DNA from: a virus
Virus record (IMG/VR): IMGVR_UViG_3300042691_006355
Span: 1-64,000 of that record
Length of the DNA stretch: 64,000 bases
Direction: 5' to 3' (one strand)
Shown: in pieces, positions 1 to 64,000 of the stretch
Layout of the letters: every line of letters begins with the position of its first letter
How positions within the stretch are numbered: the stretch's first letter is position 1
Made by a program: the position numbers and the translations under genes
The notes under the pieces: generated by a model
Told to the model about the DNA's origin: nothing
The model's input: only the letters and a program-made list of their open reading frames with translations
The model's database searches: none

Positions 1-395
1 CAAACTTAACTGCACCTACAGCTAGTTATCCAGCATATATTCTTACGTCAGATCCTGCCGTTGGATCTACTCCTGGTTCATTGACAGTTTATCCGAACTC
101 ATTGATGAATCCAGTAGTTGCGCCAGTTCCCCCTGCTACTACTTCTCCAAGCAATGTTCAGATAAGATACGTTAGATATCCTAAAGATCCAGTTTGGACT
201 TATAACACTATTTCTGGTGGTGAACCTATATTTGATAATACAAACTTAAGTTATCAAGACTTTGAGATACCATACGAGGAGTTCCCTAATCTTGTTTCAA
301 AGATATTACAATATGCTGGTCTATCTATAAGAGAGTCAGAGGTGGTTCAAGACGCTAAGGCAGAAGAGGTACAAACAGCACAACAAACACAATAA
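1..395 (+). CDS. C-terminal part of a conserved virion (connector) protein, truncated by the window start
   Basis: The frame is open from the first full codon at position 3 to the stop at 393-395, so the 5' end lies outside the window; the TTG at 81 is only an internal codon. The visible 131 residues contain a Pro/Ala/Thr-rich stretch, then a YVRYPKDPVWTYN segment and a short acidic Gln-rich tail. Immediately downstream, with 3 nt between, is the next virion gene. The gene starting at 63829 at the other end of the window has the look of the N-terminus of the same protein family in Bacteroidota phages, so this is probably the 3' half of one gene interrupted by the window boundary. Function as a neck or tail-connector component is inferred from position between capsid and tail genes. 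Confidence 0.7.
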   Translation, partial: NLTAPTASYPAYILTSDPAVGSTPGSLTVYPNSLMNPVVAPVPPATTSPSNVQIRYVRYPKDPVWTYNTISGGEPIFDNTNLSYQDFEIPYEEFPNLVSKILQYAGLSIRESEVVQDAKAEEVQTAQQTQ

Positions 396-398
396 CAG

Positions 399-1307
399 AT
401 GCCATATATAACTAACTATCAGTACTACACTAATAACGGGACGAACCCTCAAGATGCTAACTGGGGTAGTTATCAGTACGTTACATTAAAGGACTTAATA
501 AATAACTTTATGTTGATGTATGTAGGTAACGATAAGTTAGTTAATAATGTTGACATATATAATGTTAGGTTTCATGCAAAAAGAGCTATACAAGAGATAA
601 ACTATGACGCTCTTAGAAACATTAAGGTTATGGAGCTAGAGCTTGGTGAAGAACTAAAGATGGTTCTTCCTCCAGACTACGTTAACTATGTTAGAATATC
701 TGTTTTAAAGGGGAATGTTTTGATTCCGTTAGTTGAGAGTAGAAATGCAATAACTGCAACTGCGTACCTTCAAGATAATAACTTAGATATTATATTTGAT
801 TCAAATGGTGAGGTTGTTACTGGAACATCAAAGCTTGATATACTAAGACAAGACAAGCAGTTATACACTGGTTCTGGGCCATACAACGGTTACTATGGAT
901 GGTCATTCGAGGGGGACTGGTACTTTGGTTACAACATTGGAGGTCGTTTTGGTTTAAACACAGAAGACGCGAATCGTAACCCTAGATTCACAATCAACAA
1001 GGCAGCAGGTGTTATTGATTTTAGCACTGGAGTTGAGCATGGTAAGATCGTGTTAGAATATGTTTCTGACGGTATGGAGAACGGAGATGACTCTTTAATA
1101 AGCATTAATAAACTAGCTGAGGAATACATATACTCATACTTAAAGTGGGCTGTTCTAAACAATAAAACAGGAGTTCAAGAGTATATTGTTAAAAGAGCTA
1201 AGGACGAGAAATCTGCCAATCTAAGAAACGCAAAGATTAGATTAAGTAATATTCATCCATCTAGACTATTAATGAGTCTTAGAGGTCGTGATAAATGGAT
1301 TAAATAA
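399..1307 (+). CDS. Tail-tube or head-tail adaptor-like virion protein
   Basis: 302 residues. The N-terminal 140 residues alternate helices and beta segments (LKDLINNFMLMYVG, then KRAIQEINYDALRN, MELELGEELKMVLPPDYVNYVRIS), a pattern that I recognise from podovirus tubular/adaptor proteins, where a helical bundle is followed by a beta-sandwich. The middle is Gly/Tyr-rich and the C-terminus is helical and basic, ending RGRDKWIK. It lies between the connector fragment and the large stabilisation-type protein, 2 nt from the latter, as expected for a ring or tail-tube component joining portal to tail. The assignment is by context and general shape, not by a diagnostic motif. Confidence 0.6.
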   Translation: MPYITNYQYYTNNGTNPQDANWGSYQYVTLKDLINNFMLMYVGNDKLVNNVDIYNVRFHAKRAIQEINYDALRNIKVMELELGEELKMVLPPDYVNYVRISVLKGNVLIPLVESRNAITATAYLQDNNLDIIFDSNGEVVTGTSKLDILRQDKQLYTGSGPYNGYYGWSFEGDWYFGYNIGGRFGLNTEDANRNPRFTINKAAGVIDFSTGVEHGKIVLEYVSDGMENGDDSLISINKLAEEYIYSYLKWAVLNNKTGVQEYIVKRAKDEKSANLRNAKIRLSNIHPSRLLMSLRGRDKWIK

Positions 1308-1309
1308 TT

Positions 1310-4300
1310 ATGGCTGACATTAGTAGAACATTTCAAAAAGGAGTCATGAATCAAGACCTCGATGAGAGGTTATTGCCTAATGGTACGTATATATCAGCAG
1401 AAAATGTAACTGTAAATAGTTACGCATCTGGTGATGTTGGTGCTATTCAGAATGCATATGGAAACTCGTTAAAGGGTAATATATCTTCAGCTGTAAATGT
1501 TCAAGTAATATCAAATCCAATTGTTATTGGTGCTGTTGCATACGAGCCAAAAGGATTAATATATTGGCTTGTAACAACTGATCAATTTGATGGTATCTTT
1601 GAATACAACATTCAAAGTGGTCAAACAACAAGAGTATTACAATGCTCTAAGCCAAGTCCAGGAAGTCCTCTTAACTTCAACTCTAATTATATTGTTACTG
1701 GTATAAATTATTTAGAGGGACAAGACGGAAACAATTACTTATTTTGGACAGATAACTATAATGCTCCAAGAAGAATAAATATTAATAGATGCAAGGGATA
1801 TACTGCTGATGATCCGTCAATTGCTGATGATATTAGCGTTATAATGGCTCCTCCATTAAACGCTCCATACATATCAATGACTCAAAGCAATAGCCCAGAC
1901 TCTACAAACTTGAAAGAAAAGTTTGTATACTTCAGCTATAGATACAAGTACGTAGACAATGAGTATAGCTCAATGTCGCCATTCTCAGCAGTTGGATTTG
2001 AAGCTGGGGCTTTTGCTATAGACTATGAAACTGGAGACAACCTTGGCATGGTGAATAGAAAAAACTTAATAGATATTCACTTTGAAACTGGAAATGAATT
2101 TGTAAAAGAGATACAACTTCTAGTTAGAGATACTAGAAGCTTAAATGTGATGGTAATTGAAAGCTTTGATAAAGACAAGTTGTCTATTCAAGACAATACT
2201 TCATACTCATTTACATTTAGAAATAACAAGATATACACCACACTATCAAACGAACAGGTAACTAGATTGTTTGATAATGTTCCGCTAAAGGCATTAGGAC
2301 AAGATATTATTGGCAACAGATTGATATACGGAAACTACCTTCAGTTTAGAAATATAACAAATGCAAACGAGGTTGACATAAACATTAACTTTGAGGTTAA
2401 ATATACATCTCAAACAATTACAGATGATAAGCCTAAAAGATCATTCAGAAGTGATAGAGACTATGAGGTAGGAATAGTTTATACCGATAAGTACGGAAGA
2501 ATGACTACAGTATTAACACCTGCATTAAGCAATGCTGGTAATCAATTAAGCAACTCTGTTTATATTCCACCATCAGAATCTGATAAAGCAAACAGCTTAC
2601 AGGTTGAGATTAAGCATGAACCGCCATCATGGGCTACAAACTATAGACTTGTATTAAAACAGAACAGAAAAGAGTACTATAATATATTTCCAAGACTTTA
2701 TTTTAATCAAGGTTTATTTGTTTATTTCTTAATAAATGAAACAGACAGAGATAAATTCTCAGTTGGTGATTATATAATAATAAAAAGAGGTGGAAATGGG
2801 CCTACTTATTCTAATAAACAATTTAAAATATTAGAACTTGAAGTTAAAAATCAATCATTTGTACCTAATGCTCCTGCTGGATTATACTTTAAAATAAAAA
2901 TAGAATCGAATGATTTGTCTTATTTACCTCAGAATCAAACTCAAAATATTGTAACTACAAATCAAGGTAGTAATTCATTTCAAATAGCGCATGGTCAGGA
3001 TTTTTCTGTTACTAGACCTGTTTTAGTAAATGGACAATCAATACCACCAAGTTCGGCATATCTTAATCCAGTAAACTCATATATATCTAAACCATTTTTT
3101 TATGGTTCATTATCTTCAAATTCTAATGCTATAGCTACATCGTGGGTTGGATTATTTAATGTTGGTTCAGCAACAATACAGAATTATAATTCCAGATATT
3201 GGGCAAATTCTAATGGAAGAGATTATAGGTATACAATAGAGATACAGTCTGGAAATAGGTTTAGATATACTACTGATTTATATGGTGTTAGTAACTGGAT
3301 TGAAAGTAATTTGCCTATAAATGTTGGATCAGTTAACTTAATAAAGTTTCCGTCTGGTGTGACTGGTAATGCTCCTGGAGGAGCATCAAACATTGCATTT
3401 GCTATAAAGTGGACATCAAATCAATTAACTGTAGGTGATAGATTTAAAATAAGTTGTAGATCTGAAAATGGAGATAATTATTTTTCTGGCATAGCAAATA
3501 GTAATGGATTACTAGTTAATGGATATGATGATAATGGTGGATTTGCTATTGTCAATGGAAATTATAATGGACCTATATATGCTGGAGCAAATATATCAAT
3601 AACAATAAATCAAGACATTAATAACTCAAATGTATATACATCTACTCAATTATTTACATCTCAGCAAACATATAGTAATATAGAGGAATGGTTTGTTGAG
3701 TCTGGTGCATTTGATTTATTTATTCAAAAAAATTCTTCTGGAGTAGATGTTAAATCTAAAGGGGTTTGGTTTAGAAATACACCTGGATCAACTCAACTAG
3801 GATCTGTTCCATCAAGTTACAGTAGCGTTCAGTATTATAGTCCAAATGGATATCCTTATACAAATTGGGTATTTAATTCATATAATGGTGTAAATACAAA
3901 AATGTTTTTGAAAGGATTTGGAATGGGGAATAATGGTCAAAACACTATTTCAGTAACTTTAAAAATAGATCAAATTGTACCTAGCAAAGCACCTATACTA
4001 GAAACTGTTCCATTAGACACTGAAACTGAAATATTTCATGAACTATCAAGAACTTATCCAATTAAAAATGGTAAACATATATCAAGATGGTTTTTTACTG
4101 GTAGATCAAATGGTCCATTTAGTAGCACAAGATTAACTCAATCAACTAAAGAATGGCCACATTATTTTAGTGTTGGAGATACTGTGTACATAAATACAAA
4201 TGGTGTATTACCTGCTACAGCACACACAATAGTTAATATATCAAATAGATATTCTATAGATGTTACTCCATCTATGTCTACTTCTCCATCTTTCCCTGGT

Positions 4301-5374
4301 TCTGTATCTTATACGACATATGAACAAGACCAAACATCAGTTACAAATGGAGCCAAGATACAAATTAACTATCCAAACTATCCAAATAGTGACTATAACT
4401 CGTTTACTTATAATACTGGATTAGAAACATACAGAATAAAGGATGCGTTTAATGCTCCAACAATGCAATATAGCCCAAGAGTTACAACAGTTATAGAGGA
4501 TTATGAGGAGGAATATAAGTTTGCATCATTGACATATAGTGGTGTTTTTCAAGCTTCTACATCATTAAATAGATTAAACGAGTTCAATCTGTCTTTAGCT
4601 AATTTTAAGAATTTAGACAAGAGATATGGAAGTGTTCAAAAACTAAAAGCTAGGGACACTGATCTTCTTGTTTTACATCAAGATAAGATTACATCAGTTC
4701 TTTATGGTAAGAACTTGTTGTATGATGCGGTAGGTGGAAGCCAAGTAGCATCAATACCAGAAGTTTTAGGTAATCAGATAGCATATCCAGGTGAATTCGG
4801 TATTAGCGACAACCCAGAAAGTTTTGTTACATGGGGCGATGTGTGTTACTTTGCAGATGAAAAAAGAGGATCCGTATTAAAACTCATAGGAAATGAGGTT
4901 ATCCCTATATCTACACAAGGAATGGGATCGTTTTGGATTGATACAATGAAAGATCCAAACAATGTTAATAGTTTTAAATTTGGTGGTTTTGACCCATATA
5001 ACGGAACGTATGTGATTAGTATATCAGAAAGACAAAAACAAAGCTGTCAATTAAATATAAGTCCAACAATAAGAAGCGTTTCATCTAGTCCATCTAATGG
5101 TCCAGTATTTATGTTTTCAGTAGACACATTGTCTCCATCATGGACAATATCTATAGTTGACAATGGATTTGGAACTAACTGGGTTAACTGTCAAACATTT
5201 AGTGGTTCCTATTCACAATTTGTTTATGCTTCTTATTCTGTTAATATTTCTGGAGCACCTAGAAGCGTTATATTTAGAGTTACTTATTGTGGAAGCACTT
5301 TATTTAAAGATTTTATTTTAACACAAGGTGTTTTAAATTCACCTACACTTGTAATACCAATTGTAAACGGATAA
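1310..5374 (+). CDS. Large virion stabilisation / tail hub-like protein
   Basis: 1354 residues. The start (ISRTFQKGVMNQDLDERLLPNGTY, then SGDVGAIQNAYGN) matches the typical opening of the phage stabilisation-protein group in Bacteroidota phages; members close the portal channel or form the tail hub. Residues about 1-440 and 1040-1290 are ordinary in composition. Residues about 455-1010 (roughly 2680-4350) are Asn/Ser/Tyr-rich beta-type sequence encoded by clearly more AT-rich DNA and look like an inserted variable domain. The C-terminal 100 residues (ISPTIRSVSSSPSNGP onward) look like a small Ig-like surface domain. Stop and next start are separated by 3 nt. The family call is recognition from memory; the insert's role in host binding is inference. 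Confidence 0.6.
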   Translation: MADISRTFQKGVMNQDLDERLLPNGTYISAENVTVNSYASGDVGAIQNAYGNSLKGNISSAVNVQVISNPIVIGAVAYEPKGLIYWLVTTDQFDGIFEYNIQSGQTTRVLQCSKPSPGSPLNFNSNYIVTGINYLEGQDGNNYLFWTDNYNAPRRININRCKGYTADDPSIADDISVIMAPPLNAPYISMTQSNSPDSTNLKEKFVYFSYRYKYVDNEYSSMSPFSAVGFEAGAFAIDYETGDNLGMVNRKNLIDIHFETGNEFVKEIQLLVRDTRSLNVMVIESFDKDKLSIQDNTSYSFTFRNNKIYTTLSNEQVTRLFDNVPLKALGQDIIGNRLIYGNYLQFRNITNANEVDININFEVKYTSQTITDDKPKRSFRSDRDYEVGIVYTDKYGRMTTVLTPALSNAGNQLSNSVYIPPSESDKANSLQVEIKHEPPSWATNYRLVLKQNRKEYYNIFPRLYFNQGLFVYFLINETDRDKFSVGDYIIIKRGGNGPTYSNKQFKILELEVKNQSFVPNAPAGLYFKIKIESNDLSYLPQNQTQNIVTTNQGSNSFQIAHGQDFSVTRPVLVNGQSIPPSSAYLNPVNSYISKPFFYGSLSSNSNAIATSWVGLFNVGSATIQNYNSRYWANSNGRDYRYTIEIQSGNRFRYTTDLYGVSNWIESNLPINVGSVNLIKFPSGVTGNAPGGASNIAFAIKWTSNQLTVGDRFKISCRSENGDNYFSGIANSNGLLVNGYDDNGGFAIVNGNYNGPIYAGANISITINQDINNSNVYTSTQLFTSQQTYSNIEEWFVESGAFDLFIQKNSSGVDVKSKGVWFRNTPGSTQLGSVPSSYSSVQYYSPNGYPYTNWVFNSYNGVNTKMFLKGFGMGNNGQNTISVTLKIDQIVPSKAPILETVPLDTETEIFHELSRTYPIKNGKHISRWFFTGRSNGPFSSTRLTQSTKEWPHYFSVGDTVYINTNGVLPATAHTIVNISNRYSIDVTPSMSTSPSFPGSVSYTTYEQDQTSVTNGAKIQINYPNYPNSDYNSFTYNTGLETYRIKDAFNAPTMQYSPRVTTVIEDYEEEYKFASLTYSGVFQASTSLNRLNEFNLSLANFKNLDKRYGSVQKLKARDTDLLVLHQDKITSVLYGKNLLYDAVGGSQVASIPEVLGNQIAYPGEFGISDNPESFVTWGDVCYFADEKRGSVLKLIGNEVIPISTQGMGSFWIDTMKDPNNVNSFKFGGFDPYNGTYVISISERQKQSCQLNISPTIRSVSSSPSNGPVFMFSVDTLSPSWTISIVDNGFGTNWVNCQTFSGSYSQFVYASYSVNISGAPRSVIFRVTYCGSTLFKDFILTQGVLNSPTLVIPIVNG

Positions 5375-5377
5375 ATT

Positions 5378-8221
5378 ATGATGACAAAACAATCTTTTGA
5401 GTATACTGGTAGTAATGTCTATGATATAGATAATGTTGTTATAAGTAATAATAACATTGCTATATTTGATCAATTAACTGGCGTTGGTGGTGTAGATTAT
5501 ATGCCTTATAATGGTTCCACTGTAACTGTTAAGGCAGGAGATAATACTGGTTCATATCAAGAGTTAGCACCTACATTAAACAATAAGCTTTACTATTATG
5601 TATCAGATGTCTTATATGGTCCAAATGACAAGGATGTAATAAAGGCAGACTCTATTGAGATTCCAGTAACTTATTCTTCTGGAGAGTTTACTGGTATATT
5701 TGTATTTAATAACCCAAATGATTTTCCTTATTTATACTTATTTTGGGATTATCAAGACACTATTGACGGATCTACTAACATATCTTATATTGGAGCTACA
5801 GATGAAAGAATTATTAACTGGACTATTGGAGCTGGTATTGGTGTCGCTGGCATTAATTATAATGCCATTGATACTCCTACGAGATTTCAAATAAAATTGA
5901 ATGGATCTATTGTAGCAGACTCTGGATATGTTGGTCTTAACTCACTTACAAATTATATTGATTTAATAACGGCAGGTGTAAATCCAGATGATATAAAACT
6001 TGTATCTCCATATGACGGACTAGTAAATAATGGTAATGGTAGCCTAAGATTTAAAAAGCTAGACTCAACTATTGATACAGCTGAAATAATTGTATCTTCA
6101 CCATTGTCAACATCTACTTGGATTATAAATAAGGTTGACCCATATTTAACACCTTTTTATATTGACATCACAGATGGTGATCTTACAAATGTTTGTTCTC
6201 AATGTCCAGATATTTTATATTATCACGATGGTTTTAACTTGACACCACAATATGGAGACACTATATATAATGATCCATACGGATCTACAACTTATAATGG
6301 AAACGATGCGTATCACATGATTGATATATTGATGTGTATGGTTCCTAGTCCTATAGATAAGTCATATGTTTTGGTAAATGAAAATGGATTTGTTAGCTTA
6401 ATTGATACGTGTAATTGTCCAGAAAGTGCTGTCCCAGTAATAACGCAGGGAGATATATATATAACTGTAAATGAGGACATAAGTATACCAATATCTGCTT
6501 TAGGTAATCCAACTTCGTTTAATTTACTTGGGTCTTGTTACAGCTATATTCTTAATGGTGGACAAAAATCTAGTTTATTAAGCTATACAGATTGCAGTGG
6601 AAACAGTAGATATGTAACTATAGGATCTAATCAAAATTTAAATATATGTTCATCAACTGTTCCAGTTATTGTGAATGGTGACGGTTCATTCAATTTACTT
6701 GGTCAGTGCAATAATATATCTATTGCTCCAGGATTATCAATAGATTTAAATGGTGTTTTATCTGGTTCAGCACTAGAGCTCAGAGATTTTTCATTTGATA
6801 TAACCGCTACTAATTGTTTTGGTACAAGTGACCCGTATACCATTAATGTATTTGTATCTGAAAGTGGACTTATACCATTCTCAGTAGATATAGAGCAGTA
6901 TAAAGAGACATCGGCTGATTGTTGTAGCATAACTCCAACTTTTTCTATAATGTATTCAGACGGAAAAAATAATGTGCCTACACTGAGAAACAGAATATAT
7001 AAAGATCAAAACGCAGAGGAGTACTTTAATGGAGGTGATTTCTGGTATTTTATAGATAAGTCTGACTATGTTATAAAGATAGATAACAACGGATATGTGG
7101 TAGACTATTCAGTTTGTGCAGGAAGCACTACAACGACAAGTACAACAAGCACAACCACAATACCAGTAATTGGTACATACTACAACGCAATATCTTGCAT
7201 TGATAACACTACTACCGTTACATTGCTAGACATAACAGGAGCTCCAGTATCAATTGGTGACGTAGTAAAAACTCAAGACGGAAACTGCTGGACTATAGAC
7301 TCAACATCTGCTGGTGGATTCCCATACTTTTATATGGAAAATCCTGTAGTTTTTTATGCTGACTGTGCAACATGTACGGGTACTACAACAACTACAACTA
7401 GCACTACAACTACTACGTTAGCTCCTATAGTTTCTTTTAATGCAGATCTCTCTGTACAATACAGTAGCGATTATCTGGCATGTGTTTATGGATCTGCTGG
7501 ATCTATGCTATACTTCTTTGGATACTATTCAATGCCACTCATAGGTGACATAGTATACTCAGATGCTCTTTGCACAACTCCGTTCAATGGCGAGTTTTAC
7601 TGGTATTATGCCACTGATAGTCTATATAACTATGCAATACAAGTAGCAAATACTGGGCAGGTTCTTCATGTTAACCCTTGTAGTATTGTAACAACTACTA
7701 CAACCACTACGACAATACCTACTTACTACTACGAAGCAGAGATATGCAGTGATCCTGGTATGACTTATTTAATTGCAGATCAAAACTTAGTTGAGTTTGA
7801 TCCTGGAACAATTGTCAAGTGTGACGATGGTATTTGCTACGAGATATTAGCATCAGCAACTCCAGGAACTCCAGATGCTAACATATTGTTTTTGTTTGAT
7901 AATTGTTCAAGTTGCGTTGGTACTACAACAACAACTACAACAACTACAACTACTACAACAACAACTACAACTACTACAACAACAACTACGGTAAAACCAA
8001 CATACGCTGTTCTATTAAACTTCGGCTCAATTACAGAGGTGTGTTCATCTCCAATTGTTACGTTTTATATAGATGGCCCAATTGGTGTACCTGGAAATAA
8101 TATTTACGATAGCATATTTATGTCTGATCTAGCTCCTGCAAACTACTATAAGTTGTCTACAAGTGGAATTGCATACGAGTGGGATGGTATAGAATGGACT
8201 GGAAATACTAAAAATTGTTAA
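5378..8221 (+). CDS. Cysteine-rich tail-fibre / receptor-binding candidate with polythreonine linkers
   Basis: 947 residues. The first 500 or so residues are Asn/Thr/Ser-rich beta-type sequence with no catalytic motif that I recognise. From residue 570 the protein becomes a chain of modules of about 65-95 residues, each with paired cysteines (for example FYADCATC near 665, DNCSSC near 845), separated by threonine-rich linkers encoded around 7128-7160, 7380-7420, 7689-7712 and 7922-7990. The last linker is an unbroken run of 23 threonines. A modular chain on stiff linkers at the end of the tail gene set suits an extended fibre that contacts the host. The stop overlaps the next start (TAATG). 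Fibre function is inferred from architecture and position. Confidence 0.6.
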   Translation: MMTKQSFEYTGSNVYDIDNVVISNNNIAIFDQLTGVGGVDYMPYNGSTVTVKAGDNTGSYQELAPTLNNKLYYYVSDVLYGPNDKDVIKADSIEIPVTYSSGEFTGIFVFNNPNDFPYLYLFWDYQDTIDGSTNISYIGATDERIINWTIGAGIGVAGINYNAIDTPTRFQIKLNGSIVADSGYVGLNSLTNYIDLITAGVNPDDIKLVSPYDGLVNNGNGSLRFKKLDSTIDTAEIIVSSPLSTSTWIINKVDPYLTPFYIDITDGDLTNVCSQCPDILYYHDGFNLTPQYGDTIYNDPYGSTTYNGNDAYHMIDILMCMVPSPIDKSYVLVNENGFVSLIDTCNCPESAVPVITQGDIYITVNEDISIPISALGNPTSFNLLGSCYSYILNGGQKSSLLSYTDCSGNSRYVTIGSNQNLNICSSTVPVIVNGDGSFNLLGQCNNISIAPGLSIDLNGVLSGSALELRDFSFDITATNCFGTSDPYTINVFVSESGLIPFSVDIEQYKETSADCCSITPTFSIMYSDGKNNVPTLRNRIYKDQNAEEYFNGGDFWYFIDKSDYVIKIDNNGYVVDYSVCAGSTTTTSTTSTTTIPVIGTYYNAISCIDNTTTVTLLDITGAPVSIGDVVKTQDGNCWTIDSTSAGGFPYFYMENPVVFYADCATCTGTTTTTTSTTTTTLAPIVSFNADLSVQYSSDYLACVYGSAGSMLYFFGYYSMPLIGDIVYSDALCTTPFNGEFYWYYATDSLYNYAIQVANTGQVLHVNPCSIVTTTTTTTTIPTYYYEAEICSDPGMTYLIADQNLVEFDPGTIVKCDDGICYEILASATPGTPDANILFLFDNCSSCVGTTTTTTTTTTTTTTTTTTTTTTTVKPTYAVLLNFGSITEVCSSPIVTFYIDGPIGVPGNNIYDSIFMSDLAPANYYKLSTSGIAYEWDGIEWTGNTKNC
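7126..7990 (+). repeat. ACA/ACT trinucleotide tracts encoding threonine linkers
   Basis: Four separate tracts of mixed ACA, ACT and ACG codons (with some AGC/AGT serines) lie at about 7128-7160, 7380-7420, 7689-7712 and 7922-7990, all in frame with the fibre gene. The codons alternate irregularly, so they are imperfect repeats at DNA level but nearly pure at protein level. Such tracts can change length by replication slippage or recombination between copies. Confidence 0.8.
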
Positions 8222-9135
8222 TGAATAAAATTAAATTTCTATCAGCTCAACCAGCGATAGATTATTACGCTTGGCAAATTGAGGTGCAAATTGTGAACCT
8301 CATGTTGACTGGATATGATCCAGAACAGATATATGTTATTGCAGGATATCAAGATGATATACCAGAGTCGTGGTTAAAACTAAAAGAAACGCATTCAAGT
8401 GTTAACTTTTTCTTTTATGAGGATACCCTTGGTGACTGTAAGTATCTTCCTGCAATACAGGCACACATACTAAAGAAGCACTTTAAAGAACATCCAGACA
8501 ATACACCGTACTTCTTTATTGATGCTGACTTTATATTCACTAGATATCTAGACTTTACACCGTACTTAAATGACGACAAGTGGTACTTCTCAGACACTAT
8601 CTCATACATAGGTCATGACTACATAGTCAGCAAGGGAGAAGAGGTCTTAGAGGCTATGTGTGACGTTGTTGGAATATCTAAAGAGCTTGTCAAGTCAAAC
8701 CAAGATAATAGCGGTGGAGCTCAAAAGTTGATGAAGAACCTAACTCATGAGTACTGGGAGATGGTAGAGAAGCACTCATTCGAGCTGTATGACGTCATGA
8801 TGCAGCTACAGCACGTAAGAAATGACGGTAGCAATCATGGAATACAGGCATGGACGGCAAGCATGTGGGCCGAACTTTGGACAGCTTGGAAGTTAGGAAT
8901 TGATGTTGTTGTTCCAAAAGATTTTGACTTCTGTTGGGCTACTTGCAACATTAAAAGATGGGACGATGTATATTTCTTTCATAACGCTGGAGTAATGTCA
9001 GACAAGGACCGCATGTTTCACAAGGCAAAATATATGGACAAATACCCATTTAATTCAAATGAAATAGTGTCAGAACATAAGTGTTCATACAACTACTATA
9101 AGCTATTAAAATCAATAGATAGCTGTTTGGTTTAA
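8221..9135 (+). CDS. Glycosyltransferase-like protein in the tail-fibre cluster
   Basis: 304 residues from the ATG that overlaps the fibre stop codon (TAATG); an in-frame TTG at 8215 would lie inside the previous gene. The N-terminal half has alternating beta strands and helices with IYVIAGYQDD near 40 and YFFIDADFIFTRYLDF near 98-113. The DAD in the latter resembles the metal-binding DxD of GT-A glycosyltransferases. The second half is Trp/Asp-rich (IQAWTASMWAELWTAWKLGIDVVVPKDFDFCW). No signal peptide or membrane segment is visible. Position directly behind a threonine-rich fibre suggests that it could modify that fibre. An alternative is a non-catalytic virion protein with a GT-like fold. 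Confidence 0.5.
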   Translation: MNKIKFLSAQPAIDYYAWQIEVQIVNLMLTGYDPEQIYVIAGYQDDIPESWLKLKETHSSVNFFFYEDTLGDCKYLPAIQAHILKKHFKEHPDNTPYFFIDADFIFTRYLDFTPYLNDDKWYFSDTISYIGHDYIVSKGEEVLEAMCDVVGISKELVKSNQDNSGGAQKLMKNLTHEYWEMVEKHSFELYDVMMQLQHVRNDGSNHGIQAWTASMWAELWTAWKLGIDVVVPKDFDFCWATCNIKRWDDVYFFHNAGVMSDKDRMFHKAKYMDKYPFNSNEIVSEHKCSYNYYKLLKSIDSCLV

Positions 9136-9141
9136 TTTCAT

Positions 9142-9149
9142 TAAATTTG
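9142..9149 (+). promoter_or_regulatory. TAnnTTTG promoter box (TAAATTTG)
   Basis: Matches the Bacteroidota -7 consensus TAnnTTTG and sits in the 18-nt gap before the gene at 9154, only 4 nt from its ATG. At this distance transcription would start at or next to the ATG. Confidence 0.55.
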
Positions 9150-9153
9150 TATT

Positions 9154-9960
9154 ATGTTAGCACCTCTTACTATATCATATTCTGATGACGTTCAAGGATG
9201 GACATCATTCTGGACGTATAAGCCAGACTATATGATATACGCATCAAACAATTTTTATACGTTCAAGAATGGTAATCTATACCTTCATAACGATGAAACT
9301 GCTACAAGAACTGTATACTATCCAAACACACCATTTGGAAATTTACCATTTTGTTCTGTCAGAACAACGTTCAATGACGCTCCGTTAGATGTTAAACTAT
9401 TTAAAACGGTATCACTAGAGAGCACGTCTCCATGGAATGTATACGTATTTACTGATCTTATATCTGGAAATATTGACGATACTTGGTTTGAGTTAAAAGA
9501 AGGTAGCTACTTTGGTCATGTAAGAAGAAACACTAACTTATCTGGAGCTTCATTAATAAACATAGGTCAACTTGACGATTCATTGTCTACTAGAGTACTT
9601 GGAGTAGGTTCAGTATTGAGCACAGGTGCTGGATACATAGAGTTCAATAGCTATCCAAGTCAATCACTTAAGATAACAGACATAGCTTTTCCAGATCAAC
9701 TATATGTTTATAATAGTGGTGGCGCATTAACATTTGTTGGTACTGTATCTAGCGTTGACAACTCATCTCCAAATCCAAAGGTATTTGTTACTGGTGGAGC
9801 AGTTCCAAACGTTGGCGATACCATACTAGCTGTTAAAAACTCAACGGCTGAGTCTTATGGAGCTAGGGGTTACTACATGGACACAACACTTACGTATAAT
9901 AGTGGCGCTCCAGTTGAATTATTCGAGATAGGCTCCACAGTATTCAAAAGTTTTATGTAA
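9154..9960 (+). CDS. Virion surface or fibre-associated protein, unknown
   Basis: 268 residues, beta-rich, opening with SYSDDVQGWTSFWTYKPDYMI. No catalytic motif is recognised. An aromatic-rich N-terminal 150 residues is followed by a Gly/Ser/Val-rich domain (SGGALTFVGTVSSVDNSSPNPKVFVTGG) that reads like a small beta-barrel. It has its own promoter box 4 nt before the ATG and another identical box after its stop, so it appears to be separately expressed within the late block. A tail-spike or baseplate-type role is inferred only from the position between the fibre and the internal virion genes. Confidence 0.5.
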   Translation: MLAPLTISYSDDVQGWTSFWTYKPDYMIYASNNFYTFKNGNLYLHNDETATRTVYYPNTPFGNLPFCSVRTTFNDAPLDVKLFKTVSLESTSPWNVYVFTDLISGNIDDTWFELKEGSYFGHVRRNTNLSGASLINIGQLDDSLSTRVLGVGSVLSTGAGYIEFNSYPSQSLKITDIAFPDQLYVYNSGGALTFVGTVSSVDNSSPNPKVFVTGGAVPNVGDTILAVKNSTAESYGARGYYMDTTLTYNSGAPVELFEIGSTVFKSFM

Positions 9961-9965
9961 ATTTG
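9958..9965 (+). promoter_or_regulatory. TAnnTTTG promoter box (TAAATTTG)
   Basis: Second copy of the same box, overlapping the stop codon of the preceding gene and 4 nt from the ATG at 9970. Spacing is identical to the box at 9142. Confidence 0.55.
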
Positions 9966-9969
9966 TGAT

Positions 9970-10368
9970 ATGGAAGTCCGATACCTAGTTGAAGACGATT
10001 ATCATAAGTTATGCGACTGGTGGAAGGATTGGAGATGGCCAGTCATATCGAAAGACTTCTTGCCAGAGAGTGGCACAGGAGGACTTATGGTATCAAGTAA
10101 TGGAGTAGATGTATGCGCTGGTTTTGTGTACATGACAAACTCAAAGGTTGCTTGGATTGAGTTCATAGTATCGAACTTCCATTACAGAGAGAAAGACAGA
10201 AAGGAAGCCATAGAGTTCTTAATAAACTCACTTTTAGAAGTTTGTAAACAAAAAGGTTTACTTTATGCATTCTCTACACTAAAGAGTCCATCACTTATAG
10301 GGATGTACGAAAACTGTGGATTTCAAAAGGGATCTACAAACACAACAGAAATGATAAAGATTTTATAA
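9970..10368 (+). CDS. GNAT-like acetyltransferase-fold protein
   Basis: 132 residues. The order of elements fits a GNAT fold: N-terminal strand and helix (VRYLVEDDYHKLCDWWKDW), a beta hairpin (GGLMVSSNGVDVCAGFVYM), the central strand WIEFIVSNFHYREKDRKEAIEFLINSLLEVCKQKG, and a terminal strand with MYENCGFQKG, the usual C-terminal GNAT signature. The acetyl-CoA loop is RxxxRxxA-like (YREKDRKEA, residues 77-85). Small GNATs like this are common next to internal virion genes in marine and freshwater phages. The substrate cannot be told from sequence. Confidence 0.65.
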   Translation: MEVRYLVEDDYHKLCDWWKDWRWPVISKDFLPESGTGGLMVSSNGVDVCAGFVYMTNSKVAWIEFIVSNFHYREKDRKEAIEFLINSLLEVCKQKGLLYAFSTLKSPSLIGMYENCGFQKGSTNTTEMIKIL

Positions 10369-10369
10369 T

Positions 10370-11131
10370 ATGGCAGCAGTAACAGGAACAATAGTAGCTT
10401 TAGGTGGTTTGGGTGTTAGCGCAGCTCAAGCTATCGGACAAGGTAAAGCTATGAAGAAAGCTGAGGCAGCATCTTTAAAGGCAAGCCAAGATCTTAAGGC
10501 AATCAATGAGCAAAACGCATTTAAGCAGTTACAGGTTCCAACACTTGGAACTCAACTAGCACAACAATCTCAAGCACAAAGAGAGTCTCAAGCAGTAAAC
10601 ATGTTGCAAGGAGCAGGTGCAGAGGGTGTGATAGGTGGAGTTGGACAATTAGCAATGGCTGGTGGACAAACAGACTTGCAGAATGCAGCTAGACTTGATG
10701 AGTTGAAATTTGAAAGAGATGCCATGCAGGCTCAAGCTCAACAAGGAATCAATTCAAGAAAGCAGCAAAGAGATTTTGAGATAGGTTTTGGTGAAAAACA
10801 AGATGCTGAAATGAGGAGAGCTCAAGCAGAAGCTAATAGAAATGCTGCAATTGAAAGTGCTGTTGGATTTGCAGGAAGTGCGTTAACATCTGCTAGTAAA
10901 CTAGTTCCATTATATGGAAATAAAAATTTAGGTCAAAATGAATTGGCAAATACTCAGTGGACTCCAGAACAATTTGCTAAGTTTGGCAATGTTGGTCAAA
11001 AAGGTGGAGTTAATGTTGGTGATACAACAGATCTTGACTTTGAGTCAATAGGCAATATGTCAAATCAAAAGTTTAAACAATTTATGAAAGGTCTTACTCC
11101 AGAACAAAGACAAATGTTATTTAATCAATAG
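10370..11131 (+). CDS. Internal virion protein candidate (Ala/Gln-rich)
   Basis: 253 residues, starting 1 nt after the GNAT-like gene. The N-terminus (AVTGTIVALGGLGVSAAQAIGQG) is a glycine/alanine-rich hydrophobic segment, followed by a long Gln/Ala-rich helical stretch (residues 30-160), a second small hydrophobic patch (AIESAVGFAGSALTSASKLV, 160-180) and a Gln/Gly/Asn tail. This resembles T7 gp14-type internal proteins, which are ejected and insert in the outer membrane. It forms a set with the two following genes, which get progressively larger, as in podovirus ejectosomes. Assignment is by shape and order. Confidence 0.55.
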   Translation: MAAVTGTIVALGGLGVSAAQAIGQGKAMKKAEAASLKASQDLKAINEQNAFKQLQVPTLGTQLAQQSQAQRESQAVNMLQGAGAEGVIGGVGQLAMAGGQTDLQNAARLDELKFERDAMQAQAQQGINSRKQQRDFEIGFGEKQDAEMRRAQAEANRNAAIESAVGFAGSALTSASKLVPLYGNKNLGQNELANTQWTPEQFAKFGNVGQKGGVNVGDTTDLDFESIGNMSNQKFKQFMKGLTPEQRQMLFNQ

Positions 11132-11134
11132 TAT

Positions 11135-12568
11135 ATGGCAACAAGTAGAAATAATTTTGGAACATACATACCAGTTGAAGCTGTTGACTGGGGAAAGGCT
11201 ATTGGTGGTCTATATAAAACAATAGGAGACATAGGTGAGTCAAGAGAAAAAGAAAAGCAAGCTCTAGACCAAGTAATGACAGACTCTCTTAATATAATAA
11301 ATAACTCTGACATGCTTAAAACTCAGAGTTTAAATGATTATATATTAGCTGGTGCAGAGAATGGTAGGTCTACAATAAAGTCAGCAAACGATAGATTAAA
11401 GTCTGGACAGATAACCCCAAAGGAGTACAAGGCCATAATAAACAATGTAAATACATACTGGTCGTCAATGGGTAATAATATGAAAAACTTTGATGCTACA
11501 AACCAGGAGATATTAAAGAGACAACAACCAGGTGAGGATGGATCAGCTCCTGCTGGATCAGAGTTTGAATTTTTCTTATCACAGCAACATGCTAATTTAG
11601 CTGATTTAAGAAACTCAATGTATCAGTTTAATCCAAACACTGGAGAGGGATACATGGTAAAGATTGACCCTATTACTGGTACACCTAGCCAAGTGATAAA
11701 TAGTATGTCTATAGCTGATCCATCAAACATTATGGATCAACGATTTGATTTTGAGAAAGAAATTGTCACTGCCACTAGAGGTATGAAGCAAGCATATACA
11801 ATGGAAGATGGGACTGTAACTATAAAGGATCCAATGAAGAATGCTTCAGTAGCAAATTCTGTAGCATCTCTAATTACATCATTAACTGGAACGCCAAGGA
11901 TGACTGCTCAGGCATTAGCTAGATATGGTGACTTTGATTTTTATGAGACTGAAGAACAAAGAAATCAAATTATAATGTCTGAAATTCAAAATGAAAATAA
12001 GTCTAGACAGCTTCAAGGTAAAAAACCATTGGACGAAGATCAAATAAAAACATTTACAGAAAACATGTCTGCAAAATTGATTCAAGTTACTCTTGACAAT
12101 AGTAATAAGTACCAACCTATTATTACTCCAGAACAACAACAAGAAGCAGAGGAAATATTAAAAGATCTAATTGTAGCTCAATTTCCTAAGAGCCAAACTG
12201 AGGATGAGCCTAGAGCTCCAAGAAGAAGCTCTGGAAGCGGAAGAAGTAGTATGTCTGTAGATAAAAACACATTAAATCTTGCTCAAAGAGTAAAGAGCGC
12301 ATTGTCTACTGAAGATCCAAACGTAGCTGTAAAAAATTTAAATAAAATAATTGGAGGTACTGATAAAAGAGTTAAATGGACTGGAAATGAATTTGCTATA
12401 GAAGAATATAAGCCAAATCGTAAAGATAAATTTGGTAAACCAAGTCCAGGATGGGAAATCACTGTACCTAAAATAAGTTGGGACGCATCTGCTTTTGGAC
12501 CAGCATTTGGGTACAATAGTACATCAAATATAGAAAAATGGAATGACGCTATTGAATCTTTAAAATAA
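11135..12568 (+). CDS. Internal virion / ejection protein candidate
   Basis: 477 residues, beginning 3 nt after the preceding stop. It is mostly helical with a charged N-terminal coiled-coil-like part (KTIGDIGESREKEKQALDQVM), a Gln/Glu-rich middle around 330-345 and a Ser/Arg low-complexity linker (APRRSSGSGRSS, about 365-376) before a compact C-terminal 100 residues. No signal peptide or catalytic motif is seen. Its place between the Ala-rich internal protein and the 3525-residue protein suggests a middle ejectosome component (gp15-like in order, not in recognisable sequence). Confidence 0.5.
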   Translation: MATSRNNFGTYIPVEAVDWGKAIGGLYKTIGDIGESREKEKQALDQVMTDSLNIINNSDMLKTQSLNDYILAGAENGRSTIKSANDRLKSGQITPKEYKAIINNVNTYWSSMGNNMKNFDATNQEILKRQQPGEDGSAPAGSEFEFFLSQQHANLADLRNSMYQFNPNTGEGYMVKIDPITGTPSQVINSMSIADPSNIMDQRFDFEKEIVTATRGMKQAYTMEDGTVTIKDPMKNASVANSVASLITSLTGTPRMTAQALARYGDFDFYETEEQRNQIIMSEIQNENKSRQLQGKKPLDEDQIKTFTENMSAKLIQVTLDNSNKYQPIITPEQQQEAEEILKDLIVAQFPKSQTEDEPRAPRRSSGSGRSSMSVDKNTLNLAQRVKSALSTEDPNVAVKNLNKIIGGTDKRVKWTGNEFAIEEYKPNRKDKFGKPSPGWEITVPKISWDASAFGPAFGYNSTSNIEKWNDAIESLK

Positions 12569-12571
12569 AAA

Positions 12572-15500
12572 ATGGAAGAACTAAATTCACAATCATCTTT
12601 TGATAGATTAATAGATAACACAACCAATCCACCAGAAGGTCTTCCTGATGGATTATATACGTATCCAGGTGTTGATGCGTTATATAAAAAAGAGAACGGT
12701 CAGTGGTTTAAAAAAGTTGGTGGTTCTAGCTATATTCAATTAAAAGATGGAAACGTAGCGGAAAGAATCAAGAAGCTAGAGAGCGATGCTGTCGCTGTAC
12801 CAAAAAAAAGGGAGGAAATACAGAAGTTTACGAACATACAAGACTTCGATGTAATTCAACCAGTAGAGCAATATACAGATATATTCGAAAGAAAAGAAAA
12901 TCTACTAGTAAAACCAAAAAAAGAAGAGAAGCCAAAGGACATTAGAATAGTAGATAATGATGGAATAAAAACTTGGCAAGAACAAAAAGAGGTAAAGGTT
13001 CAACAAAAAATTGATCCAAAGACTGGTATTCCAACGGGACCGTCATACTTCGTTAAGTATGAAGACATTACAGATCCTGCTAGAGTATCTAAATTAAACG
13101 AGTCATACAAGGAGGACGCATCAACAAGCAAAGACCAAAAAGTATTTACTGGTTATCCTGGAAAAGAAGGTACAGAATATATAATAAACGAAGACAATCT
13201 ATGGGAAGTAAAGAGACCAGGATCAGATGATTTCTTAGTTATATCTACTCCAGAGTCTGTTACTGCATTAAATAATTACTTTAAACAAAAAGCTGAAATA
13301 TTTGATGACAAAAAGGCTGTTGAGATAAAAAACAAAAATAAAGAAACACTAGACTTAAGGTACAGAATAAATAAGGTAGACAGAAAATTAATTCTAGGAA
13401 CAGAAGAAAATGCACAAGAAGTTCTTGAAAGATTGTTTCCAGAGTATGAGTTTGAACAGTTTGGTATAGGTACTGACAACATAAGAGTTAAAAGTAAGTC
13501 AAATGAAATAACTATATCTCTAGGGTCAAATGAATCAGACGAAAGCGAGGCATTAAGACTAAGAAGTTTCTTAAGAGAAAATGCAGGTGACATAGACGAG
13601 AGCCGATACAAGGCAATAATGCTACAAAGAAAGCTTGACGCTCAAAATAAAAAGTATTATGGTACGTTTGGATTTTCTGGTTTACAGACAGTTCTTGAAA
13701 CTGGTAAACCAAAAGAATTAGGTCTTGAAGAAAAAACAGAAGCGGCAAGAGAGGAGTTCTTAATTGACTTAAGTAGCCAATACAAAGACGCTTACTTAAG
13801 AACAAAAGACAAAAGTGAAAAAGAAAAAAACGCTGCGTTTTCTGTACTTAAACCAAAAGAAGAAGAGATATCAATAATTAATAAATACGCTGATGATGTT
13901 TTAGCTCAGGGTAACATATTAATTAAACAAAAAAAACAAGTAGATACAGATATATCAATATTAGAATCAAAATATAAGAATGGACTTATAAATGAAGATG
14001 AGTATAATCAATCTATTACTGATATAAAAGATAAATTAAAATTAATTAGTGATGAGTCAAATTCATTTCAAAATAATTTAAAGAACGTATCTCTATCTCA
14101 AGATCTTGTAAACAAATCAATTGCAGCAAATCTATTAATTCAAAAGAACAAGGGGTCATTTGTAGGTGGTATTGCATATAGTGCTGTAGATGGTATACTG
14201 TCAATACCTAGAATGGTAGCTATGGCAGACAAAGAGACTAAAGATAAGTGGATTGAAGAAATTGTAGGTGTAGGAACAACTGAAAGTTATGTAAACTCAG
14301 ATGATAGGTGGGATATTACTAAGGCTGCATTTCAGATGTCAAGATCACTATCTGCTATGGCAGTTGGATCTATAGGAGGTACATACGGAGCATACGCATC
14401 ACTATATGCAATGTCATACTACGAGATGAAGGATGAGCTAGATCAACTTGACATATCTGGAGTATCAGAAGGAGACAAGGTGCTGATGTCTGGTGCATAC
14501 GGATTAATTGGTGGAGCACTTGAAAACTTTGGTTTGAGTTATCTTGTAGGTAAATCTCCACTAAAGTCAGCACTATCTAACGCAATACTTAAAAATGCAT
14601 TTAGTCAGATACCTAAGAATGCAAGCAAGGAAATGGTAGAGGCTCAAGTAATAAAGAGCACTAAAATGATGATTGCTAAGTATGGTATTACTGCTGCTGG
14701 GTCTTCTTTACTTGAAGGTGGTGTAGAAGGAACGCAGAGACTTGCTCAAATGGGAATACAAGAGGTTTACGATGTAATGAAGGGTTCGGACTACTTTAAT
14801 AATAAATCTGCTTATGAGGTGTTAGGTGACGTAGCATACGAGTCTTACATGGGATTCTTGGGTGGTGGAATTGTGGAGACAGTGCAACAATCTGGAAATG
14901 TATTAAAAGATGGATCTGCTGCGTTTAAAGATAAAAAACAATTAAATCTTTTAATTGATGCGGCAAAGACTATGGGTATAGACAAGGCTTTAGTATCAAA
15001 ATTAAAGTCAGACATACTCAATGGTAATATTAAAAAAGAAGAGGCTGAAAAACAGTTAAATGCATTTAAAGAAATGCAGGGTAAGATAAAATCAATTCCT
15101 GACGACATGTCTGTTGATAATCAAGCCAAAGCACTAGACTTAATACTAGAGAGAGATAGACTTAATAAAGAGATAGAAGGGAAGGACCCTAACTTGGTTA
15201 AACCTCAGTCAGACAGGGTAACCGAGATTAATAATAGTCTGCAAGAATTATCAAAACAAAATGCCGTACAAGAGCCAAGCACAGAGGGCGTTCTTCAACG
15301 CGAACAAGAAGGAGTTGCAGAAACAGGGGGTGAACGTGGAGGAATGGAACAAGTCGTCCAAGGGGAAGAAGTTACCAGAGAAGGTAAAACAAAAGCCGTC
15401 CAAGAAGAAGTAGTAATAGATAAGCCTGTAATTCAATCAAACTCAAAGACAGAGGTTGATAGAGTTAAGTCATTATCAAATGATGCTGAGGATGGTGCAA

Positions 15501-18500
15501 CGTTCAACCTAGACGGAACAAAGTACGAAGGTAAAGGACTCATTGTTCCAGTAGTAAGTAAGAACACTACTGCTGAAGAATTAACTCCAGAAATGATATC
15601 TGACTTTGTCGAAGAGCACAAAGATAAGATTGGAGACAACGAGACTGTAAAGGTTGGAATTTATAAATTCCCAAACAGCAACCAGGTATCTATTGACTTA
15701 AATATACTGGCTCCAGAATCTGCTAGAGAACAAGCAATTGAGTTTGGTAAGAATGCAGACCAAGAGTCATTGTTTGACTTAAGTACATTCGAGAACGTTA
15801 AGACTGGAGGTACTGGACTTAATCCAGTACAGTTTAACAATGAGCAGTTTAGAGAGATATCTAAAGCATTTAAGGAAGGAAGAGTTCCAGATGTATTTGC
15901 GCAACAACCCGTTACTCAAATTGAAGAAGTTACAATAACTCCAGAGACCAGTCAGACTGTTAGTGAGAGAATTAATAAGGAGACAGATACAAAAAGAAAG
16001 AAAGTATTTACTGCCGTTCAGAAAGTATTGTCTGCTATTCCTAATTCAAGAATTATATTGCACGACAACACTGATGCATTTGTTGCTGGTGTTGCTAAGT
16101 CTGCCAATATAACAAATGACCAGGCTATATCTCAAGGTGTTCAAGATAACAGAGGTTCATATGTTAATGGTGACATACATATAAACTTAGAAAAGGCTGG
16201 TGTGTCTACAGTATTTCACGAGGCGTTCCACGACCTGTTGGCAAAGAAAGGACTTGAGTCTGGCGCATTGTTAGAAATGGCAAAAGGTCTTAAGTCAGTT
16301 ATATCTGACAAAGCACTTAAGAAAAGACTTGATAACTTTGTATCTAACTATGAGCAGGGAGAAAGAGCTGAGGAGTATACTACTGAGCTTGGAGCCATCA
16401 TGGCTGAGGCTCAGAGAGAACTATCTACTACAAAGTTCCAGCAGTTTAAAACACTAGTCAATAAGATTGCCAAGAAGCTAGGTCTTCCTGTTGTCTTTTC
16501 TGCTGCATCAACTGCACAAGATGCCGTTGACTTTATGAACTCAATGTCTGGTAAGCTTGGAAGAGGTGAGCAGATTGAGGTTGGTGATGCTATTAAAGTT
16601 GATACAAATGAATTATCTATTAAGGCTGAAAGGATAGGTAATTTTGATGTATCATATTTTGAAGATGCTAATGATTACAAAAAATTAGTAGAAAATGGGA
16701 GTGTAGAAAACAATTATGATATAAATAAAATAGCTGGTGAAACTGTAGCTATACATCAACCAGACAACATGTTTGTTGGAGATTTAAATTATAAAGGCAA
16801 AAATATATTTAAAGGTCTAGGAGGAGTTTTTTATACTTTAATTACTGGAAATGTTTGGGCATCTGGATCTGAAACTTCAGCTAAAAATTTAACTAATTTA
16901 ATAAATAAATCATTAAAAGAATCTACTGATGGTATTGGTAGATTAGTATTAGTTAGAGGGTCTGAGTCTAAAATGATATCATCTACAGAAGGAGTTAAGG
17001 CTGCAATGTCAATAATAGAATTGCTAGTTGATAAAGGATTAATAAATAGATCTGAATTTAGATCATCACTAATTCGTGCTGGTAAAAAATTTAATATTGA
17101 TTTTTCTGGTAAAGATTCATCAGCTGCAATACATAAAGACATTAAAGAAAAATTCATGGATGTTAAAAATTCAACATTCCAAAAAAGAGGAGATTTCTTT
17201 GATGAAGTTATAAATGATTTATCTAAAACTTCAAAAAGTGTATCAGAAAAAGAAAATATTGATAATATACGAAAAGAATTAGGTAGCAAAAGAAAAATAT
17301 CTTTTAGTAAAGATGGTATTAGAGATTCAATAGGTTATATACTAACTGAAAGATTACTTCAAGATTTACCACCTAGTCATGTATATGCTGTAATAGAAGT
17401 TACTGAACCAGTTACATATGAAGAAAGAAAAGGTCATGATAGTTATCCTTGGGTTTTAAAGTCAAAATCTAAACCAAAATTAAAATTATTATCCGACAGG
17501 GGTAATGCCGTTAAAGATGGCGTATTTGAAATGATTGATGGATCTGAAGTTACATTTGGTAAACTTGGACTAGCTCAAAGTGGCATTGGTATTGCAAAAA
17601 TATCTAAACAAAAAACAAAAATTAATCAAATCAAAGCTCAAAAAACAGAACCTGTTGCTGGAAATAAACTATTTAACGAGCCGTTAAAAGATGCCGAGAC
17701 AATAGCAAAGTCATATATGAAGTCTGTAGGAATGGAATATGTTCCTGTAGAAAAGATAACCAAGCTAGATGAAAATATTTCAAAAAGAATATCCGATGCG
17801 TATGACAAAATGAAAAACGATCCTAACGATCCACAAGTCAAAAAAGCATACGAGGCTATGGCGAAGGAGACGTTAGATCAGTATGACCAGATACTAGAAA
17901 AAGGATATAATGTTGAGATAAATAATAACGAACCATACTCTTCTTCTGAGGACATGATAAATGATCTTAGAGACAATAAGAGAATGAAAATATTCTCTAC
18001 TGAGTCTGGTTTTGGTGATGAGCCAATAACTGAAGAACAGAGAAAAGAAAATCCATTGTTAAGAGACTCTGGTAGAAAAGATATCAACGGAGAAACTTTA
18101 TTGGTTAATGATGTGTTCAGATTTGTACATGACTTTTTTGGTCATGCAAAATTAGGCAATAGCTTTGGTCCAATAGGAGAGGAAAATGCATGGAGAGTTC
18201 ACTCAGAAATGTATTCACCAGAAGCTAGAAAAGCCATGACATCTGAGACAAGAGGGCAGAATAGCTGGGTTAATTTTAGCGGAGTTAATGACGCTGTATT
18301 TAAGAAAAGAGATAAGGCAAGAGAGCTTCGTAAACAAGGTAAGGTAGAAGAGGCAGACAAAATGGTCGGAGAGGTATACGAAGAGATGAAATTTGCCGAT
18401 CAAAAAGTTGGACTACTTCCAGATTTTGCATTTGAGGAAGGAAGACCATCCAAAATAAAAGCACAAATAGTAGGTAAAAATGCTAGACTATCTCAAGATG

Positions 18501-21500
18501 TAAGAGATAATTTACAGATAGCCAGAGAAATGGAAGATAATGGAAAATCTGATAAAGAAATAAGATTTACTACTGGATGGGAAAGAGGTGCTGATAAAAA
18601 ATGGAGATATGAGATAGATGATAATATATTATTTGTAAAGAGTCGTCTTTTAAATGAATTTAAAAAAATAGATCAAAATAATATCAATGAGATAAATATA
18701 AATAATGTTATATCAAATGAATTAATAAAGTTATATCCAGAAATTAAAGATGTAAAAATAATTTTTGATCCAGCAATTAAGGTAGGAAATGCTTCATATA
18801 ATTCTTCAACAAAAACAATATCAATATCATATGATCCTAATCTAAATGATTTAGCTGCCTCTCTTTTGCATGAAATTCAACATTCTATACAAGAAATAGA
18901 AGGTTTTGCTGTAGGAACTAGTATTTCGAAAATAACTGATTCATTAGGTGAAAAATTAATAAGTGAAATAGAAAGTGGTAAAGATGCTGTAATTTACAAT
19001 AAACTATATTCTATTCTTTCTGGAATAGATACATCAAACAAAATAAAATTAAAATCTGGTATGTCAAAAATACAGGCATTACTAGATAAATATTCAATAA
19101 AAAAATATGGTAAAACAGTTAATGCATCAGCTATTGATTTATATAAAAAATTTGCTGGAGAAACTGAAGCAAGAAATGTAGAGAATAGAATGAAAATGAC
19201 TCCAGAAGAAAGGAGACAAACTACATTGCAAGAAACAGAAGATGTTGCTAGAGAAGACCAAATAATATTTTTTGAAAATAAAATAAAAGCTCAAAAACAG
19301 TCAAAAGAAGATGCCATTCAAGATGCCAAGGACATACACGAAAAGTCATTCAAAAGATTTAAAGATTCAAAAAGAGCCATAGCAAATGCCGTAAATAATC
19401 TTGAAAAGTCAGACTGGTATAGAGACTCTGACGACACTCAAAGAGAGGAGGCAGTAAGAGAGATCAAAGAATTCTTTGGAGAGAAAATAAAGAAGGCTAC
19501 ATCTGTTGCCAAGGTAATGGGCAAGACCAAGCAGACTGCCTTTGTGTCTGACCTTGCTGCGGCAATTCGCGACCAAGTTAAGTTACAGGCACGATCATCA
19601 AGAGAGACAGCTAAAGATATCAACGATAGACGTAAGGCCCTTGGAGAGTCTATAAAGCAGGTTGTAAAGAGCTACAAAGGAAAGATAACAGAGAAACAAT
19701 TGAACGCTATAAATAGAAGAATAGCAAGCGTTAATCTGTTTAACCAGGAAATGGTTGATAGAGTAGTTGACTACGTGAACAAGGTGATGAGCAATGCAGA
19801 GTACGCTGGAAAGGTAAACAATGCATTTGCAGAAAGAAGAGCGATCAGAAGAATGATGAAGTCTGGAAACATGACAGAGACTGTCGCTGTTGCCAGAGAG
19901 TTTGTTCAGATCGATCCGTCAATGGTGGATGACATAGACACGTATCTTGAGATGGCCGCTCAAATTAGAGGGGCAGTAAAATCATCAAAACGTGTAAAAG
20001 ACTCAGTATCGTTAAAGCAGATTGTGAACTTTGGAGAGGCATACGAATACATCAAACCAACCCTTGAAAGACAGGAAGAGATGATGAAAAATATGAGACT
20101 TGCCGAGTATAACGATCTAGTTGACTCTGGTGTTATATCTAAAGATATGACGCTTAAAGAAATCAATAAGATAATAAATACTATTAGAGATAATGCAGAC
20201 GCAGAGATAAAGGCAGATGAAGAAGCTGCTGCTATGGATTTTCTAAAAGATAAACTAGGATACATTAAAACTTTGCTTCGTATATCTCCATTAAAGGGAT
20301 ACAATCCAGTAACTGGAGAACAGATTGAGATAAGCGAAAGACATTCAAATATGATTAATAATATAATCAAATCAAATCTAGACGATTTGTCTTTAAAGCA
20401 AATGATAGAGATGGTTGATTCTTTAAATAATTTCTATGAGAATGGAGCAGTTGGAGGACTTGAAGCGGCATACGAGACAATACTAGGAGAACAAAATGCC
20501 AAGTCTTTAGAAAAGAAAGGTATTGTTGCAAGACCACTAAAGATGTACTTCAATAAAAAACTTGGTCAAATATTTGGAACCGAACTTACATCTCTTAACG
20601 AACTGTTTAACAGAATGTTTGTTGGGGCTAAGAAAGGTATAGAAGTAATGGCTAAGAGTGGTTTTTCAGATATTATTATTGGAGCCAATAAAGCTAGAAG
20701 ACAGATAAAAGAAATACAGGATAGATACGTTAAAGAATTCGAAAAAACTAAAGACTTCTTCCAGATTGAAAATGTTTATGAGAGAGGTGCATTTGCGTTC
20801 TTAAGTAGAAACTTAATTGGAAATGATGCAGAAGTAAAATCAGAGTTTAATAGACGTGTAGACCTGTTACTTGAAAGTGTTGAGGCATTGAAAAATGGAA
20901 CGTCCAAAGAGCAAGAAATGGCTAAAATATACGAGAAGGTATTAGATAAGATGGATGTAAAGTCTAGAGATCTTGATACAATTGCTGGTAAAATGGAGAG
21001 TTTTAATAAAGAAGCAACGCAATGGTGGATAAACGAATGGTCCAAGCACTACTCAGACCTATCAGACGTGTCAAGATCAGTATACAACACAATACTAGGA
21101 AAGGATATAAACTATACCCCAGACAGATACAAGTCAACAACAGAAGGATCAAAATTAGGTATAGACGATAACATAGTAGAAAGAAACTCGGCATTCTTAA
21201 TCAACACAGATTCTATAACAGATACTAACGAGTCTGGTGTTATGATTGCATCAGTTAGACCTAAAGTCCTACCAAAAGGAAGGTACGTAAGCCTTGACTT
21301 TGATATGAATAATGTTGACTCACTTACAGGTGCGCTGGTAGATATAAACACTGCTGGAGCAATTAGAAGGTTAGATTCATTCTTTAAGTCTAAGTCATTT
21401 AAAGCAATTGTACCAACTATTGAAGATAGAAAGATACTTACAGAAAGAGTAAACAAGTATATCAGAAGATCTAAAAACAAACTGTCTGTTCCTAGCGATG

Positions 21501-23149
21501 TGTTTAGAAACATTGACAACGCACTGAATACTGTATCATCAGTAGGAACAGCGTTAGGTTTAGGTGGCGTTTTACAGTCGGTTAAACAGACCGTATCAGT
21601 TGCTATAAGCACAGCAATACAAACTGGAACAAGCTTTAAAATATACGCTGGTGAAGAATTTAATAATTGGTTAAATACAACTGGAGCCTCTGTAACTAAC
21701 AGAGGACAGGAGTCATTAACAGCTATTGAGAGTACCAATAAAAAATTAAAATCATTTAACGGAACATTTGACAAGGCTATTGACACGTACAAGAACCTGA
21801 CTCAGTGGCAACTAAAATTGTTTCTATCTAGACCAGATGTATTTGTTGCTAGAGCAGCGTTTAAGTCTTACTATGAGCAATACTTAAAGAGCAATGGGTA
21901 TGACGTATCTAAAATAAATTGGTCAACATGGAACGAAACAATTAAAAAAGAAGGTCTCAAAGAATTGAATGATGCCGCTGTTATATATGCAGACACAATG
22001 GTTTCAAGACAGCAAAACGTATCTGATGAAAGACTGGCTGGTGAACTTCTTGCATCTGAAGACTCAGCTAGAAAATTGATTAGAAAAGCTTTGTTACCTT
22101 TTGCATCGTTCAGTATCAACCAAAGAGCTAGACTTGTTGCTGACATTAACGCACTATTCTTAAACTGGAATAACATATCTCCAGAAGATAAGGCAATTGC
22201 AATAAAATCAATTGCTGGTACAACAGCAGAGCAAGGAGTGTTCCAAATGATAAACTTTGGAATTGGTATGGCACTTTACTCAATTGCTCAGTCAATGGCA
22301 GGTAATGATGACGATGACGAAGAATGGAAAAAAAGAATGCTTAACGCAACAAAATATCCATTGAGGTCACTTCTTGCTGATATGACATCACCTAACCCAT
22401 TGGCAGATGATGCAGTAATATTTGGTGCAGATGAGTTGTTGGCTATGTTCGGATCTCCAAGCGAAGGTGAGATAAAGCAAGCAATAAATGATGAGAAAAA
22501 ACTAAGAGAGATGCTAGGAAAAGAAATGACTGAATCTCAGATAAATAAATTTAAGGAGCAATACATAAAAGATAACACGTATCAACTTACTTATAACTTT
22601 ACAAATAGCGAGGAAGGTAAGTATGGAATGTTCTCAATTGCTGCTGATCAGTATTTAAAATTAGCAGAAAACTCTGAAATGGCAACTAATGGTACATTTA
22701 CAGATGACTACATGGGCAACAAGACAACCAAGTACCTAACAGATAAAGACAAGTCACTAGCTAAGGCTGTGTTTTATGGACTAGAGGTTCCGTATACAAC
22801 TGGTGCTGGAGTTAAAGAGATGGGTCAAGTTGCAAACAAGACATACTCAATAATTAAAAAGAGAGCTCTAACTGAAAATCAATATGATACTTACAGGCAG
22901 TTTAAAAAAGAATTCAAGAGAGAGCCTCAAGATTGGGAAATTAAAATGATTAAATCAACAAATTCATCAAATAAAGCCATAAATGAATTAGGATTCATAC
23001 AATATATGGGAGGATTAAGTCCAAAACAAGGAGAAGAATACTTAAAAGTATTTAAGAAATTTGGAGAAAATGGACTAGATGAAGACGACTATAAAATGAT
23101 TGTTAAAAATAAATCAGCAGACTATATAATTAAGAAAGCCTTAAAATAA
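12572..23149 (+). CDS. Giant polyvalent internal virion (ejection) protein with two HExxH motifs
   Basis: 3525 residues, the largest gene. Visible parts in order: a charged N-terminus; a Gly/Ala-rich hydrophobic region at about 525-770 that could form a membrane channel; a HEAFH zinc-protease motif at 1216-1220; a domain at about 1345-1690 in AT-rich DNA; a phage domain around 1840-1960 with FVHDFFGHAK and ETRGQNSWVNF; an LPD23-like domain with HEIQH at 2100-2104; long coiled-coil stretches at about 2210-2700; and a hydrophobic segment near 3215-3240 before an acidic stretch. Such chains of polyvalent-protein domains are known in phage ejection proteins and mobile elements, where they are injected to protect or remodel. 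The last codons overlap the convergent phosphoesterase gene by 9 bp. Which domains are catalytically active cannot be judged here. Confidence 0.7.
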   Translation: MEELNSQSSFDRLIDNTTNPPEGLPDGLYTYPGVDALYKKENGQWFKKVGGSSYIQLKDGNVAERIKKLESDAVAVPKKREEIQKFTNIQDFDVIQPVEQYTDIFERKENLLVKPKKEEKPKDIRIVDNDGIKTWQEQKEVKVQQKIDPKTGIPTGPSYFVKYEDITDPARVSKLNESYKEDASTSKDQKVFTGYPGKEGTEYIINEDNLWEVKRPGSDDFLVISTPESVTALNNYFKQKAEIFDDKKAVEIKNKNKETLDLRYRINKVDRKLILGTEENAQEVLERLFPEYEFEQFGIGTDNIRVKSKSNEITISLGSNESDESEALRLRSFLRENAGDIDESRYKAIMLQRKLDAQNKKYYGTFGFSGLQTVLETGKPKELGLEEKTEAAREEFLIDLSSQYKDAYLRTKDKSEKEKNAAFSVLKPKEEEISIINKYADDVLAQGNILIKQKKQVDTDISILESKYKNGLINEDEYNQSITDIKDKLKLISDESNSFQNNLKNVSLSQDLVNKSIAANLLIQKNKGSFVGGIAYSAVDGILSIPRMVAMADKETKDKWIEEIVGVGTTESYVNSDDRWDITKAAFQMSRSLSAMAVGSIGGTYGAYASLYAMSYYEMKDELDQLDISGVSEGDKVLMSGAYGLIGGALENFGLSYLVGKSPLKSALSNAILKNAFSQIPKNASKEMVEAQVIKSTKMMIAKYGITAAGSSLLEGGVEGTQRLAQMGIQEVYDVMKGSDYFNNKSAYEVLGDVAYESYMGFLGGGIVETVQQSGNVLKDGSAAFKDKKQLNLLIDAAKTMGIDKALVSKLKSDILNGNIKKEEAEKQLNAFKEMQGKIKSIPDDMSVDNQAKALDLILERDRLNKEIEGKDPNLVKPQSDRVTEINNSLQELSKQNAVQEPSTEGVLQREQEGVAETGGERGGMEQVVQGEEVTREGKTKAVQEEVVIDKPVIQSNSKTEVDRVKSLSNDAEDGATFNLDGTKYEGKGLIVPVVSKNTTAEELTPEMISDFVEEHKDKIGDNETVKVGIYKFPNSNQVSIDLNILAPESAREQAIEFGKNADQESLFDLSTFENVKTGGTGLNPVQFNNEQFREISKAFKEGRVPDVFAQQPVTQIEEVTITPETSQTVSERINKETDTKRKKVFTAVQKVLSAIPNSRIILHDNTDAFVAGVAKSANITNDQAISQGVQDNRGSYVNGDIHINLEKAGVSTVFHEAFHDLLAKKGLESGALLEMAKGLKSVISDKALKKRLDNFVSNYEQGERAEEYTTELGAIMAEAQRELSTTKFQQFKTLVNKIAKKLGLPVVFSAASTAQDAVDFMNSMSGKLGRGEQIEVGDAIKVDTNELSIKAERIGNFDVSYFEDANDYKKLVENGSVENNYDINKIAGETVAIHQPDNMFVGDLNYKGKNIFKGLGGVFYTLITGNVWASGSETSAKNLTNLINKSLKESTDGIGRLVLVRGSESKMISSTEGVKAAMSIIELLVDKGLINRSEFRSSLIRAGKKFNIDFSGKDSSAAIHKDIKEKFMDVKNSTFQKRGDFFDEVINDLSKTSKSVSEKENIDNIRKELGSKRKISFSKDGIRDSIGYILTERLLQDLPPSHVYAVIEVTEPVTYEERKGHDSYPWVLKSKSKPKLKLLSDRGNAVKDGVFEMIDGSEVTFGKLGLAQSGIGIAKISKQKTKINQIKAQKTEPVAGNKLFNEPLKDAETIAKSYMKSVGMEYVPVEKITKLDENISKRISDAYDKMKNDPNDPQVKKAYEAMAKETLDQYDQILEKGYNVEINNNEPYSSSEDMINDLRDNKRMKIFSTESGFGDEPITEEQRKENPLLRDSGRKDINGETLLVNDVFRFVHDFFGHAKLGNSFGPIGEENAWRVHSEMYSPEARKAMTSETRGQNSWVNFSGVNDAVFKKRDKARELRKQGKVEEADKMVGEVYEEMKFADQKVGLLPDFAFEEGRPSKIKAQIVGKNARLSQDVRDNLQIAREMEDNGKSDKEIRFTTGWERGADKKWRYEIDDNILFVKSRLLNEFKKIDQNNINEININNVISNELIKLYPEIKDVKIIFDPAIKVGNASYNSSTKTISISYDPNLNDLAASLLHEIQHSIQEIEGFAVGTSISKITDSLGEKLISEIESGKDAVIYNKLYSILSGIDTSNKIKLKSGMSKIQALLDKYSIKKYGKTVNASAIDLYKKFAGETEARNVENRMKMTPEERRQTTLQETEDVAREDQIIFFENKIKAQKQSKEDAIQDAKDIHEKSFKRFKDSKRAIANAVNNLEKSDWYRDSDDTQREEAVREIKEFFGEKIKKATSVAKVMGKTKQTAFVSDLAAAIRDQVKLQARSSRETAKDINDRRKALGESIKQVVKSYKGKITEKQLNAINRRIASVNLFNQEMVDRVVDYVNKVMSNAEYAGKVNNAFAERRAIRRMMKSGNMTETVAVAREFVQIDPSMVDDIDTYLEMAAQIRGAVKSSKRVKDSVSLKQIVNFGEAYEYIKPTLERQEEMMKNMRLAEYNDLVDSGVISKDMTLKEINKIINTIRDNADAEIKADEEAAAMDFLKDKLGYIKTLLRISPLKGYNPVTGEQIEISERHSNMINNIIKSNLDDLSLKQMIEMVDSLNNFYENGAVGGLEAAYETILGEQNAKSLEKKGIVARPLKMYFNKKLGQIFGTELTSLNELFNRMFVGAKKGIEVMAKSGFSDIIIGANKARRQIKEIQDRYVKEFEKTKDFFQIENVYERGAFAFLSRNLIGNDAEVKSEFNRRVDLLLESVEALKNGTSKEQEMAKIYEKVLDKMDVKSRDLDTIAGKMESFNKEATQWWINEWSKHYSDLSDVSRSVYNTILGKDINYTPDRYKSTTEGSKLGIDDNIVERNSAFLINTDSITDTNESGVMIASVRPKVLPKGRYVSLDFDMNNVDSLTGALVDINTAGAIRRLDSFFKSKSFKAIVPTIEDRKILTERVNKYIRRSKNKLSVPSDVFRNIDNALNTVSSVGTALGLGGVLQSVKQTVSVAISTAIQTGTSFKIYAGEEFNNWLNTTGASVTNRGQESLTAIESTNKKLKSFNGTFDKAIDTYKNLTQWQLKLFLSRPDVFVARAAFKSYYEQYLKSNGYDVSKINWSTWNETIKKEGLKELNDAAVIYADTMVSRQQNVSDERLAGELLASEDSARKLIRKALLPFASFSINQRARLVADINALFLNWNNISPEDKAIAIKSIAGTTAEQGVFQMINFGIGMALYSIAQSMAGNDDDDEEWKKRMLNATKYPLRSLLADMTSPNPLADDAVIFGADELLAMFGSPSEGEIKQAINDEKKLREMLGKEMTESQINKFKEQYIKDNTYQLTYNFTNSEEGKYGMFSIAADQYLKLAENSEMATNGTFTDDYMGNKTTKYLTDKDKSLAKAVFYGLEVPYTTGAGVKEMGQVANKTYSIIKKRALTENQYDTYRQFKKEFKREPQDWEIKMIKSTNSSNKAINELGFIQYMGGLSPKQGEEYLKVFKKFGENGLDEDDYKMIVKNKSADYIIKKALK

Positions 23150-24262
23150 ATGAGTCAGTCTAGCCACCTGTCCATTTAACGGGTGGTGTATGAATGCCTC
23201 AACTGCCTTTGGTGAGTGCTGGTATCCATTTCTGTGATGCCAGCTGTCAGCAGCTGATGGAGACCTAAGAGTCTCTACGTTTACAGACATGTAGTCCTTG
23301 GATGACTTATGGTGAATGTGGTGACCATATATGTACCTGTGAACACACTTGTGCCAGCTGTCAGATGCCTCGTGAGCCATTAACAGCGGAAGGTCTTGAA
23401 CCTTTGCTCCATCCATGTGTGTAGACCCGATCAAGTTTTTACCATAAACGGTATACTTCCTGTGCTTCATGTCATTATCAAATGTAACGTTGTCGCACTC
23501 GCTGAACCACGCCTCAACACACTGTAATAACATAAATCCAGACATGAAGTCGTGATTACTTGGGTTGAATACAACATGTACGTCAGCTATTGTCATCAAT
23601 GTCTCTATCACATCAATCAATAGTCTCTTTGCCATTACAAAGTTGTCGTACCACATTCCGTCTGTATCCTGCGGTGTTCCAGATGTAGTCTGTCTCTTTG
23701 GATTGTCAATGTGAAGTATGTCGTTACCAGCAATAAAAATTACTCTGTCTACATTGTAACCAGAAACTCTGTTGATGATTCCATGCATCCCATCCATAAC
23801 TCTCTGAACAGCGATCTGCTGGTTGTACTCTTCACCAGTCTCAAATGATGATGCAAGCTTACCAATGTGAACGTCAGCTGGATCAAAGACTAGGCAGTGC
23901 GGATCCTTTAGCTTTTCTCTCTTAATCTTCTTGTAAGATGGGGCCCAGTTCTTTATCTCTGAAATTAGCTCAGACTTAAATTCTTCAAGATCAACGTCTT
24001 GAGACTCTCCCTTAACATTAATGCTGAAGTGTTGTCCCTTGTGCCAGTAGTGCTTAACGTCCTCAACTGGGATTCCTACTTTATCACACTCATCATAAAT
24101 AGCTCTATTGTTTTCGTATTTACTAATAGCTCTGCGTACAGTCATCCTATTTCTTTCGCTATCATCTCCAAAAACTTGTCTAGTTATTTCTGTTTTGTTA
24201 CTTATACCAGACCTATATAGGTCCAATATCTCCTGGGTTTGATTCGTGACTTTTTTTGACAT
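23141..24262 (-). CDS. Calcineurin-like metallophosphoesterase with N-terminal helix-turn-helix
   Basis: 373 residues. Residues 1-60 look like a resolvase/sigma-type HTH (SGISNKTEITRQVFGDD..RMTVRRAISKYE). The catalytic domain follows from about 120 with the metallophosphatase signatures in order: D-x-H in PADVHIGK, GND in AGNDILH, NH in NPSNHD, and GHHIHH near the end. This family includes SbcD/Mre11-type DNA exonucleases and phosphodiesterases, so DNA or nucleotide phosphodiester cleavage is likely. It is the last gene of the early block and overlaps the late block by 9 bp. The start ATG lies inside the previous gene (50-nt overlap). Confidence 0.75.
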   Translation of the reverse strand: MSKKVTNQTQEILDLYRSGISNKTEITRQVFGDDSERNRMTVRRAISKYENNRAIYDECDKVGIPVEDVKHYWHKGQHFSINVKGESQDVDLEEFKSELISEIKNWAPSYKKIKREKLKDPHCLVFDPADVHIGKLASSFETGEEYNQQIAVQRVMDGMHGIINRVSGYNVDRVIFIAGNDILHIDNPKRQTTSGTPQDTDGMWYDNFVMAKRLLIDVIETLMTIADVHVVFNPSNHDFMSGFMLLQCVEAWFSECDNVTFDNDMKHRKYTVYGKNLIGSTHMDGAKVQDLPLLMAHEASDSWHKCVHRYIYGHHIHHKSSKDYMSVNVETLRSPSAADSWHHRNGYQHSPKAVEAFIHHPLNGQVARLTHLF

Positions 24263-24398
24263 CCTTTAAAATTTTAATTAAAATATCGATTGTTTTATTT
24301 AATTCGTCTATGTCATTATCAACCAACGACTCGTATAATGTGTCAGTCAAGTCGTTGATGTCGGCCATCAACACGTTAATGTAAGTTAGTTTACTCAT
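24213..24398 (-). CDS. Small acidic helical protein, unknown
   Basis: 61 residues, predicted as two amphipathic helices rich in Asp/Ile/Leu (DLTDTLYESLVDND.DELNKTIDILIKILKDVKK). A clear promoter box lies 20 nt upstream. Its 3' end overlaps the phosphoesterase start by 50 nt, so the two are probably co-transcribed. No function is recognised. Confidence 0.55.
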   Translation of the reverse strand: MSKLTYINVLMADINDLTDTLYESLVDNDIDELNKTIDILIKILKDVKKSHESNPGDIGPI

Positions 24399-24418
24399 CT
24401 TTTTTTATAACAACAAGA

Positions 24419-24426
24419 CAAAGATA
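24419..24426 (-). promoter_or_regulatory. TAnnTTTG promoter box (TATCTTTG on the - strand)
   Basis: On the - strand reads TATCTTTG, a full match to TAnnTTTG, in the short gap between the genes at 24436 and 24398, 20 nt before the ATG. It would drive the last two genes of the early block independently. Confidence 0.6.
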
Positions 24427-24435
24427 ACATTTTAT

Positions 24436-24717
24436 CTATAGGTCTGCAATCCAATTACGAAAAATTGTACCCATGTTTATGACTTCGTTGTAAAACTCGC
24501 TTACCTCTTTGTCATTTTCATAGTCCATTCTTTCATATATCTGATTTCCCATCTTATAAACCTCGTTAACAAAATCATTTCCAGATTTTTTTACTTGATG
24601 CTTATAAAGTTTTGGAAAGTCATCCTTCACGTCTTCCATGAAGTCCATCATGATTGGCAAAATACCTACCAAGCACGCCAGCTTTTTCTCTTTCGAGATA
24701 GATTTGTTGTTCGTCAT
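24436..24717 (-). CDS. Small helical protein, unknown
   Basis: 93 residues, helical, with an internal hydrophobic patch ACLVGILPIMMDF and a charged C-terminal half. It overlaps the upstream gene by 98 nt in a different frame, which is long for this genome, so either its true start is the ATG at about 24651 (MMDFMEDVKDDF) or the upstream gene ends in a poorly constrained tail. No family recognised. Confidence 0.45.
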   Translation of the reverse strand: MTNNKSISKEKKLACLVGILPIMMDFMEDVKDDFPKLYKHQVKKSGNDFVNEVYKMGNQIYERMDYENDKEVSEFYNEVINMGTIFRNWIADL

Positions 24718-24979
24718 AGCTTAAATTATTAAAGTTAAAATTGAAATTTTGATTTAGTAGTTCTTCCTCACTGAAGTACGTCTCGTCTCTGTGACCTAAA
24801 ATTTTACTTGTCGGCCTTTCTGTAAACAGCATACTCAACGTGTAGTTCTGTATGCCCATCTTTTTTAGTATGTCATTTACATGCATACCTTCTATTAGCA
24901 TCTTTGTGATCTGAACTCTGTTGTCGTTTACGTACATGTTCCTGTCATGCGAATTCTTGTACCGAAGATTTAATTCCAT
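24620..24979 (-). CDS. Small putative DNA-binding protein, unknown
   Basis: 119 residues. Residues 20-60 (RVQITKMLIEGMHVNDILKKMGIQNYTLSMLF) read as a helix-turn-helix with a short recognition helix. The rest is Asn/Phe-rich (NQNFNFNFNNLSYDEQ) and ends in a basic tail. It overlaps the VRR-NUC gene upstream by 35 nt and the next gene by 98 nt. DNA binding is inference from the helix pattern only. Confidence 0.45.
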   Translation of the reverse strand: MELNLRYKNSHDRNMYVNDNRVQITKMLIEGMHVNDILKKMGIQNYTLSMLFTERPTSKILGHRDETYFSEEELLNQNFNFNFNNLSYDEQQIYLEREKAGVLGRYFANHDGLHGRREG

Positions 24980-25187
24980 GTTCTTTTAGTTCTTTCATTC
25001 TGTATACCTGCAAAGGGCTCGGCTTATTTCCTGGCCTCTTTACCTCTATAAATTCAACGTTTGAGTCTCTTGGAATAGCGATAAGATCTGGTATTCCAGG
25101 CTTGTTGGTTTGTACCAGTTTAATGACATAGTAACCCTGTGCCTCAAGCTTCTTTATTATCTTCGCCTGTATCTGTTGTTCTGTCAT
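24945..25187 (-). CDS. VRR-NUC domain nuclease
   Basis: 80 residues, the usual size of stand-alone phage VRR-NUC proteins. The PD-(D/E)xK-type core is visible: an N-terminal helix (EQQIQAKIIKKLEAQGYYVIKL), then GIPDLIAIP with the catalytic Asp, FIEVKRPG with Glu and Lys, and S-x-L-Q in SPLQVYRMKELKEHG. In phages such proteins accompany helicases and act on branched or flapped DNA; here it lies two small genes downstream of the SNF2-type helicase. Overlaps both neighbours (44 nt and 35 nt), so translation is likely coupled. Confidence 0.8.
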   Translation of the reverse strand: MTEQQIQAKIIKKLEAQGYYVIKLVQTNKPGIPDLIAIPRDSNVEFIEVKRPGNKPSPLQVYRMKELKEHGIKSSVQEFA

Positions 25188-25404
25188 TGAAGTTGCAGTA
25201 ATACTTGCTAAGGTACTTTGTTACCTTCTCAAGATTCGCAAATCTAACAAAATTTAATTCAGAATCCAATACTTTTATTTTTTTTATTATAATAACACCA
25301 TCCTTGTACTCGTACTCACATATCTCAAGTACCTGTTGATCTGGTGTCTCAAGATCAAACGTGTCAACCAACAGCTTGATCATTGGGTCGTTTATCATCT
25401 TCAT
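25144..25404 (-). CDS. Small protein of unknown function
   Basis: 86 residues, acidic, with a beta-type middle (DGVIIIKKIKVLDSELNFVRFANL) and a helical C-terminus. The start overlaps the stop of the tiny gene upstream (ATGA) and the end overlaps the nuclease gene by 44 nt. No family recognised. Confidence 0.5.
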   Translation of the reverse strand: MKMINDPMIKLLVDTFDLETPDQQVLEICEYEYKDGVIIIKKIKVLDSELNFVRFANLEKVTKYLSKYYCNFNDRTTDTGEDNKEA

Positions 25405-25502
25405 ACAATCCTGATAATGAGTGACTTATTAAACCATCCAACGATTAACATTCCTTCACCATTAATCTTACTATATGCCACAACTGGCAACAAAAAAAAC
25501 AT
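25401..25502 (-). CDS. Tiny protein (33 aa), unknown
   Basis: ATG at 25502 to TGA at 25401. It begins 1 nt after the helicase stop (TAA-A-ATG) and its stop overlaps the next start as ATGA, the same tight packing as the rest of the operon, which is the main argument that it is real. Hydrophobic start (FFLLPVVAYSK), then INGEGMLIVGWFNKSLIIRIV. Confidence 0.45.
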   Translation of the reverse strand: MFFLLPVVAYSKINGEGMLIVGWFNKSLIIRIV

Positions 25503-25503
25503 T

Positions 25504-26739
25504 TTATCTTCCATAATCTTTTTTAAAAATATTTAACGTATAACTCTTCTTTGATCTAACAGCCTTGTATATCTTATCCTCTATGCTTCCTTCTGTGAAC
25601 ACCCAGTATACCTTGTTGTAAAGTCTGTCCATCGTTGTCATCCTGTCCCTAGCCTGCCAGTAGCTTACAGCACTGAAGTCAATGCTATAGAACACTAGAT
25701 AGTCAGCATTTTTTAATGATATACCCTCACGACCAGATACAATCTGTAAGGCAATAGCCTTAAACTTACCAGTATCAAACTCATCCAGCTCAGTTGTAAG
25801 ATCATCTCCATATACCTGCTTAAGTGCGTTCAGCTCCTCCTTAAACTTGTAAAATATACCAATTCTTGTGGTCGCAAATTGCGACCTTAAAAACTCAGCC
25901 TTGAACGTTGATATGACCATAGACTTGCCACTCTCAAACTTTATTGTACCACCTGCTAGTTGGTGCATCTTCTGCATCAACTTCGCTGGAGTGTCTGCAA
26001 GTATAACCTCATCCTTACCCTCAACAACAAGGTCTCTCTCAAGTTTCTTGCTTATGTTCTTTATGACATCTGGCATGTCAACATACAGTATCTCCTCGTC
26101 AATCTCTGTAGAGAAGCCTGCCTCCTTCTGGGTGTATGTTATGATGTATGGAGACACAACAGACATAATCTCGTTCTCCTTTCCTCTTGAGTAGTCGTTG
26201 ACCATTAGGCCATTGATCTTTCTTTGGAACTTGTCTACGTATGTGTCTGCCCACCTGTAGAAGTTGGCGTACTCTGAGAACGGGTTGTATGGGTGAACCC
26301 AAAACTGGTGGTATATCTGAGAGTATGACTCTGGTGTTATCGTACCACTGAGCAGTATAACCTTTGGACATCCGCAGTTGATGATCAGCTGCCTAACTTG
26401 TTTTGCTCTTAGGCTAGGCTTTGGGAATGCGCTCATGGTGTGCGACTCGTCACATATTATCATGTCAAAGTCTGATCGATCTATCTTGTGTATGCTCTCG
26501 TAGTTAGTGATAACTATATCATGGCCAGGAAGTATCTTATCAGCATCAGACTGAATAGATGACATGGCTTTCTTCTTAGTTAGAAACAATATAGGACCAA
26601 CACCAAATTTCCTACATATCTCTAACGATGTGAAAGTTTTACCAAGCCTTACTTCCATGGCCAGACATAGTATCTTACTATTCTGTAGTATATCGTAACC
26701 TCGGTTAGATATATTAATCTGATATTCTCTCAGTTGCAT
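25504..26739 (-). CDS. SNF2-type DEAD/H-box helicase
   Basis: 411 residues. The N-terminal Q-like motif LREYQ is followed by Walker A variant AMEVRLGKTFTSLE (about 28-41), motif Ia-like ILFLTKKK, motif II DESH (about 95), motif III LLSGT and the SNF2-typical HPYNPFSEYANFYRW. The C-terminal half has SGREGISLKNADYLVFYS and SYWQARDRMTTMDR, motifs V and VI of SF2 enzymes. Phage SNF2-like ATPases of this length act in replication or repair. It sits downstream of the primase-helicase with one small gene between them and upstream of the VRR-NUC nuclease, so it belongs to the replication module. Confidence 0.85.
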   Translation of the reverse strand: MQLREYQINISNRGYDILQNSKILCLAMEVRLGKTFTSLEICRKFGVGPILFLTKKKAMSSIQSDADKILPGHDIVITNYESIHKIDRSDFDMIICDESHTMSAFPKPSLRAKQVRQLIINCGCPKVILLSGTITPESYSQIYHQFWVHPYNPFSEYANFYRWADTYVDKFQRKINGLMVNDYSRGKENEIMSVVSPYIITYTQKEAGFSTEIDEEILYVDMPDVIKNISKKLERDLVVEGKDEVILADTPAKLMQKMHQLAGGTIKFESGKSMVISTFKAEFLRSQFATTRIGIFYKFKEELNALKQVYGDDLTTELDEFDTGKFKAIALQIVSGREGISLKNADYLVFYSIDFSAVSYWQARDRMTTMDRLYNKVYWVFTEGSIEDKIYKAVRSKKSYTLNIFKKDYGR

Positions 26740-27016
26740 TCTTCATGAGTAATATGCAGTCATCAATCTCCATCTGAACATCAATGTAGTGATGCCCATA
26801 GAACCTCCTTCTTCCTTCCATCAAGACAGTTATGCTGTACGTTGGCCTGTACCTAAGCAAAGACCTGTCCATGTTTGACAAAAAGTTAATTGACATCTTA
26901 AGGTCGTCTATCTTGTTTACAATAGAGTCGTACTCGCTGTGCTGGTTGTACGTTACCTTAAGCAAGAGCTCGTAGAACTCTAGCCTGCTCTTTAAAAGTG
27001 ATTTACATATTTCCAT
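26714..27016 (-). CDS. Small protein between primase-helicase and SNF2 helicase, unknown
   Basis: 100 residues, largely helical with many hydrophobic heptads (LLKSRLEFYELLLKVTYNQHSEYDSIVNKIDDLK). It starts 2 nt after the primase stop and overlaps the helicase start by 26 nt, indicating coupled translation. Possibly a coiled-coil partner of one of the replication enzymes; no family recognised. Confidence 0.5.
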   Translation of the reverse strand: MEICKSLLKSRLEFYELLLKVTYNQHSEYDSIVNKIDDLKMSINFLSNMDRSLLRYRPTYSITVLMEGRRRFYGHHYIDVQMEIDDCILLMKNATERISD

Positions 27017-27018
27017 AA

Positions 27019-29373
27019 CTAAAAGTTTAATTCATTTTGATTATTAGTATTAACAAACTGCACCATCTTGCCATGTGCGTTCCTAAATATCTTAGGCTTC
27101 TCCCCGAACTTGTACTCTCCAAGAGAGTCCATCCACCTGTAGAACCTGTTGTGAGAAAGCTTGTACCTTCCATACGGACCGTAGTCTGGGTACTCCTCTG
27201 TAAACTTGTTGTACATTGACTGACCTGGACTTGCAATGTCAATCTTGATGTAGTCGTTGTCACTTGAGGTTGCCCACTCCCAAAAGTCAGCAGATGTCTC
27301 AGCAATAAACTTGCGTGTCTTTAGGTTCATGAAGTCACAACGTATAAGACCTTTGGATAGGTACATTTGTAGGTTTGATATCATGTAGTTGTCAAACTTT
27401 GACCACTCGTTACTATCCCATCCTGCAAACAACATGTGACCAAACTCAGTCTCTGGAGTAAACATCTTCGAGTAGTACTGCTTGAACTCTAGGTCCCACT
27501 TCCTTCTCTCAAAGCTATTACCTGCACCCTTGATCGCGTAGTTAGTTGTTATGACAATCTTTGGAGAACTCTCAAACGGTATATGTATCTCGTCCTTGTT
27601 CTTCTTCTCAAGCGTTATTCCCTCAGTGATTACACTGAACAGCCTCTCGAAGTCAAAGTTCTTGCTAACGTCATCAAACACTAGTGTCTGAGTGTCAACC
27701 TGCACACGTTGGTAAGGGAATGACTTTTGAAAGCTGAAACCTTTACCATCAATTATCACCATCTTTTTGATGTACGAGATCGACTTAACAAAAATCCCCT
27801 TACCCGTACCACCTTCAGGATTATCGCTAATAACCTCATCATTAAGTATGACAGCAGGGCAGTAGCTAGCAGGCTTGTAACTATGAAGAAGATAACCAAT
27901 TGTTGACTCCATCGACTGAACGCGGCTCTCGTTGTTACCAGAAATGTTTTTGACAAATCTCTTATACTCACAATCATCAATTTTTAATTTATTAAAGTTT
28001 CTATTAATCTTCTGTTTCTCCCACACGTATCCACCCAAGTCCTTGTAGTCTATCATCACCGTATCGTTTGCCGTAACCTTCACAGCGCAGTTGCTGTAGT
28101 ACAGGTAAGCCTCGTCTATGGTGTCAACCATAAAGTTTGGCTCGACCTTGGCAACATAGTTTAGGAATGTCTCTTGGAAGAACTTCGTGTTGATAGCAAA
28201 GAAGTTGTACACCGACATGTCGTTTATTCCCATCAAGTAGTCCAACACAAAGTCCTTGATCATGTCCTCGTTGGTATCGCTAATTATGTTGTCAATGATT
28301 CTGACAAAGACAAAGTTGTTTGATCCATTGGGGTAGTACTTGTAGAACCCGTTGCCCTTTAGATAGTCTCTGAATAGGTGAGGCACAAGATCAATCTTCC
28401 CCTTGCTACTCTTGGACCAAAACTCGTTGTACTCCTGCGTCTCTACCATCTCGTTGATTACGTTCTCGTCAACGTCTGGGTACTGATCCTTAACTTCCTT
28501 GATTGGAACACCTCTAAGTAGGTCGTTCTTTATTGATGTTGTCTTGTCAATATCCTCGTAGAACTTAGTGGCATGCTCGTGTACGTTCTTGTATGCAGAC
28601 CATACAATTGTTTTCATCTCAGATGCCATATCGCCATCGTCATACGACAGCAACACATCAAGTGCCTCGTCCTTTGGTATTCCGTACTGGTTAAGTGCTG
28701 AGGCAAATATGAATAGGTTATTGTTTCGTTGCCCCTTGACCATCCCGTACTTCTTGTTCCACCACAACGATAGCCTTCTTACAACCTCGTTTGAGTCGTT
28801 GACTCGTATCCTTGGCTTTGGCTTAACAAAGTCATCGCTGTTGTCCATCTCTACCCAGGTGTCTGACAGCTCGTTTACAAATATGTCTGGGTCATAGCTC
28901 TCGTAACACACACGTGATATGTTCTTGCAAGACTTGTCAAACTCATCACAGCTGTAGTACTTCTGTAAGGCGACAAAGTACTTCTTGTGGTTAGATGCGT
29001 CCTTTGGAATTCTAACAAGCACCTTGAGTCCATCACCCGATGGTGACGTAAACACAGCGTATGAGTACTTGTCGTTACATAGATCCTGTCTCATCTGATA
29101 CAAAGACTGATCGTCCTTGAACCCATCGAAGTCTATGCATATGAGTCCGCTGTGCTCAATTATAGCGTTGTCAGCACGTCTAGAAAACTGACCAGAAAAT
29201 AAAATTGAAGGAAGACCTTTCTTAAGATTGTTGCGTTGCTCCTTGTCCTCGGCAGAACGAATGAGCTCAACTAGGTCTCTCGATACACCATCTCTAATTC
29301 TATCTAATGCAACTAGTACGTCTACGTGGTAAGGCTTGTCAGTTTCATTGATTGATTTAAAGTAGGTTATCAT
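27019..29373 (-). CDS. Primase-helicase: BT4734/VirE-type N-terminus and SF3 (D5-like) helicase
   Basis: 784 residues from the ATG at 29373, chosen because it overlaps the upstream stop as ATGA; a longer frame to 29442 would run through that gene. Residues about 1-190 carry a BT4734/VirE-N domain, a primase-like fold, with ICIDFDG, SPSGDGLKVLVR and SRVCYESYDPDIF as likely metal- and nucleotide-binding motifs. Residues about 450-700 form the SF3/D5-type ATPase with the P-loop NPEGGTGKGIF, a Walker B-like LVFDDV, sensor-like KIVITTNYAIKG, and FERRKWDLEF. It is the central replication enzyme, priming and unwinding. No DNA polymerase was recognised in the window, so the host enzyme probably extends the primers. 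Confidence 0.85.
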   Translation of the reverse strand: MITYFKSINETDKPYHVDVLVALDRIRDGVSRDLVELIRSAEDKEQRNNLKKGLPSILFSGQFSRRADNAIIEHSGLICIDFDGFKDDQSLYQMRQDLCNDKYSYAVFTSPSGDGLKVLVRIPKDASNHKKYFVALQKYYSCDEFDKSCKNISRVCYESYDPDIFVNELSDTWVEMDNSDDFVKPKPRIRVNDSNEVVRRLSLWWNKKYGMVKGQRNNNLFIFASALNQYGIPKDEALDVLLSYDDGDMASEMKTIVWSAYKNVHEHATKFYEDIDKTTSIKNDLLRGVPIKEVKDQYPDVDENVINEMVETQEYNEFWSKSSKGKIDLVPHLFRDYLKGNGFYKYYPNGSNNFVFVRIIDNIISDTNEDMIKDFVLDYLMGINDMSVYNFFAINTKFFQETFLNYVAKVEPNFMVDTIDEAYLYYSNCAVKVTANDTVMIDYKDLGGYVWEKQKINRNFNKLKIDDCEYKRFVKNISGNNESRVQSMESTIGYLLHSYKPASYCPAVILNDEVISDNPEGGTGKGIFVKSISYIKKMVIIDGKGFSFQKSFPYQRVQVDTQTLVFDDVSKNFDFERLFSVITEGITLEKKNKDEIHIPFESSPKIVITTNYAIKGAGNSFERRKWDLEFKQYYSKMFTPETEFGHMLFAGWDSNEWSKFDNYMISNLQMYLSKGLIRCDFMNLKTRKFIAETSADFWEWATSSDNDYIKIDIASPGQSMYNKFTEEYPDYGPYGRYKLSHNRFYRWMDSLGEYKFGEKPKIFRNAHGKMVQFVNTNNQNELNF

Positions 29374-29585
29374 AGCATTGATTTTAATTTTTGTAAATAA
29401 ATAACTGCATCCATAAGCTCCTCTTGCAAGTGTGTCATCCAATCCTCAACAGACAGATCATTTCTATCCATTGTTGTGTTGTACTTCTTGATCCCTACGG
29501 TTGATCTGCTCCGCATTTTAGAGACTACAGCCTCTACTACACTGTCAACCTTTATGTCGGCAGTGGATGTTGATTTCCATTCCAT
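29370..29585 (-). CDS. MazG-like (all-alpha NTP pyrophosphohydrolase-like) protein
   Basis: 71 residues, fully helical. The segment VGIKKYNTTMDR..LSVEDWMTHLQEELMDAVIYLQKL has the EExxDA-type helix of all-alpha NTP pyrophosphatases, in the short form common in phages. Likely role is hydrolysis of non-canonical or excess (d)NTPs, or a structural homologue of it. Its stop overlaps the primase-helicase start (ATGA). Confidence 0.6.
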   Translation of the reverse strand: MEWKSTSTADIKVDSVVEAVVSKMRSRSTVGIKKYNTTMDRNDLSVEDWMTHLQEELMDAVIYLQKLKSML

Positions 29586-29606
29586 ATGTATTGTGTTTAT
29601 CGATTA

Positions 29607-29642
29607 CAAAATAAAGCGCACACTGTCCATACCCATGTGCGC
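29607..29642 (-). terminator. Inverted repeat GCGCACA-N13-TGTGCGC followed by a T-rich run
   Basis: On the - strand a perfect 7-bp stem (29616-29622 with 29636-29642) is followed by TTTATTTTG. It lies after the tRNA cluster and before the MazG-like gene, so it may terminate tRNA transcripts. The adjoining TTATTTTG is one base from TAnnTTTG and may start the next transcript. It could equally be an operator. Confidence 0.45.
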
Positions 29643-29703
29643 AGAGTTTTTACCCTATATGGGGGCTAACCACAGAACCCTAACTGTAACTATAACTCTA
29701 AGT

Positions 29704-29785
29704 AGTCAGGGCAGGACTCGAACCTGCACTAGCCCTGGTATTCACCATATTAAATTAGGACCATGTTACATTACACCACCTGACT
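29704..29785 (-). tRNA. tRNA-like gene with an enlarged (20-nt) anticodon loop, possibly a pseudogene
   Basis: On the - strand: perfect 7-bp acceptor stem AGTCAGG/CCTGACT, D stem GTGT/ACAT with a 6-nt loop, a 5-bp stem GTCCT/AGGGC at the anticodon-stem position, a 4-nt variable region, and a perfect T arm GCAGG-TTCGAGT-CCTGC. The loop closed by GTCCT/AGGGC is 20 nt instead of 7, so no anticodon can be assigned, and the D loop lacks one of the conserved GG. No CCA is encoded. Either 13 nt were inserted into a former tRNA, or the element has another use. Confidence 0.55.
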
Positions 29786-29917
29786 ATATTGCTTGTCTTT
29801 CCAAGCTGTCACGATTTTCCTAGTGTCAGACAATTGTTTTGCCTCTCATTACCTTACTAGTTTTGGGGAGTGTCTACCTGATTACACACATCCATTCCAC
29901 CTTGCAGGGGAAAATGT

Positions 29918-29988
29918 AGTTCCACCTGGACTCGAACCAGGAATACAAGCTTAGAAGGCTAGTGTTATATCCCTTTAACTATGGAACT
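29918..29988 (-). tRNA. tRNA-Arg (anticodon TCT)
   Basis: On the - strand: acceptor AGTTCCA/TGGAACT (7 bp), D arm GTTA-loop-TAAC, anticodon stem CTAGC/GCTTG with one T-T mismatch, loop CTTCTAA giving anticodon TCT (reads AGA, AGG), and T arm CCTGG-TTCGAGT-CCAGG (5 bp). CCA is not encoded. AGA is the dominant arginine codon of the phage genes, so the tRNA would help late translation. Its first 10 nt overlap the end of the endonuclease gene. Confidence 0.85.
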
Positions 29989-30392
29989 AATAAATAATCT
30001 TTTGCTAAGTTAATACCTTTTGTTTGATTGTTTTTACTTTCTTCAACTCTTAGAGTTACTGTTTTATCAAACTGTGAAGGTATAACATAGTATACTTCGT
30101 TGCTTTCTGGACAATATATGGCAAGTAAATCAATAAGAGACTTATCTACTGCTCTTGTATGAACACCATGTGAGTCAGAGTATGAACTTGAAAAGGATAC
30201 AAAAACAGATCCTTTTCTTAATGTTCTATACTTAACAGAAACTCTCATTAATGTACCGTCAGGTTTAACTGCAATTAAATCAAATGGTAAGTGTTCAGAT
30301 AATGGTAAGCATATCTGAATTCCTTTTGATAATAGATCTGCAATTACATTACCTGTGCCCTTATCTCCTTTGTCTTTTGTATGGTGTTTCAT
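29979..30392 (-). CDS. PD-(D/E)xK endonuclease of the group I intron-associated type (PDDEXK_5-like)
   Basis: 137 residues. The segment CLPLSEHLPFDLIAVKPDG.LMRVSVKYRT (about 33-62) resembles the catalytic core of I-Ssp6803I-type nucleases, with the Asp of PFDLIAV and the Lys of VSVKYR. I-Ssp6803I itself is encoded in a tRNA group I intron. Here the gene lies between a 5' tRNA remnant and a full tRNA-Arg, and its last three codons and stop are read from the tRNA-Arg acceptor region. That suits a free-standing homing endonuclease which cuts at tRNA genes. No intron RNA structure is seen around it. Confidence 0.7.
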   Translation of the reverse strand: MKHHTKDKGDKGTGNVIADLLSKGIQICLPLSEHLPFDLIAVKPDGTLMRVSVKYRTLRKGSVFVSFSSSYSDSHGVHTRAVDKSLIDLLAIYCPESNEVYYVIPSQFDKTVTLRVEESKNNQTKGINLAKDYLLVP

Positions 30393-30429
30393 AGTTAATT
30401 GTTTCTATAAAGATACAAAATAATTATGA

Positions 30430-30478
30430 GACCACCAAATACCTAATGTGTTGCTCTATCCAGCTGAGCTACGGGACC
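30430..30478 (-). pseudogene. 5' half of a tRNA gene (remnant)
   Basis: On the - strand GGTCCCG, TA, GCTC-AGCTGGATA-GAGC is a perfect tRNA acceptor 5' strand and D arm, continuing into ACACATTAGG. No matching anticodon stem, T arm or 3' acceptor (CGGGACC) follows; instead the sequence passes into the leader of the endonuclease gene. It looks like a tRNA cut off after the D arm or within the anticodon arm. Confidence 0.65.
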
Positions 30479-30483
30479 ATAGA

Positions 30484-30705
30484 CTATTTATCAAGTTTTA
30501 TCTGATGATCATCTAGTATCTCGTAGAACTTGTTCCTAATCCTTTCTACCATGTCCCACTCTTTTTCATCAAGTTCCTCGTACTTCCATAGCGTTCTAAG
30601 CTCTTGAGATATATCCCATAATGCTGAGTACATCTTACCACCTTGAACAGCAAAGTCAAAGTCAGATTGATCTTCTGGCAGGTTAAATGTTAGTTTTGCT
30701 TTCAT
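30484..30705 (-). CDS. Conserved small phage protein, unknown
   Basis: 73 residues: a short beta start KAKLTFNLPEDQSDFDFAVQG, then a long helix with LWDISQELRTLWKYEELDEKEWDMVERIRNKFYEIL. I recognise this arrangement as common in phage early regions, but no function is known to me. The stop is 6 nt from the start of the tRNA remnant downstream. Confidence 0.65.
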   Translation of the reverse strand: MKAKLTFNLPEDQSDFDFAVQGGKMYSALWDISQELRTLWKYEELDEKEWDMVERIRNKFYEILDDHQIKLDK

Positions 30706-30735
30706 ATCATTTCTATTTAGTTAATGTGGCAAAAT

Positions 30736-30978
30736 TTACCCCTTATTCTTTATTGATTTGTTAAAGGTTTCGTTGTAGTATTGTTCACCTGCATTATCAT
30801 TGCTGCCATCATACCATTTCATGCAAGCATTTTCTATCTGCTCTTTCTCCGTTCCTAACCTTGATTCAGAATCAGATATACATAAATTAATACAATTAAC
30901 TAATGTTGGTGCGTTTTCTTTACATATGTCTAATGTAGCTTTTAACCACTCAATATGTTGTTGCATTGCTGTTTTCAT
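30736..30978 (-). CDS. Small protein, unknown
   Basis: 80 residues from the ATG at 30978, which is 1 nt after the upstream stop; a longer frame would overlap that gene. It begins with KTAMQQHIEWLKATLDICKENAPTL and ends NAGEQYYNETFNKS. It shares the layout of its upstream neighbour (N-terminal MKTA or MKQTA helix, C-terminal xExYxETF motif), so the two look like diverged duplicates. Confidence 0.55.
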   Translation of the reverse strand: MKTAMQQHIEWLKATLDICKENAPTLVNCINLCISDSESRLGTEKEQIENACMKWYDGSNDNAGEQYYNETFNKSIKNKG

Positions 30979-30979
30979 T

Positions 30980-31213
30980 CTATTCTGATTTAAAGGTTTC
31001 TTCCCAATATTCTTCAAATGTAAACCAATTTTCCTCAGCAATACCTTTGCCTTCAAATCTACCTGATTGATGTGCTACATCCCAAGTTTCTTTGTGTTGA
31101 TTTATTTCCATCTCTTTGGCTTGTTCAATTATTTGGTCAAAGGTCATATTTTCATACCAATACTCATTGCACATTAGTTTCTCTTTAATATAGTCTACTG
31201 CTGTCTGTTTCAT
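30980..31213 (-). CDS. Small protein, paralogue-like neighbour, unknown
   Basis: 77 residues from the ATG at 31213; the upstream TTG at 31237 is less likely. Helical N-terminus KQTAVDYIKEKL and C-terminus FTFEEYWEETFKSE, resembling the following gene. The 130-nt gap upstream holds a palindrome that may regulate it. Confidence 0.55.
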   Translation of the reverse strand: MKQTAVDYIKEKLMCNEYWYENMTFDQIIEQAKEMEINQHKETWDVAHQSGRFEGKGIAEENWFTFEEYWEETFKSE

Positions 31214-31284
31214 ATTAATGTGTTTTATAGCACCCAAAAGTGCATCAGTTTATCCTTTTTATGACAAGTTATTCCATCAATTAT

Positions 31285-31311
31285 GTCGCAAGTATCTCCT
31301 ATATTTGCGAC
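31285..31311. promoter_or_regulatory. Palindrome GTCGCAA-N13-TTGCGAC, operator candidate
   Basis: Perfect 7-bp inverted repeat with a 13-nt spacer in the gap between 31213 and 31370. On the + strand a TATATTTG box (31300-31307) overlaps its right arm; on the - strand TTTTG followed 16 nt later by TACTTGCG gives a weak promoter overlapping it. A dimeric repressor site is a simple reading. Confidence 0.45.
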
Positions 31312-31369
31312 AAAATAAAGTGTTTATAGACTTAAATTTTGTCAAGTTTTTTAAGCCTAAAAGTTGACA

Positions 31370-31633
31370 TCACAAATTGTGATCTTTAGCGTCATAGTCC
31401 ATTTCAATATCGTTAAAGTTAGGAATGTGTATACCGACAGCCTCTTGTAACGTGTTCCATACCCCCTCCGCGTGTGCACCCCAGTACATGTCGCACAAGA
31501 ATCCTCCCTCATTGATGTGGTATGGTGGCTCAAGGAAGTATGACTGCCAATGATCATTTGGCTTAGCTATAAATCTCTTGCAGCTTTCTTTCATCGGGCA
31601 ATCAGCCCCGTAGCATTTTGTTATATCGCTCAT
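31370..31633 (-). CDS. Small cysteine-containing phage protein, possible metal binder
   Basis: 87 residues. Cysteines at 7, 12, 18 and 47 (KCYGADCPMKESCKRF and FLCDMY) could bind zinc or an iron-sulfur cluster. The arrangement C-x4-C-x5-C followed by an aromatic Pro-rich segment (SYFLEPPYH) is one that I recognise from small phage early proteins. Separated from the SSB-like gene by a 58-nt gap with a hairpin. Confidence 0.6.
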   Translation of the reverse strand: MSDITKCYGADCPMKESCKRFIAKPNDHWQSYFLEPPYHINEGGFLCDMYWGAHAEGVWNTLQEAVGIHIPNFNDIEMDYDAKDHNL

Positions 31634-31655
31634 TTTATTTTAATTAAATTAAAGA

Positions 31656-31674
31656 TGGGTAGCGTGACTACCCA
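31656..31674 (-). terminator. Hairpin TGGGTAG-5-CTACCCA, weak terminator or attenuator
   Basis: On the - strand a perfect 7-bp stem with a 5-nt loop downstream of the SSB-like gene is followed by TCTTTAATTTAATT, a moderate U-rich tail. It could reduce transcription from the recombination genes into the genes below. Confidence 0.45.
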
Positions 31675-31691
31675 CCTTGATTAGCAGTAGA

Positions 31692-32012
31692 TTAAAACGG
31701 TAACGCATCTTCCTCCTTCGCTGGAGACGCACTAGGCATCTCACCAATCGCCTCAATTCTCCAAGCCTCAATGTTGTTGAAGTACTTTCCGTTGTACTCT
31801 CGTCCACGAATTCTGAACGACACCTCAACCTCTTGACCCTCAACAAAATTGTCCAATACGTCAACGTTCTTCTGCGTTAACTGGAACAAGATGTCCTGTG
31901 GATACTGATCGTGTGGCTCGTTCAATACGAACTCTCTCTTTGTGAACTTCTCGCTCACCTGTACTGCTGGGTTTATAACCTTTAAAACCCCCTTCATTTT
32001 AAAATCACTCAT
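31692..32012 (-). CDS. DUF3127-type single-strand DNA-binding-like protein
   Basis: 106 residues. Fits the Bacteroidota DUF3127 family: a beta-rich OB-like body (GVLKVINPAVQVSEKFTKREFVLNEPH....DILFQLTQKNVDVLDNFVEGQEVEVSFRIRGRE) and an acidic tail ending EEDALPF, like the C-terminal tip by which SSB recruits partner enzymes. Its start overlaps the exonuclease stop by 4 nt (ATGA), so it is part of the recombination and replication set. Confidence 0.8.
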   Translation of the reverse strand: MSDFKMKGVLKVINPAVQVSEKFTKREFVLNEPHDQYPQDILFQLTQKNVDVLDNFVEGQEVEVSFRIRGREYNGKYFNNIEAWRIEAIGEMPSASPAKEEDALPF

Positions 32013-32794
32013 TTGTTTTTATTGTTTAGGTAATTAAAATACATTCTTGCATAGTTCTCTGCCTTCTCAAGCTGGCTGTCCATCCAACTGATGTCGTCAT
32101 CCGTCAGCTCTACTTTCACAATCGTCACTCTTAACGTGTCATCAAGATCGTCCATGTAGTGCAGGCTGTCGTTCTCGTTGTCTGATATCAGTTCCTCTGG
32201 CGTGTTGGTCAACACAAACGCAACCTCTCCATCTCTCCAATCCTTTCCTGTTGTCTTGCGTAGCATGTAGAGGTAGTGCTTGACCTGCCAGTCATACCCT
32301 GCATCCTTGACCTTCTTCTCGGCCTTCTTGACTGTCTTAGGCATTGTCTTCTTTGACCATGGGCTCTTGATGTCGATCACCTTCATTGCCTCCTTGTCGA
32401 CAATGTCGGGGTGACCTACAGATATGCCGTACCTCAGCTCGTAGAACTCGTCAAACTCAGCCATCTTATAGTGACTAGTAAAGAACAACCTGTTGTACAC
32501 CTCGATTGAGTCGTCCTCAACGTTTGTACCCTTGGTCATCTCCTTGGTGCTGACGTGTGTTCTATAGTCGTACACCCTCTCGTCAATCATCTCCTCTATG
32601 TACGTCTTAGCACCCTCGCTCAAGTCACCTCCAGACATAAGCTTCATCTCAAGCTTTGACAGCTCTTCTTGTTGCTTGTCAGTTAGCTTTGGCCGTCCTC
32701 TGTAGTCCAACAGCTTCTCCATCTGTAGTGGAGTTAGTCCATCTCGTGTTCCGCTGAACAACGGATGGCATCCCGATGATCGTACATTAATCAT
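32009..32794 (-). CDS. YqaJ-like PD-(D/E)xK exonuclease (recombination nuclease)
   Basis: 261 residues. Catalytic core: Glu/His-rich helix, GHPDIVD (Asp), and MKVIDIKSPW (Asp-x-Lys), followed by a Tyr/Gln helix (DWQVKHYLYMLRKTTG), the order seen in YqaJ/Cas4-like phage recombinases. It would resect double-strand ends for annealing-type recombination. Flanked by the DUF3127 SSB-like protein and the partner protein at 32787 with overlaps of 4 and 8 nt, so the three act together. Confidence 0.8.
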   Translation of the reverse strand: MINVRSSGCHPLFSGTRDGLTPLQMEKLLDYRGRPKLTDKQQEELSKLEMKLMSGGDLSEGAKTYIEEMIDERVYDYRTHVSTKEMTKGTNVEDDSIEVYNRLFFTSHYKMAEFDEFYELRYGISVGHPDIVDKEAMKVIDIKSPWSKKTMPKTVKKAEKKVKDAGYDWQVKHYLYMLRKTTGKDWRDGEVAFVLTNTPEELISDNENDSLHYMDDLDDTLRVTIVKVELTDDDISWMDSQLEKAENYARMYFNYLNNKNK

Positions 32795-33266
32795 TGCTGA
32801 ACATATTTAGTTGGTCCTCAGTAATTGTGTACTGCTTCCTGATCTTCTCGATCGTTGTTCTGCCAGATTTCACAGCGTCAATAGCCTTCTCCAACTGATC
32901 TTCGTTCAGCATTGGTAGCTCCTTCTTAGGTAAAGGACGAGTGCTGAATCTCAGCGCATCGACCAGTCCTTGTGGAGACTTGACCTTCTCAGTTGTTATA
33001 ACTATCTGCTTGCCTATGTATGAGCTAGGGTCAAACGATTCAAAGAATGTCTCAAGCCTCTTAAAGTTAGATCGGTTGCAAACCATAGGCTTGCTGAACT
33101 CCTTTAGCTTGATGAATACCTTGTCCTCCTTGCCCATCTCACCTACGAATGTGTCTTGGTATATCTTCTCGATAGTTACCATCTTCGGCTCGTACTTGCC
33201 GTCAACCTCCAAGTCCCACGCTCCGAGGTACTTGTTGTCTTTCATTAGATTTCTCCAGTGTGCCAT
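32787..33266 (-). CDS. Conserved partner of the phage exonuclease, possible ssDNA-binding/annealing role
   Basis: 159 residues beginning HWRNLMKDNKYLGAWDLEVDGKYEPKMVTI, a start that I recognise from phage proteins that pair with the exonuclease gene. A beta-rich body (EDKVFIKLKEFSKPMVCNRSNFKRLETFF..SYIGKQIVITTEKVKSPQGLVDALRFSTRPLPKK) is followed by a helical tail with TTIEKIRKQYTITEDQLNMF. The body could be an OB-like fold. The constant pairing with the exonuclease suggests recombination; the exact activity is unknown. Confidence 0.65.
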   Translation of the reverse strand: MAHWRNLMKDNKYLGAWDLEVDGKYEPKMVTIEKIYQDTFVGEMGKEDKVFIKLKEFSKPMVCNRSNFKRLETFFESFDPSSYIGKQIVITTEKVKSPQGLVDALRFSTRPLPKKELPMLNEDQLEKAIDAVKSGRTTIEKIRKQYTITEDQLNMFSND

Positions 33267-33283
33267 ATATTAAATTGAATTGA

Positions 33284-33679
33284 TTACAAAGTTTTTAATA
33301 TTTTTTCTAATTTCCTAACGTATTTATCTTTTTTTTCCAACATTTTGTTTAATCTTTCATCAATTGTCTCAGATTCATACAAAGATTGGTCATCTTTTGC
33401 TAGATACGATAGCCTCTCGTAGAACTTTGCGCGAGTGTCACATGTGTCTACATTTACCTTGTAGCAACCTGCCTCCCATCCTATGTGCTCAAAGAAGTAC
33501 ATCTGTTCATCTGTGATCGGCTCGTGGAAGTCGGAGGCCGTCATGACGTTCATCACCTCAATTCGGCCGTCCTCATCAAAGCACTCGATCTTCACACCAT
33601 GGTCAATGTACCAAGAGCTGTTCATTGTTCTGAACACCCTGTTGTCATCGTTAGATGATATCTGCTCCCATGCTTTCAT
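33284..33679 (-). CDS. Early protein of unknown function
   Basis: 131 residues. The first 90 are mixed alpha/beta with ITDEQMYFFEHIGWEAGCYKVNVDTCDTRAKFYERLSYLA; the rest is a Lys/Glu-rich coiled coil. The stop lies 17 nt before the next ATG. No family recognised. Confidence 0.55.
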   Translation of the reverse strand: MKAWEQISSNDDNRVFRTMNSSWYIDHGVKIECFDEDGRIEVMNVMTASDFHEPITDEQMYFFEHIGWEAGCYKVNVDTCDTRAKFYERLSYLAKDDQSLYESETIDERLNKMLEKKDKYVRKLEKILKTL

Positions 33680-33680
33680 A

Positions 33681-34406
33681 CTACTTAATTTTTTTCTGTG
33701 TTAGCATATAACCATCGCTCTCGAACAAGTCAAACGTAACGTTATCACATTCCATAAAACAGCTTGTGTAACCACCGAACATGTTCTTTCTTATGTATGT
33801 AACGATTAATAACTTCTTGCCACTCTCATGTAAAAAGCTAGAAAATATTGGTGCATCTAGCTCGTACTCAACAGTTGTTAGAGATGTGTCAATACCATTG
33901 ATAGCCAAGACATATTTATGATTAAGTATGGCATCGTCCTTTGTTGTGAACCCTGCGCTGTGCATGTAGTGCACTGGGAACTCATTCATGGATATTGAAT
34001 TATATCTATCGCTTAGAATTAACTTCTGAGCGAATGATCCGAACACGATGAATAGCATCATCATTGATGTGAGTACGTTGCGTAAGATGGCATCGTACAG
34101 GTTTTCAGTTTTTAGATTTTTTAGGTACATGGTAACTTGTTTTTTATTTAATTTACGAATCGGGACTATCTCATTTTTAAACTTAACGTGTAGCCGTCCC
34201 TTTAGGCTATCGTTAGTGTCGTAAGACCATACGGATATGTCTCTTGAATTTCTGTCGGGTATCACCCGAACTACCTCACTTATACCTCCAGAAACGGCGT
34301 ACAACTTTTTCGTTACACTGTCGTGATGAAAGTCATACACATCTCCACTTGTACTCCTCAGTATCGTCCCATCGGGTGTGAGGATTTGATTTAGAATTAT
34401 TGCCAT
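33681..34406 (-). CDS. Fusion-like protein: DUF7695-like N-terminus and an internal signal-peptide-like segment
   Basis: 241 residues. Residues 1-80 (LTPDGTILRS....DVYDFHHDSVTKKLYAVSGGISEVVRVIP) resemble a small stand-alone phage domain (DUF7695-like, from memory). Residues 110-128 (NVLTSMMMLFIVFGSFAQ) look like a Bacteroidota signal peptide ending in FAQ, followed by a 110-residue beta-type domain. An ATG at 34130 (residue 93), preceded by GTTACC much like the TAACC before other starts, could express the exported domain alone. The function is unknown. Confidence 0.55.
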   Translation of the reverse strand: MAIILNQILTPDGTILRSTSGDVYDFHHDSVTKKLYAVSGGISEVVRVIPDRNSRDISVWSYDTNDSLKGRLHVKFKNEIVPIRKLNKKQVTMYLKNLKTENLYDAILRNVLTSMMMLFIVFGSFAQKLILSDRYNSISMNEFPVHYMHSAGFTTKDDAILNHKYVLAINGIDTSLTTVEYELDAPIFSSFLHESGKKLLIVTYIRKNMFGGYTSCFMECDNVTFDLFESDGYMLTQKKIK

Positions 34407-34555
34407 ACCATTATAAAATTATAGATTATTGAAAACATTGATATAAAGTTGATCAACAACAACGGAAGCGTTGTGAATTGTAACTTGTTGACCAAACGAA
34501 GCGCTAGGTAGTACGACAGAAACCATACGGCTGCCGATAAAAGTAAGTTTGTCAT
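34397..34555 (-). CDS. Small membrane protein (52 aa)
   Basis: Two hydrophobic segments (NLLLSAAVWFLSYYLALRLV and LPLLLINFISMFSIIYNFIMVW) separated by a short basic turn, so a helical hairpin in the inner membrane is likely. It overlaps the following gene by 10 nt. The first of several small membrane genes that lie together here. Confidence 0.55.
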   Translation of the reverse strand: MTNLLLSAAVWFLSYYLALRLVNKLQFTTLPLLLINFISMFSIIYNFIMVWQ

Positions 34556-34560
34556 AGGCG

Positions 34561-34752
34561 TTATTTTTTTTGTTCGTCAATATAACTCAACACGAATCCA
34601 ACTGCTACTAGTATGTTCATCCCCATGGATGCCAGTATCTCATATATGTCGTCATAAATGTTCACCGATAGGTGTACATGTCCGACCATCCAAAACGGAA
34701 TGCTTAGATTTTGGCTGACCCAAATGATGGTGTACCTTACTAGTTTGAGCAT
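34561..34752 (-). CDS. Small membrane protein (63 aa)
   Basis: 63 residues with hydrophobic segments near 5-25 and 40-58 (ILASMGMNILVAVGFVLSYI) and a charged end DEQKK. The ATG lies inside the preceding gene (13-nt overlap). No family recognised. Confidence 0.5.
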   Translation of the reverse strand: MLKLVRYTIIWVSQNLSIPFWMVGHVHLSVNIYDDIYEILASMGMNILVAVGFVLSYIDEQKK

Positions 34753-34916
34753 AGCTTCGGTGTTATTATCTGTACTACTGCCTTGTCGATAGATAGGAAG
34801 ACAACATCGTCAAAAACTAACTCGAAGAACATCATTGCCACGTCTTCGTTCGGGGCTACAACGTACAGCTTCTCTTCCTCTCCGTTCTGTACGTATCTTA
34901 TCTTGTATCTAATCAT
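34740..34916 (-). CDS. Small soluble protein (58 aa), unknown
   Basis: 58 residues, beta-alpha-beta pattern (MIRYKIRYVQNGEEEKLYVVAPNEDV, then MMFFELVFDD and AVVQIITPK). Overlaps its upstream neighbour by 8 nt and its downstream neighbour by 13 nt, consistent with the compressed operon. Confidence 0.55.
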   Translation of the reverse strand: MIRYKIRYVQNGEEEKLYVVAPNEDVAMMFFELVFDDVVFLSIDKAVVQIITPKLCSN

Positions 34917-35106
34917 ATCTTTTAATGTATTTATATACTACCATTATACCCGATAATATAATAACTAACGAAAGAGGAGCCCATAACGGAAGTGTTACGT
35001 ACCACCATGACCAATTTATATAGCCCGTTAGTTTTAAAATCATGAATATTAAGAATAGGGTCATACCTAAACCTATTCCTCCCGATGAATTACTTTTATT
35101 GCTCAT
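34909..35106 (-). CDS. Transmembrane Fragile-X-F-type small phage membrane protein
   Basis: 65 residues. N-terminal SNKSNSSGGIGLG, a first transmembrane segment, the conserved-looking LKLTGYINWSWWYVTLPLWAPL, a second segment and a basic tail. I recognise this from small phage membrane proteins annotated with the Fragile-X-F name. Role unknown; inner membrane location is likely. Confidence 0.65.
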   Translation of the reverse strand: MSNKSNSSGGIGLGMTLFLIFMILKLTGYINWSWWYVTLPLWAPLSLVIILSGIMVVYKYIKRYD

Positions 35107-35107
35107 G

Positions 35108-35293
35108 TTAATATTTTTTAGGTTTAACCATTATCTGCATCCTGTCTAAAAAATCATTGAACTCTTCTTCGCTCACCCATTTCGGCTTCTTTATGTAAAC
35201 GATTGGAGAGTGAACCGAACCCTTGTTATGATAAATTATCACAGACTTCCTTATAGACATGCTCCTGTCTATGTAATAACTTTCTTCTTTCAT
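35108..35293 (-). CDS. Small early protein (61 aa), unknown
   Basis: 61 residues with IYHNKGSVHSPIVYIKKPKWVSEEEFNDFLDRMQI; the KPKWVSEEEFNDFL helix is a pattern seen in small phage proteins. The start overlaps the upstream stop by 4 nt (ATGA). Confidence 0.55.
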   Translation of the reverse strand: MKEESYYIDRSMSIRKSVIIYHNKGSVHSPIVYIKKPKWVSEEEFNDFLDRMQIMVKPKKY

Positions 35294-35565
35294 AGCTCTA
35301 GCTTTACTTCTGTTATTAAATTTCGCGAGTAGTACTCCTCGTCAGTGTAGTCACCTACCAAATATACGGAGACTAGTGAATCTAACCAAGCCTGCCTGTT
35401 CCTGTACGACTCAACAGGCTCGTAGCTTAGATGTACGTCATACATCTTGCCATTGATTGCTACCGATTGCCACTCGTTTGTATCCTCAAAGAATAACTCA
35501 GCCACCTCAGATTGCTCTACCGACAGAACTACTGACCGATAGAACGGATTAACTCTTGCTTTCAT
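35290..35565 (-). CDS. Small early protein (91 aa), unknown
   Basis: 91 residues, beta-rich N-terminal half (NPFYRSVVLSVEQSEVAELFFED..WQSVAINGKMYDVHLSYEPV) followed by a helix. First gene downstream of the iteron-bearing gap. No family recognised. Confidence 0.55.
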   Translation of the reverse strand: MKARVNPFYRSVVLSVEQSEVAELFFEDTNEWQSVAINGKMYDVHLSYEPVESYRNRQAWLDSLVSVYLVGDYTDEEYYSRNLITEVKLEL

Positions 35566-35892
35566 TTGTGTTGGTTTTTGTTAATAGATGTTAAAAAATG
35601 TTGGTTTGTGTTGGTTTAGTGTTGATTTTTTTTTCTGAAACCCTTGATTCTATTGGGTTAGTGTTAAAATGTTAATTTTTATACCCTAATTCGAAAATAA
35701 AAATAAAATAATATATATATATAGTACTATAGTATAGTATATTACTATAAAAAAATTTCTAGAGTTTTTTAGGTCAAAAATTAACATTTCAACATTCTGA
35801 CTTACAACTCGTTGTAAATCAGACAGTTAATCAGTGTTGATTTGAAAAAAAACTAACATTTTTCAACACAAGTCAACACTATTCTGTCTAAC
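35566..35892. other. Gene-free AT-rich gap with repeated TGTTGR boxes, replication origin candidate
   Basis: TGTTGG boxes lie at 35569, 35599 and 35609, TGTTGA at 35620 and 35835, and the inverted form TCAACA at 35863 and 35873, with further TGTTAA-like copies at 35589, 35662 and 35670. Between them is a nearly pure AT stretch (about 35694-35757) fit for strand opening. A 12-bp hairpin with one mismatch lies at 35796-35823. Iterons flanking an AT-rich element are the usual composition of a replication origin. Confidence 0.45.
35796..35823. repeat. Inverted repeat TCTGACTTACAA-CTCG-TTGTAAATCAGA
   Basis: Twelve-base arms with one mismatch and a 4-nt loop inside the origin candidate. It has no U-run on either strand, so it is less likely to be a terminator than a protein-binding or structural element. 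Confidence 0.7.
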
Positions 35893-36180
35893 CTATTGAT
35901 TGTCAGTTAGTTTCATTATATTTATGTACAGCTTCCTGTTTGATACGTATGAACGCATGTAGTTGTCGTGGTCGACCAATTGATCGATGTACTTGTCTAC
36001 ATACTTTCTGACATAGTGCTTGATTGATTCCAAGTCAGTGAACCTGTACACCTCAATCGTTCCTTCAATAGTCTCCATGTCCTCCATACCTGCAAACTGG
36101 CCGAGAGGGAGGGAGTACACGCAACCACCCCACTCCTTGGTGTGCTCGCAAAATTTTATTAGGTTCATCACAATCATCAT
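35893..36180 (-). CDS. Small early protein (95 aa), unknown
   Basis: 95 residues, with a possible later start at the fifth codon (MNLIKFCEHTKEWGGCVYSLPLGQF). The second half is helical and charged (ESIKHYVRKYVDKYIDQLVDHDNY). The start overlaps the upstream stop (ATGA). Confidence 0.55.
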   Translation of the reverse strand: MMIVMNLIKFCEHTKEWGGCVYSLPLGQFAGMEDMETIEGTIEVYRFTDLESIKHYVRKYVDKYIDQLVDHDNYMRSYVSNRKLYINIMKLTDNQ

Positions 36181-36401
36181 TTAAGTTCTACAATCGTTTC
36201 TAGGTTCACCATTCTGAATGCTCTCTTGTGCATGTCGAATACCACCATGAGATTCTTCTCAGATGGACTGAACGACATGCCTACACCTTTTACTCCCTTT
36301 CGGACTCCTAGGCGAGCGACCATTCTTCTTGTTGAACCATCTTTCTTGATAAAGGTTACAGAGAAAATCTTATTTCCCTTTGATAAAATTTGTTCTTTCA
36401 T
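36177..36401 (-). CDS. SH3 beta-barrel-fold small phage protein
   Basis: 74 residues, all beta: FSVTFIKKDGSTRRMVARLGVRKGVKGVG followed by KNLMVVFDMHKRAFRMVNLETIVEL. This matches the small SH3-barrel proteins common in phages of Bacteroidota, with the typical FIKKDGS and VFDMxKxAxRMxNLETI segments. Role unknown, perhaps nucleic-acid or protein binding. Confidence 0.7.
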   Translation of the reverse strand: MKEQILSKGNKIFSVTFIKKDGSTRRMVARLGVRKGVKGVGMSFSPSEKNLMVVFDMHKRAFRMVNLETIVELK

Positions 36402-36571
36402 TCTTCTTTTAGTTTTAATCTGATTAGTATTTCTTCAACGGCAATCCATTGTGCCGTTACACGTTGGGTATACTCGTCACCCGAGCCGAATGCTTCTCTC
36501 ATGGCATCCTTTAGTTCTCGCATCTCTAACTCGTATGCGAGAATGATTTTTGTCATTTCTTCTTGTGTCAT
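36398..36571 (-). CDS. Small helical protein (57 aa), unknown
   Basis: 57 residues, a helical hairpin (TQEEMTKIILAYELEMRELKDAMREAFGSGD then RVTAQWIAVEEILIRLKLKEE). Linked by ATGA overlaps both to the TerC gene upstream and to the SH3-type gene downstream, so all three are translationally coupled. Confidence 0.6.
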   Translation of the reverse strand: MTQEEMTKIILAYELEMRELKDAMREAFGSGDEYTQRVTAQWIAVEEILIRLKLKEE

Positions 36572-37191
36572 TTTGATTTGATTATTAGTGGTACTGCAAA
36601 CATTATTAGAGTCAAGGCTGAGAACATCATGTCAACGCCCTCGGTGTTTAGTGAAGGAATGAAGTATGACAAGCTTAGCTTGACTCCTAGCATACCTATT
36701 ACAGCGTATGATACCTTCTCCATTATTGGATTCTTTTCGATGATTCGAATAAACGTGGTGGTTGCGAATCTGATTGCTACGATTCCAATGAACACGCCTA
36801 GTATGATGATGAGCATGCTGTCAGTAAACGATACCGATGCTAGTATGTTGTCGATAGAGAACACCAAGTCCATCATTTCGATCGATAGTACGGTCAACCA
36901 AAATGACTTTGGTGTTGCTGTGTGATTAGAATCATCGCTACCTTTGAAACTTTTGATGCACAGGTACACTAGGTACAATCCTCCGATGACCTTTAGCCAT
37001 GACATGCTGATTAGAAACGATGCAATGAATAGCGCTAGTCCTCTGAACAGGTATGCACCTACTATCCCATAGGTTAACGCCTTCTTCTGCTGTGATTCTG
37101 GAAGTGTTCTTACCATCGTTGCCATTACCGATGCGTTGTCTATGCTCAGTACTATCTCAAGTAGTACTATGTTTAATATGATTAGTAACAT
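36568..37191 (-). CDS. TerC-family integral membrane protein
   Basis: 207 residues with about seven hydrophobic segments. The TerC hallmarks are present: LEIVLSIDNASVMATMV in the first segment and IEMMDLVFSIDNILASVSF in the middle, both with the conserved Ser-x-Asp-Asn. In bacteria this family (Alx/TerC/YkoY) exports manganese, often at the translocon, or confers tellurite resistance. A phage copy may adjust metal balance or membrane-protein metallation during infection. It is coupled by ATGA to the next gene and preceded by the TAACCATG junction. Confidence 0.8.
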   Translation of the reverse strand: MLLIILNIVLLEIVLSIDNASVMATMVRTLPESQQKKALTYGIVGAYLFRGLALFIASFLISMSWLKVIGGLYLVYLCIKSFKGSDDSNHTATPKSFWLTVLSIEMMDLVFSIDNILASVSFTDSMLIIILGVFIGIVAIRFATTTFIRIIEKNPIMEKVSYAVIGMLGVKLSLSYFIPSLNTEGVDMMFSALTLIMFAVPLIIKSK

Positions 37192-37193
37192 GG

Positions 37194-37397
37194 TTATTTG
37201 TTTTTATTTAGTTCGGGCATTCCTTCGTAGAAGTAGTCCTCGCAGTCGTTAACGTTTATATTCTTGTCACACGAGTAGCAATTTACTATCTCTTCGGTAA
37301 TCCTGTGCAGGAGAATTGAGTCACACTTACAGCAGGTTACCATGTTGATGTTGCTTTTGTTTCGTATCTCGTCCATTAGACTTATTTGATTTTTCAT
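37194..37397 (-). CDS. Small zinc-ribbon-like protein
   Basis: 67 residues from the ATG at 37397; the longer frame to 37442 overlaps the previous gene. Two CxxC knuckles (VTCCKCDSILLHRITEEIVNCYSCDKN) plus a further Cys in NDCEDYF indicate a zinc ribbon. Common in small phage early proteins; possibly nucleic-acid binding. Confidence 0.65.
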   Translation of the reverse strand: MKNQISLMDEIRNKSNINMVTCCKCDSILLHRITEEIVNCYSCDKNINVNDCEDYFYEGMPELNKNK

Positions 37398-37402
37398 GGT
37401 TA

Positions 37403-37564
37403 TTAAATTAGATTGATTAAAAATGATGAGACATCGTTCCATGTTGTTGTGGCGACTAACTCTCTTGCGTACTTCTCTGCATCGTTGTAGTCAAACTGAT
37501 GCGTCCACTTGACAAACAGCTCGTTCATCCTGTTGTCGTAGAAAATGATTTGAAATTGTTTCAT
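37403..37564 (-). CDS. Small early protein (53 aa), unknown
   Basis: ATG at 37564, stop TAA at 37403. KQFQIIFYDNRMNELFVKWTHQFDYNDAEKYARELVATT forms a beta-alpha pattern. Begins directly after the upstream stop in the TAACCATG arrangement. Confidence 0.55.
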   Translation of the reverse strand: MKQFQIIFYDNRMNELFVKWTHQFDYNDAEKYARELVATTTWNDVSSFLINLI

Positions 37565-37566
37565 GG

Positions 37567-37785
37567 TTACTTTATTTTTTCGGTTATTATTTCAACTGAT
37601 ACGTCTATGGCATAGAATATTTGTTCTATTGTGTATTCATTTATAAACGCCATGTCTAACGCATGCATCTTTTGTTCGTCCGTTAGTTCGTTGTTCTCGT
37701 CATGCACATCGTGAATGCTCCATAGGTTGTCTACATAGTACCCTGCCTCGCGGAGTACTTGCTTTGCTTTTTCTATCTCGTTCAT
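37567..37785 (-). CDS. Small early protein (72 aa), unknown
   Basis: 72 residues, helical; starts NEIEKAKQVLREAGYYVDNLWSIHDV and ends with an HTH-like EYTIEQIFYAIDVSVEIITEKI. The N-terminal helix and AGYYVxNLWxxxDV segment are familiar from many phages. Preceded by TAG-AAACC-ATG. Confidence 0.6.
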   Translation of the reverse strand: MNEIEKAKQVLREAGYYVDNLWSIHDVHDENNELTDEQKMHALDMAFINEYTIEQIFYAIDVSVEIITEKIK

Positions 37786-37790
37786 GGTTT

Positions 37791-38045
37791 CTAGTTATTA
37801 TAATAATTGTATTCAAAACATTCTCTTATTTCTCTTCCGTATGCCGTATCAAATCCATAGCTAGTCGTCATAGGAATGTCTCCTCGTCTCTCTATTATAT
37901 AAAAGAACAAGTCCTTTTTATTTAGATTGTACTCCTTAGCTGTTTTGATTATTGCATAATACATCCTGTAGATGTCGTGTCTCATTGGACCATAATTACT
38001 AGTTATATAGTCAATTATGAATTTCTTACTTATTGTGTTTCTCAT
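37791..38045 (-). CDS. Small early protein (84 aa), unknown
   Basis: 84 residues, helical and Tyr-rich (RHDIYRMYYAIIKTAKEYNLNKKDLFFYIIERRG), ending in an Asn/Tyr tail. The start follows the upstream stop as TAA-CC-ATG. No family recognised. Confidence 0.5.
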   Translation of the reverse strand: MRNTISKKFIIDYITSNYGPMRHDIYRMYYAIIKTAKEYNLNKKDLFFYIIERRGDIPMTTSYGFDTAYGREIRECFEYNYYNN

Positions 38046-38047
38046 GG

Positions 38048-38272
38048 TTATAGATTTATTTCTTGTATGTATACTCTCTCTAGTCCGTCATCAAGGTGTA
38101 CCGAATAGTCCATTGGATGGTCTTCGTATGTGTACTCAACGAACTTGTGTTCTTGTATTGCATTTTTTATTTCAGATAGCATGTCAAACGCCTCAGCGAA
38201 TGTTGTGAAGTAGTGGTGCTCGTTGTAGTCTAAGCAATCGAACACGTGGTGTACTGCAAAAATTGTTTTCAT
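38048..38272 (-). CDS. Small early protein (74 aa), unknown
   Basis: 74 residues from the ATG at 38272, which overlaps the upstream stop as ATGA; the longer frame to 38344 is spurious. IFAVHHVFDCLDYNEHHYFTTFAEAFDMLSEIKNAIQEHK then an acidic beta end. Confidence 0.55.
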   Translation of the reverse strand: MKTIFAVHHVFDCLDYNEHHYFTTFAEAFDMLSEIKNAIQEHKFVEYTYEDHPMDYSVHLDDGLERVYIQEINL

Positions 38273-38394
38273 GATATTTGTGTTATTGATATTACTTCGT
38301 AGCCCTCGTATGACATGAGCCACATTACTTTTCCTTCGTTCCATCCTTCTACGATGAAACTACCTTGCTTTGTTATTACCCTGTACTTGTTCAT
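38269..38394 (-). CDS. Small early protein (41 aa), unknown
   Basis: NKYRVITKQGSFIVEGWNEGKVMWLMSYEGYEVISITQIS. A compact beta-rich peptide of a kind that I recognise in other phages; linked by ATGA to the next gene and starting 1 nt after the previous stop. Confidence 0.55.
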   Translation of the reverse strand: MNKYRVITKQGSFIVEGWNEGKVMWLMSYEGYEVISITQIS

Positions 38395-38395
38395 A

Positions 38396-38569
38396 TTATT
38401 CATCTTTATTAATGTCAACCATTACAACTGAATACAATCCACTTTCTTGTGCTTGTCCCCACATTTCTCTCAATTCTTCAATTTCTAACGGATTGTCGTT
38501 TATTCTAACTAATGTTTGTTCAGATGTCATCCAACCAAATAAATCATATTTCTCTGCTTGCTTGTTCAT
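38396..38569 (-). CDS. Small early protein (57 aa), unknown
   Basis: NKQAEKYDLFGWMTSEQTLVRINDNPLEIEELREMWGQ, then SGLYSVVMVDINKDE. The ATG at 38569 overlaps the upstream stop (ATGA), and its stop is 1 nt from the next ATG. Confidence 0.55.
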   Translation of the reverse strand: MNKQAEKYDLFGWMTSEQTLVRINDNPLEIEELREMWGQAQESGLYSVVMVDINKDE

Positions 38570-38940
38570 GGTGTGTATATTTTCTTGTTATCAATTAGCA
38601 TCTCTGCATACTCATGCTTGTCAACGTTGTTGCCGTTGTTGTCAATCCAATGTGGCATGACACGAGGGTTGTATGCAACTTGTCCTCGCATCCACATGTT
38701 CTCGTTGGAGTACATCACAACGTCCTCGGCCATAATCCATGCGCAAACAGTTTTGTTAGCGCCATCGTTAATTTTCTTGGCGGTAGAAGGATGATTGTGA
38801 AGTTTCCCGTTGATGATGACTGCGCTAAAATTTTCTGGCTCAAAGAACCACACGTTCTTGGTTGTTGTGTCCTCTATTCTCCACTTCATGTAGTTCTCAC
38901 CTGCTCCGAGGTGGAATCTGATTTTGAATTTTCTTTTCAT
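38566..38940 (-). CDS. Conserved early phage protein (124 aa), unknown
   Basis: 124 residues with a distinctive start KRKFKIRFHLGAGENYMKWRIE, a middle KNVWFFEPENFSAVIINGKLHNHPSTAKKINDGANKTVCAWIMAEDV and a C-terminus with a glycine/Asn-rich NNNGNNVDKHEYAEMLIDNKKIYT. I recognise the family from other phages but know no function. Preceded by AGAAACCATG. Confidence 0.6.
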   Translation of the reverse strand: MKRKFKIRFHLGAGENYMKWRIEDTTTKNVWFFEPENFSAVIINGKLHNHPSTAKKINDGANKTVCAWIMAEDVVMYSNENMWMRGQVAYNPRVMPHWIDNNGNNVDKHEYAEMLIDNKKIYTP

Positions 38941-38951
38941 GGTTTCTAGGT

Positions 38952-39467
38952 TTATTTTAATATTTCTAATATTCGTCTAGCAACGTCTCTATCTTTTAAT
39001 AATTCTTCAACACTAGTTGCTATATTAGAACTCGCATAACAAGATACCATTATACTATCAGCATACTTAAAGTAATCGCCAATTTTATTATGTTTATAGA
39101 TTGATTTTGGTGCTGAAATGCTTATTCTAAGATGATATTCGTGATGATATTCAAGATGTTCTTTATGTTTTGCGATTTTGATTTCAGAACCATAATCGTC
39201 TTCCTTTTTTTCAACAAAGCCAATACCCATCAGTTCTGCACACAATCTATCGTAGGCATTTCTTCCTTCTTGAATTGCCATTTCGTGAAAGTATTCATTT
39301 TGTTTAGTGAGGACACGAATTGTCTCTTCCCATTCCTTCTTCTCATTTAAAAGGAAGGGTATATCTATAAGCATCCCCATAGAATTGCTAGATTGGTTGT
39401 TTGATTTGATAAACTCATTAGTTATTGAGTCAATCAATTTGATTTGATTTTCAGTTAATTTATTCAT
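38952..39467 (-). CDS. Early protein (171 aa), unknown
   Basis: 171 residues; a helical N-terminal half (ENQIKLIDSITNEFIKSN..EWEETIRVLTKQNEYFHEMAIQEGRNAY) and a beta middle with YHHEYHLRISISAPKSIYKH. Moderately AT-rich. Preceded by TAG-AAATC-ATG. Confidence 0.5.
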   Translation of the reverse strand: MNKLTENQIKLIDSITNEFIKSNNQSSNSMGMLIDIPFLLNEKKEWEETIRVLTKQNEYFHEMAIQEGRNAYDRLCAELMGIGFVEKKEDDYGSEIKIAKHKEHLEYHHEYHLRISISAPKSIYKHNKIGDYFKYADSIMVSCYASSNIATSVEELLKDRDVARRILEILK

Positions 39468-39472
39468 GATTT

Positions 39473-39940
39473 CTAGTTTTTTAATTTATCCTTTTTATTT
39501 TTAAAAACCTCAATATATTCATCATATTCCCTATGTGCTATTCTATCAGAATAATCCTTTTCAATTTTATCTAATAACTCTTTTTCATTAGAAGTAATTC
39601 TAATAACATTATCTTCTTCATTTGTATAAAAATCATATTTATTTGCATACTTTTTAAAACTTGATTCATCAACCGAATCACCACCTGCGTATTCATCTGA
39701 AAATTTACTATCCAAAGTATCGTAATCGCCATTTTTGTAAATGACAAGTAATTGAATGTTGCTTATTTTTTCGCCTTCATAAATCATAGTTTCTGAATAC
39801 TTGTCATATTCTTTTTTGGCTTTTGCCAAAGATTTACTTGTAATATCTCTTATTTCATCTCCATTTTCTAAATCAATATCAACGGAGTATTGTTCTACAC
39901 CACCTTTTATTGAAGCAACTTTTTCTTGATATGTTTCCAT
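39473..39940 (-). CDS. Early protein (155 aa), unknown
   Basis: 155 residues, very charged (Lys/Asp/Glu), with VEQYSVDIDLENGDEIRDITSKSLAKAKKEYDKYSE and a C-terminal DEYIEVFKNKKDKLKN. Its DNA is more AT-rich than most neighbours. Preceded by TAG-AAATC-ATG, the same junction as the following gene. Confidence 0.5.
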   Translation of the reverse strand: METYQEKVASIKGGVEQYSVDIDLENGDEIRDITSKSLAKAKKEYDKYSETMIYEGEKISNIQLLVIYKNGDYDTLDSKFSDEYAGGDSVDESSFKKYANKYDFYTNEEDNVIRITSNEKELLDKIEKDYSDRIAHREYDEYIEVFKNKKDKLKN

Positions 39941-39945
39941 GATTT

Positions 39946-40098
39946 CTAGTTTTTTATTTCAAATACATCTACTATCGTTATACCCTTTCTGTTCATCATT
40001 GACCACCAATTCTGGAAGTGTTTGTCATCGTTGAACGTCTTTTTGTATGAGCGCACTCCACCATAGAATGAGCGCTGTATTATTGCATATGTTATCAT
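39946..40098 (-). CDS. Small early protein (50 aa), unknown
   Basis: ITYAIIQRSFYGGVRSYKKTFNDDKHFQNWWSMMNRKGITIVDVFEIKN. ATG overlaps the upstream stop (ATGA) and the TAG stop is part of the next leader. The beta-alpha-beta layout looks like a folded small protein. Confidence 0.55.
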   Translation of the reverse strand: MITYAIIQRSFYGGVRSYKKTFNDDKHFQNWWSMMNRKGITIVDVFEIKN

Positions 40099-40322
40099 TT
40101 GAACATTGATTTTTTGAATCTGATTAGATGACCATCTTCGTATTTTAACAATTCGTCTACCTTATTTCGATCGACTTCGATTTTACCCAACATCGTATGG
40201 TTTATCTCGTTGATACCTTTAAAGTGTTTTACCTGTAACAATTGCTCTCTGATTGTCAATCGTCTGATTACTCCGTCTACTTTTCTAAAGCCTACGTTGT
40301 CGTTTATTTTTCCGTATTTCAT
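40095..40322 (-). CDS. Small early protein (75 aa), unknown
   Basis: 75 residues, basic (VDGVIRRLTIREQLLQVKHFKGINEINHTMLGKIEVDRNKVDELLKYEDGHLIRFKKSMFK). Leader AGAAACCATG. No family recognised. Confidence 0.5.
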   Translation of the reverse strand: MKYGKINDNVGFRKVDGVIRRLTIREQLLQVKHFKGINEINHTMLGKIEVDRNKVDELLKYEDGHLIRFKKSMFK

Positions 40323-40345
40323 GGTTTCTATGTTTTATTGGTTAG

Positions 40346-40519
40346 TTAATCTTGACATGCTCTGAGCACACTAGATAGTGTCTCGTATAGGAATTGTCCT
40401 TTGTATCTCTTGAGACCGAATCTATCTAGCGTTATTTGCTCATCAGATAGCTCTATCGTCCTGTATGTTCCTGTGCGCTGACCATAGTGGTCTTCATCGC
40501 AGATATAGTATGTTCTCAT
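40346..40519 (-). CDS. Small early protein (57 aa), unknown
   Basis: RTYYICDEDHYGQRTGTYRTIELSDEQITLDRFGLKRYKGQFLYETLSSVLRACQD. Starts as TAA-CC-ATG immediately after the previous gene. Confidence 0.5.
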   Translation of the reverse strand: MRTYYICDEDHYGQRTGTYRTIELSDEQITLDRFGLKRYKGQFLYETLSSVLRACQD

Positions 40520-40521
40520 GG

Positions 40522-40743
40522 TTATCCGTATATATAGTTAATACTCTTGTATGCCGTTAGCATCATTTCAAACGCCTGTACTTGCTTTTCTAAGGTCTCT
40601 AGGTCATCTAGGTCAAACGTATCCCAATAGCCCTCTATGTCAAACAGCATCCCATCGTGGTGCTCCTCGGTAAAGTCTAGCAATTCGTCCTTGATTGTGT
40701 TGTATCTTCTCAACAGCGCTTTGAATTTTTCTCCTTTTGTCAT
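40522..40743 (-). CDS. Small helical early protein (73 aa), unknown
   Basis: 73 residues: EKFKALLRRYNTIKDELLDFTEEHHDGMLFDIEGYWDTFDLDDLETLEKQVQAFEMML, two helices joined by an acidic loop. Leader AGGAATCATG. Confidence 0.5.
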   Translation of the reverse strand: MTKGEKFKALLRRYNTIKDELLDFTEEHHDGMLFDIEGYWDTFDLDDLETLEKQVQAFEMMLTAYKSINYIYG

Positions 40744-40816
40744 GATTCCTATGTTTTATGGTTAAGACGGCATCTTGTGAATGCCGTTTCGATTATTCAA
40801 ATCTCATCAGTTAACC

Positions 40817-40939
40817 TTAAATGTACATGTGGCTTACTTGCCCAACGATTAGCTTGTACACGATAAACGTTACTCCGTAAGCGAACATGCCAAACATTAC
40901 TCCTACGTACACCTTGGTTATTACATCAATTGCTTTCAT
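40817..40939 (-). CDS. Tiny single-pass membrane protein (40 aa)
   Basis: One long hydrophobic segment (VYVGVMFGMFAYGVTFIVY) between a charged start KAIDVITK and a short tail. Preceded by TAACCATG. May be a membrane-active early peptide. Confidence 0.45.
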   Translation of the reverse strand: MKAIDVITKVYVGVMFGMFAYGVTFIVYKLIVGQVSHMYI

Positions 40940-40966
40940 GGTTATATATATTTATTGGTTACTTAA

Positions 40967-41077
40967 TTAACGATGCGTGAACGGGATGCGCACCTTTTGC
41001 TCTCTTACTAATACTCCGTTCTGAAAGAATCCCCATACCTCGAAGATGCCCTCAATTCTAATCACTCTAGCTTCCAT
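40967..41077 (-). CDS. Tiny early protein (36 aa), unknown
   Basis: EARVIRIEGIFEVWGFFQNGVLVREQKVRIPFTHR, a beta-hairpin-like peptide. Same TAACCATG leader as its neighbours, which is the main support for it being a gene. Confidence 0.4.
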   Translation of the reverse strand: MEARVIRIEGIFEVWGFFQNGVLVREQKVRIPFTHR

Positions 41078-41100
41078 GGTTATATAGTTTATTGGTTAGT

Positions 41101-41146
41101 GGTGCACTCAGTATCGCTCTGATTAACTAGTCACTCTAGGTGCACC
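41101..41146. other. Structured element: GGTGCAC/GTGCACC stem enclosing two hairpins
   Basis: A 7-bp perfect stem (41101-41107 with 41140-41146) encloses two small hairpins, CAG-7-CTG (41109-41121) and CTAG-TCACT-CTAG (41127-41139), a three-way junction fold. It lies in the leader of the early block. Could be an RNA structure or a DNA-binding site. Confidence 0.4.
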
Positions 41147-41374
41147 TAAAATTGCGTTTTGAACTTGCACCTCGCTTATATAGATGGAATCGAACCACCA
41201 CAAGTTCTAGGTTTGATAGCCACGTTAAACTGCTATCTCTCTTCTTTATCCCTATGCCATGCATGGTGTTGACATCAGCCATCTGAGTAATGTACTGATT
41301 GCCGTAGCTTTGGGGAGTCTTTATACTTACCCACACTACCCTAGGTCTGACCTACCCCGTTAATGTTTATTGTC
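41147..41374. other. Early-block leader without a convincing gene; degenerate tRNA-like signature
   Basis: On the - strand around 41181-41260 there is GATAGC-loop-GCTATC (6-bp stem) followed by a T-arm-like TGG-TTCGATT-CCA, but no matching acceptor stem. A TTTGGGGAGT motif at 41309 is shared with the tRNA island (29862). Nothing else is recognised. Confidence 0.3.
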
Positions 41375-41497
41375 TTACCAATATGTCAAAGAACATCCCA
41401 TCTCACGTGTTGACTGAACTACTTTGAACCATCTAACCTTGTGTTGACCTCCGAAGAGCACCTTGTTAAACTTTATCGTTTCGTTCACCTTTAGCAT
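41375..41497 (-). CDS. Tiny early protein (40 aa), possibly the first gene of the early block
   Basis: ATG at 41497: LKVNETIKFNKVLFGGQHKVRWFKVVQSTREMGCSLTYW. The beta-type sequence with charged and hydrophobic residues in alternation looks protein-like. A TATCTTTA box lies 70 nt upstream. No family recognised. Confidence 0.4.
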   Translation of the reverse strand: MLKVNETIKFNKVLFGGQHKVRWFKVVQSTREMGCSLTYW

Positions 41498-41566
41498 ACT
41501 GATTCGTCATCGTAACGTCTAGAGGCTTGTCATTAATTTTAGTGTCGTTAGCTCGTTTGCTTGTTG

Positions 41567-41574
41567 TAAAGATA
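41567..41574 (-). promoter_or_regulatory. Leftward promoter box (TATCTTTA)
   Basis: On the - strand TATCTTTA, one base from TAnnTTTG, at the left edge of the divergent control region. No other candidate for leftward transcription of the first early genes was found nearby. Confidence 0.4.
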
Positions 41575-42166
41575 ATGCGGAAAAGAGGTAAGTAGTACAC
41601 TTTTTTCGCAGTTAGATTGAAGATTACGTGTTTATACGTAGAAGAGTCTAAGTAGAACTACGTAGAGGGTACTACGTAGAAATACGTAGATGACGGGTTT
41701 GGTTATCGGTATAAAACGGCTGAAACGTAGTGTGGGCAAGGCTTACAGCGAATTACACCATGGGTGCATAAAAAATGTATGGGATTTCGCATGGTAGGGG
41801 GGTGTTGCCTACCCTCTCACAGCGTGCAACGGATATGCCAATCGACTTACATATTGGCACGCCATCTCAACAGCAAATGTTAACGAATGTTAATTCTATT
41901 TAACATAATCAAAGTTATAAGACAAGCCGTACAACAGCACGTCATACCATCGGGTTGGTCATCAGATAGACAGGTAGTGCTACCTACCTACGCGACAGCA
42001 TGCCCACGTGCACGTCAAATAATAGGCAGGCAGGCAGGCAGGTCGGTAGGCAAAAAGCTAGAAATTCCGAACGAACTTTTGGAAATGACTACCCCCCCCT
42101 CGATTTTAAAACCGTTTTCCTTTTCGCCTCGCCAGCCTGAAATCCCCCCATTACCCAAAAACTCCG
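41575..42166. other. Gene-free divergent control region with iterons and GGTAGG/GGCA repeats
   Basis: About 590 bases without a convincing gene. It holds four direct TACGTAGA copies (41635-41690), a GGTAGG-9-CCTACC hairpin (41793-41813), GGTAG-TG-CTACC (41973-41984) followed by further CTACC, and four GGCA units (42025-42040) running on into GGTCGGTAGGCA. Part of it is visibly more GC-rich than the genome. Early and late transcription diverge from here. Confidence 0.6.
41635..41690 (+). repeat. Four direct TACGTAGA repeats
   Basis: Copies start at 41635, 41659, 41673 and 41683; the second and third extend to the palindrome CTACGTAG. Spacings of 24, 14 and 10 nt. Candidate operator cluster or iterons. 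Confidence 0.75.
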
Positions 42167-42174
42167 TATATTTG
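42167..42174 (+). promoter_or_regulatory. Rightward promoter box (TATATTTG)
   Basis: Full TAnnTTTG match 13 nt upstream of the ATG at 42188, at the right edge of the control region; the first promoter of the late block. Confidence 0.65.
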
Positions 42175-42187
42175 ACAAAAAAAAGAT

Positions 42188-42319
42188 ATGGCTAAAGCTA
42201 GGAAGGAACATCCAAAACCAAGGAGCAAAAGATCTATCAGACGTTTGGCCGAAATGGTAGAAATGAATAATAAAAAAATGGCTAAATTTGTAGAAGAATA
42301 TGATGCTCGAAATTCATAA
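42188..42319 (+). CDS. Small basic protein (43 aa), first gene of the late block
   Basis: AKARKEHPKPRSKRSIRRLAEMVEMNNKKMAKFVEEYDARNS: basic N-terminus and a helical, mixed-charge C-terminus. It has a strong promoter box 13 nt upstream. Possibly DNA-binding; no family recognised. Confidence 0.6.
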   Translation: MAKARKEHPKPRSKRSIRRLAEMVEMNNKKMAKFVEEYDARNS

Positions 42320-42320
42320 C

Positions 42321-42437
42321 ATGATACCTGTCGGACTGAATGTCGGATTTGAGATATACGGTAAGGAGGATGGTTTTGACTACTACGAGCTTCAGATCAA
42401 TTTATTAATTATAAAACTTGTTTTCAAATGGCAATGA
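42321..42437 (+). CDS. Tiny protein (38 aa), unknown
   Basis: IPVGLNVGFEIYGKEDGFDYYELQINLLIIKLVFKWQ, beta-rich. It starts 1 nt after the previous stop and overlaps the next gene by 10 nt. Somewhat like the 50-residue gene at 52433 (both end in a hydrophobic beta stretch). Confidence 0.45.
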   Translation: MIPVGLNVGFEIYGKEDGFDYYELQINLLIIKLVFKWQ

Positions 42438-43825
42438 TGAAATACGGGAGATTTTCTCCTAAAACAACCGATCCAGATACTGGTGCCAGAATAGCTGACC
42501 CAGAGGTTTATGGTCAAATGACCAAGAGTGGTAATAAGGTGTCTAGCTGGCCAGAGTTAAGAACAATGTATCAGTCTGGAAAACTAAACGAAGATTTCTT
42601 TGGTAAGGGTGGCACAAAAGCAAAACCTGGAAAAGATAATAGATATCAATTTTTTCCTCAAGACGTAAAGAATTACCTTGAAGGTAAAACTGATAAGCTA
42701 GACGATGTAAACTACGAGGAGCCAACTATTGATGAAGGATATGCTGAAATAGGTGGCAATAGAAAAAGAATATCTGCAAACCTTAACTTAAAAGTAAACA
42801 GTCCAAAATGGAAAGCAGCTATAAAAAAAAGCACTGTTCCTGGTGATAAGTATACCCCATCTGAAGAGGGTATGGATCGTCAAGTAGATATTGGCGACCA
42901 AAAGGGTAGTTGGGGAGAATATTATGGAGTTAGTTCAATTAGAAAAACTAAAGAAACAACACCTACTCCTCCTCCTCCTCCTCCAACAAAGAAAGAGTCA
43001 ACACCAGAGGTTATTCAACCTATCGCTTTAAAAAAGCCAGGTCTTATAAAAAATAAAATGAAAACCCTTGGTGATGTTACAGTTTTAGAAGAAGGATCTT
43101 GGCAGCCTCCAGTACCTAGTAGAATTAATGTTGAGGTTGATAAGTCAAGAGAAGGTGGTCAAGGTGGTAAGTTTGGTCTTCGTAAAAAAATATCTGATGG
43201 CGAATTAAAGTCATCTTTTCGTATGGGCGTTTCTGGAGGTAGAAACAAAAGAGAAGAGAGAATGGCAAAGTCGTTTTATTCTCCAGAGTCAGAGCTTGGT
43301 CATGGTGGTTACTACTCTAGCATGGATGAAACTGAGGGGAATATAAGCAAGGCTATCAGATCTGACATAAAAGACATTAGACAAGAGAAGAGAGACTGGA
43401 AGAAAAATACAAGTTTGACTGGAGCAGACAAGAGAGAAGGAGCTAAAGAGTTTAGAAAAGATATTAAAACTGGTAGACTTTCAGCTAGATATGCTAATAG
43501 AGGTGACTTACATTCAGAAGGAACTAAAGTATGGGCAGAGGGTGAAAAATCAAAACTCAAAACTTGGACAGCAGATATAGATAAAAAGGGAAGAGAAGGC
43601 GCAATGTCTGGGTATGTTCAATCAGCTGTTCAAAATTTAAAAAGTATTGCTTCAATGAGGCAGGCAGAAAATAGAAATATAAGCAATGCTAATATCTCAA
43701 ATTACAATAAGAGATATGACAAACAGGAGCAATACATTAAATCTGCTGAAGATAATGCGACAAATAGAAATACTGTTGAAGCTAAAATGAAGCAATATAC
43801 TGGATGGAATAGATTTATTAAATAA
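42428..43825 (+). CDS. Virion protein candidate with proline-rich linker
   Basis: 465 residues, basic. Residues 1-165 are Lys/Asp/Gly-rich; a proline run and Thr/Lys linker at about 178-192 (TPTPPPPPPTKK) separates them from a basic, Arg/Lys/Ser-rich second half that ends in helices (KRYDKQEQYIKSAEDN..). No enzyme motif. Followed by a strong terminator. A capsid-internal or decoration protein is possible; this is inference from being in the late block. Confidence 0.5.
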   Translation: MAMMKYGRFSPKTTDPDTGARIADPEVYGQMTKSGNKVSSWPELRTMYQSGKLNEDFFGKGGTKAKPGKDNRYQFFPQDVKNYLEGKTDKLDDVNYEEPTIDEGYAEIGGNRKRISANLNLKVNSPKWKAAIKKSTVPGDKYTPSEEGMDRQVDIGDQKGSWGEYYGVSSIRKTKETTPTPPPPPPTKKESTPEVIQPIALKKPGLIKNKMKTLGDVTVLEEGSWQPPVPSRINVEVDKSREGGQGGKFGLRKKISDGELKSSFRMGVSGGRNKREERMAKSFYSPESELGHGGYYSSMDETEGNISKAIRSDIKDIRQEKRDWKKNTSLTGADKREGAKEFRKDIKTGRLSARYANRGDLHSEGTKVWAEGEKSKLKTWTADIDKKGREGAMSGYVQSAVQNLKSIASMRQAENRNISNANISNYNKRYDKQEQYIKSAEDNATNRNTVEAKMKQYTGWNRFIK

Positions 43826-43850
43826 ATAATCCAAAAAATCTAAAAAAAAT

Positions 43851-43872
43851 GGGGCTTCGGCCCCTTTTTTTG
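43851..43872 (+). terminator. Rho-independent terminator (GGGGC-TTCG-GCCCC, T run)
   Basis: 5-bp GC stem with a TTCG tetraloop followed by eight T residues, directly after the gene ending at 43825. Confidence 0.9.
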
Positions 43873-43893
43873 TTTTATTAAATAAAAAATTAC

Positions 43894-43901
43894 TAAATTT
43901 G
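43894..43901 (+). promoter_or_regulatory. Promoter box of the chaperonin operon (TAAATTTG)
   Basis: Full TAnnTTTG match between the terminator and the GroEL start, 17 nt before the ATG; the leader is A/T-rich without Shine-Dalgarno. Confidence 0.65.
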
Positions 43902-43918
43902 GTGTAAAATTTAATAAA

Positions 43919-45484
43919 ATGATAGTAAAAGAGATCCATTTTGGCGATGAAGGCCAAAAAAAGTTGAAATCTGGCATCAAAAAGATTGCTGGAGCTGTAA
44001 AAAGCACCCTCGGAGCGAGAGGTAGGACTGTTTTGATTGAGTCTGAGAACCATGTTGGAGGTATTACAGTGACAAAGGACGGTGTGACTGTCGCTAAGTC
44101 AATAAACCTGTACGATCCGACTGAGAACCTAGCTGTGATCATGATGAGACAGGCAGCTGACAAGACTGCAACAGTTGCTGGCGATGGTACAACCACGTCA
44201 ATTGTGCTTGCAGAGGCTATTATTGACGCTGCTGACAAGTATATCAGTCCAGATCACAACGTAACTGAGGTGATACGCAAGATTAACAGCATCACAAAGA
44301 ACGTTGTATCAAACCTTGAGAAGAGATCAAAGAAAGTTAGCGGACGCAGGCTGTATGACGTTGCATCTATCTCTGCAAATAACGACCAAGAGGTTGGCAA
44401 GATGATTGGTGACGCATTCTCTGAGGTTTCTCTTGTGACTGTTGAGAACAGCATGAACTCTGAGACAAGGGTAGAGATCATCAACGGAATGAGAATAGAG
44501 AGGGGTTACACCTCACCTTACTTTGTTAACGATCAGAAGAAGCAGGAGTGCATCCTTGATAATCCGTATGTATTGATTTGCGACCATGAGATCAACAACA
44601 TCTCTAACCTAGAAAAGATCTTAGCGCCAATTGTATCACAGGGTAGATCTTTACTAATTATTGGTAACCTAGGACCCAACGCTCTTCAGACGTTAAACGT
44701 TAACGTATACCAAGGCAAGATCAAGGCGTGTAACATTATGCCTCCATCGTTTGGATACAGACAGAAAGACCTACTTAAAGATCTAGCTGTTGCGTTGGGT
44801 GGAACATACTTCAGCGAGGACACTGGTGACGACCTTTCTATCATTAACTTGATTGACCTAGGTAGAGCTTCAAAGATTATTGTTAAGAAAGACATGACGG
44901 TATTCATGCACCATGCTGAGTTCAAGGAAGACATCGACAACCACTTGGCTGAGCTTAACGGAATGATTAATCAGACTGACGATCAGGTAGAACGAGAGTT
45001 CTTAAGAGAGCGTATCGCAAATATTTCTGGTGGAATTGGAGTTATATACGTTGGTGCACAGAGCGACATCGAGCAGAAGGAGAAGAGAGACCGAATTGAC
45101 GATGCCGTATACGCTGTTATGGCTGCGTTAGAGGAAGGAATTCTTCCAGGTGGAGGTATTGCATTAGCTGAGTGTGCTTCGTTGATTGACGACAACGATG
45201 ACGTAGCATCTAAGATCATGTATGACGCTCTTATCGCTCCGTTTAATCAGATCTTGATCAACGCAGGAAAGAACCCTAAGTCAATCGCTCTTAACATGTT
45301 TGAGAACAAGGGGTGGGGTTATGACGTTAAGAACGAGGTTGCTGGCGACATGATCAAGATGGGTATCATTGACCCGACTAAGGTTACAAAGAACGCACTA
45401 CTAAACGCTGTGTCTGTTGCAACAACAATTATGAGTACAAACGCAATTATAACAAATGTCAGAGCAGATGAAAGTACTAAATAA
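43919..45484 (+). CDS. groEL: Phage-encoded GroEL-type chaperonin
   Basis: 521 residues, close to the bacterial length of about 540 but without the C-terminal GGM repeat tail. Chaperonin motifs: TLGARGRTVLIE, VTKDGVTVAKSI, the ATP-binding AGDGTTTSIVLA (with the conserved Asp), ISANNDQEVGKMI, and EEGILPGGGIALAE near 400. Likely folds the phage's capsid or tail proteins in a double ring. The GC content is higher than in the surrounding genes. It is followed by GroES in the reverse of the bacterial order, with overlapping genes. Confidence 0.95.
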   Translation: MIVKEIHFGDEGQKKLKSGIKKIAGAVKSTLGARGRTVLIESENHVGGITVTKDGVTVAKSINLYDPTENLAVIMMRQAADKTATVAGDGTTTSIVLAEAIIDAADKYISPDHNVTEVIRKINSITKNVVSNLEKRSKKVSGRRLYDVASISANNDQEVGKMIGDAFSEVSLVTVENSMNSETRVEIINGMRIERGYTSPYFVNDQKKQECILDNPYVLICDHEINNISNLEKILAPIVSQGRSLLIIGNLGPNALQTLNVNVYQGKIKACNIMPPSFGYRQKDLLKDLAVALGGTYFSEDTGDDLSIINLIDLGRASKIIVKKDMTVFMHHAEFKEDIDNHLAELNGMINQTDDQVEREFLRERIANISGGIGVIYVGAQSDIEQKEKRDRIDDAVYAVMAALEEGILPGGGIALAECASLIDDNDDVASKIMYDALIAPFNQILINAGKNPKSIALNMFENKGWGYDVKNEVAGDMIKMGIIDPTKVTKNALLNAVSVATTIMSTNAIITNVRADESTK

Positions 45485-45725
45485 ATTTATACTGATAGAG
45501 AAGGTTGTAGAACAAAAACAATCAAAGAGTGGATTGATACTTAGCGGTGAAGAGTACCAAGACATGAGGTATCACTACGGCACAATTTTCGAGACTGGAT
45601 CAAACGTATCTGGGATGTCGAAAGGTGACAAGGTGATGTACGACAAGGTACACTCATACGAGGTCATGATCGACAACAACAGGCTTACTGTTGTTCAAGA
45701 GAAGGATATTGTTTGTGTTCTTTAA
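45456..45725 (+). CDS. groES: Phage-encoded GroES-type co-chaperonin
   Basis: 89 residues, near the usual 95. A beta-barrel start VLNKFILIEKVVEQKQSKSGLILSG covers the first strand and the mobile loop that contacts GroEL, followed by YHYGTIFETGSNVSGMSKGDKVMYDKVHSYEVMIDNNRLTVVQEKDIVCVL, the barrel and C-terminal strand. The first Met (45456) overlaps GroEL by 29 nt; the Met at 45468 is an alternative start. It acts as the lid of the chaperonin. Confidence 0.85.
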   Translation: MSEQMKVLNKFILIEKVVEQKQSKSGLILSGEEYQDMRYHYGTIFETGSNVSGMSKGDKVMYDKVHSYEVMIDNNRLTVVQEKDIVCVL

Positions 45726-46191
45726 AATCTGAGTTAAATCTCTTAATAGCTTGGGCTAGCATCCTTTCGGAGTAAGATGCATTTGGTTTCATAACCTTAT
45801 TTCGTCTTGGTGTCTCTGGGAATGGTTCTAGCCCAATTAGCTTTCTGTACATGCTGGCTATCATCTTTTTAGACTGGAACGATAGCTCGTACAGGTTGTA
45901 CTCTCCAGCCTTCTTCTTTCTCCATATTGAGATGAATCCATCTCTAAGAAGTCTGTCAAACCTATTTCTGTCCCAGCTCATAAATGAGGCGTACTCCTGG
46001 AACTTAGTTCGTGTAAAAAGCTTTTCTGAGTATAAAAACAGAAGCATGTCTATGTCTGCCGATGACTTGAGTCCGTACTGGTATATGGCCCACTTTCTAA
46101 TCATCCCCCAGTTCTTTAGGAAGTCATACTTTGTGTCTCTTCCGTAGTAAACAATATTTTCTCTCTTTCTTTTTATTTTTCTAATTTTCAT
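45685..46191 (-). CDS. Lone reverse-strand regulator candidate (winged-helix-like)
   Basis: 168 residues, basic (N-terminus KIRKIKRKRE). The helical middle KSSADIDMLLFLYSEKLFTRTKFQEYASFMSWDRNRFDRLLRDGFISIWRKKKAGEYNLYELSFQSKKMI matches a winged helix: HTH helices, then a beta hairpin wing (FISIWR..YNLYELS). It is the only early-orientation gene inside the late block and has its own promoter, overlapping the promoter of the genes in the other direction. Transcription regulation is inferred. Its 3' end overlaps GroES by 41 bp. Confidence 0.6.
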   Translation of the reverse strand: MKIRKIKRKRENIVYYGRDTKYDFLKNWGMIRKWAIYQYGLKSSADIDMLLFLYSEKLFTRTKFQEYASFMSWDRNRFDRLLRDGFISIWRKKKAGEYNLYELSFQSKKMIASMYRKLIGLEPFPETPRRNKVMKPNASYSERMLAQAIKRFNSDFKEHKQYPSLEQQ

Positions 46192-46199
46192 TATATTTG
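46192..46199 (+). promoter_or_regulatory. Rightward promoter box (TATATTTG)
   Basis: Full TAnnTTTG match 18 nt before the ATG at 46218; the TTG often taken as a start at 46197 is inside this box. Confidence 0.65.
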
Positions 46200-46210
46200 T
46201 ATTTCAAAAA

Positions 46211-46218
46211 CAAAGTTA
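46211..46218 (-). promoter_or_regulatory. Leftward promoter box (TAACTTTG)
   Basis: On the - strand TAACTTTG, a full match, 19 nt before the ATG of the regulator candidate (46191). It faces the rightward box at 46192-46199. Confidence 0.6.
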
Positions 46219-46868
46219 TGAAAAATAGAACGACAAATATGACTACTGGTCCTATTAAAAATAAGAGGACTACAAAGAATACTACCGTTGGTGTAGACAG
46301 GGAAGCGTCTGAATTTGAAGCTTACATGAGTTCATTCGCTAATGGATTATCAGAAACTTCTAGGCCAACAATATCTGGAGGGCGTGTAATTAAAGTTAAC
46401 TCTATGAATAGAGATAACAATACAATGACCTCTAACAAGGTAAGACTAGATAGAAGTGGTAACATTATTTCTAATCAGGTTACAGACTACAATAAGATTC
46501 CTTTTAAAAACAAAGCTATTGACCTAATCAATAGAGTTGATTACAACATTGGTAATGCAATGAATAGAGGTGTAGATCAAATAAAATCAGCTCCATCAGC
46601 AATGAGACAAGACTTAAGGGAAATTGCTAATAAAGCAGGAAGGATGTTAACAAAAGAAAACTATAATAAAGGAGATGTAACCTCTGAATTTGACGGCAAT
46701 GTTGTTTCTGGAGTATCTAGAACTAGACCAACAATGAGTGGTGGTATGCAAGAAAAAGTAAAGTATGACATGCCAGGAGGAGGAAAAAGAATTGAGAAAA
46801 AAAGATATAATGAAGAAGGTTATATAACTGACAGAAAAATAAAAGATAGAAAAATAAATCCACGATAA
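46218..46868 (+). CDS. Late protein (216 aa), basic, unknown
   Basis: 216 residues from the ATG at 46218. Asn/Thr/Arg/Lys-rich with a helical middle (AIDLINRVDYNIGNAMNRGVDQIKSAPSAMRQDLREIANKAGRMLT) and a Gly-rich, basic C-terminus. The repeated-looking segments RPTISGGRVIKVN and RPTMSGGMQEKVKYDMPGGG suggest an internal duplication. Virion-internal role possible. Confidence 0.5.
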   Translation: MKNRTTNMTTGPIKNKRTTKNTTVGVDREASEFEAYMSSFANGLSETSRPTISGGRVIKVNSMNRDNNTMTSNKVRLDRSGNIISNQVTDYNKIPFKNKAIDLINRVDYNIGNAMNRGVDQIKSAPSAMRQDLREIANKAGRMLTKENYNKGDVTSEFDGNVVSGVSRTRPTMSGGMQEKVKYDMPGGGKRIEKKRYNEEGYITDRKIKDRKINPR

Positions 46869-47011
46869 TGAAAAAAGCAATCACAGAAAAAAAGACTGGC
46901 GAGAAGTACGCAAGCAAGTCAGCTAAAATGAAGCACGAAAAATCAGAATCTAAAAAAGAGATGATTAAGGAGTACGGAATGAAGGCTGCAATGAAGAAGA
47001 TGAAAAAATGA
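46868..47011 (+). CDS. Small Lys-rich phage protein (47 aa)
   Basis: KKAITEKKTGEKYASKSAKMKHEKSESKKEMIKEYGMKAAMKKMKK, nearly all Lys/Ala/Glu, one helix. This kind of YASKxAMxKHExxES peptide occurs in many phages. ATG overlaps the upstream stop by 1 nt and its stop overlaps the next start (ATGA). Confidence 0.6.
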   Translation: MKKAITEKKTGEKYASKSAKMKHEKSESKKEMIKEYGMKAAMKKMKK

Positions 47012-47310
47012 AAGACTCTCGATTAGAAAGAGCTGGTGTTGAGGGGTTCAACAAACCAAAAAGAACCCCTTCTCACCCTACAAAAAGTCACATTGTTGTT
47101 GCCAAGGAAGGCGATCAGATCAAGACTATTCGTTTTGGTCAACAGGGCGTTAAGACCAATCAAACAGCTGGTCAAAGAGAGGCGTTTAAGAGTCGTCACG
47201 CAAAGAATATTTCCAAGGGAAAGATGAGTGCCGCATACTGGGCAGACAAGGTTAAGTGGTCACCAAGTAAGACCGCATCTCCAAGTAAGAAATGGGTTAA
47301 GGGTTCGTAA
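47008..47310 (+). CDS. Conserved phage protein with SAAYWADKVKW motif
   Basis: 100 residues: RLERAGVEGFNKPKRTPSHPTKSHIVVAKEGDQIKTIRFGQQGV followed by FKSRHAKNISKGKMSAAYWADKVKWSPSK. I recognise this family from cyanophages and pelagiphages. It may act on nucleic acid or be packaged, as it is basic. Overlaps both neighbours by 1-4 nt. Confidence 0.7.
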   Translation: MKDSRLERAGVEGFNKPKRTPSHPTKSHIVVAKEGDQIKTIRFGQQGVKTNQTAGQREAFKSRHAKNISKGKMSAAYWADKVKWSPSKTASPSKKWVKGS

Positions 47311-47699
47311 TGAGCGTAACTAAGAAAAAAAATCCAGAGCTATGGAACAGAATTGTTTCAAGCGTTAAGGCAGGCACAAAGGGAGGTGACGCAGGTCAGT
47401 GGTCTGCTAGAAAGGCCCAGCTAGCTGTATCTAAGTATAAAGAGGCAGGCGGCAAGTATGATGGGAAAAAGTCTAGCTCAAACAGTCTTTCTAAATGGAC
47501 AAAGCAGGAGTGGACAACAAAGAGTGGAAAGCCAAGCAAGGAGACTGGAGAGAGATACCTTCCTAAGAAGGCCATAGAGTCTTTAACGCCACAAGAGTAT
47601 GCAGCAACAACAAAGGCAAAGAGACAGGGTGGTGGTACTGGTAACGTTGTAGGGCAACCAAAAAGTATAGCTAAGAAGACAGCAAAATACAGATCATGA
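47310..47699 (+). CDS. DUF5872-like protein
   Basis: 129 residues, basic: NPELWNRIVSSVKAGTKGGDAGQWSARKAQLAVSKYKEAGG, then SLSKWTKQEWTTKSGKPSKETGERYLPKKAIESLTPQEYAATTKAKRQG. This matches the DUF5872 layout (from memory), a small domain found in phages and large DNA viruses. The function is not known. Confidence 0.7.
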   Translation: MSVTKKKNPELWNRIVSSVKAGTKGGDAGQWSARKAQLAVSKYKEAGGKYDGKKSSSNSLSKWTKQEWTTKSGKPSKETGERYLPKKAIESLTPQEYAATTKAKRQGGGTGNVVGQPKSIAKKTAKYRS

Positions 47700-47944
47700 T
47701 CATAATCAAGAAACACTACGGATTCGGAGACACTGTCCATGCGATAACTAGAGCCACTGGAATTGAGAAGGTGGTAAAGGCGGTTGCTGGTGAGGACTGC
47801 GGATGTGGCGAAAGAAAAGAAAAACTAAACGATCCAAACTTATTAATTAACAGAATATTTTATGGGACAGAGCAAGACATCCAAGTACTACGCAGCAAAT
47901 CCAACGGCAGCGGAGAAGAGGAGAGAGTATCAGAGGGAGCTTAA
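47696..47944 (+). CDS. Conserved small phage protein with CGCxERK motif
   Basis: 82 residues. GFGDTVHAITRATGIEKVVKAVAGEDCGCGERKEKLND is a pattern common in Bacteroidota phages; the clustered cysteines (CGCG) may bind metal. The last 27 residues are read over the start of the next gene (83-nt overlap) and are low-complexity, so the functional part is probably the first 55. Confidence 0.6.
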   Translation: MIIIKKHYGFGDTVHAITRATGIEKVVKAVAGEDCGCGERKEKLNDPNLLINRIFYGTEQDIQVLRSKSNGSGEEERVSEGA

Positions 47945-48125
47945 CAAGAGCGAGTCTGAGAAGAAGTACAGAGCAGAGCATACTAAAGAAAGACGTAAAA
48001 GGGGTATTGACGGAAAGGGAGGCCCAGACGTTAGTATGAAAAAAAATGGTAAATTTGTACTTGAGTCTGCTTCTACCAATAGGGGTAGAAACGGAGCGAA
48101 CGGAAAAAGTACAAAGAAAAATTAG
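47862..48125 (+). CDS. Basic conserved phage protein (87 aa)
   Basis: GQSKTSKYYAANPTAAEKRREYQRELNKSESEKKYRAEHTKERRKRGIDGKGGPDVSMKKNGKFVLESASTNRGRNGANGKS. Highly basic; the TSKYYAANPxAxxKRxxYQ opening and the NRGxN end are typical of a small phage family next to virion genes. Overlaps the upstream gene by 83 nt. Confidence 0.65.
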   Translation: MGQSKTSKYYAANPTAAEKRREYQRELNKSESEKKYRAEHTKERRKRGIDGKGGPDVSMKKNGKFVLESASTNRGRNGANGKSTKKN

Positions 48126-48133
48126 TAACTTTA
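48126..48133 (+). promoter_or_regulatory. Possible promoter box (TAACTTTA)
   Basis: One base from TAnnTTTG, 13 nt before the ATG at 48147, overlapping the end of the previous gene. Confidence 0.4.
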
Positions 48134-48146
48134 CAAAAAAAATATT

Positions 48147-48683
48147 ATGCCAGTATCAATACCAGCAGGAACAAAGTTTGAGGCGATTAAGCCTACAACT
48201 AATGTAAACAGACGATCAGCGTTAGTAAACGCTAATGACTTAACGTATACCATCGAGGACATTGCTGCCGTAGCAGGAGGTGCTAAAGTAGCACAAGTTG
48301 AAATCACAGAAGCTGAAATATTAAACGCTTCAGGATTTTCAAAATTATTAGTACCTTCTGTAACTAATAAAATACTAATACCTATATCTTTAGCTTTATA
48401 CAGAAAACCAGGTGGTACTAACTATATCATTTCTAATTCAATAAGGTTAATCACAATTTTGGGGATTAGTTCTACAACTCTTGGTAATACAGCAGACGCT
48501 GCTTTTACAGGCTCAACACAAGGCTCTTTAATATTAACTTATGCTGCTGGACTTAATAGTAATTTATCACCAAATAATAATTTGTCTTTAGTTTCTGGAT
48601 CTGCATTCTCTCCAAGTACAATTTCAGGAGGAACAGGAAATTTAATTGCTTACATCACTTATATAGAAATAGATACTAACTAA
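48147..48683 (+). CDS. Virion surface / fibre-like protein
   Basis: 178 residues, beta-rich, with hydrophobic strands LLVPSVTNKILIPISLALYRKPGGTNYIISNS and a Ser/Asn/Leu-rich end. No enzymatic motif. Lies at the head of a run of fibre-like genes. Confidence 0.5.
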   Translation: MPVSIPAGTKFEAIKPTTNVNRRSALVNANDLTYTIEDIAAVAGGAKVAQVEITEAEILNASGFSKLLVPSVTNKILIPISLALYRKPGGTNYIISNSIRLITILGISSTTLGNTADAAFTGSTQGSLILTYAAGLNSNLSPNNNLSLVSGSAFSPSTISGGTGNLIAYITYIEIDTN

Positions 48684-48695
48684 TAAATACACAAA

Positions 48696-48956
48696 ATGGC
48701 ATATCAAAAATTACAACAAAGTAGAGCAGCAGCTGTAACAACTAGCGACACTGACAATATACCATACGTTGGATATCCAACTGAGACATGGCCATGTGTG
48801 CTGTACTCTGGATCTGGAGGTATTATTAGAGTTTTAACAGCTGGAGGAGATGACGTTACATTTGAGAATGTTCCTGCTGGAGTTGTTTTGCCGATACAGG
48901 TAATTAGAGTATTTGCATCAACTACATCAGCTACTGACATCGTAGCTCTTTGGTAA
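48696..48956 (+). CDS. Small conserved virion protein
   Basis: 86 residues. YQKLQQSRAAAVTTSDTDNIPYVG..CVLYSGSGGIIRVLTAGGDDVTFENVPAGVVLPIQVIRVFASTTSATDIVALW is a pattern that I recognise in many marine phages, a single beta-sandwich or jelly-roll-like domain. Location suggests a capsid decoration or fibre adaptor protein. Confidence 0.6.
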   Translation: MAYQKLQQSRAAAVTTSDTDNIPYVGYPTETWPCVLYSGSGGIIRVLTAGGDDVTFENVPAGVVLPIQVIRVFASTTSATDIVALW

Positions 48957-48957
48957 G

Positions 48958-49287
48958 ATGGCTCTTATTAGTAACGAAGGATCTGTTGGGCTAACTAGCA
49001 CTATACTCTATGAGTGTAGGCCACAGAACGTTTGTGCTATAAACTATATAAGATTTTCTAACTCTGTTACTAACTACGATGTATTGCTACAGAAGTATGT
49101 AGCGTCAACCGCATCAACTGTTGACATATACTCTCTTAATCTAACTCATGGCGATACAGTGACTGACGACATGACGTACATACTACATCCAGGAGACTAC
49201 ATCTCGGCAGTTACAACTGATGTTAATACTACATTTATAATTAGCGGAGAAGAGGGACCTAACTTATCTTTCTTAAGATGCAAGTAA
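48958..49287 (+). CDS. Small beta-rich virion protein
   Basis: 109 residues: LISNEGSVGLTSTILYECRPQNVCAINYIRFSNSVTNYDVLLQKYVASTASTVDIYSLNLTHGDTV. Likely beta-sandwich, paralogue-like to its upstream neighbour in size and strand pattern. Overlaps the fibre gene by 10 nt. Confidence 0.55.
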   Translation: MALISNEGSVGLTSTILYECRPQNVCAINYIRFSNSVTNYDVLLQKYVASTASTVDIYSLNLTHGDTVTDDMTYILHPGDYISAVTTDVNTTFIISGEEGPNLSFLRCK

Positions 49288-50702
49288 CTGACGGAAACGG
49301 ATACATATTTGGGCCTAACGGACTACAGATAAACGGATCTGACGGAAAACCTAAAGTTATTTCTGGAGGAGGAACCTCAAGTATACCATTTGGGACTGCG
49401 TCTGGAACAGATACATATTCGGTATCTATAACTGGATTTTCTTCGTATAACGATGGCGATGCTTATTTGGTTAGGTTTACTAATGGAAACACAACTGGAT
49501 CAACGTTAGATGTAAATGGTTTAGGTCCAGTGCCACTATACAGAAATAATGACGGTGAACTAATAGGTGGAGACATTGAGGACGGAGCAGAGATGCTTTG
49601 TGTTTACAACTCTTCATCTAACATATTTCAAGTAATAGGAACATCTCCTAATACGTTACTATCTTATGTAACAAACGATGACTCTGTAACAATAACAAAG
49701 GGTCAGCCAGTATACGCATCTGGAGGTCAGGGAGACAGATTAAAGGTTAAGTTGGCTTACAACACTAGCGATGCGACTTCTGCTCAGACGGTTGGTCTTG
49801 TGTTGTCATCATCCATAGGTGTGAATCAAAAAGGTTTTATAATACTTAATGGTCAGCTTGATGGTCTTAGTATACTTCCAACATCTACATGGTCTGACGG
49901 GGATCCAGTGTATCTAGATGCAACGGCAGGTAGCATAACAAACATAAAGCCTCACGCACCAAACCATCTTGTTTATCTTGGATTTGTTACTACAGCTAGT
50001 AGTGGAAGTGCAGGTAGAATGTACGTTAGGGTTCAAAACGGATACGAGTTTGATGAGTTACATGACGTACAGATATTGTCACCATTAAACGGTGACTTAA
50101 TTCAGTACGATCAGTCTACAGACCTATGGAAGAACAAATCGTTATCGGGTGCTGGAATACAACCAACATTAGTATCAGGTACATCCATTAAGACAGTTAA
50201 TGGCAACTCATTGCTAGGTAGTGGCAATGTTAATATAGGTGCAAATTTATTAGGATATTCTGGGACTACTGGTAGTAGCAGTCAAGGATCAACTGTAGTT
50301 ATTTCTAAATCACTATTAATACCTGCTAATACATTTACTACTGACTGTATAATGGAATTAAGATGGAGATTGGTTAGGATATCTGGTAACACTGGGCAAA
50401 TGTACAGTAGATTATATATTAATACATCAAATAGTTTAACAGGTGCTAGTTTACTCAGTGGTATAATAACATTAAGTGGAGGAAGCACTCAGTATTCAGT
50501 TCTTGCAGATAAGAGTATTAGTTGCTCTAATAGCACATTAAGATGGATTAACACATCGAGTGGTACAGAGTCTACTCCATCACCATTTGCTAGTTTGTCA
50601 ATCAATAGAAGTGTTAATCAATATTTATTATTCACCGTACAAACTACAGGAACTACTGAGATAGCTACTATAGATTTATTTAGAGCAATACTATATGCAT
50701 AA
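49278..50702 (+). CDS. Tail fibre protein
   Basis: 474 residues. It starts with a Gly/Asn repeat region (VTDGNGYIFGPNGLQINGSDG), has a beta-helix-like middle with QVIGTSPNTL, and a connector LHDVQILSPLNGDLIQYDQSTDLWKNKSLS, then SGTSIKTVNGNSLLGSGNVNI, typical of fibre shafts, before a 150-residue beta-sandwich C-terminal domain that may bind the host. The DNA of the last 150 residues is more AT-rich, which suits domain exchange. Confidence 0.7.
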   Translation: MQVTDGNGYIFGPNGLQINGSDGKPKVISGGGTSSIPFGTASGTDTYSVSITGFSSYNDGDAYLVRFTNGNTTGSTLDVNGLGPVPLYRNNDGELIGGDIEDGAEMLCVYNSSSNIFQVIGTSPNTLLSYVTNDDSVTITKGQPVYASGGQGDRLKVKLAYNTSDATSAQTVGLVLSSSIGVNQKGFIILNGQLDGLSILPTSTWSDGDPVYLDATAGSITNIKPHAPNHLVYLGFVTTASSGSAGRMYVRVQNGYEFDELHDVQILSPLNGDLIQYDQSTDLWKNKSLSGAGIQPTLVSGTSIKTVNGNSLLGSGNVNIGANLLGYSGTTGSSSQGSTVVISKSLLIPANTFTTDCIMELRWRLVRISGNTGQMYSRLYINTSNSLTGASLLSGIITLSGGSTQYSVLADKSISCSNSTLRWINTSSGTESTPSPFASLSINRSVNQYLLFTVQTTGTTEIATIDLFRAILYA

Positions 50703-50841
50703 TACATTCATATATAACGAAACAGAATATACAATAACAGGACCGATTGAGGTTGTAAGTGATACTCAACTTCACGTTGAGACTGATAAGGGTATCATAT
50801 TGGTAGACGATACGATGGAAATATACTATGAATTAAAATAG
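50695..50841 (+). CDS. Small protein (48 aa), unknown
   Basis: HNTFIYNETEYTITGPIEVVSDTQLHVETDKGIILVDDTMEIYYELK, all-beta. ATG overlaps the fibre stop by 8 nt and its stop is inside the promoter region of the spanin gene. A fibre-associated barrel is possible. Confidence 0.5.
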   Translation: MHNTFIYNETEYTITGPIEVVSDTQLHVETDKGIILVDDTMEIYYELK

Positions 50842-50842
50842 T

Positions 50843-50850
50843 TATCTTTG
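50843..50850 (+). promoter_or_regulatory. TAnnTTTG promoter box of the lysis cassette (TATCTTTG)
   Basis: Full match 5 nt before the ATG at 50856; a third case of a box directly at the start codon. Confidence 0.6.
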
Positions 50851-50855
50851 TGAGT

Positions 50856-51344
50856 ATGAAATACATGCTCACATTTATTTTGTTTGTTAGTCTATTTTCT
50901 TGTTCGATAGAGCGAAGACTGGCAAAGTATTGTCCTATGTGTACACAGAAGGATAGCACCGTATATATAACTCAATATAGAGATACTACAATTAAAATTC
51001 CAGGAGAAACTGTGTATATAGAAGATACATTGTTTTGTGATTCATTAGGTAATGTGTATGCATCTAGGCTTGCAGAAAAAGACGGTACTATTATCAAACT
51101 ACAGTCAAGAGTTAGAGAAAATAAGTACAAGGTGATTGCTCGTATAGATACTGTATATAAGACGGTTAAAGGAAATACAATTTACAAGACAAAACTTGTA
51201 ACAAAAACTCAAAAGCCAGAACGTATAAAGTACATTCCTTGGTGGGTTAACTTCTTTGCTGTTTTAGGTGGAATATTATTTATAATTATACTCATATATG
51301 TCATAATAAAAATCATCAAAAAAAGCATTGTACCTGTCTCATGA
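50856..51344 (+). CDS. Unimolecular spanin (u-spanin) candidate
   Basis: 162 residues from the ATG at 50856; a GTG at 50850 lies in the promoter box. N-terminal lipoprotein signal KYMLTFILFVSLFSC with lipobox LFSC (Cys at about 14), a periplasmic stretch of about 110 residues rich in Lys/Thr/Val, and a C-terminal membrane anchor (WWVNFFAVLGGILFIIILIY). Outer-membrane lipid at the N-terminus and inner-membrane helix at the C-terminus is the topology of T1 gp11-type u-spanins, which fuse the two membranes at lysis. The holin and amidase genes follow immediately. Confidence 0.7.
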   Translation: MKYMLTFILFVSLFSCSIERRLAKYCPMCTQKDSTVYITQYRDTTIKIPGETVYIEDTLFCDSLGNVYASRLAEKDGTIIKLQSRVRENKYKVIARIDTVYKTVKGNTIYKTKLVTKTQKPERIKYIPWWVNFFAVLGGILFIIILIYVIIKIIKKSIVPVS

Positions 51345-51832
51345 AAAATCAACTAGATATCCTTATCAATACCATGCACTCTAACTGGGTTAAATTAATG
51401 GTCATGTTATTTACATTTTTATCTCCAATATATGGCCTATTAATATTAATAATATTTGTTATTACATTAGATACTATTACAGGTATATGGAAAGCTAAGA
51501 AAAATAAAATTCCTATAACTAGTGGAGGAGCTAGTGCTATGATATCTAAGGTAGGACTATATAGCATAACGTTAGTTATGTTCTATGCTATAGATGCGTT
51601 GATATTGAACAGTATTATATTACAGTTTTTTTCGGTTGAATTATTATTCACTAAAGGTCTAGCACTAATACTTGTGTCTATTGAGGTGATGAGTATTAAC
51701 GAGAACTACAGAGCAGTGAAAGGACTTGATTTGTGGCAGGCAATGAAAAATTTATTTGCAAGAGCTAAAGAAATAAAAAAAAGCGTAGATGAAATTAGAC
51801 ACAACGAAGATATTACAGGTACGCCTATCTGA
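51341..51832 (+). CDS. Phage holin (phage_holin_4-like)
   Basis: 163 residues with membrane segments near 17-42, 74-92 and 97-115, DTITGIWKAKKNK after the first segment and a charged C-terminus. This is the pattern of the holin_4/toxin-secretion holin family. It overlaps the spanin by 4 nt and the amidase by 44 nt. Forms lesions in the inner membrane so that the amidase can reach the wall. Confidence 0.75.
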   Translation: MKNQLDILINTMHSNWVKLMVMLFTFLSPIYGLLILIIFVITLDTITGIWKAKKNKIPITSGGASAMISKVGLYSITLVMFYAIDALILNSIILQFFSVELLFTKGLALILVSIEVMSINENYRAVKGLDLWQAMKNLFARAKEIKKSVDEIRHNEDITGTPI

Positions 51833-52436
51833 TAGTCAGTACTTCCAAGAGGATAGTAAAAAAACTCAGATATACCTGCACCATACAGCAGGTGGGGGGG
51901 ATGCTGCTGCGGTTAGTAGATACTGGAATAGTAATGAGACTAGAATAGCTACTGCATTTGTGGTAGGAGAGAGAGGTACCATAGTACAGTGCTTTAGTTC
52001 TAGACACTGGGCATGGCATCTAGGAATAGATAGCGAAGATTTCATTAAGGTAGGAACTAAGTATAAAAACTTGAATAAACTATCAGTAGGAATTGAAGTT
52101 TGTAACTGGGGGCCATTAAAACTAGTTAACGGAAAGTATTATAACTATGTAAAGAAATCTGTAGATCCGTCTATGGTTACCACATTAGATCAGCCATACA
52201 AGGGTCATATTTATTGGTATAAGTATACAGATGCACAGATTGAAAGCACTCGACAGTTAGTTGAGTATCTTTGCGAAACATACGACATTCCTAAGACATA
52301 CAGAAATGAAATATTCGGAATAGATGTAGAAGCATTTAAAGGAACTCCAGGAATATATACACACAACTCAGTTCGTAAAGATAAGGCAGACATATATCCT
52401 TGTCCACGAATGATTGAAATGTTAAAAAACTTATGA
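51789..52436 (+). CDS. N-acetylmuramoyl-L-alanine amidase (endolysin)
   Basis: 215 residues, a single Amidase_2-type catalytic domain. Zinc-site motifs: IYLHHTAG (His), HWAWHLG and IGIEVCNWG, and near the C-terminus THNSVRKDKADIYPCP, where His and the Cys/Asp at the usual positions complete the metal site. No separate cell-wall-binding domain and no signal peptide, so it needs the holin. Overlaps the holin gene by 44 nt in another frame. Confidence 0.85.
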   Translation: MKLDTTKILQVRLSDSQYFQEDSKKTQIYLHHTAGGGDAAAVSRYWNSNETRIATAFVVGERGTIVQCFSSRHWAWHLGIDSEDFIKVGTKYKNLNKLSVGIEVCNWGPLKLVNGKYYNYVKKSVDPSMVTTLDQPYKGHIYWYKYTDAQIESTRQLVEYLCETYDIPKTYRNEIFGIDVEAFKGTPGIYTHNSVRKDKADIYPCPRMIEMLKNL

Positions 52437-52585
52437 AATTCAAGAGTCATTGGTTCAAAGAGATATGGGGACACGTAAGTTTAAGGATTATACTTGGTCC
52501 CGTAAGATTCTTTGCTATTGACGTTGACGTATTTAGAAATTTTTATTCAATTACTTTTATTAACTTTACACTTAGAAACAGATGA
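52433..52585 (+). CDS. Small protein (50 aa), unknown
   Basis: KFKSHWFKEIWGHVSLRIILGPVRFFAIDVDVFRNFYSITFINFTLRNR. Basic and beta-like; overlaps the amidase by 4 nt (ATGA) and the next gene by 4 nt (ATGA), which supports it being translated. Confidence 0.5.
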   Translation: MKFKSHWFKEIWGHVSLRIILGPVRFFAIDVDVFRNFYSITFINFTLRNR

Positions 52586-52719
52586 GCAAGAAAACATTAG
52601 AAGTAAAGGCATTCGAGAAGAAGCACGTTGAGAGACCTGGTGTTCATGCCAAGACTAAGACATCTTTTTTAAAAACATCAAAGAACTACAAGAAAAAATA
52701 TAAAGGACAAGGACGATGA
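52582..52719 (+). CDS. Small basic conserved phage protein (45 aa)
   Basis: SKKTLEVKAFEKKHVERPGVHAKTKTSFLKTSKNYKKKYKGQGR. The RPGVHAKTKTSxLKxSKNYKKKYxGQG part is recognisable from many Bacteroidota phages. Possibly packaged or nucleic-acid binding. Coupled to both neighbours by ATGA. Confidence 0.65.
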   Translation: MSKKTLEVKAFEKKHVERPGVHAKTKTSFLKTSKNYKKKYKGQGR

Positions 52720-53123
52720 AAGCAGGAAACTATCAAACTCAATCACCAAGTGTAAACGATTTATTGTTTGGGACTAAAAATTCAAATGGAACTACTGTAA
52801 ACTTTAAAGTGCAGGATGTGTTAAATCTTACACAGGCTCCTTCTGTTGTTTCTACAAACACACTGATTGCAACTACAATTTCAAACATAAACACATACTT
52901 TACTGGAACAGCTGGTGCTAACTTTGATATCACTATGCCAACCGCTAGTTCTAACATTGACGGTCTTAAGTATGTTATTATGTCAACTACCAATAGACCT
53001 CTAACAACTTGGATTACACCTGGAGCTACAGCAATTGTAGGTGCCCCAACATCATTAGTTGCACATACTCCAGTTTGTTTTCAGTATAACAATGCTAATA
53101 CAACTTGGTATATCTCTATGTAA
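52716..53123 (+). CDS. Fibre-like virion protein (135 aa)
   Basis: 135 residues, beta-rich: SPSVNDLLFGTKNSNGTTVNFKVQDVLNLTQ.. then NINTYFTGTAGANFDITMPTASSNIDGLKYVIMS..TTWYISM. The C-terminal 90 residues look like a small beta-sandwich of fibre tips. No catalytic residues. Confidence 0.55.
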   Translation: MKAGNYQTQSPSVNDLLFGTKNSNGTTVNFKVQDVLNLTQAPSVVSTNTLIATTISNINTYFTGTAGANFDITMPTASSNIDGLKYVIMSTTNRPLTTWITPGATAIVGAPTSLVAHTPVCFQYNNANTTWYISM

Positions 53124-53141
53124 TTTGTCATAGAAATTTAC

Positions 53142-53149
53142 TATATTTG
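53142..53149 (+). promoter_or_regulatory. TAnnTTTG promoter box (TATATTTG)
   Basis: Full match 24 nt before the ATG at 53174, after the stop of the previous gene; would start the packaging and head gene group. Confidence 0.6.
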
Positions 53150-53173
53150 TGACATAATTTTAAATCTAATAAA

Positions 53174-53419
53174 ATGGCAAAAGAAAACAAAATTACTCAA
53201 GAAGAGTTAGACAAGCTAAGATCTTTAAATCAAACTTACAGAGATCTTAAATTCCAAATCGCTGACATCGAGGTATCATTCGAACGAATGAAAAGCCAAA
53301 AGATGGCATCATTAGCTAATCTAGAAACATCTGCTTTTGATTTATCTCAGTTTCAAGATGAGTTAGTGTCCAAGTACGGAGACATTAAAATCAATCTTCA
53401 AACAGGTGAATATAATTAG
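53174..53419 (+). CDS. Small coiled-coil protein (81 aa)
   Basis: 81 residues with a long helix (ITQEELDKLRSLNQTYRDLKFQIADIEVSFERMKSQKMASLANLETSAFDLSQFQDELVSKYG). Common in this phage group, function unknown; perhaps a small scaffold or head-morphogenesis factor. Confidence 0.55.
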   Translation: MAKENKITQEELDKLRSLNQTYRDLKFQIADIEVSFERMKSQKMASLANLETSAFDLSQFQDELVSKYGDIKINLQTGEYN

Positions 53420-53630
53420 AAAAATATCGATAGGCCCAGACTACATGAAATCTATGCACTATGTAGTTGGACAAGATGTTCTAAGAGGAAACGGTTCCAT
53501 TGACACAATTTTGATGGAAGCAGACTCATCAATATCTATATATATCGTAAATCGCGATAAAGAGATAGTAAAGTGGAAAAGTTTCTCTTATTCAATGCCA
53601 ATATCTATTGAGTATAACATAGATTTCTGA
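53406..53630 (+). CDS. Small conserved phage protein with GTG start
   Basis: 74 residues: NIIRKISIGPDYMKSMHYVVGQDVLRGNGSIDTIL, then SISIYIVNRDKEIVKWKSFSYSMPISIEYNIDF. The RKISxGPDYxxxMHY opening belongs to a family that I recognise. It starts with GTG at 53406, overlapping the previous gene by 14 nt; the first ATG (53445) would remove the conserved opening, so GTG is preferred. Confidence 0.6.
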   Translation: MNIIRKISIGPDYMKSMHYVVGQDVLRGNGSIDTILMEADSSISIYIVNRDKEIVKWKSFSYSMPISIEYNIDF

Positions 53631-54190
53631 TGAAGTCTCCATATCACTTTATAATTAAACCTTATAATGATAGGCGTTACGACAATATACGTAAGTATGG
53701 TGACGTTGATTTTATTATAAGTTCGTCCCAGGAAGACCACACTGTATCAAATCGAATCGGTGTGGTTGTTTCTGTTCCAACGTACTATAATGGACCTATA
53801 AAGAGTGGTGACCATGTAGTTGTTCACCATAACGTGTTTAAGTTTTACTATGACATGAAGGGTAACCAAAAGAGTAGTTGGCATCATTTGTTTGATGATT
53901 ACTTCATTATAGATTCTGAACAGTTATATCTTTATAAAGATCCAAATGGCGAGTGGTGTTCGCCATATCCATACTGCTTTGTTAAACCAATAGATAATCA
54001 AGACAAGATTATATCTAGCACTGGATCAAGAGAAGATTTATGGGGAGAGCTAGTATACTTCAATGAAATGCTAGAAGATGTTAATAAAGGAGATATCGTG
54101 GCATTTTCTCCAGATAGTGAGTATGAGTTTAGAATAGATGGAGAGATACTATACAGAATGTACAACAAGAACATATGTCTAAAAAAATAG
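53630..54190 (+). CDS. GroES-fold-like protein (186 aa)
   Basis: 186 residues. Two segments look like GroES barrel edges: RIGVVVSVPTYYNGPIKSGDHVVVHHNVFK (like the GxVxxVGxG..VKxGDxVxF strand) and NKGDIVAFSPDSEYEFRIDGEILYRMYNKNI near the C-terminus (like the closing strand). Between lies an aromatic middle with SSWHHLFDDYFIIDSEQLYLYKDPNGEW. A phage head-assembly co-chaperone like T4 gp31 is possible. Its start is 1 nt inside the previous stop. Confidence 0.5.
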   Translation: MKSPYHFIIKPYNDRRYDNIRKYGDVDFIISSSQEDHTVSNRIGVVVSVPTYYNGPIKSGDHVVVHHNVFKFYYDMKGNQKSSWHHLFDDYFIIDSEQLYLYKDPNGEWCSPYPYCFVKPIDNQDKIISSTGSREDLWGELVYFNEMLEDVNKGDIVAFSPDSEYEFRIDGEILYRMYNKNICLKK

Positions 54191-54456
54191 AACTTATTAA
54201 TGCAGCAAAGATTGCTGTTGATGAACTTATAAAGGTACTAAAAGAACCTATTATAACCCATGCAGAGGACGATATATCTGCCGATAAGTTAAAGAATGCT
54301 GCATCTGCAAAGAGGCTAGCGTTTGAGGATGCGTTGTACATGTTAGGAAAGATTGACGAAGAAGAAAACAGAGATAATCAGCCTGCTGTTGCTCAAGTAG
54401 ACTTTGGTAAGTCTGGATTTGCGGAAGTAAGGGCAAAAGCTAAGAATGGAAAATAA
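54175..54456 (+). CDS. Small terminase subunit candidate
   Basis: 93 residues, helical, with INAAKIAVDELIKVLKEPII, SADKLKNAASAKRLAFEDALYMLGKIDEEE. It directly precedes and overlaps (11 nt) the large terminase gene, the usual place for TerS, and the helical core suits a ring-forming DNA-recognition protein. Assigned by position and shape; a clear HTH is not visible. Confidence 0.5.
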   Translation: MSKKIELINAAKIAVDELIKVLKEPIITHAEDDISADKLKNAASAKRLAFEDALYMLGKIDEEENRDNQPAVAQVDFGKSGFAEVRAKAKNGK

Positions 54457-56665
54457 TCTATATACAGTTCTTGAAGACTGCGTTAGCAAGTCAATAATCT
54501 CTAACAAGAATAAGAGAAAGAACTGGGAGTATGGATATAATAAGGAGTATGACATTGTCGTTATATCGAAAGATGGTACGATAGGTGACATATACAACAT
54601 AAGCGGACTAAAGGTAGCCCTACCATCCGTTCCAGAAAAAGTTGAAAACAGGGGAAATAGATGGCAATCTAAAGAGTATCCAAAAGAGCTTCAAAAAATA
54701 AAAAGCATATTCGACTGGAACAGAAGAGACAACGCATTTAAGATACAATACGTTGACTATATTGAGCAGGAGTTTGATAGAAGGGATAATGGGTTTTGGT
54801 TTATAAATAATGGTAAGCCAACATACATCACTGGCACTCACTACATGTACTTGCAGTGGACCAAGATAGACATTGGTCTACCAGACTTTAGAGAATCAAA
54901 CAGAATATTTTATATCTACTGGGAGGCATGCAAGGCTGACACCAGATCGTTTGGTATGTGTTACCTAAAGAACAGACGTTCTGGATTCTCGTTCATGAGT
55001 TCTGCCGAGACATGTAACACAGGCACTATAGTTAGAGACTCTCGTATAGGTATACTATCAAAAACTGGTAGCGATGCCAAGAAGATGTTTACCGACAAGG
55101 TTGTTCCTATAATTAGAAACTATCCTTTCTTCTTCAAGCCAATACAGGACGGTATGGACAATCCAAAGACCGAGTTGGCGTTCCGAGTTCCAGCTAGTAA
55201 GATTACTAGAAAGAACATGGACGAGGAGAAGACTGAGGATATTGAGGGTCTTGACACGACAATTGACTGGAAGAACACAGCAGACAACAGCTACGATGGT
55301 GAGAAGTTGCTTCTGCTTGTTCACGATGAAAGTGGTAAGTGGGAGAAGCCAGAGAACATATTAAACAACTGGAGGGTAACCAAGACTTGTTTGAGATTAG
55401 GTGCAAGAGTTATTGGTAAGTGTATGATGGGTTCTACGTCTAACGCACTGCCAAAGGGTGGTGAGAACTTTAAGAAGCTGTACAACGATAGCAACGTATC
55501 TCAACGATCCGCTAACCATGAGACAAAGAGTGGACTTTATTCTTTGTTCATACCTATGGAGTGGAACGTTGAGGGGTACATAGATGAGTTTGGATGGCCA
55601 GTTTTTGACAATCCAGAAAAACCAGTAACTGGTATAGATGGGAACAAGATTGAGATGGGAGTTGTTACATGGTGGAACAACGAGGTTAGCGCACTGAAGT
55701 CAGACTCTGATGCACTTAATGAGTTCTACAGACAGTTTCCTAGGACAGAGTCTCACGCATTTAGAGACGAGTCTAAGCAGTCTGTGTTCAACCTAACAAA
55801 GATATACCAGCAGATCGACTATAACGACTCTCTAATTAAAGAGAAGTTCTTAACTAGGGGTTACTTCCATTGGAAGAACGGTGAGAAGGATACAGAGGTT
55901 GTATGGACACCAGATAAAAATGGTAGGTTCTTGGTGTCTTGGATACCAAAGCCAAATTTAAGGAATAATGTTGTAACAAGAAATGGGAAAAAATATCCAG
56001 GTAATGAGCACATGGGAGCGTTTGGTTGTGACCCTTATGACATATCGGGAGTTGTTGGAGGAGGTGGCTCTAACGGTGCTCTCCATGGTATGACAACGTT
56101 CCATATGTCTGACGGTCCAACAAATGAATTCTTTCTAGAGTACATAGCTAGACCTCAGACTGCTGAGATATTTTTTGAGGATGTGTTAATGGCTTGTCAT
56201 TTTTATGGGATGCCTATACTAGCAGAGAACAACAAGGCTAGATTGTTGTATCACTTTAAGAATAGAGGATACAGGGGGTTCTCTATGAATAGACCCGACA
56301 GAAATTTAAATAAAATGTCAAAGACGGAGCTAGAGATTGGTGGAATACCTAACTCAAGCGAAGACGTAAGACAGGCACACGCATCTTGTATAGAGTCTTA
56401 TATAGAGGAATACGTTGGATTTGACATTGAAGGAACATACAGAGATCCAGATACTATTGGTTCGATGTATTTTAACAAAACTTTAGAAGATTGGGCTAGA
56501 TTTGATCCTAACAATCGTACAAAATACGATGCTTCAATTAGTTCTGGTTTGGCTATTATGGCAAACAGAAAGCATATGTTTACTCCAGAGAGAAAAGAAT
56601 CAAAAATTAGTATTAAATTTGTAAGATATAACAATCAAGGCAGTCAAAGCAAAATTATAGAATAG
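54446..56665 (+). CDS. terL: Terminase large subunit
   Basis: 739 residues, within the normal range for phage TerL with long insertions. ATPase part: Walker A-like CYLKNRRSGFSFMSSAE (KNRRSGFS, about 178) and Walker B LLLLVHDESGKWE (DE at about 294), followed by a C-motif-like KCMMGST region near 330. The nuclease part follows with MGAFGCDPYDISGVVG (about 530) and later acidic residues. It packages DNA into the prohead through the portal, encoded 1 nt downstream. Confidence 0.85.
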   Translation: MENNLYTVLEDCVSKSIISNKNKRKNWEYGYNKEYDIVVISKDGTIGDIYNISGLKVALPSVPEKVENRGNRWQSKEYPKELQKIKSIFDWNRRDNAFKIQYVDYIEQEFDRRDNGFWFINNGKPTYITGTHYMYLQWTKIDIGLPDFRESNRIFYIYWEACKADTRSFGMCYLKNRRSGFSFMSSAETCNTGTIVRDSRIGILSKTGSDAKKMFTDKVVPIIRNYPFFFKPIQDGMDNPKTELAFRVPASKITRKNMDEEKTEDIEGLDTTIDWKNTADNSYDGEKLLLLVHDESGKWEKPENILNNWRVTKTCLRLGARVIGKCMMGSTSNALPKGGENFKKLYNDSNVSQRSANHETKSGLYSLFIPMEWNVEGYIDEFGWPVFDNPEKPVTGIDGNKIEMGVVTWWNNEVSALKSDSDALNEFYRQFPRTESHAFRDESKQSVFNLTKIYQQIDYNDSLIKEKFLTRGYFHWKNGEKDTEVVWTPDKNGRFLVSWIPKPNLRNNVVTRNGKKYPGNEHMGAFGCDPYDISGVVGGGGSNGALHGMTTFHMSDGPTNEFFLEYIARPQTAEIFFEDVLMACHFYGMPILAENNKARLLYHFKNRGYRGFSMNRPDRNLNKMSKTELEIGGIPNSSEDVRQAHASCIESYIEEYVGFDIEGTYRDPDTIGSMYFNKTLEDWARFDPNNRTKYDASISSGLAIMANRKHMFTPERKESKISIKFVRYNNQGSQSKIIE

Positions 56666-56666
56666 A

Positions 56667-59096
56667 ATGGAGAAACCATCTGTTATCATATACCAAAACC
56701 CGTTCCCAAGCCAAATGGTTTCGGAAGAAGAGAAGCAAACCGCTGAATATGGTTTGAAGATCGGTAAAGCCATTGAGGGAGAGTGGTTTAAGAGAAAGAA
56801 CAATACATGTAGATTCTATGATCAATGGGGTGAGTACCATAGACTTAGACTTTATGCTCGTGGACAACAACCAGTCCAAAAATATAAAGATGAATTAGCT
56901 ATTAATGGTGACATGTCTATGATGAACTTAGACTGGACACCAGTTCCTATTATACCTAAGTTTGTTGATGTTGTTGTCAACGGAATGTCTGACAGATTAT
57001 TCAAGGTTAGAACTGAAGCTCAAGATGTAATGTCTGCCGAGCGTAAGAACATATTCCAGGAGATGATCGAGTCTGACATGATAGCTAAGGATTTCTTGAC
57101 AATGACAAAAGAGCAGTTCGGAGTAGATGCTTTTAACGTTGATCCAGAAGAACTTCCTAGCACTGATGAAGAGCTAGAGCTATACATGCAGATCAAGTAC
57201 AAGCCAAGTATTGAGATAGCTAACGAGGTGGCTATTGATACTGTATTTGAGATGAACAGATACGATGAACTTAGAAAACTAATGAACTATGATTTAGTTA
57301 CTATAGGTGTGTCTGTTGTTAAGCATTCATTTTTAGTTAATGATGGACTTAAGGTAGACTATGTTGATCCAGCTAACTGGATTCATAGCTATACAGAAAA
57401 GAATGACTTCTCTGATTGTTACTACTTTGGTGAGGTTAAGCAGATGCACTATACTGAGGTTCTTAAAATTGATCCAACGTTAACTGAGGAGCAACTAAAC
57501 GAGATCAGAAATAGTAGTGCTGCTTGGTATACGTATTTTCCTATTATTAGAAACTATCAAGATGATTACTTTACAAATGAGATTGTAACTCTTATATACT
57601 TTAACTACAAGGCAAGCAAGAAATTTGTATGGAAAAAGAAATTACTTGAGAATGGTGGAGAGAGAGTTATTAGAAAGGGTGACGAGTTTAATCCACCAAT
57701 GGAGGATGGAATGCCATTTGAAAGAGTTGAGGCAGTTAGAGATGTTTGGTATGAAGGTGTTCTTGTAGCTGGTACAAACATTATCCTTAAGTGGGAGATG
57801 ATGCGTAATATGGTTCGTCCAAAGTCAGCATCTCAGAGAGCATATCCGAACTATGTTGCATTTGCTCCAAGAATGTACAAGGGAGCAATGGAGTCATTGG
57901 TAAGAAGAATGATACCTTTTGCTGATCAGATTCAGTTAACACATTTAAAGTTACAACAGGTAACTGCAAGAGTAGTTCCAGATGGTGTATTCATTGATGC
58001 TGATGGTATTAATGAGGTTGATCTTGGTACTGGTGCTGCTTATAACCCAGAGGATGCATTAAAGCTTTACTTCCAAACAGGTAGTGTTATTGGTAGAAGC
58101 TATACTCAAGACGGTGAGTTTAACAATGCTAGAATTCCAATTCAAGAACTAAGCACAAATAGTGGTCAAGCTAAGATGTCATCTTTGATTAACAACTACA
58201 ATCACTATCTAAATATGATTAGAGATGTGACTGGAGTTAATGAGGCAAGAGATGGAAGTATGACGCATCCAGATGCATTAGTTGGTATTCAAAAGATGGC
58301 AGCTATGAATTCAAACACTGCCACTAGACACATCTTAGAAGGAAATTTAAACATTACAAAAAGATTAGCTGAGTGCGTATCTATTAGAGTTGCAGACATA
58401 CTTGAATACTCTGACTTTGCTGAAGAGTTTGCTATGCAAATTGGTAAGTATAACATGACTATTCTTGAAGAGATTAGAGACTTATACTTATTTGACTTCG
58501 GAATATTTATTGATCTTGATCCAGATGAGGATGAAAGACAAATGCTTGAGGCAAACATTCAAGTTGCTCTACAACAACAAACAATTGACCTAGAGGATGC
58601 CATTGATATTCGAAATATCAAGAACATTAAGTTGGCCAATGAGTTGCTTAAGATGAAGAGAAAGAAGAGAATGGAGAAGCAACAGCAGGACAAGCAGATG
58701 GAATTCCAAATGCAGATGCAGACTAACATGCAGTCTCAGCAAGCTGCTGCTGAATCCAAGGCTCAACTTTTACAGATGGAAGCTCAAACAAAAATTCAAA
58801 TCAAAGAGGCTGAGGCTAACTACGAGATAATGAAAATGCAGGCTGAAGTTGAAATGAAGAGACAGCTTATGGATCTTGAGTTCCAGTACAACATGCAGCT
58901 TAAGGGCATGGAGGCAGATCAGTTAAAGAAAAGAGATGAGGATAAAGAAAAAGCAAAAGACAAAAGAGTCGACATACAGGCATCTAGACAGTCAGAGCTT
59001 ATAAACCAAAGAAAGAATAATCTTCCTCCAATTGATTTTGAAAGTACAGAAGATTCTCTTGATGGATTTGATTTAGAATCTTTTGAACCTAGATAA
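56667..59096 (+). CDS. Portal protein
   Basis: 809 residues. It lies immediately after TerL and upstream of the capsid genes. The central region has the aromatic, charged helical pattern of large portals (MNLDWTPVPIIPKFVDVVVNGMSDRLFKV near 90, the stem-like KPSIEIANEVAIDTVFEMNRYDELRKLMNYD near 175-205). The C-terminal 160 residues form a Gln/Met/Lys-rich coiled coil (KQMEFQMQMQTNMQSQQ..), like the barrel and crown extension of podovirus portals. Assignment rests on order, size and layout. Confidence 0.8.
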   Translation: MEKPSVIIYQNPFPSQMVSEEEKQTAEYGLKIGKAIEGEWFKRKNNTCRFYDQWGEYHRLRLYARGQQPVQKYKDELAINGDMSMMNLDWTPVPIIPKFVDVVVNGMSDRLFKVRTEAQDVMSAERKNIFQEMIESDMIAKDFLTMTKEQFGVDAFNVDPEELPSTDEELELYMQIKYKPSIEIANEVAIDTVFEMNRYDELRKLMNYDLVTIGVSVVKHSFLVNDGLKVDYVDPANWIHSYTEKNDFSDCYYFGEVKQMHYTEVLKIDPTLTEEQLNEIRNSSAAWYTYFPIIRNYQDDYFTNEIVTLIYFNYKASKKFVWKKKLLENGGERVIRKGDEFNPPMEDGMPFERVEAVRDVWYEGVLVAGTNIILKWEMMRNMVRPKSASQRAYPNYVAFAPRMYKGAMESLVRRMIPFADQIQLTHLKLQQVTARVVPDGVFIDADGINEVDLGTGAAYNPEDALKLYFQTGSVIGRSYTQDGEFNNARIPIQELSTNSGQAKMSSLINNYNHYLNMIRDVTGVNEARDGSMTHPDALVGIQKMAAMNSNTATRHILEGNLNITKRLAECVSIRVADILEYSDFAEEFAMQIGKYNMTILEEIRDLYLFDFGIFIDLDPDEDERQMLEANIQVALQQQTIDLEDAIDIRNIKNIKLANELLKMKRKKRMEKQQQDKQMEFQMQMQTNMQSQQAAAESKAQLLQMEAQTKIQIKEAEANYEIMKMQAEVEMKRQLMDLEFQYNMQLKGMEADQLKKRDEDKEKAKDKRVDIQASRQSELINQRKNNLPPIDFESTEDSLDGFDLESFEPR

Positions 59097-59098
59097 TA

Positions 59099-59332
59099 AT
59101 GAAAAGAACAACAAAAACAACAACTAGATCTAAGGTAAATATCGAACCATATGTATCTGGTAATGCAGATAAAAATAGATTTGATGTTAATTACGGAGTA
59201 ACTCTATCTAAAGGTCCAGTTAATTTTAATATTGACCAAAGTGTTGGAACTGGATATAAACCAGAAACTACGTTTACACTAGGCGTAAACATTCCAATTA
59301 CTAAAAGAATAAAAAATAGAGGAAGTAATTAA
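59099..59332 (+). CDS. Small protein after the portal (77 aa), unknown
   Basis: 77 residues, all-beta pattern: KVNIEPYVSGNADKNRFDVNYGVTLSKGPVNFNIDQSVGTGYKPETTFTLGVNIPITKRIKNRG. Alternating polar and hydrophobic residues resemble outer-membrane barrel strands, an odd feature in a head gene cluster. Starts 2 nt after the portal stop. Confidence 0.5.
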   Translation: MKRTTKTTTRSKVNIEPYVSGNADKNRFDVNYGVTLSKGPVNFNIDQSVGTGYKPETTFTLGVNIPITKRIKNRGSN

Positions 59333-59334
59333 TT

Positions 59335-59967
59335 ATGGCATACATAGAGCATAATTTTTTCCCATTAAAAGTATTCGTAAGGAACGAGTACATGTATCAG
59401 TTCACTAAGGGTCATGGTGAGTTTACTCCTGGAGTAATAATGTCTGTAAGATGTATGCCTGGTCAGGCTGCATTGTTTCAAGTTCTTCTTGAGAATGGTG
59501 TAATGAGAGACAAGCTACCATCTCACGCATTATTAACTGAGCCTAAAACACCATATCCAGATCTCCCGTTTCATTATCTTCAGATATGGAATTGTTTCTC
59601 TTATAACTTTACACTTCTACATTTATCTTATGTTTATGACACTAAGGTTGATGTATACATGAAAGATCGTAAGTGGTATAGCGGAAGTTACTATGCAACA
59701 ATAAACTGGGGATCAAATGACTTGAACACAGATCTATCATTAGCTGAAGATCCATTAGAGCATAAGTCTCATCATATTATACTACTAGACAATGGGCAAA
59801 TAGCGTTGCAGCCTAACAACAGAATAAAATGGTCTGAGCCTTCTTTTGTTACAAAAACATTCCCAGAAAAGCCAGACTATTTAGTCAATAGTGAGTACTT
59901 TAACTGTGAAGGATATGAGAAGTGGCACACCGAGGATTCACAGGCAATGTTCTACGAAAACGAATAA
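59335..59967 (+). CDS. Conserved head-region protein (210 aa)
   Basis: 210 residues opening YIEHNFFPLKVFVRNEYMYQFTKGHGEFTPGVIMSVRCMPGQAALFQVLLENGVMRDKLPSHAL, a well-formed beta-type protein with many aromatics. I know similar proteins at this position in Bacteroidota phages, but no function. A head-completion or portal-accessory role is inferred. Confidence 0.55.
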   Translation: MAYIEHNFFPLKVFVRNEYMYQFTKGHGEFTPGVIMSVRCMPGQAALFQVLLENGVMRDKLPSHALLTEPKTPYPDLPFHYLQIWNCFSYNFTLLHLSYVYDTKVDVYMKDRKWYSGSYYATINWGSNDLNTDLSLAEDPLEHKSHHIILLDNGQIALQPNNRIKWSEPSFVTKTFPEKPDYLVNSEYFNCEGYEKWHTEDSQAMFYENE

Positions 59968-59979
59968 TAAATTATTTAT

Positions 59980-59987
59980 TAACTTTG
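59980..59987 (+). promoter_or_regulatory. TAnnTTTG promoter box (TAACTTTG)
   Basis: Full match in the 41-nt gap before the scaffold candidate, 21 nt from its ATG at 60009. Confidence 0.6.
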
Positions 59988-60008
59988 TAAAAATTAAATT
60001 AAATAACA

Positions 60009-61157
60009 ATGGATCAAGAAATTAAAGTAAGGGCTGTAGATTTTGAAGAAAAGTCTGTAGCTGAGGTAGAAGAACAACTACTAAAGCAACATGAGGAAAC
60101 TACTGGTGTTTCATTAAGTACTGATACAGTTGATACTATTCAAGTACCACAAGAAACAGTTGAAATAGTAGATACTTCTAATGATACAGTGGAGACTATT
60201 ATTACAGATGATAATACGCCAACAATTGTTGACGAAATTGACGATAATAAAGTTCTTTCATATATTGGTAAAAGATACAACAAGGAAATCAGTAACTTGG
60301 ATGAGTTATTTGAGCAGAGACAACAGAACGAAGATCTTCCAGAAGATGTTTCTGCATTCCTTAAGTATAAAAAAGAAACAGGACGTGGAATCGAAGATTT
60401 TATTCGCTTGAATAATAACTACGATGAAATGGACGAAGACTCTTTGCTTTTTGAATATCAGCGTGAGCAGAATCCAGATCTAGAACCAGAGGACATAAAG
60501 TTTGATGTAATGGATCGTTTTGCTTATGATGAAGACTTCGATGATGAAAAAGAAATCAAGAAGAAAAAATTAGCAAAGAAAAAAGAGCTCTCAAAAGCTA
60601 AGAAGTACTTTAACGACCTTAAAGAACAATACAGAGTTCCACTTGAGTCAAGGGAAACATTTGTTCCACAGGAAGAAAGAGACACTTATGATGCTTTCAA
60701 GAGATATAAAGAATCTTCCAAGTCTATAGAGGAAGAAAACGCAAAAAGGTCCCAGTTCTTCTCAAAGAAAACTCAAGAACTTTTCTCTGACAAATTTGAA
60801 GGTTTCAAGTTTAATATAGATGAAAATAAAAAGCTAGTTTACAAGCCAGGAGATCCGAAAGCCTTAATGCAAGAACAGAATGATTTAAAGAACTTTGTTT
60901 CACAGTTCTTGGATGATGATGGTTACCTTGCAGATGCTGAAGCTTTCCACCGTTCTATTGTGATAGCCAAAAACCCAGATAAGTTTGCCAAATTTTTCTA
61001 TGAAAAAGGAATGGCAGATGCGGTAGGTACTGTAGCCAAAGAGTCTAAAAACATTGACATGACTCGACAGGCAACACAAGTAACTCCAACTGATGGTGTT
61101 AAGATTAAAGTAATAGAGCCAGACAGAGGAAGTAGATTAGTAATTAAAAAACGTTAA
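60009..61157 (+). CDS. Scaffolding protein candidate
   Basis: 382 residues, strongly acidic N-terminal half with Thr/Val repeats (TDTVDTIQVPQETVEIVDTSNDTVETI), then long charged helices (KKKKLAKKKELSKAKKYFNDLKEQY) and a basic C-terminus (DGVKIKVIEPDRGSRLVIKKR). Acidic, helical, no catalytic motif and positioned immediately before the major capsid gene, which is the usual place and type of a scaffold. Confidence 0.6.
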   Translation: MDQEIKVRAVDFEEKSVAEVEEQLLKQHEETTGVSLSTDTVDTIQVPQETVEIVDTSNDTVETIITDDNTPTIVDEIDDNKVLSYIGKRYNKEISNLDELFEQRQQNEDLPEDVSAFLKYKKETGRGIEDFIRLNNNYDEMDEDSLLFEYQREQNPDLEPEDIKFDVMDRFAYDEDFDDEKEIKKKKLAKKKELSKAKKYFNDLKEQYRVPLESRETFVPQEERDTYDAFKRYKESSKSIEEENAKRSQFFSKKTQELFSDKFEGFKFNIDENKKLVYKPGDPKALMQEQNDLKNFVSQFLDDDGYLADAEAFHRSIVIAKNPDKFAKFFYEKGMADAVGTVAKESKNIDMTRQATQVTPTDGVKIKVIEPDRGSRLVIKKR

Positions 61158-61176
61158 ACTTTTAAACTTTTAAAAA

Positions 61177-62601
61177 ATGGCTGGTACATTAGCAGTGAGT
61201 CCTGGGGTAGCAATTACTCCTAGCTCAGTAAAGGCAACATTGCCTACAAACTACATTACAAACTTCAACTTCTTAAATCAGTATCTTCCTGATACTTATG
61301 AGCAAGAATTTGAGCGTTACGGAAACAGATCAATCGCATCTTTCTTGCGTATGGTTGGTGCTGAACTTCCTTCTAACTCTGACTTAATTAAATGGGCAGA
61401 GCAAGGTCGTTTGCATACAAAATATACAGGATTGACTTTTGGTTCAGTTTCTTCTGGTACTCAAGTTTTCACTTTACCTACTGGTACTTGTAACTTTAGA
61501 GTTAACCAAACTGTATTCTTATCTTCTCAACAAGTTGCTGCTGAATCAGCAAAGGGGATTATTACGACAGTTACTTCTAATACATTTACTGTAGCTTACT
61601 ATGATTCTGCATACAATGCAACTTCTCCTTTTAGTGTTGCTACTACTGGAGTTACTGCATTTGTTTATGGATCTGAGTTCTCTAAAGGAACAAGTGGTAT
61701 GCAAGGATCATTAGAGGCTGAGGATACATTCTACGAAGTAAAACCAGTTATCATCAAAGATAACTATACTGTATCTGGTTCTGACATGGCTCAAATTGGA
61801 TGGGTAGAAGTTACTACTGAAAATGGTGCTACAGGTTACTTATGGTACATGAAATCAGAGCATGAAACTCGTTTGCGTTTTGAAGATTATCTTGAAATGA
61901 CAATGGTTGAAGGAGTTCCTGCTGAGCAAACATCTGGTGCTACTGCTTTCTTAAACAATGCTCCTTCTTATCCTTCTCCATCTACATTATCAGCAGCTGG
62001 TACTCAAGGTTTATTTGATTCTATTGAGACTAGAGGTAATGTATGGTCTGGTGGTAACCCATCTTCTTTAGCTGACTTTGATACTATTATTCAAAGACTT
62101 GACAAGCAAGGTGCTATCGCTGAAAACGTATTATTCTTAAATCGTCAGTTCTCTTTCGATATCGATGATATGTTGGCTGCTCAAAACTCTTACGGAGCTG
62201 GTGGTACATCTTATGGTTTGTTTGACAACAGCGAAGAGATGGCATTAAACCTTGGTTTCTCTGGATTCAGAAGAGGATACGAGTTCTACAAAACTGATTG
62301 GAAATACCTTAACGATGCAACTCTTCGTGGTGGTTTAGTTGGTGGTGTAGTTAACGGAGTATTGGTTCCTGCTGGAACAATGAGTGTATACGATCAAGTT
62401 CTTGGTAAAAACGCTAGACGTCCGTTCTTACACGTTCGATTTAGAGCTTCTGAGGCTGAAGATCGTAGATACAAAACTTGGATGACTGGTTCAGCTGGCG
62501 GTGCTGCAACTAGCGATCTTGATGCAATGCAAGTTAACTTCTTGTCTGAAAGAGCGCTTTGTACACTTGGTGCTAACAACTTCGTTATCTTCAAGGGATA
62601 A
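61177..62601 (+). CDS. Major capsid protein
   Basis: 474 residues. HK97-like order: N-terminal arm and E-loop region (NYITNFNFLNQYLPDTYEQEFERYGNRSIASFLRM), a central beta-rich region (TKYTGLTFGSVSSGTQVF), the long helix region (VLFLNRQFSFDIDDMLAAQ, about 320-338), and a C-terminal LHVRFRASEAEDRRYKTWMTGSAGGAATSDLDAMQVNFLSERALCTLGANNFV. It follows the scaffold candidate and is followed by a strong terminator. Codon usage is more strongly optimised than in its neighbours, as expected of the most abundant virion protein. Confidence 0.8.
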   Translation: MAGTLAVSPGVAITPSSVKATLPTNYITNFNFLNQYLPDTYEQEFERYGNRSIASFLRMVGAELPSNSDLIKWAEQGRLHTKYTGLTFGSVSSGTQVFTLPTGTCNFRVNQTVFLSSQQVAAESAKGIITTVTSNTFTVAYYDSAYNATSPFSVATTGVTAFVYGSEFSKGTSGMQGSLEAEDTFYEVKPVIIKDNYTVSGSDMAQIGWVEVTTENGATGYLWYMKSEHETRLRFEDYLEMTMVEGVPAEQTSGATAFLNNAPSYPSPSTLSAAGTQGLFDSIETRGNVWSGGNPSSLADFDTIIQRLDKQGAIAENVLFLNRQFSFDIDDMLAAQNSYGAGGTSYGLFDNSEEMALNLGFSGFRRGYEFYKTDWKYLNDATLRGGLVGGVVNGVLVPAGTMSVYDQVLGKNARRPFLHVRFRASEAEDRRYKTWMTGSAGGAATSDLDAMQVNFLSERALCTLGANNFVIFKG

Positions 62602-62612
62602 TTGAAAAAATC

Positions 62613-62641
62613 GGGAGGGGCCTAGCGCCTCTCCCTTTTTT
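62613..62641 (+). terminator. Rho-independent terminator after the capsid gene
   Basis: GGGAGGGGC with GCCTCTCCC (9 bp, one G-T pair), 5-nt loop and six T residues, 12 nt after the capsid stop. Confidence 0.9.
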
Positions 62642-62667
62642 ATTATTAATAAATTAAATTATATCAA

Positions 62668-63432
62668 ATGAAAACAACAAGAAAATCTGTGCTAGAACCA
62701 AAAGATAGAACTTATCTTTTGAAGAATGGAATGAATCCATTAACCTACTTCCTTGCTTCCAAGGACACTCCAAGAAAACGTTTACTTTATTATGATGAGG
62801 AGACAAATACTAATAGACCTCTTCGTTATGCTAGAAATGCAAATTCTCCATTTCAAGATGAGCAAGGTGAAAATGTTATCATTGAACCTATTATTTTTGA
62901 AGATGGCGTATTAAGCGTTCCTAAAAATAATCCAGTTTTACAGGAATTTTTACATTATCATCCAGGAAATGGAACTGAATTCTTTGAGTTTGATCAAGAA
63001 AAAGATGCTCAACAAGAGATTAAGCAAATGTATGATGTTCTTGATGCTCAGTTAATTGCAAGAGAAATGCCATTTGAAGAGCTAGAGCCAATCGCTAGAC
63101 TATTGTTAGGTGGATCTGTAGATTCAATGAAAGTATCTGAAATCAGAAGAGATATGATGCTATACGCTAAGAGATATCCTCAAGACTTTATGGAGGCAGT
63201 AAATGATCCTTCTATTAAAGTTACTAGCTATGCTGCTAGAGCATTGTCTGATGGATATTTGGCATTTAGAAACAATAAAAAAGAAATATTTTATAATCTA
63301 AAAGACAATAAGAAAAAACTCCTTACTGTTCCATTTGGTGATGATCCAGTATACTTATTATCTGCTTACTTACAATCAGAAGAAGGATTAGACCTATATA
63401 AATTCTTAGAAAACAAATTCTCTGAAAATTAG
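62668..63432 (+). CDS. Head-region protein after the capsid gene (254 aa)
   Basis: 254 residues: NPLTYFLASKDTPRKRLLYYDEETNTNRPLRYARNANSPFQDEQGENVIIEPIIFEDGVLSVPKNNPVLQEFLHYHPGN, then a helical C-terminal half. The YDEETNxNRxLRYAxNxxSPFxDEQ segment is a conserved-looking signature in phages of this group. Role unknown; a capsid-associated or head-completion protein is inferred. Confidence 0.6.
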   Translation: MKTTRKSVLEPKDRTYLLKNGMNPLTYFLASKDTPRKRLLYYDEETNTNRPLRYARNANSPFQDEQGENVIIEPIIFEDGVLSVPKNNPVLQEFLHYHPGNGTEFFEFDQEKDAQQEIKQMYDVLDAQLIAREMPFEELEPIARLLLGGSVDSMKVSEIRRDMMLYAKRYPQDFMEAVNDPSIKVTSYAARALSDGYLAFRNNKKEIFYNLKDNKKKLLTVPFGDDPVYLLSAYLQSEEGLDLYKFLENKFSEN

Positions 63433-63440
63433 TATATTTG
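63433..63440 (+). promoter_or_regulatory. TAnnTTTG promoter box (TATATTTG)
   Basis: Full match starting at the end of the previous stop codon, 31 nt before the ATG at 63472. Confidence 0.6.
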
Positions 63441-63471
63441 TGCTATTATTCACCCATTAATTTTTTACAAA

Positions 63472-63753
63472 ATGGAAAAGTTTTTATCTATCCCTGTTAC
63501 TTCTGAACAAAATCAGTTAGTATCTTGCACTGACATTAAATTGATCGAGCAAGGCTCAACAACAACTGTTGTTATCACCTATGGTGGTGGTAAAGTAACA
63601 ACAATTACTCATGCTGCTGCTGGAGCAGGATCAGAAGAAATGAGAGATGCTATTCAAAATGCAGTTATTGCTGCATTACAAACAGCATGGTCTCAACCAG
63701 CTTACAATGTATCTGGTTTACCATTTGCAGTATCTGGTATTGCTATCGCTTAA
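63472..63753 (+). CDS. Small virion protein candidate (93 aa)
   Basis: 93 residues: KFLSIPVTSEQNQLVSCTDIKLIEQGSTTTVVITYGGGKVTTITHAAAGAGSEEMRDAIQNAVIAALQTAWSQPAYNVSGLPFAVSGIAIA. Beta hairpins then an amphipathic helix; I recognise the pattern from other phages at this place. Has its own promoter box and a strong terminator, so likely abundant; capsid decoration is possible. Confidence 0.55.
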   Translation: MEKFLSIPVTSEQNQLVSCTDIKLIEQGSTTTVVITYGGGKVTTITHAAAGAGSEEMRDAIQNAVIAALQTAWSQPAYNVSGLPFAVSGIAIA

Positions 63754-63774
63754 TAATAGCTACTTATCATTAAG

Positions 63775-63803
63775 AAAGGCACTCTCACAAAGTGCCTTTT
63801 TTT
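63775..63803 (+). terminator. Rho-independent terminator (AAAGGCACT-7-AGTGCCTTT, T run)
   Basis: Nine-base inverted repeat with a 7-nt loop continuing into seven or more T residues, 22 nt after the preceding stop. Confidence 0.9.
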
Positions 63804-63806
63804 ATT

Positions 63807-63814
63807 TATCTTTG
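63807..63814 (+). promoter_or_regulatory. TAnnTTTG promoter box (TATCTTTG)
   Basis: Full match directly after the terminator, 14 nt before the ATG at 63829; would start the connector and tail genes. Confidence 0.6.
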
Positions 63815-63828
63815 TAAAAAGCATTTCC

Positions 63829-64000
63829 ATGATCAATGAAGTTCGTAACAACGTTATGTTTATATTGAACAAAGACAATAGGGGTTATATTACTCCTATG
63901 GAGTTCAATACTTATGCTAGACAGGCGCAGTTAGATATATTCCAAAAGTATATGTATGAATATAGCAATGCTATAATCAAACAGAATGCTCGTTACCATG
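63829..64000 (+). CDS. N-terminal part of a connector-type virion protein, truncated by the window end
   Basis: 57 residues visible: INEVRNNVMFILNKDNRGYITPMEFNTYARQAQLDIFQKYMYEYSNAIIKQNARYH, helical and aromatic. The frame is still open at the last base. The start lies just after a terminator and promoter box. It looks like the N-terminus of the protein whose C-terminus begins the window. Confidence 0.7.
   Translation, partial: MINEVRNNVMFILNKDNRGYITPMEFNTYARQAQLDIFQKYMYEYSNAIIKQNARYH

Follow-up and report, generated by a model that had tools for sequence, protein, structure and literature searches.

Virion self-glycosylation has been described for the mycobacteriophages Che8, Corndog and Myrna (Freeman et al. 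2023, cited in PMC12363180). According to PMC12363180, mycobacteriophage glycosyltransferases were shown experimentally to act on the phages' own capsid and tail-tube proteins. The locus studied here resembles these systems in that a glycosyltransferase is encoded by the phage, and its proposed targets are virion proteins of the same phage. It lies in a window of 64,000 nucleotides, the whole stretch of DNA analysed, which forms part of an IMG/VR virus record of 64,267 bases. The enzyme belongs to phrog_4417, a family annotated as of unknown function; 'prophage pi2 protein 34' of lactic acid bacteria phages is the same family. The Che8 glycosyltransferases, by contrast, are of the GT2/GT25 type, and their genes lie at a distance from those for virion proteins, unlike the phrog_4417 pairing. 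The Che8 capsid and tail-tube proteins contain no Thr/Ser run longer than two residues, unlike the poly-Thr-tagged proteins considered below, and the family profile A3 showed no homology to Che8 gp108-110 (E 0.26 or worse). In open-licence papers we found no earlier description of the pairing, and no link between phrog_4417 or 'prophage pi2 protein 34' and poly-Thr tags, which does not exclude prior publication.

Genomic setting and the fibre protein

The window belongs to a crAss-like phage, judging by a muzzle domain, a match to phrog_14478 and a virion gene order common to relatives. All features given here lie on the forward strand. A muzzle-type virion protein (1310..5374; phrog_14478, E=5e-187) is encoded 5' of the fibre gene (5378..8221), and the two are fused in some relatives (L078, L240). 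The fibre gene overlaps the enzyme gene (8221..9135) in a TAATG stop/start at 8219..8223. Further downstream, 9154..9960 encodes a separate protein that has the C-terminal domain of crAss muzzles (PF25729 above cut-off, 31.3 vs 27 bits), the homologue of which comes after the muzzle gene in relatives without the enzyme, in some with one small gene between. The window was probed for a sugar-nucleotide gene with PF01370 only, and that family gave no match; the sugar donor is therefore assumed to come from the host.

The fibre-like virion protein, the proposed acceptor, has 947 residues and carries, in its C-terminal 40%, Cys modules linked by poly-Thr. Every tract is followed by a Cys-containing module of 69-91 residues (n=4). 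Thr/Ser tract 1 (STTTTSTTSTTT, 12 residues; residues 583-594, 7124..7159) precedes module 1 (7160..7381), and Thr/Ser tract 2 (TTTTTTSTTTTT, 12 residues; residues 669-680, 7382..7417) precedes module 2 (7418..7690). Tract 3 is T8 (residues 772-779, 7691..7714) and leads to module 3 (7715..7921), and tract 4 is T23 (residues 849-871, 7922..7990) and leads to the C-terminal module 4 (7991..8218). Modules 1 and 3, both of type A, are homologous (29% identity, E 2e-7), and the fibre modules matched phrog_21885 in a profile search. AlphaFold2 (AF2) predicted four folded β-rich blocks, one for each module; pLDDT fell below 50 over tract 4 and in or around tracts 1 and 2, and came to about 60 at tract 3, which is short. 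The pTM of the tract and module region was only 0.35, so no fixed arrangement of the modules is predicted. Compared with PDB folds, this region gave no match (best E 0.7), using a whole-region model of that low pTM.

All four Thr codons are used in the tracts, in proportions roughly as in the rest of the genome. The interiors of 103 distinct tracts of relatives comprised 1434 Thr, 139 Ser, 23 Gly and 2 other residues. Part of this purity is by construction, as the tract definition favours Thr/Ser. The Ser residues were encoded by both TCN and AGY codons, and the Gly residues precede a tract in the alignment, as in the motif TG-TTTT. Aligned fibre linkers remained Thr/Ser as the modules dropped to about 41-48% identity. 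A chance microsatellite was ruled out as the origin of the fibre tracts by the mixed codons and this conservation. The substitutions within the tracts of fibres were nearly all to Ser, the other aliphatic-hydroxyl residue in common use by O-glycosyltransferases. Disordered linkers of Thr/Ser alone between folded Cys modules are reminiscent of mucin-type O-glycosylation, although this is an analogy only. Unlike mucin-type linkers, the phage tracts are homopolymeric Thr with no Pro within them.

Fold and active site of the enzyme

The enzyme (304 residues from the ATG at 8221) matched phrog_4417 over its full length (E 1.1e-65; residues 5-300 of 304, profile 2-292 of 293). Its motif, in full FFIDADF, contains D101-A-D103 (8521..8529), which by the fold and by the pattern established for such families occupies the GT-A DxD position. 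By its conservation and position in the fold, this is the expected metal/nucleotide-sugar site. D101 and D103 were invariant in 21 diverse homologues, and the series Q209...H254-N-x-G257...K268 was invariant or nearly so at 29-40% identity. The order Q...H-N-x-G...K resembles that of GT8 active sites.

The AlphaFold2 model, built with an alignment of 22 viral sequences, had a pLDDT of 94.8. Foldseek and VIA-align placed it among the GT-A glycosyltransferases, nearest to glycogenin (Z 15.2 over 223 residues, 3.5 Å), LgtC (14.7), and UGGT and LARGE1 (both about 14). The Z values ranged over 13-15 and the alignments spanned 215-246 residues. Glycogenin, LgtC, other GT8 enzymes and UGGT (GT24) have in common with the enzyme the GT-A fold over most of its length, the DxD motif and the H-x-x-G...K order. 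However, identity to this group was only 9-12%, and the enzyme had no Pfam GT8 match. On the strength of the model, the product of 8221..9135 is identified as a GT-A-fold glycosyltransferase, with sugar transfer itself inferred. It appears most like the retaining GT8/GT24 type, and the retaining mechanism is likewise inferred from the structural neighbours.

Sequence searches gave little help. No Pfam or NCBIfam profile recognised the enzyme (Pfam to E 1), and the family profile found nothing among PDB sequences. PF01501 (CAZy GT8) was absent among the matches of 21 family members, so the enzyme resembles GT8 by fold and is not assigned to it by sequence. Searching PDB by sequence with the enzyme alone brought up designed TIM barrels, TALE repeats and similar chains, all of them weak matches, which were set aside. 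In the absence of a meaningful Pfam, NCBIfam or PDB sequence match, the case for activity rests on the fold and the motifs.

The preliminary description of the locus had reported four Cys modules joined by threonine tracts of up to 23 residues, the TAATG overlap, and a DxD-like FIDADF motif in a protein of GT-A-like layout. The reading frames and the conserved residues agree with it on each point, and the structure prediction, which could have given a non-GT fold, did not.

Co-occurrence of the enzyme and poly-Thr tracts

A poly-Thr ORF was present in all 36 IMG/VR relatives selected through the enzyme, mostly directly upstream of it, and the crAss-like members among them had fibre homologues. 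By tblastn, the enzyme was found in 72 cultured phages, whose hosts were almost all lactic acid bacteria, enterococci or staphylococci. Cultured phages with the pair include Lactococcus phage 1706, tagged on its 'major structural protein' (orf13), bIL285, a prophage of laboratory strain IL1403 with orf45 as the enzyme gene, Lactobacillus iLp84 and Enterococcus VPE25. In each of the 12 records inspected, a neighbouring protein had a poly-Thr tract, in many cases right at the C-terminal end; in phage R9.1, the capsid protein ends in ...GKTTTTTTTSHV and the tail-tube protein in ...ETTTTTTTTTSHV. In bacterial genome loci (n=69), tracts occurred with 38 of 41 single-domain homologues. When loci found through poly-ACN itself were left out, 85 of the 88 distinct single-domain phage-type homologues had a poly-Thr protein in the same locus, and enzyme and poly-Thr were paired within 100 bp in 89/95. 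For comparison, any such run was found in 9 of 89 enzyme-free loci of at least 8 kb, and most were of only 6-7 residues. In one of these nine (L057), the contig end cuts the fibre before the place of the enzyme.

Three single-domain homologues had no poly-Thr: L328 sits in a GG-leader/C39 cluster, L261 has no visible phage genes, and L263 comes after a Pro/Ser-rich repeat protein. In L341, a T10 tag was kept on the connector gene and the enzyme was not detected. This locus nests inside an enzyme-positive group on the tree, and may therefore reflect a recent loss of the enzyme.

The association proved wider than first proposed, the same family being paired with tags on capsid, connector and tail-tube proteins in Firmicutes phages. 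In these phages, the tract forms a C-terminal tag on the major capsid (PF05065), connector (PF05135) and tail-tube (PF04630) proteins. Over different phages, the carriers included fibre, muzzle, capsid, connector, tail-tube and small Thr-rich proteins. The tags on capsid and connector are some 2 kb away from the enzyme, separated from it by untagged genes, yet they track it. Among phages with at least two tagged proteins, the same C-terminal suffix was reused in 21 of 38, against 3.6 expected and a maximum of 9 in 2000 shuffles; the repeated endings were SA, SHV, SHA and TAAV.

Poly-Thr alone does not require the enzyme, since many poly-Thr proteins elsewhere lack phrog_4417; only 12 of 120 loci with nine consecutive ACN codons contained it. 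Ten loci had C-terminal tags without phrog_4417, and the four longest of these records (64-113 kb) carried GT2/GT4 genes. Other glycosyltransferases were present in one of seven control records of at least 25 kb. That other glycosyltransferases serve tagged phages lacking phrog_4417 is a lead only, as the comparison is small, post hoc and confounded by size.

Joint gains and losses of enzyme and tract

Matched tests were made on homologous virion proteins with and without the tag. With a tail-tube profile from which the tail had been removed, 78 homologues were informative: 17 had enzyme and tag, none the enzyme only, none the tag only, and 61 neither. Fisher's test gave p = 1.6e-17. Since this value takes no account of relatedness, reliance should be placed on the tree. 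On the best tree, the tail-tube tag switched nine times, each time with the enzyme, and four of the nine switches fell on well-supported branches. The tail-tube tag adjoins the enzyme, so some of the coupling there could be joint recombination.

Because of this proximity, the capsid gene, about 2.1 kb upstream, was also tested. Enzyme and tag occurred together in 15, the enzyme only in 1, the tag only in 0 and neither in 41. The lone exception was a frame-split gene whose true end is tagged, which corrects the counts to 16/0/0/41. The capsid test argues against joint recombination as the whole explanation.

Among crAss-like relatives, found through a ring protein, ten had both tract and enzyme, 15 had neither, and one had only a 6-residue run in the muzzle. 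In L240, the fibre body is kept, fused to the muzzle, and ends exactly where the tracts would start; there are no tracts and no enzyme. Enzyme and tract are thus gained and lost together among these relatives as well, and their co-occurrence holds up in tests that tell it apart from mere adjacency of the genes.

Cellular homologues

The genome scan also gave 28 long homologues, mainly from Chitinophaga, Sphingobacterium, Pedobacter and Mucilaginibacter. Many Bacteroidota cellular homologues were near GG-leader precursors (TIGR04149-like), C39-peptidase exporters and LanB/LanC-like proteins, and by this gene content they sit in RiPP clusters. The arrangement resembles glycosylated RiPP/lanthipeptide-like clusters of Bacteroidota, in which a homologous enzyme domain stands beside GG-leader peptides with Thr/Ser/Cys-rich cores and C39 exporters. 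These proteins differ from the phage enzyme in that they are usually longer and have a second glycosyltransferase domain where one was detected; two of seven scanned were fused to a galactosyltransferase-type domain above the Pfam cut-off. Long poly-Thr is rare beside them (2/28). Given these clusters and fusions, the family looks like one of peptide or protein glycosyltransferases. By inference, this argues for peptides as the acceptors of the family, with poly-Thr taken up by its phage branch.

Discussion

What is observed is a GT-A fold, an active-site motif that is conserved, the tracts themselves, and an enzyme and tract that are gained and lost in step. From these observations we consider it very probable that the phage-encoded enzyme attaches O-linked sugar to poly-Thr tags of virion proteins of the same phage; its activity, its use of the tracts as acceptor, the sugar and linkage, and any benefit are inferred. 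The enzyme would work in the host cytoplasm while virions are being made, taking sugar from a nucleotide-sugar of the host and attaching it to hydroxyl groups in the poly-Thr(/Ser) tracts of the fibre encoded just upstream. The fibre would then consist of Cys-containing β modules strung like beads on four linkers that carry dense glycosylation and are otherwise disordered. In other phages, the same family would act on the C-terminal poly-Thr tags of the capsid, connector and tail tube, for which reason the tract may be seen as a transplantable glycosylation tag. The preliminary description had suggested that the phage glycosylates its own fibre linkers; the fold supports this, as does a co-occurrence among relatives that was nearly complete (36/36, 12/12 and 85/88, with 17/0/0/61 for the tail tube), and enzymatic activity remains an inference.

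Phage glycosyltransferases acting on the host surface or on phage DNA are well known, and the fold alone does not fix the acceptor. The enzyme might accordingly serve superinfection exclusion or seroconversion, or modify DNA, with poly-Thr as unrelated flexible linkers; host-surface modification was proposed for a gut-phage glycosyltransferase in PMC8008677. We find this very improbable, as it leaves unexplained the 85/88 pairing, the matched tests on tail tube and capsid (17/0/0/61 and 16/0/0/41) and the joint absence in L240, and the cellular relatives sit with peptide precursors rather than in surface polysaccharide loci. Linkage without any functional link would follow if tract and enzyme were one mobile cassette, and the crAss-like fibre modules and enzyme are indeed adjacent and appear as a block, just as the tag of tail-tube genes adjoins the enzyme. 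What weighs heavily against it is that the distant capsid and connector tags, with untagged genes between, still track the enzyme; moreover, unrelated proteins carry the tract in different phages, and tag endings are common to the proteins of one phage. We thus hold a mere cassette to be very improbable.

It could also be argued that the protein has the GT-A fold and is catalytically inactive, or is a chaperone or lectin for Thr-rich tracts, since no activity has been shown and no characterised glycosyltransferase matches it in sequence. The invariance of the DxD, Q, H, G and K positions over 29-40% identity and the fusion of two cellular relatives to a second glycosyltransferase domain make this hardly credible. 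We therefore return to glycosylation of the phage's own tagged proteins: as enzyme and tract are gained and lost together across many unrelated phages, such phages very probably sugar-coat selected Thr-tagged parts of their particles. As to the benefit, which is inferred, protease protection of the exposed disordered tracts together with changed surface adhesion or hydration seems likelier than antibody evasion, since many hosts are environmental bacteria. Stiffening of the linkers or hiding from host defences, also raised in the preliminary description, is possible by inference.

We lean, with considerable reserve, towards a broader reading in which homopolymeric Thr is a portable glycosylation tag. 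Any virion protein gaining a tract would become a substrate of the cognate phage enzyme, and capsid, connector, tail tube and fibres would have been tagged repeatedly in Firmicutes and Bacteroidota phages. The enzyme would share ancestry with glycosyltransferases of bacteriocin-like peptides, and tagged phages without it would use other glycosyltransferase families to the same end.

According to the open-licence literature, phage-encoded virion glycosylation has so far been shown for a few mycobacteriophages. The pairing described here points to an unrelated system that reaches much further, across phages of Bacteroidota, lactic acid bacteria, enterococci, staphylococci and many Bacilli. The poly-Thr tag makes the proposed system readable directly from sequence, the modified virion proteins and the residues concerned can be predicted from the pairing, and phrog_4417 gains a testable function. 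Poly-Thr also offers a simple acceptor tag for the study of bacterial O-glycosylation, and the pairing bears on the behaviour of phage particles in mucus and in food fermentations.

Poly-Thr tags and shared C-terminal endings without the enzyme

At locus L341, the connector gene (8462-8776) encodes a protein with a T10 tag, and the capsid and tail-tube proteins are untagged. No homologue of the enzyme, the predicted GT-A-fold glycosyltransferase of family phrog_4417, was detected at this locus. Since L341 was placed within an enzyme-positive group in the tree, its tag may be left over from an enzyme that was lost recently. C-terminal poly-Thr tags without phrog_4417 were also observed in phages L062, L098, L121, L132 and L160. 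GT2/GT4 glycosyltransferases were found elsewhere in the records of L062, L121, L132 and L160, which are the longer records among these tagged phages.

In enzyme-free relatives, the major capsid and tail-tube proteins of a given phage often have identical or similar short C-terminal motifs (PEGA/PAGA, VEG, PTV), as in L332, L341, L371 and others. It is as if a common ending other than poly-Thr were retained here too.

Other open reading frames in the window

A single 3525-aa ORF (window 12572-23149) contains two HExxH-like motifs, FHEAFHD and LHEIQHS, and its product is possibly a large virion protein ejected along with the DNA. Judged by eye from the translations, a 521-aa ORF (window 43919-45484) resembles a GroEL-type chaperonin, and one on the minus strand (window 36568-37191) a TerC-family membrane protein.

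Bacterial homologues of the enzyme

Two adjacent enzyme homologues (6057-8029) follow one fibre-like gene bearing Thr/Ser in Chitinophaga sp. YR573 (L276). Homologues were also present in RiPP/lanthipeptide-like clusters of Bacteroidota (L264, L302, L308, L313, L322 and L328), where they are often longer proteins. A second glycosyltransferase domain was recognised in two homologues (L264 and L277). These Bacteroidota clusters are candidates for the production of glycosylated peptides with Thr/Ser/Cys-rich cores.

What the first reader, a model, noticed from the sequence alone, without database searches (positions are those of the whole stretch)
29704..30478. tRNA island with a broken tRNA, an intron-type endonuclease gene and an overlapping intact tRNA-Arg
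In transcription order: a tRNA 5' half (30478 to about 30430), a PDDEXK_5-like endonuclease gene (30392-29979) whose last codons are the first bases of tRNA-Arg, then an aberrant tRNA. The endonuclease relative I-Ssp6803I is known from a tRNA intron. The arrangement looks like a homing endonuclease gene that landed in a tRNA array, cutting one tRNA and using another as its terminus, so that homologous tRNA arrays in competitors become targets.
Basis: partly seen in the sequence, partly recalled or inferred. Interest (0 to 1): 0.75.

Follow-up and report, generated by a model that had tools for sequence, protein, structure and literature searches.

The report
Endonuclease element carrying its replacement tRNA
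A small selfish DNA element, an endonuclease gene fused to its own spare copy of the tRNA it breaks, has inserted into the middle of a phage tRNA gene and apparently stays harmless by supplying a substitute tRNA instead of splicing itself out as introns do.

Summary
A ~544-bp unit (52-nt leader, 137-aa I-Ssp6803I-like PDDEXK_5 endonuclease, complete tRNA-Arg(UCU) whose nucleotides 8-10 are the endonuclease stop codon) sits inside the anticodon loop of a resident phage tRNA-Arg(UCU). Close relatives of the window phage have the intact tRNA-Arg at that spot. The same unit occurs at other loci with unrelated flanks. In two loci both resident tRNA halves flank it, and in one of these joining the flanks restores a perfect tRNA-Arg(UCU); a third copy, only 56% identical, has the same layout. 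The second tRNA is therefore part of the element: a replacement, changed in the D and anticodon arms, so probably also uncuttable. Across 117 loci of this endonuclease family, 110 adjoin or interrupt a tRNA-Arg(UCU), from Bacteroidota to mycobacteria; 29 lie in group I-like introns in that tRNA's anticodon loop. So one nuclease lineage keeps its target working in two ways: self-splicing, or carrying a spare tRNA. Insertion and mobility are shown by genome comparison; cleavage, tRNA charging and drive are inferred. I found no published description; the nearest analogue is fungal mitochondrial mORFs. The 'aberrant tRNA' is a separate, conserved odd tRNA.

The parts
30445..30478 (-). orphan 5' half of the resident tRNA-Arg(UCU), broken after position 33 of the anticodon loop
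   Evidence: intact tRNA-Arg at the orthologous place in L139, L197 and L140-L142
30393..30444 (-). 52-nt element leader (AGGTATTTGGTGGTCTCATAATTATTTTGTATCTTTATAG...), nearly identical in all copies; left end of the element
   Evidence: alignment; exact 29-nt match in 6 viral contigs
30409..30439 (-). putative Bacteroidota-type promoter TTTG-N20-TATCTTT inside the leader; spacing also conserved in L229 (TTTG-N20-TATATTTG)
   Evidence: about 0.7% of mononucleotide shuffles of the leader match
29979..30392 (-). PDDEXK_5 (I-Ssp6803I-like) endonuclease gene, 137 aa
29916..29988 (-). replacement tRNA-Arg(UCU) carried by the element; its nt 8-10 are the endonuclease stop codon TAG
29786..29915 (-). 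spacer between the element's tRNA and the odd tRNA; contains hairpin GACAGCTTGGAAAGACAAGC shared with L189
29702..29785 (-). odd tRNA with a 20-nt anticodon loop; conserved in other phages, probably not part of the element core
29690..29701 (-). resident right flank resumes (TTAGAGTTATAG), directly after the tRNA 3' end as in L139

Best explanation
It is a compact homing element that targets the anticodon loop of tRNA-Arg(UCU) genes and carries its own repair. Steps: (1) The 137-aa PD-(D/E)XK endonuclease, expressed from its own leader, makes a double-strand break in the anticodon region of an intact tRNA-Arg(UCU) gene of a co-infecting phage (inferred). (2) Recombinational repair from the element-bearing genome copies the ~544-bp unit into the break between positions 33 and 34, sometimes converting a few neighbouring bases or the tRNA 3' half (insertion and conversion patches shown by comparison; process inferred). 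(3) The resident tRNA is split and lost, but the inserted unit ends in a complete tRNA-Arg(UCU) overlapping the endonuclease stop codon, so decoding of AGA, about three quarters of Arg codons in this phage's long ORFs, is kept (anatomy shown; charging and use inferred). (4) The replacement tRNA differs from the targets in the D-stem (GTTA/TAAC for GCTC/GAGC) and anticodon stem, and the split copy is interrupted, so the element's own genome should not be recut (inferred). Relatives of the same endonuclease in bacterial chromosomes sit in group I-like introns at nearly the same nucleotide, so carrying a spare tRNA takes the place of splicing as the way to be harmless.
For: Empty sites: L139 (neighbouring primase 99% identical), L197, L140-L142 carry intact tRNA-Arg(UCU) between the same two flanking genes. 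Other insertions: L003-L006 have flanks shared with tRNA-intact relatives such as L116, L097, L102 and L108. L003 and L005 keep both resident halves; joining the L005 flanks gives an ARAGORN tRNA-Arg(UCU). The unit moved as a block: the flanks outside it in L003-L006 are unrelated to the window's, and the window's primase is absent from the L003-L006 and L229 records held. The L004 element tRNA has a 3' half identical to its empty relatives' native one (TTTCTGGTTCGAGTCCAGATGGAATCAC), i.e. crossover inside the tRNA. L229, 56% identical, has the same layout with both halves. Family-wide link: 110 of 117 loci (88 of 94 clusters) lie at or in tRNA-Arg(UCU); in 24 of 29 intron-type loci exon joining restores tRNA-Arg(UCU). 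Cyanophage and Acinetobacter phage relatives have a second layout: orphan 5' half, replacement tRNA-Arg, endonuclease. Protein: dN/dS 0.14-0.26; D10, D38 and K54 invariant in 50 of 50; best structural match I-Ssp6803I, Z 15.5, an enzyme specific for the tRNA-fMet anticodon region (Bonocora and Shub 2001, cited in PMC3984707). AGA is 386 of 522 Arg codons.
Against: No cleavage, homing cross or RNA data. The position that is Q in I-Ssp6803I's active-site motif is S in the window protein and its closest kin (13 of 50 members), which may lower activity. In many chromosomal relatives the HEG sits beside an intact, canonical tRNA-Arg, so the target of those members may not be the anticodon loop, or protection works otherwise. 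The resident 3' half is missing in the window itself, so there the insertion rests on comparison with relatives.
Confidence: 0.8

Rival explanations
1. Degenerate or unrecognised group I intron: the whole insert is spliced out of the tRNA-Arg transcript and the second tRNA is incidental.
For: Same-family HEGs lie in group I-like introns at the same anticodon loop in bacteria; L003 and L005 retain both exons.
Against: No R/S core motif in any of the 8 window-type copies, although the same test found it in 28 of 29 intron-type loci; no intron family at E<5 in the window stretch (weak alone, since Rfam also misses the relatives' introns); outside the ORF and tRNA only about 65 nt remain, too little for a ribozyme core; the resident 3' half is lost in window, L004 and L006, and in L003 the joined flanks would read UUU.
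Confidence: 0.06
2. Free-standing HEG that landed next to an unrelated resident tRNA-Arg; the overlap is accidental and only the endonuclease is mobile.
For: Many relatives are simply adjacent to tRNA-Arg(UCU); T4 SegB is a precedent for a free-standing HEG in a tRNA cluster (PMC2988022).
Against: In window-type copies the tRNA 5' half is nearly identical across loci with unrelated flanks and always overlaps by exactly 10 nt; empty relatives have one tRNA-Arg, not two; in L003, L005 and L229 the second tRNA lies between the two resident halves.
Confidence: 0.08
3. Mainly a weapon or marker-exclusion device kept by the phage: the nuclease disables the AGA tRNA of competitors, and the recoded tRNA is self-immunity, rather than a selfish element.
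For: Recoded tRNA linked to the nuclease in several independent layouts, including Sf-FR1 and Herod; the phage needs AGA decoding.
Against: Sporadic presence among close relatives, transfer between different phage groups and insertion into its own target are what homing predicts; no evidence for selection on phage fitness. The two readings overlap.
Confidence: 0.15

Closest known systems
I-Ssp6803I (PD-(D/E)XK homing endonuclease in the tRNA-fMet group I intron of Synechocystis)
   Same: Fold (Z 15.5), profile match, DNA target at a tRNA anticodon region
   Different: I-Ssp6803I lies in a self-splicing intron of tRNA-fMet; here there is no intron, the target is tRNA-Arg(UCU), and a replacement tRNA is carried; 19% identity
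Group I introns with HEGs in bacterial tRNA-Arg(UCU) (loci here; putative introns in Beggiatoa and Thiomargarita tRNA-Arg-TCT, PMC4853749)
   Same: Same endonuclease family in the loci here, same anticodon loop (intron between 34 and 35; element between 33 and 34)
   Different: They restore the tRNA by splicing; the window element restores it by supplying another gene
Fungal mitochondrial mORFs carrying a foreign gene end (Allomyces atp6; Glomus atp6, atp9, cox2, nad3; PMC3630166)
   Same: Endonuclease element inserts into a gene and supplies a substitute for the displaced part
   Different: Those replace the C-terminal part of protein genes in mitochondria (LAGLIDADG HEG in atp6); here a whole tRNA, in phages, with a PD-(D/E)XK enzyme
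T4 SegB and other free-standing phage HEGs (intronless homing)
   Same: HEG in a phage tRNA region absent from relatives, predicted biased inheritance
   Different: SegB (GIY-YIG) lies between tRNAs; it neither splits a tRNA nor carries a replacement for the split one
tRNA-integrating prophages and islands (from general knowledge)
   Same: Insertion into a tRNA gene with the tRNA function restored
   Different: They use recombinases and short attachment sites; this unit has no recombinase

Membership tests
PD-(D/E)XK homing endonuclease (PF11645, I-Ssp6803I-like) | Sequence profile and fold of the family | tested here: met
   PF11645 E=2.7e-30; A4 profile hits 2OST at 2.8e-9; AlphaFold model pLDDT 92, Z 15.5 to 2OST over 131 residues
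PD-(D/E)XK homing endonuclease (PF11645, I-Ssp6803I-like) | Catalytic residues | tested here: inconclusive
   D10, D38, K54 invariant in 50/50; the position that is Q in I-Ssp6803I is S in the window and its closest kin
PD-(D/E)XK homing endonuclease (PF11645, I-Ssp6803I-like) | Gene absent from the cognate site in relatives, presence interrupts the site | tested here: met
   Empty tRNA-Arg in L139, L140, L197, L116, L097, L102
PD-(D/E)XK homing endonuclease (PF11645, I-Ssp6803I-like) | Site-specific double-strand cleavage and biased inheritance | not testable with these tools
   needs enzyme assay and phage crosses
mobile group I intron | Catalytic core (P3-P8, R and S elements) in the insert | tested here: not met
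   No R/S motif in window-type copies, no Rfam intron at E<5 (weak evidence alone), about 65 nt of non-coding, non-tRNA sequence
mobile group I intron | Exons rejoin to a functional gene | tested here: inconclusive
   Flank joining restores tRNA-Arg in L005 but not in L003 (UUU), and the resident 3' half is absent in window, L004 and L006
intronless homing by a free-standing HEG | HEG occupies its own target site without an intron or intein | tested here: met
   Insertion inside the tRNA-Arg anticodon loop, no intron; that this is the cleavage target is inferred
tRNA-integrating element with recombinase | Encodes an integrase | tested here: not met
   The endonuclease ORF fills most of the 544-bp unit and no recombinase fits in it

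The most novel reading that the evidence does not exclude
A widespread, undescribed class of 'tRNA-replacing homing elements': one endonuclease lineage devoted to tRNA-Arg(UCU) (occasionally tRNA-Ser(GCU), Lys(UUU) or Asn(GUU)) that across phages and bacterial phyla has evolved two or more distinct ways of neutralising its own damage - self-splicing introns, a replacement tRNA downstream of the nuclease gene, or a replacement tRNA upstream of it - making tRNA gene replacement an evolutionary alternative to RNA splicing.
Probability: 0.55. Interest if true: 0.82.

Novelty: new variant of a known kind. Interest (0 to 1): 0.76.

Why it matters
Homing endonucleases usually avoid harming their host gene by hiding in introns or inteins, or by sitting between genes. 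This element breaks a tRNA gene and brings a complete, altered substitute, the tRNA counterpart of the fungal mORF trick. Because the same enzyme family sits in introns at nearly the same site in bacteria, the two solutions can be compared directly, which bears on how mobile introns arise. A 2014 review stated that all phage introns known then lay in protein genes despite the many phage tRNA genes (PMC3984707); this supplies a non-intron element that does exploit phage tRNA genes. It also offers a possible reason for odd, divergent tRNA genes in phages: resistance to nucleases that home on tRNA genes.

Tried and rejected
Group I intron in the window: Rfam at E<5 gave none. I briefly suspected R/S-like motifs in the spacer 29786-29915 next to the odd tRNA; the acceptor and T stems of that tRNA vary compensatorily between phages, so it is a tRNA, and the motif idea was dropped. 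Aberrant tRNA as debris of this insertion: rejected, since a pattern for the same odd tRNA hits 21 viral contigs. Insert as ordinary gene plus resident tRNA: rejected by empty sites having one tRNA-Arg only. Rfam could not confirm the relatives' introns, so they are called group I-like on R/S motifs and exon joining. NCBIfam had no model for the protein; PHROG 5018 is 'unknown function'. Phage records had no near match to the window. Literature searches found no description of tRNA-replacing homing elements, but most subscription papers and preprints are not held.

Full report
WHAT IS THERE. On the minus strand the order is: 5' half of a tRNA-Arg (30478-30445), a 52-nt leader, a 137-aa ORF (30392-29979), a complete tRNA-Arg(UCU) (29988-29916), a 130-nt spacer, and an odd tRNA (29785-29702). 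The ORF ends ...VP* and its TAG stop codon is nucleotides 8-10 of the tRNA (U8-A9-G10). The record is a virus contig of 64,267 bp with terminase, portal and GroEL genes, so a tailed phage.

THE UNIT IS A MOBILE BLOCK. A protein search in IMG/VR found six loci, and an exact search with the leader found the same six contigs. Aligned with the window, the sequence is continuous and similar from the anticodon loop of the orphan half (TT/AGGTATTTGG...) through the leader, ORF and tRNA; outside it the flanks of L003-L006 are unrelated to the window's. L001 and L002 belong to the window's own phage type. The window's primase is absent from the L003-L006 records held, though these are fragments.

EMPTY SITES. 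For the window, relatives found through the neighbouring primase have an intact tRNA-Arg(UCU) in the same place: L139 (99% primase identity), L197, L140-L142 and others. In L139 the sequence after the tRNA, TTAGAGTTATAGTTACAG, is the sequence that resumes in the window at 29701. For L003-L006, contigs sharing their flanks (for example L116, 93% to L006) carry intact tRNA-Arg(UCU). L003 and L005 keep the resident 3' half after the element, so the element lies between the two halves. The insert is 544 bp in both; joining the L005 flanks gives tRNA-Arg(UCU) by ARAGORN, while L003 has one substitution that makes the joined anticodon UUU. The insertion point is after position 33 (...ACACATT^TCTAATGTGT). 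L229, whose protein is only 56% identical, has the same layout with both halves.

THE SECOND tRNA IS A REPLACEMENT. It is the same isoacceptor as the broken one; empty relatives have a single tRNA-Arg there; and its 5' half is nearly invariant among copies while its 3' half varies. In L004 its 3' half matches the native tRNA of empty relatives, showing crossover within the tRNA. Compared with native targets the D-stem is GTTA/TAAC rather than GCTC/GAGC and the anticodon stem differs. This fits immunity to the nuclease, but that is inference. AGA makes up 386 of 522 Arg codons in long ORFs of the window, so loss of the tRNA would probably be costly.

THE ENDONUCLEASE. PF11645; AlphaFold model with mean pLDDT 92; top structural match I-Ssp6803I, Z 15.5, rmsd 2.2 A over 131 residues; the profile search hits the same protein at 2.8e-9. 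D10, D38 and K54 are invariant in 50 family members; the position that aligns with Q of I-Ssp6803I's VQVK motif is S in the window group. dN/dS is 0.14-0.26 between copies, so the protein is under purifying selection. The leader has a TTTG-N20-TAnnTTT motif with the same spacing in the window and L229, like the Bacteroidota promoter consensus known from the literature (own knowledge).

THE FAMILY LIVES ON tRNA-Arg(UCU). Pattern scans with a six-sequence alignment gave 37 viral loci and the best 80 genomic loci. Of 117 usable loci, 110 (88 of 94 clusters at about 90% identity) have a tRNA-Arg(UCU) intact nearby or interrupted by the insert. By layout: 8 window-type; 16 with the endonuclease directly upstream of tRNA-Arg, several with the same 10-nt overlap; 20 viral or phage loci with tRNA-Arg upstream; 34 divergent neighbours, nearly all Actinobacteria; 29 inside introns; 3 next to intron motifs. 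Of the seven others, two adjoin tRNA-Ser(GCU) and two tRNA-Lys(UUU). The sample is limited to members sharing two sequence patterns and is uneven in taxonomy, but a tRNA gene usually present in one or few copies lying within a few hundred bases by chance is very unlikely.

INTRON RELATIVES. In Gammaproteobacteria, Bacteroidota, Ignavibacteriota and Acidobacteriota the ORF lies within an insert of tRNA-Arg(UCU), 631-677 nt where measured, at CTT^CTAA with group I R (GUAGAGACUA) and S (AUAGUCC) motifs; exon joining restores tRNA-Arg(UCU) in 24 of 29. Rfam did not report them. Group I introns in tRNA-Arg-TCT of Beggiatoa and Thiomargarita were noted earlier as putative (PMC4853749).

A SECOND REPLACEMENT LAYOUT. 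In cyanophage-like contigs L232, L234, L236 and L249 the orphan half ...TGCCTTCT is followed by TAGAACAACCG, a divergent tRNA-Arg(UCU) and then the endonuclease. Synechococcus phage Sf-FR1 retains a remnant of this, while its relatives S-RIM32 and Sf-CH11 have canonical tRNA-Arg next to tRNA-Val. Acinetobacter phage Herod has the same order, and P577 shows the intact form of the orphan half. SelmaRatti carries a family member beside a tRNA-Ser(GCU) that differs from DT57C's in the D and anticodon arms.

TREE. In a quick 112-row tree the window type falls in one group (support 99) with 'endonuclease then tRNA' loci, apart from the intron types; layouts are strongly clustered (16 changes against 65.6 in shuffles). 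The alignment is short and many branches are open, so the direction of change is not settled.

HOW IT WORKS, shown and inferred. Shown by comparison: insertion site, unit length, presence/absence, transfer of the block, replacement isoacceptor, crossover within the tRNA. Inferred: DNA cleavage at the anticodon loop, repair from the donor, resistance of the replacement tRNA, expression and charging.

THE ODD tRNA. The tRNA at 29785-29702 has a 20-nt anticodon loop (AATTTAATATGGTGAATACC). A pattern for this region hits 21 viral contigs; 16 distinct sequences besides the window's were extracted, whose acceptor and T stems differ compensatorily, and a small UGGU/RCCA hairpin sits in the loop. It is a separate matter and unexplained.

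VERDICT. A real mobile element and a new variant of homing endonuclease mobility: replacement of a tRNA gene instead of splicing. The closest precedent in principle is the fungal mORF with foreign gene end (PMC3630166).

Noticed in passing
window 29702-29785; L340-L359, L189 4637-4722, L205 2436-2521: Conserved phage tRNA with a 20-nt anticodon loop (CCTAATTTAATATGGTGNATRCCAGG), compensatory changes in acceptor and T stems and a small hairpin in the loop; anticodon and function unknown.
   Followed up: partly
L001 3583-3700 versus window 29702-29760: A near-identical relative (L001) lacks the 3' half of the odd tRNA, with the gap starting inside its anticodon loop.
   Followed up: no
L265-L339 intron-type loci, e.g. 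L274 2800-3600: HEG-bearing group I-like introns in tRNA-Arg(UCU) across several bacterial phyla that Rfam does not detect and that hide the tRNA from ARAGORN.
   Followed up: partly
L264, L268, L278, L283 and similar: Actinobacteria carry the same endonuclease family divergently, about 35-320 bp from an intact tRNA-Arg(UCU); why the intact tRNA is not cut is unknown.
   Followed up: no
L241, L251, L138; L136, L137; L250, L338: Family members beside tRNA-Ser(GCU), tRNA-Asn(GUU) and tRNA-Lys(UUU), tRNAs with anticodon-loop sequences similar to tRNA-Arg(UCU): possible retargeting by changes in the anticodon.
   Followed up: partly
L282, L326: In Paenibacillus and Cytobacillus the endonuclease gene lies just downstream of the intron-bearing tRNA-Arg rather than inside the intron.
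   Followed up: no
window 43919-45484: Phage-encoded GroEL-like chaperonin (PHROG 5725, E=3e-129).
   Followed up: no
window 29786-29820; L189 4605-4636; L177 3301: Hairpin motif GACAGCTYGGAAAGACRAGC immediately upstream of tRNAs in three phages (less exact in L177), with a compensatory base pair; function unknown.
   Followed up: no
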